Origin: a virus
Virus record (IMG/VR): IMGVR_UViG_3300031140_000019
Location: 1 to 34,462 of that record
Direction: 5' to 3' (one strand)
DNA length: 34,462 bases
Below, piece after piece: positions 1 through 34,462 of this stretch. Made by a program: the position numbers and the translations under genes. The notes under the pieces were generated by a model. The model ran no database searches and was not told where the DNA came from. It saw only the letters and a list, made by a program, of their open reading frames with translations. Every line of letters starts with the position of its first letter. Positions within the stretch are counted from its first letter, which is position 1.

Positions 1-2002
1 AATCAATATCCCACAGTTTATTTACTGTGCTTACTAACTTACTCTCTACTTCTACGACTACATCTATCATAGCCTGCTGCTCGTCAGGGTGTACATCCAC
101 CACCATACTATCATGAACTGTATTAACTATGCAACTTTTCAAACCCCTTTCATTCATTACCTTTTCCATCATCAGCATTGACACAGGCACAATATCTGCC
201 GTAGCGAATGACTGAACTGGATAGTTTTTAATCTTGGTAAAGTGAGTTACTGTACCATCCTTCCTTCTTGCCACATCGGGGAAGCTAAACTGCCTACCCG
301 AAGGTGTGGTAATCTTCCTCTCTGTTAAAGCTTCTGTGGCTAACTTCCTATGCCACTCAGCTATGCCCCTGTACTTCTTTAAGAAGTGAGTGTAGTACTC
401 AGCCTCCGCAGGTGTACGACCATAGCCAGAGGCACCATACAAGGGTGCAAAGGTATGCTCCTTAGCTGCCTGTCGTGAGATAGGCTGGCCTGCATCTGCA
501 ATAATGTCTGCTGTGTACTGGTGTACGTCAAATCCTTCAATGACTTCCTTGATAGCTAACTTATCCTGTGATAGGTAGGCTGCTGCACGAAACTCTAGCT
601 GCCCAAAGTCAGCCTCCATTATCTTACCTCCTTTCCATCGTGATATAAACACACGTTTAACTGGGAACGTACCACCCCTAGGCATGTTCTGCATGTTGGG
701 GTTACGGCCTGACATTCTAGCTGTCGAAGTTATGTGCTGTGTTAGCTGTACGTGTAGCATACCATCTGCCTTAGTAAACTTCTCAATGCCACCCACAAAG
801 GAGGACAAGTAAGATGATACAGCATTCAATCTACGTAGCTTGGCTAAGAAGTCAGCTTCACGTACCATGCCCTTACCTTTAGCTGCTGCCTCTAGTGTCT
901 CAAGGATACCCTTACCAGTACTGAATCCACTAGCACTAGCCCACGTAGCTTTAGGGGGTGAGAACTTAAGCCCTGCCAACACCTTAGTCTTAGTTAGTAC
1001 GTAACCCTGTCGTCCACATGACTTGCAGATGTTCTTGTTCTTACGAGGCACCCCTTTCTTAGTAAGATGCTGAACCATACCAGTGCCATTGCATACAACA
1101 CACTTGCTAGCCTTAGTCTTATAGACTGGCCCCGTCATAGACCGCACTGCATCCTTGAATGACGAGTCAGACATGAATGCATTGACTGTTTCAGCCCACC
1201 TCTTCTTGTCTACAACCTTCCGTGAGAAGACTAGGGTGGATAGCTGCTCTGGTGAATTGATGTTGATTGGTGTATCCCCCATCAGTTCCTCTACAAACTC
1301 CATCAGTTCTTCTTCTAAGGTTGCCCTCTCTTCTTCAAACTCTTTCTTTACCTTGGTTAGTTCTACTAAGTCTACCTTGATACCCCTCATATAGATAAGA
1401 GCTAACTCATAGCAGGTGTCCATAGTAATGTCTAACACAGACTGCATACTACTGTTCTCTGCATTAGCAAAACGTGCCATCTGTTTCTTGTAGACACCAA
1501 GAGTAGAACGCAAGTCATAGCGTAGGTACTCGTCTAGTTCATCAAAAGGAATATCCTTTGTAGATGTGCCAGACTTCCAGTAGTCAGACATAGTATCTAG
1601 CTTCTGCTCTTCCAGTTGATACTGGGCAGACACAAAGCCTAGGTTCAAGGGCGACTTGATACCCTTGTTAAGTATATACTCACCTAACATTGTGTCATAG
1701 ATCTTTCCAGAATAAGTGAACCCACATTCCCAGATCCACGTAAGGTCATGCACTGCGTTGTGACAGACCAGTAGCGTAGTAGCATCTAAGATGCCCTGAG
1801 TAATCACCTCTCCACCTACAGTAGGCTCCTCGTCTGAGTGTGTAAAGGTAACTACAGTTTCTATTCCTTTAACGGGCCTAGCTACTGTGTCTACCTGTAA
1901 CATACCTACCATTACTAATTCATTTTCTGCCTCAAAGGGGTCAAAGTGCTGCTTACCATCCCTTTTACAGGTGGTGTTCTCTACATCCAATACAGTAATC
2001 AT
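1..2002 (-). CDS. DNA polymerase, family A, with 3'-5' exonuclease (C-terminus cut by window edge)
   Basis: This is the replicative phage DNA polymerase. 667 codons are visible and the last few residues lie beyond the left edge. The exonuclease domain carries D6-x-E8, N82/D86 (HNAVHD) and Y159-x3-D163. The polymerase domain has motif A around D465 (ADFGQLEFR), motif B R510-x3-K514-x3-F518-x3-Y522, and motif C H630-D631-S632. The residue equivalent to E. coli Pol I 762 is Phe. Motif C ends in Ser where most family members have Glu; the two metal-binding Asp are kept. A Cys4 insertion (C301, C304, C326, C329, DnaJ-like CxxCxGxG) sits in the thumb, after the NINSPEQL motif. The ATG overlaps the stop of the endonuclease VII gene (ATGA), so the two are translationally coupled. 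Family assignment is certain; the zinc finger's function is unknown. Confidence 0.97.
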   Translation of the reverse strand, partial: MITVLDVENTTCKRDGKQHFDPFEAENELVMVGMLQVDTVARPVKGIETVVTFTHSDEEPTVGGEVITQGILDATTLLVCHNAVHDLTWIWECGFTYSGKIYDTMLGEYILNKGIKSPLNLGFVSAQYQLEEQKLDTMSDYWKSGTSTKDIPFDELDEYLRYDLRSTLGVYKKQMARFANAENSSMQSVLDITMDTCYELALIYMRGIKVDLVELTKVKKEFEEERATLEEELMEFVEELMGDTPININSPEQLSTLVFSRKVVDKKRWAETVNAFMSDSSFKDAVRSMTGPVYKTKASKCVVCNGTGMVQHLTKKGVPRKNKNICKSCGRQGYVLTKTKVLAGLKFSPPKATWASASGFSTGKGILETLEAAAKGKGMVREADFLAKLRRLNAVSSYLSSFVGGIEKFTKADGMLHVQLTQHITSTARMSGRNPNMQNMPRGGTFPVKRVFISRWKGGKIMEADFGQLEFRAAAYLSQDKLAIKEVIEGFDVHQYTADIIADAGQPISRQAAKEHTFAPLYGASGYGRTPAEAEYYTHFLKKYRGIAEWHRKLATEALTERKITTPSGRQFSFPDVARRKDGTVTHFTKIKNYPVQSFATADIVPVSMLMMEKVMNERGLKSCIVNTVHDSMVVDVHPDEQQAMIDVVVEVESKLVSTVNKLWDID

Positions 2003-2433
2003 AACTGCCCCCTAATATATTTAATTGCTCTCTGCATTCGTGGAACATCATCATTGAAGCAGCCCAGTGCTCTGTTGCAACTATGACAAAGCCAACCTCT
2101 GAAATCATCTGTCTTGTGACAATGATCTAACACCCATCTACCTGCACTACCCCCCTTACCCTCTGCCTGTGCTTCATCACATAAGCAAACAGGACACTCG
2201 TATCCTTCGGGAGGCTGTCCATGCAAATCCTTAAGCCCTTTACGTACCTTGGCTAAGTCGGAGGCACACACCTTACACTCTGGCCTTAGGTAACTACCAC
2301 CACTAGCCGTGGAGAAGGCACTTAGGGGTAGGATGTTAACACACTTAGAACATATCTTTGTGTCCTCACACTCAGGATGTGCTTCATATAACTCTATGTC
2401 CTCAATGAATAACTTCAGTTGTTCATACTCCAT
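1999..2433 (-). CDS. Endonuclease VII-like Holliday junction/branched DNA resolvase
   Basis: This is a structure-selective nuclease of the T4 endonuclease VII type, expected to resolve branched replication intermediates before packaging. From the chosen ATG it is 144 aa. An N-terminal zinc module (C28, C31, C53, C56) precedes the endonuclease VII core: C80-P-V-C83, then D103-H104-C-H106, then C116-x2-C119-N120, the usual zinc-bound His-Me finger. An in-frame ATG at 2451 would add 6 residues but has no SD. The ATG at 2433 has GGAAGG ten bases upstream and overlaps the end of the helicase gene by 11 bases. It lies between helicase and polymerase, as expected for a replication gene. Confidence 0.93.
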   Translation of the reverse strand: MEYEQLKLFIEDIELYEAHPECEDTKICSKCVNILPLSAFSTASGGSYLRPECKVCASDLAKVRKGLKDLHGQPPEGYECPVCLCDEAQAEGKGGSAGRWVLDHCHKTDDFRGWLCHSCNRALGCFNDDVPRMQRAIKYIRGQL

Positions 2434-3649
2434 ACCTTGCAATCCTTCCATCTAGCATACATGTAACCTTACCATGCCACCCTGATAGTTTATTCTTAGT
2501 TATGTTGATATGACGCATTGGATCTTCCATTGTATCATCCTCCCCAATGGCAGGGTTCTTTGCAATCAGTAGCATAAGGTCAGCCTCTGATGCCTTACCT
2601 GTCTTAGAACCTTCCATCATAGATTGATTAAGTATTACCTTGCCCTCTGCCTCTGCACTTAGCTGTGACATATAGAACATGGCACACCCATACTGCTTGG
2701 AAATGTCCCTAGCATAGATAGCATTAGCCTTGAGCATCATGTCCTCACGGGCAGCACCATTGAGCCTAGCAAACTTATCACCCATGTCTAGTACAACAAC
2801 GTCAGGTGTGTAGGATTTAATGACCGACTCAACCCATGCCATGTCCTTACCTGTGGCATCAATGAACTTAACATGATCCTTGATACGCTGGTACTTAGCA
2901 GTAGCTGCTGAAGGATTGTCCCGTATCTGATTGAGTGTCATACCTGTGGATGCATTGAGGTAACGTGCTGCTACCCTGTGTACTGCCTCCTCATTACATA
3001 ACACTAGACACTGTGCGCCCTGCTCTGCAAAACCTTTAGGGCCAGCAATGAATGACGCATGGCTAGAAGTCTTACCTGTCTCAGGTCTAGCACCTATCAT
3101 AATAAGGTGACCACCATTAACACCCTCCACCTTACGTGCCAAGGTAGGTAGGTTGAACGTCCACTGAGCCTCAAGGTCACTCTTCTTTAATAGATAATCC
3201 ATATCAATGTCAGCCCACTCAACCGATAGGTTAGGTGTGAAGTCCTCATTGTAATTATCTAGTATGGCACGTAGAGGTTCAAGAGATGCGTGTTCACCAT
3301 TGACGTATTCAAAGCCAAGGTTAGCTACCTCTTCTCCTACATGTTGTCGGAACATATCCGACAGTACATCACTGGCTATGTCCACACCCATGATAGCCTC
3401 ACGCTCTACCTTGTCAAAGATACCTTGATAGGAATCCTTCTGTGCTGTAGTGATCGTAGGGTTCTTAGAGAAGAACAGTGCCTCCACCTCTATGGGTGTA
3501 ACATCCCTGCCGTAGGTAGTAATGGCAGCATCAATGGTAGCCTTAACCTTGCGACCTTCCTTGCTGAATATACTGTTGGGGCAACGGATACCCTTGTGGT
3601 TATCATGGAAGTCTTTATCCATGAGTGTTCGTAGTAATGCTAATTCCAT
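2423..3649 (-). CDS. Replicative DNA helicase, DnaB/RecA-like
   Basis: A 408-aa hexameric-type helicase that would unwind DNA ahead of the polymerase. Walker A is G186-ARPETGK-T194, the catalytic acidic pair is N219-E220-E221, and Walker B is VVVLDMGD at 284-291. A sensor-like YMSQL follows near 327-331 and KNK near the C-terminus. The N-terminal 150 residues are helical and not the primase domain that T7 gp4 carries; primase is a separate gene here (5968-6738). The start ATG has GAGGAA seven bases upstream. Overlap with endonuclease VII and a shared operon with polymerase support the role. Confidence 0.95.
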   Translation of the reverse strand: MELALLRTLMDKDFHDNHKGIRCPNSIFSKEGRKVKATIDAAITTYGRDVTPIEVEALFFSKNPTITTAQKDSYQGIFDKVEREAIMGVDIASDVLSDMFRQHVGEEVANLGFEYVNGEHASLEPLRAILDNYNEDFTPNLSVEWADIDMDYLLKKSDLEAQWTFNLPTLARKVEGVNGGHLIMIGARPETGKTSSHASFIAGPKGFAEQGAQCLVLCNEEAVHRVAARYLNASTGMTLNQIRDNPSAATAKYQRIKDHVKFIDATGKDMAWVESVIKSYTPDVVVLDMGDKFARLNGAAREDMMLKANAIYARDISKQYGCAMFYMSQLSAEAEGKVILNQSMMEGSKTGKASEADLMLLIAKNPAIGEDDTMEDPMRHINITKNKLSGWHGKVTCMLDGRIARYGV

Positions 3650-3692
3650 AATATGTTCCTCATTGTATACATTGTGCAGTATGGCTTACACT

Positions 3693-3842
3693 TTAATGTA
3701 TAGCATGTATCTCTTTGATGGGGGAATGCTTCTTGTGCTTATGAAGTCTGTTACCTTCGCACACAGGGCATCCCTTGTTGTTACCGCAAGACCTACTTAC
3801 AGACTTACCCCCCGTCTTCTTCTTCTTCTTTGTTCTGCTCAC
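3693..3842 (-). CDS. 49-aa Lys/Cys/His-rich putative zinc-binding protein (GTG start)
   Basis: A short gene with a GTG start, easy to miss. The product begins MSRTKKKKKTGGKSVSRS and continues to C19-x5-C25-P-V-C28, followed by His at 33, 35 and 38, so it looks like a tiny zinc ribbon with a basic tail that could bind nucleic acid. Start choice: a near-perfect SD (AGGAGGGG) lies five bases before the GTG. It overlaps the 3' end of the upstream 100-aa gene by 38 bases in another frame and ends just before the helicase gene. Similar Lys-rich CPxC mini-proteins occur in other marine podoviruses (from memory). Function unknown. Confidence 0.8.
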   Translation of the reverse strand: MSRTKKKKKTGGKSVSRSCGNNKGCPVCEGNRLHKHKKHSPIKEIHAIH

Positions 3843-4107
3843 GCATACCCCTCCTGATCGCCCCTATAACCCCAAAGTGAAACAGGATGTTAAGTTCTTC
3901 ATCAGTCAACTCCACTGTCCGTGTATGCTTAGCAAAGGTGTTAGCTTCAAACTGTACTATTTCATCATGAACCTGCATCTGTGTGAGTACATAGTCTAGC
4001 CCCGATTGTACAAAGGAGGTTATCTCTTTCTCCTCTATATCCATATTCATTATACCTGAACCGTCTGCTTGATCCACTATTTCTAGTACTGTAATACCAT
4101 TGCTCAT
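3805..4107 (-). CDS. Conserved small acidic phage protein (100 aa), function unknown
   Basis: I do not recognise a function. The protein is acidic, with a predicted helical C-terminal half (LTDEELNILFHFGVIGAIRRGMREQ) and an EEEEDGG tail. The ATG has GGAGA seven bases upstream and overlaps the stop of the preceding 66-aa gene by four bases. The last 38 bases also encode the N-terminus of the 49-aa GTG-start protein, including its SD, so the two are probably coupled. Confidence 0.8.
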   Translation of the reverse strand: MSNGITVLEIVDQADGSGIMNMDIEEKEITSFVQSGLDYVLTQMQVHDEIVQFEANTFAKHTRTVELTDEELNILFHFGVIGAIRRGMREQNKEEEEDGG

Positions 4108-4304
4108 GGTCGTTTCTCCAATGTGTCTGCTGCAGAGTAAGATACATTATCACATGCCATTTCTTCCTTACCGCTCTGGTTCCATATGTCTACAACTGTG
4201 TTTAACCACGGCTTAAACTCATACCAATACCAATCTCCATCACTATCCATTGCTAAATAGTTAGCCCATGGCGGTGCGTCTGTCCAATCAGGTTTGTTCA
4301 TCAT
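4104..4304 (-). CDS. Small Trp-rich phage protein (66 aa)
   Basis: A short protein with the pattern KPDWTDAPPWANYLAMDSDGDWYWYEFKP, seen in small accessory proteins of many T7-like and marine phages; function unknown. GGGAGGT lies six bases before the first of two consecutive ATGs (4304 and 4301). It overlaps the end of the Mom-like gene by 17 bases and the start of the next gene by four. Confidence 0.85.
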   Translation of the reverse strand: MMNKPDWTDAPPWANYLAMDSDGDWYWYEFKPWLNTVVDIWNQSGKEEMACDNVSYSAADTLEKRP

Positions 4305-4887
4305 TACATACCTCCCATCTACACTTCAATTGTTTATCATACACTAGTAAGAACCGATGCTTCCTAGACCTATCACGCCACTCACCTTTGAGTAACTTCA
4401 TTGGCCCTCTTGTATGCTTCACATAAGACCCATCATCCTGCTCTATCCAGAAGTCTTTCTTTGCTGCACTTAGCCCATAGTACTTGAAGTTACAGGCTCT
4501 GTATATAGTACCCTGATGATGGTTGCTATCTGCATAACTGAGCAGTGCCTTAACCTTGGTGTCCTTACGTAGCTGCCTCATTGCCTTTGCAACAAACCAA
4601 CTGGTCAGGTTGTGTTCAGTACCCTGTACTTTAGGGTGTAGGCATAGCCTTGATAGCTCAAACAGACCTTCCTGCTGTGTCCTCTCTAACCCAAAGCAAC
4701 CCTTGGCTAACTCAGGTACAGGGAAGCCAGTGAAGACTATGGCACCTACAAGTTCAGTGCCACACATAAGGCCATAGTTGTACCCACTCTTGAACCCCTT
4801 GGATTCATCCTTGAGGTAATGATATTTGAGTAGGATACAGGCTGCTTCTTTCTTGGTGATTGTTACAATACTGTAATCTTCTTTCAT
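4288..4887 (-). CDS. Mom-like DNA-modification protein (GNAT-fold family candidate)
   Basis: A 199-aa protein resembling phage Mu Mom, which converts adenine in phage DNA to an N6-carbamoylmethyl form and so blocks host restriction. Supporting features are the N-terminal HYLKDESKGFKSGYNYGL stretch, the strand ELVGAIVFTGFP (45-56), the ELSRLCLHP element (77-85) and the C-terminal SYADSNHHQGTIYRACNF (117-134), which matches the Mom hallmark of Ser-x-Ala-Asp followed by GTIYxAxxF. The alternative is another GNAT acetyltransferase of unknown substrate. It sits in the replication operon immediately upstream of small conserved genes, consistent with modification of newly made DNA. No Com-like regulator is seen. 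Family recognised by eye, not by search. Confidence 0.7.
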   Translation of the reverse strand: MKEDYSIVTITKKEAACILLKYHYLKDESKGFKSGYNYGLMCGTELVGAIVFTGFPVPELAKGCFGLERTQQEGLFELSRLCLHPKVQGTEHNLTSWFVAKAMRQLRKDTKVKALLSYADSNHHQGTIYRACNFKYYGLSAAKKDFWIEQDDGSYVKHTRGPMKLLKGEWRDRSRKHRFLLVYDKQLKCRWEVCNDEQT

Positions 4888-4905
4888 ATGTCACCCCCCA
4901 TCTCA

Positions 4906-5133
4906 TTACGTACCGGTAGTATAAGAAGCTATATCGTCAAACAAATTGTAGTAGTTAACAGCAGAAGCAACACTGCTCCCACCCCTGCCTATGGCAAGGC
5001 CGCACTCTCTATAGCTCAGTCCAGAAGCACGTAGCTTCACTACTTCTGCTAACTCCCCCTTAGAAAAGGCCTCAAGTACACCCTCTGTCTTACGTAGATG
5101 GTCACCTATCTTAGGCGCGAAGACTATGCTCAT
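4906..5133 (-). CDS. Small HTH protein, paralogue B (75 aa)
   Basis: A probable DNA-binding protein. It opens MSIVFAPKI and carries a predicted helix-turn-helix in the segment ELAEVVKLRASGLSYRECGLAIGRGGSSVASAVNYYNL. It is clearly paralogous to the gene directly upstream (5130-5402), sharing the MSIVFxPKI start and the G(L/F)S...GRGG/HRGQGG...A(V/I)N core. Its ATG overlaps the upstream stop (ATGA). It could regulate phage transcription; no target is established. Confidence 0.82.
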   Translation of the reverse strand: MSIVFAPKIGDHLRKTEGVLEAFSKGELAEVVKLRASGLSYRECGLAIGRGGSSVASAVNYYNLFDDIASYTTGT

Positions 5134-5402
5134 GCCATTATCCCCTCAAGAAGTTCTTTTCTTTTTGTTCGTATCTCACTATGTAGATTGTGATGGTTAA
5201 TAGCGTTAGCTACACCACCCTGACCCCTGTGTATAAGCTTACTAATTTGGATGAAAGAAAAGCCATGAACCCGTAGGGTTACTAACCTTTGCAACTCCTG
5301 CTTTGTGTACAGGTGTTTCCTACGCTCCACTACATCCTTCTTAGGGGGTGCCTTAGATCCAGAAAATACCTCAGATATTTTAGGCTTAAATACAATGCTC
5401 AT
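5130..5402 (-). CDS. Small HTH protein, paralogue A (90 aa)
   Basis: A tandem paralogue of the 75-aa protein downstream. It begins MSIVFKPKI, has a longer basic linker (about residues 16-30) and an HTH-like core ELQRLVTLRVHGFSFIQISKL, then a conserved GGVANAINHHNL. The C-terminus is basic. It overlaps both neighbours by four bases (ATGA). The linker and tail lengths differ between the copies, so the duplication is not recent. It is a candidate regulator or nucleoid-type DNA-binding protein. Confidence 0.82.
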   Translation of the reverse strand: MSIVFKPKISEVFSGSKAPPKKDVVERRKHLYTKQELQRLVTLRVHGFSFIQISKLIHRGQGGVANAINHHNLHSEIRTKRKELLEGIMA

Positions 5403-5620
5403 TTTAAATCCTCCGAATTAATGTCCACTATAACACAGTGAGGACTGATACCCTGTTTAATTCTATCCTTAGGGCGAGTGTCTTCTCCAATAGGAACAAT
5501 GTCTTCTTCAATAGGAACAACCTTACCAACGAAGATATTGTTAAAGTTGTCTTGGTACTCGGACGATGTTTGAACCTTAGTCTTGATCTCGTCACCTGTT
5601 ATGTCGTTCTTTGTAGTCAT
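5399..5620 (-). CDS. Hypothetical protein (73 aa) with a short internal repeat
   Basis: I do not recognise it. The protein is polar and acidic with an internal duplication, VVPIEED-IVPIGED, about residues 34-47, also visible as a direct DNA repeat at about 5489-5522. It is held in a run of ATGA overlaps with the genes on each side, which supports it being translated. Confidence 0.7.
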   Translation of the reverse strand: MTTKNDITGDEIKTKVQTSSEYQDNFNNIFVGKVVPIEEDIVPIGEDTRPKDRIKQGISPHCVIVDINSEDLK

Positions 5621-5868
5621 GATGCATCCTCCTTAGAGTTACCATTTAACCATTCAATATATTCATCAGGAGTCATGAAGTCTTCAATGACTACCGCCAA
5701 TGCCTTGAGTACAACTTGGTTATGCTTAAAGTCTTTAGGGTGAGTGCTGGTATCCTCTTGGAAGACGCTAACTATATCATAGTAACCCTTCAGTCCTTCC
5801 TTGAGTAGGATGTCCAGTACTTCATCTGTGAATACTTTACCAATTGCTTCTAATGCTGTTGCACTCAT
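5617..5868 (-). CDS. Hypothetical protein (83 aa)
   Basis: Unrecognised, predicted mostly helical, with acidic surfaces and no signal peptide or membrane segment. The ATG overlaps the stop of the 36-aa membrane protein (ATGA) and the stop overlaps the next ATG, so it belongs to a coupled string of small genes downstream of primase. Confidence 0.75.
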   Translation of the reverse strand: MSATALEAIGKVFTDEVLDILLKEGLKGYYDIVSVFQEDTSTHPKDFKHNQVVLKALAVVIEDFMTPDEYIEWLNGNSKEDAS

Positions 5869-5975
5869 GATCCTACTCCTGCTGCTTTAGTTATTAATTT
5901 AATTGTAACATACCCTGCAAAACCTAAGAAACCTATGTACACCACACCTCTTAGAAACTCCTTCAAGTTATCCAT
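5865..5975 (-). CDS. 36-aa single-pass membrane protein
   Basis: A tiny gene between primase and the 83-aa protein. The product starts MDNLKEFLRG, has one hydrophobic segment (about residues 11-27, VVYIGFLGFAGYVTIKL) and ends TKAAGVGS. AGGAGA lies upstream with suitable spacing. The ATG overlaps the primase stop by eight bases and the stop overlaps the next ATG (ATGA). This packing is the main evidence for translation. Function unknown; its site in the replication operon makes a membrane anchor or host-takeover role as likely as lysis. Confidence 0.72.
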   Translation of the reverse strand: MDNLKEFLRGVVYIGFLGFAGYVTIKLITKAAGVGS

Positions 5976-6738
5976 CACTCATTCTCCTAAGGTTATCAAG
6001 GTCAACTTCTAACCTATATTTAATATCATCTTCTAACTTCAATGCTACTGCTTTCTTTATGTGCCTACGTAGTTCCTTAACATGTTGTAGGGATTTCAAT
6101 GAAGCATCAGGGTCTAAGGCAACGATAACCGTATCATAAGCATTCAATGCTACAGCATGGCTCTCCATTAAGCTAGTACCCAGTAACGCTACACCTACAT
6201 AACCCTCTGAGGCACACACACTAGCACTGATAGCATCCTCCACTACCACTGCAACACTGCCAGTGCCTACGATGAATGGCATACCTGAACCACCATACCG
6301 CTTCCACTTAGGTGTCACCACCTTGTTCAATGTACGACCTGTTGCATCATACAGTATGTGATTCTTCTTGATAGGGAATATAACTCTACTGTCTTTGATG
6401 TCCCACAGGTGTGTACCTTCATTGAGTATACCCCAGTATTCAAGCCAATCAGTGGCCTCCTTAGGTAAGTTGCGTGACACACTCAGTGGGAACTCAATAG
6501 GTTCAATTGTAATGTGATCCCTATCATTACCCTGCATCAACCTTCTAATGTCACTAGCAGATAGACTACCTTCAAACATACCCCTAGCACCGCATGAGGC
6601 ACTAAAGCATTGCCACTTGAGAACACCCATATCATTGGAAGCACCAAAGGTATTCCTTCTATGGCATGTAGGACAATCTGTTCTAACTGAATGGCCAATA
6701 GGCAGTTCCATATCAACTACGTGTTGTCTTATGTTCAT
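5968..6738 (-). CDS. DNA primase (zinc ribbon plus Toprim)
   Basis: Makes RNA primers for lagging-strand synthesis. In the 256-aa form the N-terminal zinc ribbon has C22-x2-C25 and C44-x4-C49, and the Toprim domain has the catalytic E167 (VVVEDAISAS) and D209-P-D211 (VALDPDAS). It corresponds to the primase half of T7 gp4, here free of the helicase. A GTG at 6744 would overlap the upstream stop, but the ATG at 6738 has GAGGGG at proper spacing and is preferred. It follows an HNH endonuclease gene, whose last codons carry the primase SD. Confidence 0.93.
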   Translation of the reverse strand: MNIRQHVVDMELPIGHSVRTDCPTCHRRNTFGASNDMGVLKWQCFSASCGARGMFEGSLSASDIRRLMQGNDRDHITIEPIEFPLSVSRNLPKEATDWLEYWGILNEGTHLWDIKDSRVIFPIKKNHILYDATGRTLNKVVTPKWKRYGGSGMPFIVGTGSVAVVVEDAISASVCASEGYVGVALLGTSLMESHAVALNAYDTVIVALDPDASLKSLQHVKELRRHIKKAVALKLEDDIKYRLEVDLDNLRRMSDG

Positions 6739-6740
6739 GC

Positions 6741-7217
6741 TCACCCCTCTTCTATTACGTGATACTTTCTCTTGGCTCTAAGGTATGCTGCTCTGGCATC
6801 TAGGATGTTGTCATACACCCCTAGATTTATCTGCTTATTGTTAAGCACAATGTATGCCCTCCACATTTCTAGCCTAGCGATATAAGAAGCTCCTAATGCC
6901 CTAGTTTCATTGAAATGGTTACCCTGATTAGTAACCGCCCTAAGATTCTCTATTCTATTATCGTGTTTGTCCCCGTTAATATGATCAATCTGTAGAGACT
7001 GATCCATATCAGGATTATGATATAGGTATATTAATCTATGCTCTAGTAGTAGAACTCCTTCAAATGATATATTTCTATATCTTTGTTTTGAGACTGGCCT
7101 TCTACCTCTATTTGCCCACGTTGCACATGGGTTTATTCTTATAAGCTCCCCCTCTTTGTAGTTAAATGTGGATCTTATGTTTGCTGTTTGTATTATTTTA
7201 GTTGGCGATCTTCTCAT
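6741..7217 (-). CDS. HNH homing endonuclease with AP2 DNA-binding domain
   Basis: A 158-aa free-standing homing endonuclease. The HNH core runs from about H60 (EHRLIYLYHN) through D78-H79-I-N-G-D to N88 and N100-H101. A C-terminal AP2-like domain (about 109-152, GASYIARLEMWRAYIVLNNKQINLGVY) would recognise DNA. Such genes spread by cutting uninfected alleles and commonly sit beside replication genes, as here just upstream of primase. GGGAG precedes the ATG. The gap upstream (7218-7312) carries its own promoter-like and hairpin sequences, consistent with insertion as a unit. Confidence 0.9.
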   Translation of the reverse strand: MRRSPTKIIQTANIRSTFNYKEGELIRINPCATWANRGRRPVSKQRYRNISFEGVLLLEHRLIYLYHNPDMDQSLQIDHINGDKHDNRIENLRAVTNQGNHFNETRALGASYIARLEMWRAYIVLNNKQINLGVYDNILDARAAYLRAKRKYHVIEEG

Positions 7218-7247
7218 ACTACTCCCATACTACTTAGTACACTAGCT

Positions 7248-7284
7248 ATGTTACACTGGCGGTGGGGGTAACGGAGTGTAGCAT
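7248..7284. repeat. 10-bp inverted repeat with 17-nt loop
   Basis: ATGTTACACT (7248-7257) pairs with AGTGTAGCAT (7275-7284) over 10 positions with one G-T wobble, enclosing 17 bases. Neither strand has a T-run, so it is not an ordinary terminator. It fills most of the gap between the 71-aa gene and the HNH gene. Confidence 0.6.
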
Positions 7285-7303
7285 GGATATGAACACCCGT
7301 CAA
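7275..7303 (-). promoter_or_regulatory. Candidate sigma70 promoter for the HNH-primase segment
   Basis: On the minus strand TTGACG (7298-7303) and TACACT (7275-7280) are separated by 17 bases, in the 95-bp gap before the HNH gene. The -10 half overlaps the 3' arm of the 7248-7284 inverted repeat. No other evidence of activity. Confidence 0.45.
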
Positions 7304-7312
7304 CCTATTTAG

Positions 7313-7528
7313 TTACAACCGTTTACTTCTAGCTACAGCTTCAATGATATGCTTAATCAAATTGGTAGCATGAGTCCTGTCACGTACCCTATGCTCTGAT
7401 TCCAGTGAAGTCACCTCCTGTACTGAGTAGATGTTCTTCAAGGATAAATACTCCTCCTCTGTGTCTAATGTAACTACTACTTGTATGGGAATCCATGCAG
7501 CTGCTGTCATGTCTACTGATGCTTTCAT
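7313..7528 (-). CDS. Hypothetical protein (71 aa)
   Basis: Unrecognised. The N-terminal half (AAAWIPIQVVVTLDTEEEYLSLKNIY) looks like a beta strand plus helix; the C-terminus is basic (ARSKRL). GGAGAA lies upstream at good spacing and the ATG overlaps the previous stop by four bases. Confidence 0.72.
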   Translation of the reverse strand: MKASVDMTAAAWIPIQVVVTLDTEEEYLSLKNIYSVQEVTSLESEHRVRDRTHATNLIKHIIEAVARSKRL

Positions 7529-7827
7529 AATTGTTCTCCATGCTTTAATAATCGGTATGGCCCTGTCCTTAGGTCATGCGTGAGCTTCTCTAAGACAGCC
7601 TCTGTGATGCTTTCAACACTACCTAATACCTCAGTTAGGTTGTCCAGTCCTTTCACCTCTAAGGTGACTAGCTTGGCTACAACCTGCCCTAGTGTAGCAT
7701 GGTAGGTTCGTATCTCATTAACAGGATACAGCCCCGTCTTCTCACTCAGTGTCTTAGAAGTAGTACTATGCACTAATGTCCAGTTGTACCTATCTGATTC
7801 AATACGATAATTGTCTGCTACTTTCAT
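7525..7827 (-). CDS. Hypothetical protein (100 aa)
   Basis: Unrecognised with confidence. The N-terminal pattern NYRIESDRYNWTLVHSTTSKTLSEKTG resembles small phage proteins of the DUF5405 kind, but this is only a visual likeness. The rest is helical. GGAG sits before the ATG, three bases after the integrase stop. Confidence 0.72.
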   Translation of the reverse strand: MKVADNYRIESDRYNWTLVHSTTSKTLSEKTGLYPVNEIRTYHATLGQVVAKLVTLEVKGLDNLTEVLGSVESITEAVLEKLTHDLRTGPYRLLKHGEQL

Positions 7828-7830
7828 ACG

Positions 7831-8721
7831 TTACTCCTTGCTATTCCATCGTGCTTGAAGTGCCATCGTTGAACTCTTCAAGGTGTTCTTCATGTAAGGC
7901 TTAACACTAGCAGGATTGGCATGACCTGTAACAGCCATGATCTGTGGTAAGTCTACCCCTGCCTCCACTAACTCTGTTGTACCTGTCCTACGCATGTCCC
8001 TGATCTGTAACTTATCAGAGATACCCGATGCATCACGTACTATCTTAGCCTGTACTGATAAGCCTCGCATACTGTATGGCTGGTATAAACTACCCACTGG
8101 CCTAGGTCTAGGTGCTATCCACTTCTGGAAGCCAAAGTCCTCATGCTGTTTCTTTAGCATAGCCTGTAGTCCTACTGACGTTGGTAAGGTTACCTCTGCA
8201 CCTCGCTTGCTCTGTTCAAGTATAAGTGTACCTGATTCCAGATCATATTGCGACCATTCCAATAACCGCATATCCCCCTGACGTTGGCACCACTCATAGG
8301 ACATTTGAACTATCAGACCTACGTTGCGCCACTTAAACTTTCCATATGCAGTGTTAAGGTACTGCGCTATGTCAGTGTCAGACCATACCACCTTACGTGG
8401 GGGTAGTGACCTGCGCTTTATGTAGGCAAAGGGGTTATGGTTCACACTGCCTAGTCGTATACTATGACCAAACACAATAGACCCAATACCTACCACATGG
8501 TTAGCCATTGATACGCCACTACTAAGTAAATACTCATAAGCTTTCTGTGACATAGGTGTGTTGATCTTGCTCGGATCCATAAACCCGAACAGTTTGCCCC
8601 CTACGGGTACACTACCTAGTCGTGCTGCCCAGTAGATGTAGTCACGTTGAGTGTTAGCCTTACATGCATTGAAGTCAAAGGATTCAAAGTATTCAGCACA
8701 TAGATCATTGAATGTCTTCAT
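7831..8721 (-). CDS. int: Tyrosine recombinase / phage integrase
   Basis: A 296-aa site-specific recombinase expected to join phage and host DNA through a Tyr-DNA intermediate. Catalytic residues are R147 (CQRQGD), K172 (QSKRG), R244 (in RDMRRTG), H267 (TGHANP) and the nucleophile Y276 (VKPYMKNT), nine residues after H267 as is usual. The His of box II is replaced by Arg (R241), a substitution seen in other phage integrases. The N-terminal part (about 5-100) looks like a SAM-like core-binding domain. GGAG precedes the ATG. It is co-oriented with the replication genes and has no excisionase or classical repressor neighbour. An attP site cannot be identified from one sequence. Confidence 0.93.
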   Translation of the reverse strand: MKTFNDLCAEYFESFDFNACKANTQRDYIYWAARLGSVPVGGKLFGFMDPSKINTPMSQKAYEYLLSSGVSMANHVVGIGSIVFGHSIRLGSVNHNPFAYIKRRSLPPRKVVWSDTDIAQYLNTAYGKFKWRNVGLIVQMSYEWCQRQGDMRLLEWSQYDLESGTLILEQSKRGAEVTLPTSVGLQAMLKKQHEDFGFQKWIAPRPRPVGSLYQPYSMRGLSVQAKIVRDASGISDKLQIRDMRRTGTTELVEAGVDLPQIMAVTGHANPASVKPYMKNTLKSSTMALQARWNSKE

Positions 8722-8722
8722 A

Positions 8723-8905
8723 TTACTTACTCCTAAACTTATTGAGCCACGCTTCCTCTAGCTTAGACGAGCCTTCTACCCATCTAAAGTGTTTCTCGTC
8801 CAACTCGTACCAATTGGTCTTAGATAGCCGTAGGTATACAGGCTCTACATCTTCAAAGCTTACTGTGTTAGCTGCCCACTGGCTAACATCTTCTACTTTC
8901 AACAT
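8723..8905 (-). CDS. Hypothetical protein (60 aa)
   Basis: Unrecognised, Trp-rich with a charged C-terminal half (YELDEKHFRWVEGSSKLEEAW). GGAGG lies four bases before the ATG. It overlaps the end of the upstream gene by seven bases and ends one base before the integrase ATG. Confidence 0.75.
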   Translation of the reverse strand: MLKVEDVSQWAANTVSFEDVEPVYLRLSKTNWYELDEKHFRWVEGSSKLEEAWLNKFRSK

Positions 8906-9177
8906 ACATCCTCCAGTACAATCTGTTGAGGTGGAGTCTCCAATAGGAAACCCCTTGCCTTAGTCATAATAATATCTACTTGCCATACCTCATAGCCAAA
9001 GGCCATGATCTGCTCTTGCATTGAATCCCAGTACTTTGAGCCTTGATACTTTCTTAGGTAGCCTAAAGGATTACGCCTACTTGGGGATACCTCGGCTACC
9101 TTAATAGAATCTACATACACTCGTACATAGCTACGGTTATCCTTGACACCATTGGTGTTACTTATCTTGATGTTCAT
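8899..9177 (-). CDS. Hypothetical protein (92 aa)
   Basis: Unrecognised. I take the ATG at 9177 (MNIKISNTNG) because AGGAGA lies seven bases upstream; reading on to an earlier in-frame ATG at 9231 would translate the conserved palindromic repeat at 9197-9221. It is a basic, likely beta-rich N-terminal region followed by a Tyr/Trp-rich segment. Confidence 0.75.
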   Translation of the reverse strand: MNIKISNTNGVKDNRSYVRVYVDSIKVAEVSPSRRNPLGYLRKYQGSKYWDSMQEQIMAFGYEVWQVDIIMTKARGFLLETPPQQIVLEDVC

Positions 9178-9196
9178 GTGTTCTCCTGTATACCAC

Positions 9197-9221
9197 TTCG
9201 TTGACTGAATTCCGTCAATGG
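9197..9221. repeat. Palindromic repeat copy 1
   Basis: The core TTGACTGAATTCCGTCAA lies at 9201-9218, flanked by TTCG and TGG as in the four other copies. It sits between the stop of the DUF932-like gene and the ATG of the 92-aa gene. Probable operator; see copies 2-5. Confidence 0.85.
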
Positions 9222-9223
9222 AT

Positions 9224-10075
9224 TTAACCAAATGCTAACTCTTGAAAGGCATCACCCTTAACGATAGCTCCAATCTTATCTTCCATCACCAACTGCTTCT
9301 TGGTAGTGCAAGCCTCAGACTCAACGTGAGTACTTAGGTGAGTCAGTGTGTTATACACACGATACGCATTATCACCTAGGTTATAGTTATCATGTATCCC
9401 CATGATACGATTAAGCATTGTGTAATTAATCTTGCTAGATGCCCGTGTCCTAGTAGTAGCTAGATGCTCTATATAGAAGTCTATAGCATCACCCCTACCA
9501 ACGAAAACTTCTTGCATCTTCTTCATCTTGCCAGCATCTTCCAGTAAAAGTGTAGGCCATTGTGCTGCCACCTTACCTATACGCTCAGGGTTAGCACCTT
9601 GAGTATGTAATTGAGATAGGCTAGTGTTCTCTGCCATTGACACCATGCCATTGAGACAAGCAAGGCGCATAATCATAGCACCAATCTGTCTACGCTGGGT
9701 TTGGTCATGACTATCTACAATGCGAATCTTAAGGCAGCTAGGCTCACCCAAGGCTTCCACAAAGTTTTGATTAGGCAAAGTAATCTCAGCCCTCATACCT
9801 GCATTGTTGTTAAATGTATTGAATGTGGTGGTCACACCATCTAACTGTAAACCAGAGTGGTACAAGCCCTCCCGTAAAGAATCCCACATGATAGAGAAAT
9901 TCTGTGGGTTATGGTTACGTTTTCCATCACCAATAACTTCATCAGTGTTAGGGTTAACAGTCCACCATTTACCATCTACTAAAGCACCATTGCGAGTCTG
10001 TTGCTCACGTATTGGTGCAAAGTCTAGGTAATCAGGTAAAGCTGGTAGTGTATGTATCTTGGTTAGTGCATTCAT
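9224..10075 (-). CDS. DUF932-like phage/plasmid protein
   Basis: A 283-aa protein resembling the DUF932 'phage/plasmid-like' family, of unknown function. The diagnostic parts are KIRIVDSHDQTQRRQIGA followed by MRLACLNGM (family pattern: Asn/Asp-Ser-hydrophilic, then RLxCxNGM) and, near the C-terminus, NAYRVYNTLTHLSTH. An earlier in-frame GTG at 10108 lies inside a hairpin; the ATG at 10075 with AAGGA upstream is chosen. Family assignment is by pattern only. Confidence 0.75.
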   Translation of the reverse strand: MNALTKIHTLPALPDYLDFAPIREQQTRNGALVDGKWWTVNPNTDEVIGDGKRNHNPQNFSIMWDSLREGLYHSGLQLDGVTTTFNTFNNNAGMRAEITLPNQNFVEALGEPSCLKIRIVDSHDQTQRRQIGAMIMRLACLNGMVSMAENTSLSQLHTQGANPERIGKVAAQWPTLLLEDAGKMKKMQEVFVGRGDAIDFYIEHLATTRTRASSKINYTMLNRIMGIHDNYNLGDNAYRVYNTLTHLSTHVESEACTTKKQLVMEDKIGAIVKGDAFQELAFG

Positions 10076-10093
10076 GATATGGATTTCCTTATA

Positions 10094-10124
10094 GGATATA
10101 GGCCCCACAGTGGGTGACCTATCC
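10094..10124. repeat. Hairpin in the leader of the DUF932-like gene
   Basis: GGATATAGG and CCTATCC pair (with a two-base bulge) around an inner CCCA-CAG-TGGG stem. On the minus strand this sits just upstream of the AAGGA SD of the DUF932-like gene. On the plus strand it is followed by AGTTAGTTTTTG, a weak terminator-like tail. mRNA stability or antisense termination are both possible. Confidence 0.5.
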
Positions 10125-10139
10125 AGTTAGTTTTTGTCC

Positions 10140-10385
10140 CTATTTGGGAGGGTTAAAGTAAATTTCACGCTGGTTTATTGAGTGGCCTATTTTCGCAACA
10201 ATCATAATCTGATAATCATAATAGGGGCTAACTTCCTCGTCTGAGGTGCCGTAAGGGTATGAATGACGTTCTTTGGCAGAGGCTAAAGCATCCTCATATG
10301 TGCTAAATACCCCACAACCTCCCGCATTAAATCCCAGCTCATTCATAGCAAGTTCACTGTCTAGAACGATATATAATTTATTCAT
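10140..10385 (-). CDS. Hypothetical protein (81 aa)
   Basis: Unrecognised. The ATG at 10385 overlaps the stop of the winged-helix-like gene (ATGA), which decides the start over an upstream TTG. It has a beta strand start (NKLYIVLDSELAM), a GGCGVF turn and an Ala/Glu helix. It may cooperate with its coupled neighbour. Confidence 0.72.
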   Translation of the reverse strand: MNKLYIVLDSELAMNELGFNAGGCGVFSTYEDALASAKERHSYPYGTSDEEVSPYYDYQIMIVAKIGHSINQREIYFNPPK

Positions 10386-10744
10386 AGTAAGCCACAAGCG
10401 TTAAGCTCATTTAGTAAGCGGCTACCCTTTGGAGTTAGATACACTAACTTTTCACGGTAGTCTTCCTCGTTAGGTAAACGGCTAATTAAGTTAAGTGCTG
10501 GTGTACGTTCCCCATTACCTAGTGAGCGTCCAACAGACATTTCTAATAGATCATTGTAGCCATTTGGCCCTACCTTAAGACCTACCTTAGTCAAGATTAC
10601 ATTAAGTGGCTGGCCTTGTGTGGCTAACACCTGCTTAAGTATAGTCTTACGCATTTCAGTACGAGCTGCGCTCAGCTTAATATTGAAAGTGCCTACGTTA
10701 GTGCTAGTTGTAGTTGCTACTGCTTTGATTGCTAATTTAGTCAT
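10382..10744 (-). CDS. Putative winged-helix (MarR-like) DNA-binding protein (120 aa)
   Basis: The C-terminal segment (about residues 88-115, SRLPNEEDYREKLVYLTPKGSRLLNEL) matches the wing and last helix of MarR-type winged helices (DxRxKxVxLTxKG). The helical middle could supply the recognition helix. It is the first gene after a consensus-like promoter (10805-10833) that is decorated with AAGTGTA repeats, so it is a good candidate autoregulator. The N-terminus shares MTKLx with the first gene of the operon (13542-14144). DNA binding is inferred, not shown. Confidence 0.72.
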   Translation of the reverse strand: MTKLAIKAVATTTSTNVGTFNIKLSAARTEMRKTILKQVLATQGQPLNVILTKVGLKVGPNGYNDLLEMSVGRSLGNGERTPALNLISRLPNEEDYREKLVYLTPKGSRLLNELNACGLL

Positions 10745-10804
10745 AATAATTACTCTCTTTATTTTATAGTGGGCGAGTTATCCTGCCCTTGATTACTGAT
10801 TACC

Positions 10805-10833
10805 ATTCTAACAAGTGTACTTACCCTTGTCAA
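10805..10833 (-). promoter_or_regulatory. Strong sigma70 promoter with AAGTGTA operator repeats
   Basis: On the minus strand TTGACA (10828-10833), 17-base spacer, TAGAAT (10805-10810). Two copies of CAAGTGTA (plus-strand reading) lie at 10812-10819 in the spacer and at 10831-10838 over the -35. The promoter lies inside the last codons of the 51-aa gene and would drive the winged-helix-like gene and all downstream early genes. Confidence 0.7.
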
Positions 10834-10963
10834 GTGTACTTCTTTCTAGCAATAAATCTTCTATGGTTACCCGTATTGCAAAAGCCTTACGAGTCTTTAT
10901 TTTGATATGTGCTGCCTTAATCATGGCAATACGCTTGGCTTGCTTGGTTGTATATACGGTCAT
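10808..10963 (-). CDS. 51-aa basic protein
   Basis: A short gene with an excellent SD (GGGAGGTGATAGC then ATG). The product starts MTVYTTKQAKRIAMIKAAHI, is strongly basic and probably helical, and ends DKGKYTC. The ATG overlaps the preceding stop (ATGA). Its final codons contain the promoter for the winged-helix-like gene. Function unknown; it could bind nucleic acid. Confidence 0.8.
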   Translation of the reverse strand: MTVYTTKQAKRIAMIKAAHIKIKTRKAFAIRVTIEDLLLERSTLDKGKYTC

Positions 10964-11145
10964 GCTATCACCTCCCTTTCATATGCTGCATCATCCAGCG
11001 AATCCAACCATTTATTATAGGCTGCATCTGCTGCCTTACTATAGTACATAAGATCTGCAAATGTTATGCGGTTAAACTCATAGGCAGCAAGTGCCTTTTC
11101 ATGGTCACGCCTTGTTGCATTCTTGTTTTCTTTTAGTGTACTCAT
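10960..11145 (-). CDS. Hypothetical protein (61 aa)
   Basis: Unrecognised, charged, helical (MSTLKENKNATRRDHEKALAAYEF...). Overlaps of four bases at both ends place it in the same translationally coupled string as its neighbours. Confidence 0.75.
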   Translation of the reverse strand: MSTLKENKNATRRDHEKALAAYEFNRITFADLMYYSKAADAAYNKWLDSLDDAAYEREVIA

Positions 11146-11561
11146 TCTGTGTACCCCTCTATGAATTTCTTAAACTCTGGGACAGTACCACTAAATATGC
11201 TATCGTCCCACTCATACACTACCACCTTAATAACATCATCCGTAACCACAATGGCATAGGTGAAATTATTATCAAACTCAACACCCACCATAGGAGGCTC
11301 AATATAAATACCACCTACCCCTACTTTAAAGTGTGCCACCATCTGTGCAGCCAGACAGCCTGCGCCATTGGCTTGCTTAATTTGGCTGTTAGTGAAGCCA
11401 TTAACTACCTCAATAGGTTCAAGGAATTTCAGTAGCTCCATACCATGCCCCTCTGGATAGCCGTCCATCTGGCGATACATATTTAAAATCTGTACATCCT
11501 TGGTGCCTTCATAGCCAACATCATATTTACCAATTACAAGCGTGTTTGATCTAGTACCCAT
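11142..11561 (-). CDS. Conserved phage protein with MGTRS...YRQxDGYPEGHG motif
   Basis: A 139-aa protein of a family common in marine and enteric phages, recognised by the N-terminal MGTRSNTLVIG and the YRQMDGYPEGHGMELLKFL segment (about 29-47). Function unknown. The C-terminal half has beta-strand-rich hydrophobic segments (YAIVVTDDVIKVVVYEW). It overlaps the 61-aa gene by four bases. Confidence 0.82.
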   Translation of the reverse strand: MGTRSNTLVIGKYDVGYEGTKDVQILNMYRQMDGYPEGHGMELLKFLEPIEVVNGFTNSQIKQANGAGCLAAQMVAHFKVGVGGIYIEPPMVGVEFDNNFTYAIVVTDDVIKVVVYEWDDSIFSGTVPEFKKFIEGYTE

Positions 11562-11562
11562 G

Positions 11563-11766
11563 TTACACCTCCACTAAGGTTAATTTGTAGAACAGGTCTT
11601 CTGACAAGTCTACTTCGCTAAAGGCTACATGGTAAGACTCACCTGATTCTTCACCCTCACCTAAGAAATACCCCTCTTCACCTATAGTGGCAACAATAAG
11701 CATTGCCTCACAGTTAAGCGGTATATATATGTAGGAACTCTCTACAATACTTTGAATTAAACTCAT
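11563..11766 (-). CDS. Hypothetical acidic protein (67 aa)
   Basis: Unrecognised. An acidic Gly/Glu stretch (GEEGYFLGEGEESGESYH) separates two hydrophobic strands. It ends one base before the next ATG. Confidence 0.7.
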   Translation of the reverse strand: MSLIQSIVESSYIYIPLNCEAMLIVATIGEEGYFLGEGEESGESYHVAFSEVDLSEDLFYKLTLVEV

Positions 11767-11827
11767 AACCTATACTCCAATATATGCCTTGTAAGCTCCT
11801 GTAGTGCTCTCTAAGGCGTTTTAAGGT

Positions 11828-11850
11828 GGCACCCCTACCTAGGGTATGCC
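11828..11850. repeat. Hairpin after the 35-aa membrane protein gene
   Basis: GGCAU/GUGCC and CCCU/AGGG pair (minus-strand reading, one bulged A, loop AGGT). The minus-strand tail is ACCTTAAAAC, not a U-run. The plus-strand tail TTTAGTTTA is more terminator-like, so it may stop antisense transcription. Confidence 0.4.
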
Positions 11851-11856
11851 TTTAGT

Positions 11857-11964
11857 TTACATTGAGCTGTAATAGCCCATTAAAAGAATGCCCATGATTA
11901 GCACGTTAAGTGCTGCAAGTAATACTAGACACCCAGTGGTAACCCAATATTCTAATTCATTCAT
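11857..11964 (-). CDS. 35-aa single-pass membrane protein
   Basis: The tiny product MNELEYWVTTGCLVLLAALN continues into one hydrophobic helix (about residues 8-31) and ends YYSSM. GGAG lies eight bases before the ATG, right at the stop of the 62-aa gene. The first five codons repeat those of that gene. Function unknown; a membrane-active early protein is plausible. Confidence 0.68.
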   Translation of the reverse strand: MNELEYWVTTGCLVLLAALNVLIMGILLMGYYSSM

Positions 11965-11969
11965 GTTAG

Positions 11970-12158
11970 TTACTCCATTTGCTCAGTTAAATGTCTGTAA
12001 ATATCTAACCATTGCAGTGGGGTTAACAATCCTAGTGCTTCAATAGATTGCAGCAAGTTAGAATCAGTTTCCATAGTGGCTAGGTACTTTTTAGATACAA
12101 CTGTAGTAAGGCTGTTCTTTTCTTGTGCTGCCATGATAGCCGCTTCTAATTCATTCAT
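11970..12158 (-). CDS. Hypothetical protein (62 aa)
   Basis: Unrecognised, helical (MNELEAAIMAAQEKNSLTTV...). GGAG lies upstream of the ATG. Its translation-start region (GGAGTA...ATGAATGAATTAGAA) is a near copy of that of the 35-aa gene that follows. Palindromic repeat copy 2 lies 27 bases upstream. Confidence 0.72.
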   Translation of the reverse strand: MNELEAAIMAAQEKNSLTTVVSKKYLATMETDSNLLQSIEALGLLTPLQWLDIYRHLTEQME

Positions 12159-12184
12159 ACTATGTACTCCAGTTTATTATGTAA

Positions 12185-12209
12185 TTCGTTGACTGAATTC
12201 CGTCAATGG
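12185..12209. repeat. Palindromic repeat copy 2
   Basis: Core TTGACTGAATTCCGTCAA at 12189-12206 in the 102-bp gap upstream of the 62-aa gene. Like copy 4, it is followed on the plus strand by AATTGG. Confidence 0.85.
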
Positions 12210-12260
12210 AATTGGTTTAATCAGTAACACTAGGTACTAACCTAATGCTACCTGTTAAGC

Positions 12261-13133
12261 CTACGCTGCAATAAATGTATCTTGCTTTGCCGCTCGGACA
12301 AATCCCGTATTCGTACCCACTACCCTTGCTTTTCCCTTAGCAGTAAGGCCCACAATTACACCTTTAATATCGGTATACCTCACATCGTGCTTATCTCCGT
12401 TGATAACTGCAAAGCGTTGCCCACCTAAAGTGTAGAATTCAGGCAGTGGTTGACCACGTTTAGTATCAAACACTACCGCCACGTTAACCCCATTCCGTAA
12501 CTGCAAAACAGCATCTGTCTCATTGTTTTCAGATAGGCTAAAGGTAAATGTATAGAATGGCCTTGAGGTGTCGCGTCTAGGGTTTTTTGTGTAGTCATAG
12601 ATAGGCATTAAAGGTGCCAGTAAATGTATCATATCAATGATGGGCATTCGGACACCTCCAAAGGTACACGAATACTTTTCATATGGTATATCACTAGTCA
12701 TATTGGGGCGCATCGCAAGTGTTACAAAATCCCGCGCTGCCTTTTTTATTTCTCGCTGCAATTCCTTTACAAGTAAGGCAAGGAATAAAGGCCTATTTTC
12801 AAAGAACAATCTAGTTTTAGCAATCCTACTTTTGGTTTTTGCATCTAAATACGCTGGGTTACCTGCAGAGTGCAAACAAAATGCCTCACAATCTGGTGAC
12901 GCATCAGCACAAACCTGATAACCAGACATTTTAGCTGGTGCCATGTTTACAGGTAGGGTGCGCACCTTTAGTTCAACGGCACTCTTTAGGATTTTAGGGT
13001 TTGCCATTGCATCGCCTATGATAGGGCCAAGCACTGGCATAAACTCACTAGGGAATTTCTTACTAGTATGTACACGGGCCAACCTACGCAATGCAGCATA
13101 GGACATAGTTAAATAAGTATCTAAAGTATTCAC
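12261..13133 (-). CDS. GP88-family phage protein
   Basis: A 290-aa protein of the mycobacteriophage gp88-like family found in phages and plasmids, function unknown. The signature is KMSGYQVCADASPDCEAFCL (C75, C82, C86 from the chosen start) followed by HSAGNPAYLDAKTKSRIAKT and LFFENRPLFLALLVKELQ. The clustered Cys suggest metal binding. I choose the GTG at 13133 with AAGGTGG six bases upstream, just after the stop of the 68-aa gene; a TTG 18 bases earlier is less likely. The two genes appear to form a pair. Confidence 0.82.
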   Translation of the reverse strand: MNTLDTYLTMSYAALRRLARVHTSKKFPSEFMPVLGPIIGDAMANPKILKSAVELKVRTLPVNMAPAKMSGYQVCADASPDCEAFCLHSAGNPAYLDAKTKSRIAKTRLFFENRPLFLALLVKELQREIKKAARDFVTLAMRPNMTSDIPYEKYSCTFGGVRMPIIDMIHLLAPLMPIYDYTKNPRRDTSRPFYTFTFSLSENNETDAVLQLRNGVNVAVVFDTKRGQPLPEFYTLGGQRFAVINGDKHDVRYTDIKGVIVGLTAKGKARVVGTNTGFVRAAKQDTFIAA

Positions 13134-13134
13134 G

Positions 13135-13341
13135 TTACACCACCTTGGCAATTAAGCCGTTAATCATCGTTACTTGAGCAAAGAATTCTCTACCCTGACC
13201 CGTTATGTGAGGGCGGTTTGCACCTACCATAGTGCCGTTTGATACATACTCAGCACCAAATAAAGACGTTTCAATAAAGCGTAATTTCTCCCCTACGTTT
13301 TCCTTCAATACTTTTTTACTAGGATAATTAAAAATAATCAT
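13135..13341 (-). CDS. Small partner protein of the GP88-family gene (68 aa)
   Basis: The product begins MIIFNYPSKKVLKENVGEKL and contains RFIETSLFGAEY, a pattern I recall next to GP88-type genes in other phages. It probably works with that protein. AAGGTGG precedes the ATG. Its leader contains palindromic repeat copy 3 and a good promoter. Confidence 0.78.
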   Translation of the reverse strand: MIIFNYPSKKVLKENVGEKLRFIETSLFGAEYVSNGTMVGANRPHITGQGREFFAQVTMINGLIAKVV

Positions 13342-13359
13342 GTTGCCACCTTTTGTGAT

Positions 13360-13384
13360 TTCGTTGACTGAATTCCGTCAATGG
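13360..13384. repeat. Palindromic repeat copy 3
   Basis: Core at 13364-13381, between the 13413-13442 promoter and the ATG at 13341, so it would be in the 5' leader of that transcript. Confidence 0.85.
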
Positions 13385-13412
13385 ATTTTGCTAATTCATA
13401 AATTGATAAGCC

Positions 13413-13442
13413 ACTATAGCAAGTGGCACTTACACTTGTCAA
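13413..13442 (-). promoter_or_regulatory. Sigma70 promoter for the GP88 pair, with AAGTG repeats
   Basis: Minus strand TTGACA (13437-13442), 18-base spacer, TATAGT (13413-13418). The spacer and -35 contain CAAGTG-type elements arranged as AAGTG-C-CACTT plus a further AAGTGTA. Confidence 0.7.
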
Positions 13443-13462
13443 TAGCACCTCATTTGTTTACT

Positions 13463-13487
13463 TTCGTTGACTGAATTCCGTCAATGG
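13463..13487. repeat. Palindromic repeat copy 4
   Basis: Core at 13467-13484, about 55 bases downstream of the first early gene and upstream of the 13413-13442 promoter. Confidence 0.85.
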
Positions 13488-13541
13488 AATTGGGTATAAT
13501 CTAGGGTACTGATACACAATACCCTATGATATAACCACTAT

Positions 13542-14144
13542 TTACGCCTTAAGGCTAGCTTGTAAAGCCTTGATTAATGCCTTAGTGGTTAAGCCATTAG
13601 CAGAGACTAGGCCTAGTACATGCTCTGTCAGTTCCACAATATCAAGGGTTTTTTCTACTGTACCAGTTCCAGCTTCACCGGAGCCTACATCGTCACCTTC
13701 ACCACCTTCGGTGCTACCTTCGGCACTCTCTGTATTTTCTTTTACTGCCTTGCCCATTAATTTGCGTAGTACACCTACACTGTTAGTCGATAGATCATTA
13801 TCTACTTTAAATGCTTGTATAGCATCCCATTTAGAATCTAACCACTGTGCATCATTACGATCTTGTCTAGACATAATGCTTAATTCAGTTGTAGCAAGGT
13901 GCTTGCCGTACAGGGTATTGGAATCAAAATCAGCCCTGATAGCATTCAATACTTCACCGATTGATCTAAGCACAAGTAAGCTTTTGCCAGCTTGTTTAAC
14001 TAGCCCTTTGTAAGCCTTGGCAGCTCCAGCAATATCAATTGAAACAGCTGGCCCCTTAGTGGTACTAACTACCATGATAGGTGTAACCACGATAGGTGAT
14101 TGAGCAACAACTGCAGGCTTAACAGATAGATTTAATTTAGTCAT
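13542..14144 (-). CDS. First early gene, hypothetical protein (200 aa)
   Basis: Unrecognised. The protein starts MTKLNLSVKPAVVAQ, has an Ala/Val-rich N-terminus, a helical middle (about 35-130) and an acidic Gly/Ser/Glu linker (ESAEGSTEGGEGDDVGSGEAG, about 139-159) before a final helix. It is the promoter-proximal gene of the early operon, where phages often place host-takeover or regulatory proteins. The SD is weak (AAAGAG). Confidence 0.78.
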   Translation of the reverse strand: MTKLNLSVKPAVVAQSPIVVTPIMVVSTTKGPAVSIDIAGAAKAYKGLVKQAGKSLLVLRSIGEVLNAIRADFDSNTLYGKHLATTELSIMSRQDRNDAQWLDSKWDAIQAFKVDNDLSTNSVGVLRKLMGKAVKENTESAEGSTEGGEGDDVGSGEAGTGTVEKTLDIVELTEHVLGLVSANGLTTKALIKALQASLKA

Positions 14145-14200
14145 AATATATACTCTTTTATTTAGTTAGTTAACTTAACTTGATTAGCTAAGATGTGCCT

Positions 14201-14229
14201 ATCTTAAAACAGCTAACATACACTTGCAA
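14201..14229 (-). promoter_or_regulatory. Early promoter for the minus-strand operon
   Basis: Minus strand TTGCAA (14224-14229), 17-base spacer, TAAGAT (14201-14206). AAGTGT motifs lie at 14220-14226 (inverted), 14246-14252, 14263-14269 and 14277-14283. Transcription would start about 50 bases before the ATG at 14144. Confidence 0.6.
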
Positions 14230-14286
14230 CCACTATTGATCAATTAAGTGTAACTAATTTCTAAGTGTATGATTTACAAGTGTTAA

Positions 14287-14311
14287 TTCGTTGACTGAAT
14301 TCCGTCAATGG
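14287..14311. repeat. Palindromic repeat copy 5
   Basis: Core at 14291-14308, upstream of the early promoter. On the plus strand it is followed by a CAATGG duplication. Confidence 0.85.
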
Positions 14312-14353
14312 CAATGGCAATGCCTCACTTTTGATGGGGTATGGTATGTAACA

Positions 14354-14580
14354 CCTATTGTGTAGCAGCTTATGTTTATTGTTTGAAGTGATAACATGGT
14401 TTTTGTTTACTGTTTGTGTAGGTCTTTTATGTCCTGTTATGTATTCCCCTATTGTCACTTTTAGCCACCACTGTATATCTAACCAGTACCCTAGCATCTA
14501 ATATGTCTCACTGATTGTGTAACAGTTACCATATTAAGTCTATATAGGCCTATTGTGTCACCTATTGTGGTCTATATGGG
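14354..14580. repeat. CCTATTGTG iteron-like repeats
   Basis: CCTATTGTG or CCTATTGTC at 14354-14362, 14448-14456, 14549-14557 and 14561-14569. The last two are bracketed by GTCTATATAGG (14538-14548) and GTCTATATGGG (14570-14580). ATAGGCCTAT at 14544-14553 is a perfect palindrome. Confidence 0.6.
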
Positions 14581-14860
14581 GTGCTAATACCTTATATGTT
14601 TTGTTTTTGTGGCATAAAGAGTCTTGATCTTGATATAAAGGAGGCATGGGGGGCAGGGGCCACCGCCCTGTAGGGCGTTATTATGTATGTTGGCTGCGAC
14701 AGATCAGGTATTTGAAGGTGTAAACCACTTTCACTAAAACACGGGCAGCTAAACAGAAGCACACGGGTACACTCGGTGTAACACACACGGTGCTACAGAT
14801 ATTATGTTACTTAATAAGCGACTATTACTTACCTATTTGCGACATTACTTCAATTAGTTG

Positions 14861-14888
14861 TTGACTTTTCCCCAGATTAGTGTATAAC
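14861..14888 (+). promoter_or_regulatory. Late promoter 1
   Basis: TTGACT (14861-14866), 16-base spacer, TATAAC (14883-14888) followed by TG. It has the same layout as the promoters at 15152 and 24038. It would give a leader of about 290 bases before the first late gene. Confidence 0.6.
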
Positions 14889-14912
14889 TGCACTATCGGT
14901 GCTACTTAAACC

Positions 14913-15101
14913 AACACTTAAGGTATTCAAATAAGGTGCCTTCCTCTAGTTGTTATCTTTCTTCCTATGCTCCTTAATATATAACACTCTAATTACTTTC
15001 CTTCTAGTATCTTATCTGCAAAGCACCTTAAGTGTAGTAGTGAGTAGGGTTCAAATCGCCAACACCTAAGGTGAACACTACAAACCCTAGATCGCCAACA
15101 C
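14913..15101. repeat. AACACYTAAGGT and TCGCCAACAC repeats between late promoters
   Basis: AACACTTAAGGT at 14913-14924, its inverse ACCTTAAGTGT at 15025-15035, and AACACCTAAGGTG at 15061-15073. TCGCCAACAC is at 15056-15065 and again at 15092-15101. TAGGGTT (15045-15051) and AACCCTA (15083-15089) are inverted. Likely protein-binding sites or leader structure. Confidence 0.55.
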
Positions 15102-15151
15102 TTACAATGTATTGTAACTTGAATATATTTCTTCTATTAGTAAAATAAAGC

Positions 15152-15179
15152 TTGACATTTAACTTAAAATGGATATAAC
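15152..15179 (+). promoter_or_regulatory. Late promoter 2
   Basis: TTGACA (15152-15157), 16-base spacer, TATAAC (15174-15179) followed by TGTAT. Sixteen bases around the -35 are identical to the promoter before the capsid gene. The predicted start site is 1-3 bases before the ATG at 15188. Confidence 0.75.
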
Positions 15180-15187
15180 TGTATAAC

Positions 15188-15418
15188 ATGAATAAACATG
15201 AACAACTCCAAGCAGACAAAACTAAAGATAATCTACTTGAAAAGATGTATAAGTTCCTTGCGGAGAACAAGCTACATAAAGCAGATCTTCCCCACTCAGA
15301 AACTTACTATGTTAGAGAAGCACTGTATGTACGTACAGGTAAGTGGTTCACATTTAAACAAGTACGTATGGCTATAAAGCTACATGAACAGAGATTTAAC
15401 TCAACACAAGGTGTATAA
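15188..15418 (+). CDS. First late gene, hypothetical protein (76 aa)
   Basis: Unrecognised. Helical, charged N-terminal half (MNKHEQLQADKTKDNLLEKMYKFLAENK), then VREALYVRTGKWFTFKQVRMAIKLHEQR, which could be a small DNA-binding fold. No SD precedes the ATG, and the -10 of late promoter 2 ends nine bases upstream, so the mRNA may be leaderless. The stop overlaps the terminase ATG (TAATG), so it may be a packaging accessory. Confidence 0.78.
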   Translation: MNKHEQLQADKTKDNLLEKMYKFLAENKLHKADLPHSETYYVREALYVRTGKWFTFKQVRMAIKLHEQRFNSTQGV

Positions 15419-15777
15419 TGAGACAACTATCAGAACAACAGCAGCTATTCCTACAGGTACTCTTTGAAGAGGCTAATGGATCTATACTTGAAGCTAAGAA
15501 GCTAGCTGGTTATTCTTCTACTACTTCTACTACGTCTATTATCAAAGCATTGAAGGACGAGATAGCTGAACACACTCAGATGTACATTGCTCGTAACGCA
15601 CCGCAGGCTGCTACAGCGATGGTGTCTGCCTTACGTGACCCTACTCAATTGGGTATCAAAGATAAGATGACTGCTGCTAAAGATATGATGGATAGGGCAG
15701 GCTTCGCTAAGACAGAGAAGGTGGAAGTTAAGACTACAGGTGGCGTAATGCTACTTCCCCCTAAGAATTCGGACTAA
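15418..15777 (+). CDS. terS: Terminase small subunit
   Basis: A 119-aa protein that recognises phage DNA for packaging and loads the large subunit. The N-terminal region LSEQQQLFLQVLFEEANGS then AKKLAGYS forms the typical HTH, the middle is an oligomerisation helix, and the C-terminus KTEKVEVKTTGGVMLLPPK matches small terminases of marine podoviruses. It comes before the large subunit, separated by tRNAs and one small gene. Confidence 0.9.
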   Translation: MRQLSEQQQLFLQVLFEEANGSILEAKKLAGYSSTTSTTSIIKALKDEIAEHTQMYIARNAPQAATAMVSALRDPTQLGIKDKMTAAKDMMDRAGFAKTEKVEVKTTGGVMLLPPKNSD

Positions 15778-15792
15778 CCTCCACACCAAATT

Positions 15793-15858
15793 AGTAGAGA
15801 TACACAGCACTTCCGCCAATAAAATAATATAATATGAGTGGCTGACTGTATCTCTACT
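15793..15858. repeat. Long imperfect hairpin downstream of terS
   Basis: AGTAGAGATACA (15793-15804) pairs perfectly over 12 bp with TGTATCTCTACT (15847-15858). Pairing continues inward as CAGC-ACT with AGT-GCTG, allowing small bulges, leaving an AT-rich loop. It has no terminator T-run. Confidence 0.65.
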
Positions 15859-15985
15859 TCCCCTACATGTTTGAGAGAGTTCTACCTCATTCACCAAGTC
15901 CCCGCTCTGCTTCGGTATCGGGCATTTAAGACTACACAAAGGTCAGCCCAGTGTAGCAGAGGAATGGAAGCCTCTTTGTATATAA
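15859..15985 (+). other. Structured spacer upstream of the tRNAs
   Basis: No gene seen. It contains competing short stems: CTCTGCT (15905-15911) with AGCAGAG (15955-15961), CTACAC (15932-15937) with GTGTAG (15951-15956), and AGAGG (15958-15962) with CCTCT (15971-15975). A GAGAGTTC...CACCA stretch ending at 15896 resembles the end of a tRNA but does not fold as one. Confidence 0.4.
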
Positions 15986-16070
15986 GGAAAGTTCGCATAA
16001 TGGTATTGCACCTCCTTGCTAAGGAGACATCCGAAAGGGTATGAAGGTTCGAGTCCTTCACTTTCCGCCA
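15986..16070 (+). tRNA. tRNA-Ser (GCT)
   Basis: An 85-nt tRNA with encoded CCA. The acceptor GGAAAGT pairs with ACTTTCC, anticodon GCT is at 16018-16020 in loop TTGCTAA, there is a long variable arm (ATCC-GAAA-GGGT) and the T arm is GAAGG-TTCGAGT-CCTTC. One mismatch (C-A) closes the anticodon stem. It reads AGC/AGT codons. Confidence 0.9.
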
Positions 16071-16077
16071 ATTTACA

Positions 16078-16160
16078 GGTAGGGCCATCCAATAGCTGGC
16101 GCTGGATGCTGGTTTGAACCCAGTTAGCTCTTCACAGGGCGTGAGAGTTCGACCCTCTCC
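16078..16160 (+). tRNA. tRNA-Ser (TGA)
   Basis: An 83-nt tRNA with encoded CCA. The acceptor GGTAGGG pairs with CTCTACC (one G-T), D stem ATCC/GGAT, anticodon TGA at 16115-16117 in loop TTTGAAC, long variable arm GCTC/GGGC, T arm GAGAG-TTCGACC-CTCTC. It reads UCA and, with wobble, other UCN codons. Confidence 0.9.
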
Positions 16161-16186
16161 TCTACCTCCAAACAGAAGAAGTGATT

Positions 16187-16618
16187 ATGGAAGCAATAGA
16201 AGAAGGAGTTTTACCCAGTGCAGGTGAGTATGAACTACCCGATATAGATTTAGACTCATATGAATGGGTTCCTATACCACGCATAGGCAGGACAGTTCCT
16301 TTTGGATACCTACTATGTGAAGATGATAACGATATACTTGTACCAATCCCTGATGAACTAGACTTGTTAGAACAAGCAAAGAAACACTTGAAGTTGTACT
16401 CATACCGTGAAGTATCGGCATGGCTAACAACTCAATCGGGCCGCAGTATTTCACACATGGGTTTGAAGAAGAGAGCAGACAGTGACAGGAAGAACAAGAC
16501 TAAAGCTAGAAGCGCAAATTACTGGGCCGAAAGGTACGCCAAAGCCAAAGCAATTGCGGAAAAGTACGAAGGCCACCGCAAAGGTGCAAGAAACTTTGCA
16601 GATAGACGCTTCACCTAG
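16187..16618 (+). CDS. HTH-containing protein upstream of terL (143 aa)
   Basis: A conserved position in marine podoviruses but of unknown function. The acidic N-terminus (DIDLDSYEWVPIPRIGRTVPFGYL) is followed by an HTH-like segment (LKLYSYREVSAWLTTQSGRSISHMGLKKRAD, about 70-100) and a basic helical tail (ARSANYWAERYAKAKAIAEKYEGHRKG). The ATG at 16187 is preferred to a GTG at 16181. The terL frame stays open back to 16482 underneath this gene, so the boundary is unusual. It could be a packaging accessory. Confidence 0.75.
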   Translation: MEAIEEGVLPSAGEYELPDIDLDSYEWVPIPRIGRTVPFGYLLCEDDNDILVPIPDELDLLEQAKKHLKLYSYREVSAWLTTQSGRSISHMGLKKRADSDRKNKTKARSANYWAERYAKAKAIAEKYEGHRKGARNFADRRFT

Positions 16619-16655
16619 TGAAGTAGTAGTAACACCGCAGCTACAACCTGTTGAG

Positions 16656-18062
16656 ATGGCAGAGCAGAACATTATCTTCTCTCCTAATGCAGGCCCACAG
16701 ACAGACTTCCTAGCAGCAGGTGAGCGAGAGGTTCTATATGGTGGTTCTGCTGGTGGGGGTAAGTCATATGCAATGTTAGCAGACCCTCTACGATACATTA
16801 CACACCCCCAGTTCTCTGGGTTACTACTAAGACATACAACAGAAGAACTACGTGAGTTAATCTGGAAGTCACAAGAGATGTACCCTAAGATTATTCCGGG
16901 GATTAAGTGGTCTGAACGTAAGATGACTTGGACTGCCCCATCAGGTGGCAGACTATGGTTCTCCTACTTAGACAAAGATGATGACGTACTTCGCTATCAG
17001 GGTTTATCTTTCTCTTGGGTTGGCTTTGACGAGTTAACTCAATGGGGTTCACCCTTTGCTTGGAACTATCTAAGGTCAAGACTACGTAGTACTGCAGTTG
17101 ATCTTCCTATTTACATGAGAGCATCTACAAACCCCGGAGGCCGAGGCCATGCTTGGGTAAAGAAGATGTTTATTGATCCAGCACCTTATGGTAAATCATT
17201 TGATGCGACTGATTCAGAGACTGGGGAGAGAATGGCGTACCCTGCATCTCACAGTAAAGCAGGTGAAGCACTATTCAGACGAAAGTTTATACCAGCTAAG
17301 TTATCCGATAATCCTTATTTAAACGAGACAGGTGACTATGAAGCAAACCTACTATCCCTACCAGAACAGCAACGAAGACAATTGCTGGAAGGAGATTGGG
17401 ACATTGCAGAAGGTGCTGCTTTTCCTGAGTTTAATAGAAATATACATGTGGTGGAACCGTTTGAAGTACCCAGTAACTGGACTAAGTTCAGAGCAGGAGA
17501 CTACGGGTATGGGTCTTATTCAGCTATTGTATGGTGCGCTGTAGCTCCTAATGAACAGCTTATTGTATATAGAGAGCTATACGTATCCCAAGTATTAGCA
17601 GAAGATCTAGCTGATATGATTAGAGAAGCAGAGCAGGGTGATGGTCAGATACAGTATGGTGTATTAGACTCTTCTTGCTGGCATAAAAGAGGGGATACTG
17701 GCCCCAGTATAGCAGAGCGTATGGTACAAAAAGGGTGCCGCTGGAGGCCTTCGGATAGGTCTAGGGGTACTAGAGTATCAGGCAAGAATGAATTACATAG
17801 AAGGTTACAGGTGGATGGTTTCACTGAAGAGCCTCGTATGGTAATCTTTAATAACTGTAGTAACCTTATCTCTCAGTTCCCTATCATACCTCTTGATAAA
17901 AAGAACCCAGAAGATATAGATACTAACTATGCACATGATCACTTATATGATGCACTTAGGTACGGAGTAATGTCTCGCCCTAGGCATGGTGTATTTGACT
18001 ACGACCCAGCAACAGCACGATCTAATAAAATGGCAGTTGCCGATTCCACCTTCGGGTACTAA
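16656..18062 (+). CDS. terL: Terminase large subunit (ATPase-nuclease)
   Basis: The DNA-packaging motor, 468 aa from the chosen ATG (MAEQNIIFSPNAGPQTDFL). Walker A is GGSAGGGKS (29-37), Walker B is WVGFDELTQW, coupling motif STNPGG, and the nuclease acids appear in RAGDYGYG, GVLDSS and HDHLYDALRYG. The frame remains open upstream to a GTG at 16482 (58 more residues, 137-base overlap with the previous gene), and a GTG at 16584 is another option; 16656 fits the usual family N-terminus. Confidence 0.95.
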   Translation: MAEQNIIFSPNAGPQTDFLAAGEREVLYGGSAGGGKSYAMLADPLRYITHPQFSGLLLRHTTEELRELIWKSQEMYPKIIPGIKWSERKMTWTAPSGGRLWFSYLDKDDDVLRYQGLSFSWVGFDELTQWGSPFAWNYLRSRLRSTAVDLPIYMRASTNPGGRGHAWVKKMFIDPAPYGKSFDATDSETGERMAYPASHSKAGEALFRRKFIPAKLSDNPYLNETGDYEANLLSLPEQQRRQLLEGDWDIAEGAAFPEFNRNIHVVEPFEVPSNWTKFRAGDYGYGSYSAIVWCAVAPNEQLIVYRELYVSQVLAEDLADMIREAEQGDGQIQYGVLDSSCWHKRGDTGPSIAERMVQKGCRWRPSDRSRGTRVSGKNELHRRLQVDGFTEEPRMVIFNNCSNLISQFPIIPLDKKNPEDIDTNYAHDHLYDALRYGVMSRPRHGVFDYDPATARSNKMAVADSTFGY

Positions 18063-18085
18063 CTAAAACACTTTGTGAGTAACAA

Positions 18086-20161
18086 ATGGCAGAACAACCA
18101 ATATCAGAGATAAGCACCGAATCTGTTTCACTAGATGATGTTAAAGACTCCTCAGAAGAGAAGTTATATGTCAACCGTCTAGTAGAGACAGTAACTCAAC
18201 GCTTTACTAAAGCAGAGACTTCTCGTAGACATTATGAGCAAACATGGTTACGTAGCTATCGTAACTATAGGGGGCTATATAGTCCTGATGTGCAATTCAC
18301 AGAAGCTGAACAGTCTCGCGTATTTATTAAAGTAACTAAGACTAAAGTTTTAGCTGCTTATGGTCAGATAACAGATGTGCTGTTTAGTAGTGGTAGATTC
18401 CCACTATCAGTAGATCCTACTGTTCTACCTGAAGGCGTGGTAGGAGATGTACACTATGACCCAGCCAAAGAGGGTGAAAGTGATGCTGATAGTCCTTATG
18501 GCTTTGCCGGGGATGGTAAAGAACTACCTGCAGGAGCTACTGAGGCTTCCCTAAAGCTTGGAGTATTAGAAGATAAACTGGAAGGCAAGGATGTTAAAGA
18601 AGGTGTAGGTAGTTCGCCTACTTCTGTTAACTATAATCCTGCTATGCTTGCAGCTAAGCGCATGGAGAAAAAGATCCATGATCAGCTAGAAGAGTCCGAA
18701 GCTACCAAGCAGTTACGTTCTGCTGCATTTGAGTTGCCACTATTTGGTACAGGTATTATGAAAGGCCCAATGGCTGTGGATAAAGAGTATCCAGATTGGG
18801 ATGAAGGGGGTAATTATATTCCCACTAATAAGACAGTACCTAAAGTATCTTATGTTTCTGTATGGGATTTCTACCCTGATCCAGATGCTGCAAGTATTAG
18901 TGAGTGCCAATATACTATCCAACGACATAAGTTAAATCGTTCTCAGCTACGTGAACTAAAGAAGCGTCCTTTCTTTCGTACTAACGTCATCGAAGATGTT
19001 ATTACAAAAGGCGAGAATTATGCTAAGAAATATTGGGAAGATGACCTCAATGACTATCAAGCAGACACAGGTGTTGACCGCTTTGAAGTACTAGAGTACT
19101 GGGGCGTTATGGATATGGAAACACTCATAGACTATGAGATTGAAATTCCTAAAGAGCTAGAAAAAGCAGACGAGCTTCAAGTAAATATATGGGTTTGTAA
19201 TTCCCGTGTGCTGCGTTCTGTTCTGAACCCATTTAAGCCTGTACGTATTCCTTATTACGCAGTACCCTATGAGCATAATCCATACTCACTATTTGGTATT
19301 GGTTTAGCTGAGAACATGGATGATACTCAGACATTAATGAATGGCTTTATGCGTATGGCTGTGGATAATGCTGTTCTTTCTGGTAACCTAATCTTTGAAG
19401 TAGACGAGACTAATTTAGTTCCCGGCCAAGATATGAAGTTATACCCCGGCAAAGTGTTTAGGCGACAGGGTGGTGCACCGGGACAAGCATTGTTTGGCAC
19501 TAAGTACCCTAACGTATCAGGTGAGAACCTACAGTTATTCGATAAGGCACGACAGCTTGCAGATGAGTCTACAGGCTTACCCTCCTTTTCTCATGGACAG
19601 ACAGGTGTAACGGGCGTAGGTCGTACTAGTTCTGGTATAAGTATGTTGATGAATGCTGCTGCTGGTGGTATAAAGACTGTTATCAAGAACATTGATGATT
19701 ACTTGTTAGGGCCAATGGGCCGTAGCTTCTTTCAGTTTAACATGCAGTTTGATTTTGATAAGACCTTACGAGGTGACTTAGAAGTTAAAGCCCGTGGTAC
19801 TGAATCCCTCATGGCTAATGAAGTACGTAGCCAACGCTTACTGCAGTTCTTACAAGTAGGTGCAAACCCTGCCTTAGCACCTTGGATGAAGTCACAGTAC
19901 ATCATCCGTGAGATTGCTAAGTCAATGGAGCTAGATCCTGATAAGGTAACTAACAACATTGAAGAAGCACAAGAGCAAGCAATGATTATGCAGAAGCAAC
20001 AAGCTGAAGCACAAGCACAGGCTGGCCCAGCAGAGGGAGCACCTCAACCATCTGATCCTACGGGAGCAGGCAACGGAAACATTGGAATGGGTCAAGTGCC
20101 TACTCCGGGTGAACAAGGATTTAGTGGCAATGAACCTGCTCCTGCTGAAGCACCTATGTAA
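18086..20161 (+). CDS. Portal protein (head-tail connector)
   Basis: A 691-aa portal forming the dodecameric ring through which DNA is packaged. Recognisable segments are SRVFIKVTKTKVLAAYGQ near the N-terminus, VSVWDFYPDPDA in the middle, PYSLFGIGLAENMDDTQTLM with NGFMRMAVDNAVLSGN, and TGVGRTSSGISMLMNAAAGG. The C-terminal tail is Gln/Ala/Pro-rich (EEAQEQAMIMQKQQAEAQAQ). It follows terL and precedes scaffold and capsid genes, the standard order. Confidence 0.95.
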   Translation: MAEQPISEISTESVSLDDVKDSSEEKLYVNRLVETVTQRFTKAETSRRHYEQTWLRSYRNYRGLYSPDVQFTEAEQSRVFIKVTKTKVLAAYGQITDVLFSSGRFPLSVDPTVLPEGVVGDVHYDPAKEGESDADSPYGFAGDGKELPAGATEASLKLGVLEDKLEGKDVKEGVGSSPTSVNYNPAMLAAKRMEKKIHDQLEESEATKQLRSAAFELPLFGTGIMKGPMAVDKEYPDWDEGGNYIPTNKTVPKVSYVSVWDFYPDPDAASISECQYTIQRHKLNRSQLRELKKRPFFRTNVIEDVITKGENYAKKYWEDDLNDYQADTGVDRFEVLEYWGVMDMETLIDYEIEIPKELEKADELQVNIWVCNSRVLRSVLNPFKPVRIPYYAVPYEHNPYSLFGIGLAENMDDTQTLMNGFMRMAVDNAVLSGNLIFEVDETNLVPGQDMKLYPGKVFRRQGGAPGQALFGTKYPNVSGENLQLFDKARQLADESTGLPSFSHGQTGVTGVGRTSSGISMLMNAAAGGIKTVIKNIDDYLLGPMGRSFFQFNMQFDFDKTLRGDLEVKARGTESLMANEVRSQRLLQFLQVGANPALAPWMKSQYIIREIAKSMELDPDKVTNNIEEAQEQAMIMQKQQAEAQAQAGPAEGAPQPSDPTGAGNGNIGMGQVPTPGEQGFSGNEPAPAEAPM

Positions 20162-20333
20162 TGATAAGCCCACTTGGGAAACCTTTACAGAGTATATGGA
20201 TTATCTAATTGAACAGCAGCACCGAAAGATGGAGCAGACTACCGATACAAAGGAGTTGTTTCAGTCTCAGGGTGCAATTCAATCATTAAGATCATTAAAG
20301 TATTTACGAGAGAGAGTTAACAATGAAAAGTAA
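20130..20333 (+). CDS. Small conserved protein after portal (67 aa)
   Basis: The conserved part is DKPTWETFTEYMDYLIEQQH then LFQSQGAIQSLRSLKYLRE, a pattern seen directly after portal genes in marine phages; role unknown, probably virion assembly. The ATG at 20130 (AAGGA ten bases upstream) lies inside the portal 3' end and gives a 32-base overlap. The stop overlaps the next gene by 11 bases. The exact start is uncertain. Confidence 0.78.
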   Translation: MNLLLLKHLCNDKPTWETFTEYMDYLIEQQHRKMEQTTDTKELFQSQGAIQSLRSLKYLRERVNNEK

Positions 20334-23079
20334 GAATGGCTATGAAGAAGGCGGTTTCTTAGATGACGGTGCAAGTGTAGATCCTGTATCAGGTAACGAG
20401 GTTCCTACGGGTTCCCTTGGAGCAGAAGTACGAGATGATATTCCTGCACAACTTAGTGAAGGTGAGTTTGTATTACCTGCTGACGTTGTACGTTTCATTG
20501 GCCTAGAAAAACTCATGAAGATGCGTAACACTGCCAAGGCAGGCTTGAGTGAGATGGAAGCAGAAGGTCAGATTGGAGGTTCCCCTGTAGCAGATAATGA
20601 TATAGATGAAGCTGCAGAGATTGATGCTATGATTGAAGGCATGGACTCAGACGAGGATATGCAATTCTTTGCAGAAGGGGGTTCAGTACGTAAGCTGCCT
20701 ACCTATAAGCAGTTCACAGGTCGAGAGTTTGGTAAGGCACAGTTAATAGAATATCGTGTTTACATTAATGCTTCTGGTGATAAGATTAATATCAAGTTCA
20801 TTAATGATCAACCGTTAGAGCCTATTCCAGAAGGATACTCTCCCTTCGTAGAAGGTGAAGCTCCTCCAGAGGAAGAACCACCTGTAGATGGGGGTGGTGC
20901 TGGTACAAGTGGGGGTGACGGTGGTGGATCCACCATGCAGAAGAATGATCCTAATAACCCGTGGAAAGGTATTACTGCTTCGAGTGATTCAGATGCTATT
21001 AAGAAGCATCATCAGATACGTTCAGATAAAGTCACTCGTAACCGTAGGGATAATATTACTGGTCTAATAGATGCGGCAACTAAAAATGGAGAGGCTGAAC
21101 TAGAGCATGATGATAAAAAATATCTTTCTAGTTTAATGACAGAAGATGGTATGGCATTATATGTTAAGCGATTTGAAAACCCTCAGGGAATTGACAAGTA
21201 CCTTACAGAAGGTAAGACTGAAGCAGAGTTAATGCAACTTGCACAAACTACGGCAGATACTATTCGTGGTCAAAAGGGATTACCTGACCCCAGCTATACA
21301 GGTAAACCAACGGGTGAAACACCAGATATATTCGGAGAGATTAAAGAACTCCTATCTGGTAATATGGATATAGACTCTGTACTTAAAAAGGTAGCAGTAT
21401 TGGGTGTAGGTTTAGCGTTGGGCGCACCTCCTTTACTTATGAAATTAGTAGCAAAACACTTTGATAAGCCTGTAGAAGAAGTAGAAAAGAAAGTTACAAA
21501 AATTATAGAAACCCAACCTGCTCCTGTAGTAGCTCCTGTAGTAGATCCTGTAGTAGATCCTGTAGTAGATCCTGTAGTAGCTCAAGGAGTACCTGATAGA
21601 GATCCAAAGTTGTTAGGTGAAATGGGTGTAAGCGAGGTTCCTATAGCTCCTGTAATAGCTCAAGAAGTACCTGATAGAGATCCCAAGTTGCTAGGTGAAA
21701 TGGGTGGAAGCGAGTTGCTAGGTGAAATGGGTGCAAGCGAAGATGTTGTTGTACGAGATTTCCTAGGTAATGTAGTTGAGGGCGGTACAACGGATAGGCT
21801 TATTTCAGAAGTTGAGGGACAAATTCCTGATGTAGTATACAATAAAGAAGCGTATGAAGAAAGGCTACTTCAAGAAGATCAGGAATTCAGGGATATGATT
21901 TCGGGAATGGATTCTAATGAAATTAATAAATTAATAGCAGATGAAGACGTTGATAATAAAAAGAAAGATGCCTTAGCTCTTGCTATAGAAGAAGAGTATG
22001 AAGTTGAGCTAGGAAAAAGTGGTATCTTAGCTGACTTAGGAATTAGTGATGCAGAAAATACAGAGATTGACCAAGCACAGACTATTAAGAGACTTAGTTT
22101 AGAGTTAGGTTTATCCTATGATTATGTAAAAAGGGCTATACAGGATAGTAAGATAGGCAACAGTACTCAACTTAACACTGACTTTGAAGAAGTGGCAGCA
22201 GGAACGTCAGATAGATTGGCAAAGATTAATATTATGAAAGCCCAACAGCTAAGTGATAAGACAGCAGCTAAGAGTGCTGCAGATAAGATAGCAGCAGATA
22301 GGAGATCTTATTTATTATCGCAGGCTCAACAGGTAGATAAAGTAAATGCTGCTGCTAAAGCTGAAGCTGAAGCTACCCGACTTGCTGCTGCTGCTCAAGC
22401 AGAATCTGACCGACAGAATTCTATTATAGCCCAAGCAGAGGCCGACCAGCAGAATGCTATTATAGCTAAAGAAGAAGCTGACCGAAAAGCAGCTGTTAAA
22501 GCAGAGGCAGACCGACAGAATGCTATTATAGCCCAAGCAGAAGAAGAAGAAGCAGGACTAACTAGACAACAGAGAATAAGGGAAGAGGAGCTTTCAATAG
22601 AAGCTGAAACTCAACGGTTGCTAGACGAGAGCGCAGCATTGACAGCAAAGATAGCTAAAGCCACAGCAGATAAAAAAGCTAGATTGCAGGGGGACAGGAC
22701 TCCTACTCCTACTCTTCCTAACACACCACCTCCGGAAACAGGTGGTGGAGGCCACCCTAGTGCTGGTAGTGGTGGAGGCAACAATGGTAGTGGTGGTTAC
22801 ACTCCACCATCAGGCCACCCTAGTGCTGGTAGTGGTGGAGGCAACAATGGTAGTGGTGGTTACACAGGGGGTTGGGGTAATTCCGGCTATAGCCAGAAGA
22901 AAGCTAAGGAGACAGGCAACGGGTATATTAATGCAGCTAAAGGTGGCTTAATTGGTAAGGCAGATAAACCTAAAGTCAAGAAGATGCGTTCTGACAATAC
23001 CTCAGGACTCGCAGCTAAGAAGAAATCAAAACAGAAAGCACAAGCTAAAAAGGGAGCTTTGGCAGCAAAACGAACTTAA
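20323..23079 (+). CDS. Large repeat-rich virion-associated protein (918 aa)
   Basis: The N-terminus matches a conserved marine-phage protein (DDGASVDPVSGNEVPTGS, EVRDDIPAQLSEGEFVLPAD, VVRFIGLEKLMKMRNTAKAG), of unknown role but found beside portal and scaffold. After about residue 400 it becomes low complexity: a PVVDPVVDPVV repeat, two VPDRDPKLLGEMG units, an Ala/Glu coiled coil with ADRQNAIIAQAEA units (about 660-760), two GHPSAGSGGGNNGSGGYT units and a Lys-rich tail. It is probably a structural or ejected internal protein; the function is inferred from position. Confidence 0.85.
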   Translation: MKSKNGYEEGGFLDDGASVDPVSGNEVPTGSLGAEVRDDIPAQLSEGEFVLPADVVRFIGLEKLMKMRNTAKAGLSEMEAEGQIGGSPVADNDIDEAAEIDAMIEGMDSDEDMQFFAEGGSVRKLPTYKQFTGREFGKAQLIEYRVYINASGDKINIKFINDQPLEPIPEGYSPFVEGEAPPEEEPPVDGGGAGTSGGDGGGSTMQKNDPNNPWKGITASSDSDAIKKHHQIRSDKVTRNRRDNITGLIDAATKNGEAELEHDDKKYLSSLMTEDGMALYVKRFENPQGIDKYLTEGKTEAELMQLAQTTADTIRGQKGLPDPSYTGKPTGETPDIFGEIKELLSGNMDIDSVLKKVAVLGVGLALGAPPLLMKLVAKHFDKPVEEVEKKVTKIIETQPAPVVAPVVDPVVDPVVDPVVAQGVPDRDPKLLGEMGVSEVPIAPVIAQEVPDRDPKLLGEMGGSELLGEMGASEDVVVRDFLGNVVEGGTTDRLISEVEGQIPDVVYNKEAYEERLLQEDQEFRDMISGMDSNEINKLIADEDVDNKKKDALALAIEEEYEVELGKSGILADLGISDAENTEIDQAQTIKRLSLELGLSYDYVKRAIQDSKIGNSTQLNTDFEEVAAGTSDRLAKINIMKAQQLSDKTAAKSAADKIAADRRSYLLSQAQQVDKVNAAAKAEAEATRLAAAAQAESDRQNSIIAQAEADQQNAIIAKEEADRKAAVKAEADRQNAIIAQAEEEEAGLTRQQRIREEELSIEAETQRLLDESAALTAKIAKATADKKARLQGDRTPTPTLPNTPPPETGGGGHPSAGSGGGNNGSGGYTPPSGHPSAGSGGGNNGSGGYTGGWGNSGYSQKKAKETGNGYINAAKGGLIGKADKPKVKKMRSDNTSGLAAKKKSKQKAQAKKGALAAKRT
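22750..22865 (+). repeat. 53-bp exact direct repeat inside the 918-aa gene
   Basis: 22750-22802 and 22813-22865 are identical, period 63, each encoding the Gly/Ser-rich GHPSAGSGGGNNGSGGYT unit. Exact identity implies a recent duplication. Confidence 0.9.
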
Positions 23080-23105
23080 TACCCTTTATTGGCTACCTAA
23101 GATCA

Positions 23106-23132
23106 GGGGTGTACAATCTCGTACACTTCCCC
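23106..23132 (+). repeat. Hairpin before the scaffold gene
   Basis: GTGTAC (23109-23114) pairs with GTACAC (23121-23126), extended by GGG (23106-23108) with CCC across a two-base bulge, six-base loop AATCTC. No T-run follows; a processing or translation signal is possible. Confidence 0.5.
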
Positions 23133-23161
23133 ACTGTTAGCCCCAACAAGAGAGTAAAATT

Positions 23162-24013
23162 ATGCAAGCAGTAAAGAACACACCAGAAGTAAAAGGTTTC
23201 ATGCGAGTTAATACTAAGCAACAGCGTATGGATAATGACGAAGCAGAGCTAGCAGAATTAAAAGCAAAGCATGGAATGTCACCAGAAGAAAAAGCGGATG
23301 ATGAAACTCCTGATACAGCGGAAGAGCGATCTTTCAAGAAGAGGTATGGGGATCTACGTAGGCATCAGCAAGAGCAGAAGAGTGACTTTGAAGAGCAGAT
23401 TAAAGCTTTGAAAGGGGAACTTAAAGCTACATCAACAGGTGATATGGAATTGCCTAGCACTGAAGAAGAGATTGCAGCTTGGGCAGGTAAGTACCCTCAG
23501 GTAGCTAACATCATGCAGACAATGGCATTAAAGGCTGCAAAGGATCAAAACGAAACTTTATCTAGTCGTATGAAAGAGATTGATGATCTTCAATTAAGTG
23601 CAAACAAAGGGAAAGCAGAAGCTAAGCTACTACAGATCCATCCAGACTTTGAGCAGATTCGTGAAGAAGATGCATTCCATGATTGGGTAGATGAACAGCC
23701 TAAGTGGGTTCAAGATTCGTTGTATCATAATGAGTCTGACGCAACTAGTGCTGCCAGAGCTATAGACCTGTATAAGTTAGATGCAGGTATTAATAAAAAG
23801 AATAAAGGTAAGAAGGGTAATAATCGTAGTGCTGCACAAGACGTTAGTTCCCGTGGAGGTTCTACACCTACAGAAGGTTCAGGTGAACAGCAATATGTTG
23901 AGTCTGATGTAGCAGCTATGACCATTAGCGAGTATGAAGAACACCAAGATGCTATTGCCAAGGCAATGCGTAGTGGTAACTTTGTATATGACATATCCGG
24001 TAGTGCGCGTTAA
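23162..24013 (+). CDS. Capsid scaffolding protein
   Basis: A 283-aa, highly charged, mostly helical protein immediately before the major capsid gene, as expected for a scaffold that guides procapsid assembly and then leaves. The N-terminus resembles phage scaffolds (RRHQQEQKSDFEEQIKALKGEL coiled coil; LPSTEEEIAAWAGKYPQVANIM). The segment HPDFEQIREEDAFHDWVDEQ matches the family, and a basic Gly/Asn linker (KNKGKKGNNRS) precedes an acidic C-terminus. Confidence 0.88.
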   Translation: MQAVKNTPEVKGFMRVNTKQQRMDNDEAELAELKAKHGMSPEEKADDETPDTAEERSFKKRYGDLRRHQQEQKSDFEEQIKALKGELKATSTGDMELPSTEEEIAAWAGKYPQVANIMQTMALKAAKDQNETLSSRMKEIDDLQLSANKGKAEAKLLQIHPDFEQIREEDAFHDWVDEQPKWVQDSLYHNESDATSAARAIDLYKLDAGINKKNKGKKGNNRSAAQDVSSRGGSTPTEGSGEQQYVESDVAAMTISEYEEHQDAIAKAMRSGNFVYDISGSAR

Positions 24014-24037
24014 GTTTAAATAAAGTTTAAATAAAGC

Positions 24038-24065
24038 TTGACATTTATATAAAAATCAGTATAAC
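24038..24065 (+). promoter_or_regulatory. Late promoter 3 (major capsid promoter)
   Basis: TTGACA (24038-24043), 16-base spacer, TATAAC (24060-24065) followed by TGTAT. AAATAAAGCTTGACATTTA is shared with late promoter 2. Confidence 0.75.
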
Positions 24066-24079
24066 TGTATTTTAAACCT

Positions 24080-24114
24080 CTAGTGTAATTAGACCGATCC
24101 TCTGGTTACACTAG
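24080..24114 (+). repeat. 9-bp perfect hairpin in the capsid mRNA leader
   Basis: CTAGTGTAA (24080-24088) pairs with TTACACTAG (24106-24114), 17-base loop. It lies about 10 bases downstream of the predicted start of the capsid transcript, so it may protect the 5' end. Confidence 0.6.
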
Positions 24115-24344
24115 TACGTTACGGAAGAGTAGGCTCCACTCGGCTACCCTACACAGAGTAACACAATATGTTTTGCAAATTCGTGTATAACATATAAGCA
24201 ATTACAATAGTAAATAGACAAACCTGATACACTACAGCCCAGATCTTACATTAAGTCGATCAACTTATAAAGACTGCACCTGTAGAATAACAGCCTCTAT
24301 GATATTGTTATAGCTCCATTACAATTTATATAGGAGTATATATC

Positions 24345-25418
24345 ATGGCTTTCGCAAAAGCGAGTGGTTATACCAACTTAAACTCAGGTAATTTCTCACC
24401 TGTAATTTATAGCAAACAAGTACAGATGGAATTTCGTAAGTCAGCAGTCTGCGAAGCGATCACTAACAGTGATTACTTTGGTGAGATTGCCAATGCTGGC
24501 GATTCTGTTCGTATTATCAAAGAGCCTGAAATTACTGTATCAGCATACACCCGTGGTGCTGCTATTGCTACTCAGGATTTAACTGACGTTGATTTTACTT
24601 TAACTGTAGATAAGTCTAACTACTTTGCATTTAAACTAGATGACATTGAAGAGCAACAGACCCACATCAACTGGCTGACTATGGCTAGTAATCGTGCGGC
24701 CTATCGTTTGGCTGACCAGTATGACCAAGAAATCTTGGGTTACTTGTCTGGTTACAAGCAATCTGCTCTACATGCTAACGCTGGTGCAGTTAACAACGTA
24801 ATCTCTGGTACTAAGGCTACGGCTGCTGCTGGAACAGATGAACTACTTACAGCTAACAAGCTAATCAAGTCTTCATTTGGTAACATCACTACTAGTTCTG
24901 CTGCCGATCACTCTATCCCACTAGCTGCTCGTTTAGCTGGCGCAACTTCTGTTGCTACTGCTACTGCAACTCCGTTGCAAATGGTAGCTCGTATGGCTCG
25001 TTTGATGGATCAGAACAATGTTGATAAGCAAGGTCGTTGGTTGGTTGTGGATTCTGTATTCCAAGAAATCCTAGCTGACGAAGATTCTCGTCTATTGAAC
25101 ATGGACTGGGGACAGTCAGGTGGACTACGTAATGGTTTGATGTTGGACAACTTGCATGGTTTCCGTGTATATGTTTCTAACAACTTGCCTTCTGTAGGTT
25201 CAGGTTCAGCTACTGCTGGTACTGCTAACCAAAACGCCAACTATGGTGTTATTGTTGCAGGTCATGACTCTAGTGTTGCTACTGCTCAGCAGATCAACAA
25301 GACTGAGACTTACCGTGATCCAGATAGCTTTGCTGATATTGTACGTGGTATGCACCTTTATGGTCGCAAGATCCTACGTCCTGAAGCAATAGTTACTGCT
25401 AAATACAACGTAGCCTAA
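24345..25418 (+). CDS. Major capsid protein
   Basis: A 357-aa HK97-fold coat protein that forms the head shell. Family-like features are the N-terminal SPVIYSKQVQMEFRKSAVCE, then GDSVRIIKEPEITVSAYTRG, a DxDxTLTVDKSNYFAFKLDDIEEQQ strand segment and C-terminal RGMHLYGRKILRPEAIVTAKY. It follows scaffold, has its own promoter and a good SD, and is followed by an intrinsic terminator, all consistent with the most abundant late product. Confidence 0.95.
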   Translation: MAFAKASGYTNLNSGNFSPVIYSKQVQMEFRKSAVCEAITNSDYFGEIANAGDSVRIIKEPEITVSAYTRGAAIATQDLTDVDFTLTVDKSNYFAFKLDDIEEQQTHINWLTMASNRAAYRLADQYDQEILGYLSGYKQSALHANAGAVNNVISGTKATAAAGTDELLTANKLIKSSFGNITTSSAADHSIPLAARLAGATSVATATATPLQMVARMARLMDQNNVDKQGRWLVVDSVFQEILADEDSRLLNMDWGQSGGLRNGLMLDNLHGFRVYVSNNLPSVGSGSATAGTANQNANYGVIVAGHDSSVATAQQINKTETYRDPDSFADIVRGMHLYGRKILRPEAIVTAKYNVA

Positions 25419-25430
25419 GCGTTGTCACTG

Positions 25431-25460
25431 AGGGGGTGGGCAATCTGCCCCCTTTCTTTT
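25431..25460 (+). terminator. Intrinsic terminator after the capsid gene
   Basis: GGGCA-ATC-TGCCC hairpin, stabilised by further G and C runs on either side (AGGGGG...CCCCCT), followed by TTTCTTTT. It ends or attenuates capsid transcripts before the tail genes. Confidence 0.85.
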
Positions 25461-25481
25461 ATTATGTAAAGAGTAATTATA

Positions 25482-26204
25482 ATGGCAACATATGTCTCAC
25501 TTGCAAATGAAGTTCTAAGACGACTTAATGAAGTACAGATTGATGCTGCTGGTGACGGTTTTGATACTCTTAGAAATGTACAAGCTCTTGCTAAGGATGC
25601 TATCAATAGTAGTATTAGACGTATACTGCAAGATGGTCAAGAGTGGCCTTTTATTAAAACAACTACAACACAAACGCTAACAGCAGGCGTTACTACTTAT
25701 TCTTTCCCCTCAGACTACTCAAGCTCTGACTGGGATACCTTTTATATTAAACAACTAGCAGCTAAAGGTAATACACCTACAGTGCTACAACCTATACCTT
25801 ATGAATCATATATTCAGATACATAGATCCACAGACGATGTTGCACCAGCCACGGGATTGAGTGCTCCAACATCAGTATTCCAAACATATAATTCTACCTT
25901 CGGTGTTACACCAGTTCCTGATGCTGCATATGAAGTAGAATATACCTATTGGAGTTCACCTGCCAGCCTTAACTTATACAACGATGTAAGTGTTATACCT
26001 GAGAGATTCTCTCACGTAGTCATTGACGGTGCTATGATGTATATGATGCAGTTCCGTTCAAACGCACAGAGTGCTCAAATGCACCAGCAATATTTTGAAG
26101 ATGGTATAAAAGCAATGCGTAACGTACTAATGGATGATACTTTAACAATGCGATCAACTTATATTGTAAGGTCACATCTATCTACCTCTGTAGGAATGGT
26201 ATAA
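25482..26204 (+). CDS. Tail tubular protein A-like / head-tail adaptor
   Basis: A 240-aa protein at the position of T7 gp11-type adaptors, which join the portal to the tail nozzle. The start ATYVSLANEVLRRLNEVQI and DAINSSIRRILQDGQEWPF match the family, as does PIPYESYIQIHRS and the strand-rich C-terminal half. The order capsid, adaptor, nozzle, fibre supports it. Confidence 0.85.
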   Translation: MATYVSLANEVLRRLNEVQIDAAGDGFDTLRNVQALAKDAINSSIRRILQDGQEWPFIKTTTTQTLTAGVTTYSFPSDYSSSDWDTFYIKQLAAKGNTPTVLQPIPYESYIQIHRSTDDVAPATGLSAPTSVFQTYNSTFGVTPVPDAAYEVEYTYWSSPASLNLYNDVSVIPERFSHVVIDGAMMYMMQFRSNAQSAQMHQQYFEDGIKAMRNVLMDDTLTMRSTYIVRSHLSTSVGMV

Positions 26205-26208
26205 CGCC

Positions 26209-27747
26209 ATGCCTGATCAATTATCTATACAAAAAGTTTTCTGTAAGGGAGGTTTAGATACTAGTCGTGACGTTCTAGCTCAAGGGGAACAATCTTCGGG
26301 TAGTGCTACTCAGTTAATTAACTATGAAAGTTCTGTGACAGGTGGCTACAGACGCATTAGTGGCTTTGCCAATTCATATGGTACTGTTCCGGGTGTTGGC
26401 AGCACCTTAGGTGTCAACGTAGTAAACGGCATACGAGATGGCATACTAGCTTGTCGTAAGCCAGCTTCTGGTAATAACTACTTACATTATTGGAACAACT
26501 CTACCTCTGCATGGGTAGCTGCTACTTGTGGTGGTTCACCTACTATGACTGGTGTAGGCAAAGTTCGTTTTTCTAATTACAATTATGGTACTAAGAAAGT
26601 AATACTTACAGATGGTATTAATCCTGCTGCTACATATGATGGTACTACATACACACAGATAACACATTCGGGCGCACCTACAGATCCCAAGTATGCTGTA
26701 GACTTCGCTAATCATATGTTCCTTGCAGGTGATCCAACACATCCTACTAAGTTATTCTTTAGCGCACCTTTAGCAGAGACAGACTTTGCTACAGGTAATG
26801 GTGCCGGAGTAATTAATGTAGGCTTTGACATAGTAGCTATTAATCAGTTCCGTGATTCACTATACGTGTTTGGTACTAACACAATAAAAGCACTGAAGGG
26901 TACTTCAGCAGCAACCTTTTCATTGACGGGTGTTACCCACGACTTAGGTTGTATTGCCACTGATAGTGTAATTGAAATTGGTGGAGACTTATTATTTCTT
27001 AGTCAAGATGGTATGCGCCCTATAGGTGGAACAAACAAAATAGGTGATGTAGAGCTAGAGACAGTATCTAAAGGTATTCAATCTTTGTTTCAAGACATAT
27101 CTATTAACGAAGACTTAAATGGATTATCTGCTGTTGTCATTCGCCAGAAGTCCCAGTTTAGAATATTCTTTGCAGCATCAGAATCTCAGGGTATAATAGG
27201 TTCTATGCGTAATTCTCAAGAAGGATTCTCTTATGAGTTTAGTCAGCTACTAGGTATTGAAGCTACTTGTGCTTCTAGTGGTTACATAGGTCAGTTTGAA
27301 CATGTAATACACGGGACATCTACAGGTAAGGTACACAGACAAGAAACTGGTAGTTCCTTTGCAGGTGCAGATATACTTAGCATATATCAAACTCCTTACT
27401 TGTACATGGAGAATCCTGAACAACGTAAGATATTTCATAAGGTTAATACTTACCTTAGAACAGAGGGCGATAACAATATTATTTTATCCGTAGTATATGA
27501 CTATGAAGATATTAATGTACTAAACCCCACAAACTATACAATGACTACTACAGGTGCAGCAGCTTATTATAATGAAGCTACTTATAATACTACGGCTGTA
27601 TTCAGTGGCAACCCCTCGCCAATACAGGCAACTAATATATCTGGATCTGGTAAGTCTGTATCTTTTAAATATGTAACAAACAGTCAAGATGCTAGTCATA
27701 GCATACAAGGCTTAGTAATAACTTATGGCACTGGAGATCTAAGATAA
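26209..27747 (+). CDS. Tail tubular protein B-like / tail nozzle protein
   Basis: A 512-aa, beta-rich protein (repeated short strands, many Gly, Thr and aromatic residues) following the adaptor gene, as expected for the T7 gp12 or P22 gp10-like nozzle. The opening QKVFCKGGLDTSRDVLAQGE and the YRRISGFANSYG segment are typical of this group, and DPKYAVDFANHMFLAGDPTH then LFFSAP suggests propeller-like blades. The stop abuts the fibre ATG (TAAATG). Confidence 0.82.
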   Translation: MPDQLSIQKVFCKGGLDTSRDVLAQGEQSSGSATQLINYESSVTGGYRRISGFANSYGTVPGVGSTLGVNVVNGIRDGILACRKPASGNNYLHYWNNSTSAWVAATCGGSPTMTGVGKVRFSNYNYGTKKVILTDGINPAATYDGTTYTQITHSGAPTDPKYAVDFANHMFLAGDPTHPTKLFFSAPLAETDFATGNGAGVINVGFDIVAINQFRDSLYVFGTNTIKALKGTSAATFSLTGVTHDLGCIATDSVIEIGGDLLFLSQDGMRPIGGTNKIGDVELETVSKGIQSLFQDISINEDLNGLSAVVIRQKSQFRIFFAASESQGIIGSMRNSQEGFSYEFSQLLGIEATCASSGYIGQFEHVIHGTSTGKVHRQETGSSFAGADILSIYQTPYLYMENPEQRKIFHKVNTYLRTEGDNNIILSVVYDYEDINVLNPTNYTMTTTGAAAYYNEATYNTTAVFSGNPSPIQATNISGSGKSVSFKYVTNSQDASHSIQGLVITYGTGDLR

Positions 27748-30441
27748 ATGGCTGGCTATACTAGACAATCGGCAGCAGAAATAGTTGCAAACGCAGTAAT
27801 AAAAGCGGCTCCCGTTAACGCAGAGTACAATGCGCTACGAGATGTTTTCGCATTCGCAACTGGTCACAAGCATGACGGCTCTTCTACTGAGGGGGCTTAT
27901 ATACCTCTCATTGCAGACGTTGATGCACTAAACAAAGTAGTCATTGATACTACTAACAATCGTATTGGATTCTTCTCACAGGTAGGATCAGGTACAGTAG
28001 AGCAACTACGCATTCAAGATGGGGCAATCGTACCCGTCACTGACTCTGACATAGACCTTGGTGCTTCTGGCTCTGAGTTCAAAGACTTATACATTGATGG
28101 TATAGGTTACATTGACACCCTTACAGTACATGAAAATGCTACCATTGCTGGTACTCTAGGTGTCACAGGCTTATCAACACTGGCTAGTGTAGATATTAAT
28201 GGGGGTAACATTGATGCTACTGTCATTGGTGCTGCTACTCCTGCTGCTGCTACTATTACTACCCTTGTAGCTACTACTGCTGACATTAATGCAGGTACTG
28301 TTGATGCTACTATTGGTGGGACTACGCCAGCAGCAGGTACATTTACTTCAGTAATTGCAGCCACTGCAGACATTAATGCTGGCACAATAGATGCTACTAC
28401 TATCGGTGCTTCTACTCCTGCTACTATCGTTGGTACAACCATTACAGGTACTGCCTTTGTAGGCCCAATTGCTGGTGCAGTAACAGGAGCAGTAACAGGT
28501 GATGTATCTGGAGATCTAACAGGTGATTCTACAGGTGCTCACACAGGTACAGTTGCTGGTAATGTAACTGGTAACTTAGCTGGTAATGTAACAAGCACAG
28601 GTAATAACGTATTAGCTACTGTTGATATTGGTGGTGGTACTATAGATGGTACTCAGATTGGTGCTACGGCTACAAGTACTATTGTTGGTACAACCGTAAC
28701 AGCTAGTAACTTTGTAGGCCCAATTGCTGGTGCAGTAACAGGTAACGTAACGGGTAATACTGCAGGTGTTCACACTGGTGCAGTTACTGGTAATGTGACT
28801 GGTAATATCACTGCAGGTTCAGGTACAAGTTCATTTACTAATGTAACCATCAATGGTTCATTGAATATGAATGCTTCTACTTCTGCCACGGTAACTGGTC
28901 TATCTAATCCTGTTCAAGGTTCTGATGCTGCTACTAAGACTTATGTTGATGCCGAAGTTGCTGCAGTACTAGACTCTGCTCCGGGAGCTTTGAATACTCT
29001 AAATGAATTGGCCGCTGCTCTGGGGGATGATGCCAACTATGCTTCTACTACTACTGCTGCAATAGCTACAAAGCTAGCTAAGGCAGGTGGAACCATGAGT
29101 GGTGCCATTGCTATGGGTAACAACAAAGTTACTGGCCTAGGCGCTCCTACGGCTGGCACAGACGCTGCACACAAGACTTATGTAGATGCAGGTGATGCAC
29201 TTCAGGTAACTAAAGGTGGTGACACCATGAGTGGTGTCTTAGCAATGGGTGCTAACAAGATTACAGGTGTAGCTGATCCTACTACTAACCAAGATGCTGC
29301 CACTAAGGTCTATGTTGATACCATCCTTGGTTCAGCTACTGTTGCTGCTACAAGTGCCGCTAATGCATCCACTAGTGAGACAAACGCAGGAAACTCTGCT
29401 ACTGCTGCGGCTGCTAGTTATGATGCATTTGATGACCGTTTTCTTGGGTCAAAGAGTTCTGATCCTACTGTAGATAATGATGGAGCTTCTTTACTAACAG
29501 GTGCTATGTACTACAGTTCTTCTAGTTCAGCTATGAAGGTATATACTGGCTCTGCTTGGGTAGCAATGGCTCCTAGTGCTGCTAATCAAAGTTTAATTAA
29601 TATTGTTGGTGGGGAGCTTGTTTATACAGAGGACTTAGGTTCTATCACAGCTTCCGTTACAACAGGCTCTGGTAACAATATCACTGTTGTTGGTGGAGCA
29701 ATTGCTAATGTTAATACAGTTGCTGGTATAGCCTCTAATGTAACAACGGCTGCTGGTATTTCAGGTAACATAACTACTACAGCAGGTATCTCTTCTAATG
29801 TAACTACAGTTGCTGGTATCTCTTCTAATGTAACTACAGTTGCTGGTATCTCTACAGATGTAACTACAGTAGCAGGTAAAGCCGCTCAAGTAACTTTGTT
29901 AGGCACTTCAGATGCCGTAGCTGATATGAACACCCTAGGTACAGCAGATGTAGTATCTGATATGAATACCCTCGCAGCTATATCTAGTAATGTTACCTCA
30001 GTTGCAGATAATGCTTCAAACATAAATAGTGCAGTGTCTAACTCTTCAAACATTAACAGTGCAGTATCTAATGCAGCAAACATTAACAGTGCAGTATCTA
30101 ATGCTTCAAACATTAACTTAACTGCTGGTTCCATTAGCAACGTAAACATAGTCGGTGCTTCTATAGCTGACGTTAATAGATATGCAAATCAATACACTAT
30201 TTCTTCTTCGGCTCCTTCTAGCCCTGATGCTGGTGACTTATGGTATGACTCTTCCTCTGGTGTAAACACTTTGAAATATTACACCAGTAGTGTATGGGCA
30301 TCTATTGCTGCTGGCATAGCGTCTGTAGCTGGTGACACATCCCCTCAATTAGCTGGCACTTTAGATGGTCAGAATAACAACTTGACAAATATCGGTACTG
30401 TATCTGGTACTAACTTACAGATGGACTTTGGAGGTCTATAA
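27748..30441 (+). CDS. Tail fibre protein 1, repeat-rich (897 aa)
   Basis: A large elongated virion protein. The N-terminus (AGYTRQSAAEIVANAVIKAAPVNAEYNALRDVF) probably anchors it to the tail. DLGASGSEFKDLYIDGIGYIDTLTV is a phage-fibre motif. The shaft is built of Gly/Thr/Val repeats such as GNVTGN, then ALNTLNELAAALGDDANYA, GAIAMGNNKVTGLG units, a 10-residue NVTTVAGISS series and NINSAVSNAS units. The end is short (TNLQMDFGGL), so receptor binding may belong to the next gene. Confidence 0.85.
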   Translation: MAGYTRQSAAEIVANAVIKAAPVNAEYNALRDVFAFATGHKHDGSSTEGAYIPLIADVDALNKVVIDTTNNRIGFFSQVGSGTVEQLRIQDGAIVPVTDSDIDLGASGSEFKDLYIDGIGYIDTLTVHENATIAGTLGVTGLSTLASVDINGGNIDATVIGAATPAAATITTLVATTADINAGTVDATIGGTTPAAGTFTSVIAATADINAGTIDATTIGASTPATIVGTTITGTAFVGPIAGAVTGAVTGDVSGDLTGDSTGAHTGTVAGNVTGNLAGNVTSTGNNVLATVDIGGGTIDGTQIGATATSTIVGTTVTASNFVGPIAGAVTGNVTGNTAGVHTGAVTGNVTGNITAGSGTSSFTNVTINGSLNMNASTSATVTGLSNPVQGSDAATKTYVDAEVAAVLDSAPGALNTLNELAAALGDDANYASTTTAAIATKLAKAGGTMSGAIAMGNNKVTGLGAPTAGTDAAHKTYVDAGDALQVTKGGDTMSGVLAMGANKITGVADPTTNQDAATKVYVDTILGSATVAATSAANASTSETNAGNSATAAAASYDAFDDRFLGSKSSDPTVDNDGASLLTGAMYYSSSSSAMKVYTGSAWVAMAPSAANQSLINIVGGELVYTEDLGSITASVTTGSGNNITVVGGAIANVNTVAGIASNVTTAAGISGNITTTAGISSNVTTVAGISSNVTTVAGISTDVTTVAGKAAQVTLLGTSDAVADMNTLGTADVVSDMNTLAAISSNVTSVADNASNINSAVSNSSNINSAVSNAANINSAVSNASNINLTAGSISNVNIVGASIADVNRYANQYTISSSAPSSPDAGDLWYDSSSGVNTLKYYTSSVWASIAAGIASVAGDTSPQLAGTLDGQNNNLTNIGTVSGTNLQMDFGGL
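29781..30120 (+). repeat. 30-bp tandem repeats in fibre gene 1
   Basis: Two series with 30-bp period: TAGTACAGTTGCTGG-like units encoding NVTTVAGISS (about 29781-29880) and units encoding NINSAVSNAS (about 30016-30117). Confidence 0.8.
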
Positions 30442-30443
30442 CA

Positions 30444-32933
30444 ATGAGTAAATTACTACAACTACGTGGTGGCACGACTTCCGAACATTCATCTTTTACA
30501 GGTGCCTTACGTGAAGTTACTGTTGACACAACTAAAGACACTTTGGTAGTTCATGATGGTTCTACTGCAGGGGGTTTTCCTTTACCTAGAACTGCTGCTG
30601 AGATTGTAGCTTTGATTTCTAATGATGCTATTGATAGTCAACACTATGCTGCAGGATCTATTGATCTTGAACATATGAGTGCTAACTCTGTTGACTCTGA
30701 TCAGTATGTAGATGGATCTATTGATCTAGTACATATGAGTGCTAACTCTGTTGATTCTGATCAATATGTAGATGGGTCTATTGACCTTGTTCATATGAGT
30801 GCTAACTCTGTTGATTCTGATCAATATGTAGATGGATCTATTGATCTAGTACATATGAGTGCTAACTCAGTTGACTCTGATCAATACGTGGATGGTTCTA
30901 TTGACCTTGTTCATATGAGTGCTAACTCCGTTGATTCTGATCAATACGTAGATGGATCTATTGATCTAATACATATGAGTGCCGAATCTGTTGACGAGGA
31001 CAACTTGCATATCTCTAACGCAGGTGCTAATGGACAGTACCTACAAAAACAAACAGGGAATGCAGGTGGACTAACTTGGACGACTGTTGATCTAACAACT
31101 TTGTCTGCTGCAAGTCTTACTTCTGGCATTGTGCCTACTGCCCGTATTAACGCCTCTAGTATTGCCAATGACTTACTTGACAGCCAGCACTATGCTGCTG
31201 GTAGTATTGACACAGAGCATTTAGCTGCTGATGCAGTTACAGGTGCTAAGATTGCAGATGACGCAGTTGATAGTGAGCATATTGCAGCAGGAAGTTTGGA
31301 TACGGAACACTATGCTGCAGGTTCTGTTGATACCGCAGCATTAGGTGCAGACTCTGTAACTACTGCTAAGATTGCCGACAGTGTTGCACTTGGTGGTAGT
31401 CCAACTACTACTACACAGAGTGCTGGTGATAACACAACTAAGGTAGCCACTACAGCTTACACAGACTCTGCTATTGCCGCCCTAGCTGACACAGCCCCTG
31501 CAGCCCTTAACACGTTGAATGAACTGGCTGCTGCTCTTGGTGATGATGCCAACTATGCAACAACTACAACTACTGCTATTGGCTTGAAAGCACCACTTGC
31601 TTCTCCCACATTTACGGGCAACATTAGTATGCCTAACGGCTCCATTGACTTGGCTATGATGAATGCTAACTCTGTCGATTCCAACCAATATGTGGACGGT
31701 TCTATTGATGCTGCTCACATTGCTGCTAACACTATCACTGCTGGACAACTAGCTGCTGACTGTGTAGGTGCAAGTGAACTAGCAAATGATTCGGTGGGTT
31801 CTGCCAATATCATTGCTAACTCTATCGCTGCCGGGGATATTGCACCAGATGCTGTTGGAGCTAGTGAATTAGCAAACAACTCTGTTTCCACTGCTAACAT
31901 CATTGATGGTTCTATTGTAGGTGGTGATCTTGCTACTGGCACTATTACCGCTGCCCAATTAGCAGCTAACTCTGTTGGTGCTTCTGAGATTGCAGCAGGG
32001 GCTGTTGGTGCTTCTGAGATTGGAAATGATGTAGTTAACTCACAGCATTATGCGGCTGGTTCTATAGACAACGAACATATTGCAGATAATGCTATTAACT
32101 CAGAGCACTACGCAGATGGTTCAATTGATCGTGCTCACTTAGCTGCTGATATAATTGATGGTACTAAAATAGCCAACGATGTTATTAACTCAGAACATTA
32201 TGTTGCTGGCTCTATAGACAATGAACACATCAACACAATGGCAGCTAGTAAGCTAACAGGTGCTTTACCTGCTATTAGTGGTGCTAACCTTACAGGTGTC
32301 GATCCTTTCCCTAGTGGCACAGTGATGGTGTTTTATCAATCTGCTGCACCCACAGGTTGGACTAAAAGCACAGCACAGAACGACAAAGCTTTACGAGTAG
32401 TCAGTGGATCAGGTGGTGGTACAGGTGGTTCACATAACTTATCTAGTCCACCAAGCACAGCTCACACGCATACAGGTGGATCACACAGTCACACAAGTGC
32501 TGCTCACACGCATGGTCAACCATCGCACACACACAGTATTGGCGCTCACAGTCACGGTAATAACTTGTCTGCTGCTGCTCATACGCTTAGTACAGCTCAG
32601 ATGCCAAGTCACGACCACCGCCAGCGTGAAATGAACTCAGGCAATCAGGATCACTACCCATATACAGGCTTCGATGTCAGAGAGCGGGGCCAAAACCAAA
32701 AAACTTCTGCTATTGATACCTTAAACACAGGTGGTGGTAGCTCGCATAGTCACGGTATGTCTGGTAGTGTAAGTAACTCGTCTGCGTATAACTCTGGATC
32801 TGGTGGCAACCAAACCACTAACTCAACAACTCCGGGCGCTACTGGTGCATCAGGTACACAAACTACTAGTTCGGCTGGCCCAACTGCATTTGCACCTAAG
32901 TATATTAACGTTATAATTTGCGCTAAGGACTAG
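30444..32933 (+). CDS. Tail fibre protein 2 with collar-like, HxH-rich receptor tip (829 aa)
   Basis: After a short N-terminal domain (LLQLRGGTTSEHSSFTGALREV) the shaft has a 20-residue repeat (SIDLVHMSANSVDSDQYVDG) and looser SVGASEIA-type repeats. The shared module ALNTLNELAAALGDDANYA also occurs in fibre 1. From about residue 620 the tip has PSGTVMVFYQSAAPTGWTK and ALRVVSGSGGG, the phage collar domain, followed by many H-x-H motifs (about residues 672-702, HTHTGGSHSH onward, then HDH and HSH), like T4 gp12 where HxH pairs bind iron. GGAGG precedes the ATG. It is the best receptor-binding candidate. Confidence 0.88.
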   Translation: MSKLLQLRGGTTSEHSSFTGALREVTVDTTKDTLVVHDGSTAGGFPLPRTAAEIVALISNDAIDSQHYAAGSIDLEHMSANSVDSDQYVDGSIDLVHMSANSVDSDQYVDGSIDLVHMSANSVDSDQYVDGSIDLVHMSANSVDSDQYVDGSIDLVHMSANSVDSDQYVDGSIDLIHMSAESVDEDNLHISNAGANGQYLQKQTGNAGGLTWTTVDLTTLSAASLTSGIVPTARINASSIANDLLDSQHYAAGSIDTEHLAADAVTGAKIADDAVDSEHIAAGSLDTEHYAAGSVDTAALGADSVTTAKIADSVALGGSPTTTTQSAGDNTTKVATTAYTDSAIAALADTAPAALNTLNELAAALGDDANYATTTTTAIGLKAPLASPTFTGNISMPNGSIDLAMMNANSVDSNQYVDGSIDAAHIAANTITAGQLAADCVGASELANDSVGSANIIANSIAAGDIAPDAVGASELANNSVSTANIIDGSIVGGDLATGTITAAQLAANSVGASEIAAGAVGASEIGNDVVNSQHYAAGSIDNEHIADNAINSEHYADGSIDRAHLAADIIDGTKIANDVINSEHYVAGSIDNEHINTMAASKLTGALPAISGANLTGVDPFPSGTVMVFYQSAAPTGWTKSTAQNDKALRVVSGSGGGTGGSHNLSSPPSTAHTHTGGSHSHTSAAHTHGQPSHTHSIGAHSHGNNLSAAAHTLSTAQMPSHDHRQREMNSGNQDHYPYTGFDVRERGQNQKTSAIDTLNTGGGSSHSHGMSGSVSNSSAYNSGSGGNQTTNSTTPGATGASGTQTTSSAGPTAFAPKYINVIICAKD
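30654..31013 (+). repeat. 60-bp tandem repeat array in fibre gene 2
   Basis: Five near-identical 60-bp units (30654-30953) plus one degenerate unit to 31013, each encoding SIDLVHMSANSVDSDQYVDG variants. Differences are mostly synonymous. Confidence 0.92.
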
Positions 32934-32981
32934 AGAATGATATAGTAACAAGGATGTTATTATTAATTAAGGAAGAATACT

Positions 32982-33281
32982 ATGGTTATGAAGGTAGAGC
33001 ATACCTGCCCTTTGGGGTCTGAATGTGAAACAGCAGAGAACAATGTAATTAAGCGGTGTGCTTGGTTCACTAAGTTAGCTGGCACAGATCCTGTAACAGG
33101 GAAAGAAATAGAGGATTGGGGTTGTGCAATAGCATGGCTTCCAACATTGCTTATTGAAGGTGCTGCACAATCTAGAGGCACTTCAGCGGCTGTAGAGTCA
33201 TTTCGTAATGAGATGGTTAAATCAAATGATTTATCTAGGGAGTTGCTGATTTCCACGGATAATAACTTAATAGGTAAGTAA
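32982..33281 (+). CDS. Conserved Cys-containing phage protein (99 aa)
   Basis: A protein widespread in marine and Vibrio phages (from memory), recognised by KVEHTCPLGSECE, KRCAWFTKLAGTDP and WGCAIAWLP. Cys at 9, 15, 26 and 48 could bind metal. Function unknown. AAGGAAGA sits five bases before the ATG. Confidence 0.82.
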   Translation: MVMKVEHTCPLGSECETAENNVIKRCAWFTKLAGTDPVTGKEIEDWGCAIAWLPTLLIEGAAQSRGTSAAVESFRNEMVKSNDLSRELLISTDNNLIGK

Positions 33282-33282
33282 A

Positions 33283-33651
33283 ATGGCAACAGTAAATGTA
33301 GTAACAGAAGATAAGGTAATTGTTGTAGATGGTGAGGCACGTAGTGCTGATTACACATTCCCGACCGCCCTATGGGCTATTCAATGGAATGGATCTGCTG
33401 GTCATGCTGAATGGACTAATGGGCCAAACACAGACCTCGTGGCTGCAGATGTTGATTCGTACATTGCGATGTGGACAGCAAATCCTCCAACAGCAGAGAT
33501 TCCGCTTACTGCTCAAGAAATAATTAACATGGACAGCTTGGCCTATTTATCTGGAACTGATTGGTATGTAACTCGCTTTGCTGAGACAGGTGTGGCTATT
33601 CCAGCAGATGTGACTACAGCTAGGGCTAATGCTAGGGCAGCTATTGCATGA
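33283..33651 (+). CDS. Putative tail-fibre assembly-like protein (122 aa)
   Basis: The C-terminal part YLSGTDWYVTRFAETGVAIP then RANARAAI resembles the end of phage tail-fibre assembly chaperones. The N-terminal ADYTFPTALWAIQWNG segment is seen in related small proteins. It follows the fibre genes, which fits a fibre-folding role. Assignment is tentative. It overlaps the next gene by four bases. Confidence 0.6.
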   Translation: MATVNVVTEDKVIVVDGEARSADYTFPTALWAIQWNGSAGHAEWTNGPNTDLVAADVDSYIAMWTANPPTAEIPLTAQEIINMDSLAYLSGTDWYVTRFAETGVAIPADVTTARANARAAIA

Positions 33652-34202
33652 GTCACTTCATAAGCGTTTATGAAAATGCTGTTTCTGAAGAGTTCTGTGA
33701 TGCTTTAATTGAGAGGCATTTGCAGCTTCAAGAAAAATCAATAGAAGCCCCAGCTAGGGGGCAAGACGTTAATAGTCAGCGAAAAGACATAGCCTTTTAT
33801 TTTGATATAGAAGACCCAGAAATGGCTGATTCGCTTATGTCGGTAATTTCTGACTATTCAAATAGGTATATAGACGATCATCCTTCTTTAGCGTGGATGA
33901 ACTTGCGCATTGTTGATGTTAAAGTGCAAGAAACAAGACCTAAAGGCGGCTTTCATACCTTTCACGCCGAGCGTGGCTTAAACCGTCATTCGCTTAGGGA
34001 GCTGGTATATACTGTATACCTTAACGATGTTGTTGAAGGTGAGGGCGAGACAGAGTATTTGGAGCAAGGTCTTAAAGTTAGGCCAAAAAAAGGAACTATT
34101 GTTATTTTTCCATCTGCATGGACTCATACACATAGAGGCAATCCTGTTTATTCGCAAAATAAATACATAGCAACTGGCTGGTTAGTTTGTGACGATGCGT
34201 AA
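33648..34202 (+). CDS. 2OG-Fe(II) oxygenase (prolyl-4-hydroxylase-like)
   Basis: A 184-aa dioxygenase of the phage-common type that uses 2-oxoglutarate and Fe(II). H106-A-E108 and H162 form the iron-binding triad, and K172 is a likely 2-oxoglutarate contact. Supporting motifs are ELVYTVYLNDV, GEGETEYL, GTIVIFPSAWTHTHRG and KYIATGW. The substrate is unknown; in marine phages it could be a structural protein or a host target. ATGA overlap upstream, eight-base overlap with the next gene. Confidence 0.88.
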   Translation: MSHFISVYENAVSEEFCDALIERHLQLQEKSIEAPARGQDVNSQRKDIAFYFDIEDPEMADSLMSVISDYSNRYIDDHPSLAWMNLRIVDVKVQETRPKGGFHTFHAERGLNRHSLRELVYTVYLNDVVEGEGETEYLEQGLKVRPKKGTIVIFPSAWTHTHRGNPVYSQNKYIATGWLVCDDA

Positions 34203-34462
34203 ATTAGCGCTTATAGCTTTTCTATTACCTGCGTTGGCTCATGCCGAGCCTATCGTTACGGACTCTACGACTAAAAGTACAGTTCACACGACAGGCTCAG
34301 TGACTACAACACTCAAGTCGCCACCGCCATCTGCTATATCACCGTCCCTTGGCGGTAATAACTCTGACTCTTGTACAGTTGGAGTGGCAGGTGCAGTGCA
34401 GACACAGATCCTAGGTATCTCGGCAGGTACTACTTCCCGTGACCTTAACTGTGAACGATTGA
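34195..34462 (+). CDS. Exported phage protein (N-terminal part, cut by window edge)
   Basis: 89 residues are visible and the frame is open to the window end. A signal peptide is clear (MRKLALIAFLLPALAHA, cut after AHA), followed by a Thr/Ser-rich stretch and then PPPSAISPSL, NSDSCTVGVAGAVQTQILGIS and LNCERL, a pattern of conserved but uncharacterised marine-phage exported proteins. The two Cys suggest a disulfide in the periplasm. It might be linked to lysis or the tail, but this is not shown. Confidence 0.78.
   Translation, partial: MRKLALIAFLLPALAHAEPIVTDSTTKSTVHTTGSVTTTLKSPPPSAISPSLGGNNSDSCTVGVAGAVQTQILGISAGTTSRDLNCERL

Follow-up and report, generated by a model that had tools for sequence, protein, structure and literature searches.

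Among the known systems closest to the gene studied here is mom of phage Mu (NP_050657.1; PDB 8bv8), which forms part of the com-mom module at the genome's late end. In this module the Com zinc-ribbon gene is located just upstream of mom and overlaps it, and an RNA hairpin hides the mom ribosome-binding site. Mom enzymes load a bulky group onto adenines in their phage's own DNA, which host restriction enzymes then fail to cut. The product of Mu Mom is N6-methylcarbamoyl adenine (PMC8281217). In jumbo phages, Mom domains are fused to restriction-like nucleases and have been proposed to protect phage DNA (PMC7824862). Here we describe a Mom-family gene in a 34,462-base IMG/VR virus record (hereafter the window, meaning the whole stretch of DNA analysed). 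The window is probably a fragment of a phage genome, related isolates being 53–56 kb. Unlike the jumbo-phage fusions the window Mom is stand-alone, and in contrast to Mu its gene lies in a replication operon with no overlapping Com gene. The explanation that fits best, and which we hold to be probable, is a replication-coupled adenine hypermodification enzyme, with Mu-type or close chemistry, that would shield virion DNA from restriction.

A Mom-family gene among phage replication genes

Phages of the HMO-2011 type rank among the dominant groups of marine viruses. The portal protein of the window was 65% identical to those of HMO-2011 and CRP-1 over 98–99% coverage, and on this sequence basis the window phage is assigned to the HMO-2011-type marine podoviruses. 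Its gene content (integrase, Toprim protein, DnaB, polymerase A, terminase, portal) fits this type. The features surrounding mom were as follows.

1–2002, minus strand: DNA polymerase family A (PF00476, 165 bits), truncated at the window edge
1999–2451, minus strand: endonuclease VII-like nuclease (PF02945, 49.3 bits)
2423–3649, minus strand: DnaB-like replicative helicase (PF03796, 36.6 bits; PHROG 19, E = 1.9e−39)
4104–4304, minus strand: downstream gene, 66 aa, matching PHROGs of unknown function
4288–4887, minus strand: mom, Mom-family (GNAT-fold) DNA modification protein, 199 aa
4888–4905, minus strand: 18-nt gap before mom, with a purine-rich, ribosome-binding-like stretch GGGGGGTGAC ahead of the ATG
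4906–5133, minus strand: upstream gene, 75 aa, without a Pfam or PHROG match
5968–6744, minus strand: Toprim-domain protein, primase-like by a weak match (Toprim_3, E = 7e−4, below the Pfam cut-off)
6741–7217, minus strand: HNH endonuclease, homing type by similarity
7831–8721, in the minus-strand run: integrase

The order along the minus strand was integrase, HNH endonuclease, Toprim protein, mom, DnaB-like helicase, endonuclease VII-like nuclease and polymerase A; small unknown genes separate mom from its neighbours in this list, four on the Toprim side and two on the helicase side. Intergenic gaps were mostly −29 to +18 nt, with larger ones of 155, 99 and 95 nt between helicase and integrase. 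The initial annotation had placed mom in a lytic-gene operon, but its same-strand flanks are replication genes (Toprim-like, DnaB-like, endonuclease VII, DNA polymerase A), and judged by this gene order mom sits in an early replication operon. The start of the 66-aa downstream gene, which is absent in relative L003, overlaps the 3′ end of mom by 17 nt. The close relatives L002–L004 have mom in the same setting, next to the helicase, polymerase and endonuclease VII genes, and in L004 ThyX lies upstream. The HNH endonuclease gene is itself inserted in the replication operon and has a 4-nt overlap with the Toprim gene.

The mom reading frame is complete from ATG to stop, and both Mom-type signatures claimed in the initial annotation were found in the protein, as GTIYRACNF (fitting GTIYxAxxF) and ELSRLCL (fitting ELxRLxL). 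A profile search assigned the protein to the Mom family and to no other GNAT family. PF25680 (Mom) matched at 90 bits (E = 2.1e−25; curated cut-off 27.1 bits) and was the sole Pfam family at E ≤ 0.1; it also scored 87.3 bits in a separate six-frame search. PHROG 1384, ‘Mom-like DNA modification protein’, matched at E = 5.9e−34, and NCBIfam gave no match. At the sequence level, these signature and profile matches are far above chance. The ORF is a genuine, ordinary member of a widespread and already known family; tblastn at E ≤ 1e−5 picked up relatives in 172 phage records, and at E ≤ 0.01 in 211. Most members of this family are known only via annotation.

In the tree, the window Mom belonged to a separate marine clade with good support and a long branch. 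A pattern scan confirmed at least 392 relatives in viral contigs, and among contigs of 84,980 species of bacteria and archaea a second scan found two that carry marine-clade mom, both from MAGs; the two scans ran different patterns, which makes the contrast a qualitative one. The clade is almost entirely viral.

Predicted structure, active site and substrate

An AlphaFold2 model built from 52 window and viral-contig sequences (pLDDT 91.1, pTM 0.84) had Mu Mom (8bv8) as its best Foldseek match (E = 1.4e−10), the next GNAT protein following at 7.8e−6. In VIA-align, 8bv8 aligned with Z 18.3 (rmsd 3.1, 180 residues) and the next GNAT with Z 14.1 (139 residues). By sequence alone 8bv8 was also the best PDB match (E = 5.8e−4; profile E = 3.4e−4).

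Conservation of the active site was assessed in an alignment of the window protein with Mu Mom and 18 other members, which contained 14 invariant columns. These included H23, R80, D120 and Y129, corresponding to Mu H58, R111, D149 and Y159 (241-aa numbering; subtract 10 for the 231-aa form), positions that we take to act in catalysis. The nearly invariant S96 aligned with Mu S124. This correspondence is fixed by the 8bv8 entry, which is titled ‘inactive mutant S124A’ and whose chain reads NSEA where the Mu sequence reads NSES. The C-terminal third has diverged from that of Mu, and a clade-specific region (FWIEQxDGSYVKHSRGP...KHRFLLVYDK) stands in place of the Mu-like one.

Since identity to Mu Mom is only ~22%, the enzyme might use another donor, make another product or recognize another sequence than Mu Mom does. 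An enzyme of the Mom family modifying DNA with a non-Mu chemistry (another acyl or aminoacyl group, base or sequence context) would be consistent with this low identity, with the separate clade and with the replaced C-terminal region. We nonetheless regard such an enzyme as rather unlikely, as the window protein retains each of the five active-site positions that were compared with Mu and the closest fold is Mu Mom itself. SASNY, which we take to be the Mu Mom target context, occurred at 1825 sites versus 2047 expected, a count that is confounded by codon usage and was therefore set aside.

The gene neighbourhoods of mom in other phages also bear on its substrate. Across 36 T4-like-type environmental contigs, the gene directly upstream of mom fell into one BLAST cluster (40 loci counting any position), whose representative was the gp32 single-strand binding protein (PF08804, 163 bits). 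The Moms of such contigs (e.g., L030 and L027) belong to the same marine clade as the window Mom, share ~60% identity with it and likewise lie beside a replication gene, but their setting is that of a T4-like myovirus, with mom placed between a gp32-like gene and a gp53-like one. Adjacency to the DNA polymerase gene was observed in Enterococcus phage Vaquero and Salmonella virus VSiA, adjacency to a helicase gene in K64-1 and Lupine, and in Microbacterium phage Lifes one gene separated mom from DNA polymerase. In two unrelated phages, a DNA methyltransferase was directly upstream of mom.

L005, 5218–5919: DNA adenine methyltransferase, D12 class, directly upstream of Mom
L019 (Phynn), 1794–2474: annotated DNA methyltransferase, directly upstream of Mom

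This association with replication genes was recurrent, not universal, because A511, ICP1, S-SSM7 and DillTech15 had no replication gene adjacent to mom. It supports action on replicating phage DNA, although position by itself does not reveal timing.

The fold match alone would not tell a DNA substrate from a protein substrate. Many protein N-acetyltransferases have this fold at Z 12–14, and some phage relatives of mom carry the annotation ‘acetyltransferase’ only. Still, we consider it very unlikely that the protein is an ordinary GNAT acetyltransferase acting on protein, tRNA or a small molecule, unrelated to DNA modification. Pfam gave Mom alone, Mu Mom scored 4 Z units over every other GNAT, the gene is located in a replication operon, and DNA methyltransferases adjoin Mom in the two phages listed above.

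For the favoured hypermodification enzyme, the following sequence of events is envisaged. The GNAT-fold protein would act on adenines in double-stranded DNA and attach a bulky N6 group, most likely the carbamoylmethyl that Mu Mom adds or one chemically close to it. Translation from the early replication operon would allow the DNA to be modified while phage genomes accumulate, unlike the late, Com-dependent modification in Mu, and the packaged DNA would be resistant to host restriction endonucleases.

Mom and Mom-MazG in HMO-2011-type phages

A whole-record search of 13 HMO-2011-type records detected Mom in one only, Roseobacter phage CRP-212, where it was unannotated.

CRP-212 (MZ892988, L011), 10342–10920: Mom, 62% identical to the window Mom
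CRP-212 (L011), 10342–11274: Mom plus C-terminal MazG in a single open frame (PF03819, 37 bits; cut-off 22)

In GenBank, only gp15 (10525–11274) is annotated, as MazG; its start lies inside Mom and the Mom start was missed. The annotated MazG start is an in-frame GTG in CRP-212 and an ATG in L007, so a separate MazG may also be made from this internal start. L026 had the same Mom-MazG layout, as did L007–L009, with a more diverged MazG-like domain below the Pfam cut-off. The paper in which CRP-212 is described makes no mention of Mom or DNA modification (PMC9038755), and among open papers we found no earlier report of Mom-MazG.

The CRP-212 and window Moms both belong to HMO-2011-type podoviruses but occupy different genomic places, that of CRP-212 being flanked by gp14, a small gene upstream, and by the gene for ribonucleotide reductase, and they group apart in the tree, whose resolution does not extend to the deeper order. 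Two acquisitions of Mom by HMO-2011-type phages are likely. As no MazG was found in the window, this fragment does not have the Mom-MazG arrangement. CRP-3, isolated on the same strain as CRP-212 (FZCC0040), has MazG alone at the locus (L119, 2508–3114) matching CRP-212 10119–11274, and this MazG was 86% identical to the MazG part of CRP-212. The CRP-3 locus is thus a natural site without Mom. We tentatively propose, as a possibility that is on balance doubtful, that the marine Mom clade is a Com-free part of the replication programme which entered HMO-2011-type phages at least twice, and that one lineage gave rise to a two-domain Mom-MazG protein coupling DNA hypermodification to nucleotide-pool control.

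The patchy occurrence of Mom in these phages bears on two further readings. In one, Mom marks phage DNA whilst a phage nuclease, such as the endonuclease VII-like protein, attacks unmarked host DNA, combining offence and defence. We give this very little credence: endonuclease VII relatives are junction resolvases, the protein is unfused here and is accounted for by replication, and Mom is missing from 12 of the 13 related isolates and records. In its favour are the presence of the nuclease gene in the mom operon and the jumbo-phage fusions, for which the same role has been proposed (PMC7824862). A decaying, non-functional Mom gene, compatible with this patchiness, is hardly credible given an intact ORF, the neighbourhood shared by L002–L004, retained active-site positions and low dN/dS (0.038 versus L003, 0.078 versus L004). 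The dN/dS values indicate strong purifying selection and thus that mom is kept for its protein.

If Mom is active as a hypermodification enzyme, some abundant ocean phages would carry hypermodified adenines, which would affect both their host range against restriction and their appearance in nanopore or amplification-based viromes. The claim can be tested directly, because four isolates with sequenced genomes were all grown on FZCC0040: CRP-212 has Mom, and CRP-3, CRP-207 and CRP-235 lack it. Beyond the window gene itself, some value is added by the CRP-212/CRP-3 pair and by the reading frame that joins Mom to MazG.

Expression of mom and a repeated 26-bp element

A search with the Com profile (PF10122) returned nothing at E ≤ 10 within the 34-kb window, in agreement with the initial annotation, which had noted that Com was lacking there. 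Nor was a stable hairpin hiding the ribosome-binding site predicted at the mom start region (fold versus shuffles, z = 0.27 for one sequence only). Given this, and the purine-rich stretch ahead of the ATG, control of mom probably lies with the operon. The numbers of sigma-70 promoters and terminators in positions 1–16000 were not above those in shuffled sequences, and therefore no promoter is claimed for mom.

Upstream of the mom region, a 26-bp oriented element (minus strand, TCCATTGACGGAATTCAGTCAACGAA) was present ahead of early genes, in five copies between 9197 and 14312.

9197–9222, 12185–12210, 13360–13385, 13463–13488 and 14287–14312, minus strand: copies of the 26-bp element, all in the same orientation and holding TTGACGGAATTCAGTCAA

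The copies were identical except for that at 14287, which differs at its first base, and only 0.01 chance matches to the 18-bp core were expected. Three of the five lie 22–30 nt ahead of start codons, and the same element was found ahead of different genes in the related contigs L121–L124. It is possibly an operator, an RNA element or a promoter specific to the phage. Between mom and the closest copy of the element (9197–9222), which lies ~4.3 kb upstream, all genes are on the minus strand, and any link between the element and mom control is speculation.

Elsewhere in the window, the early region encodes a GP88 family protein (12261–13151; PF17338, 94 bits). A tail-fibre-like protein with several near-identical repeats (SIDLVHMSANSVDSDQYVDG) is encoded at 30444–32933, and a 2OG-Fe(II) oxygenase gene at 33648–34202, close to the right end of the structural region.
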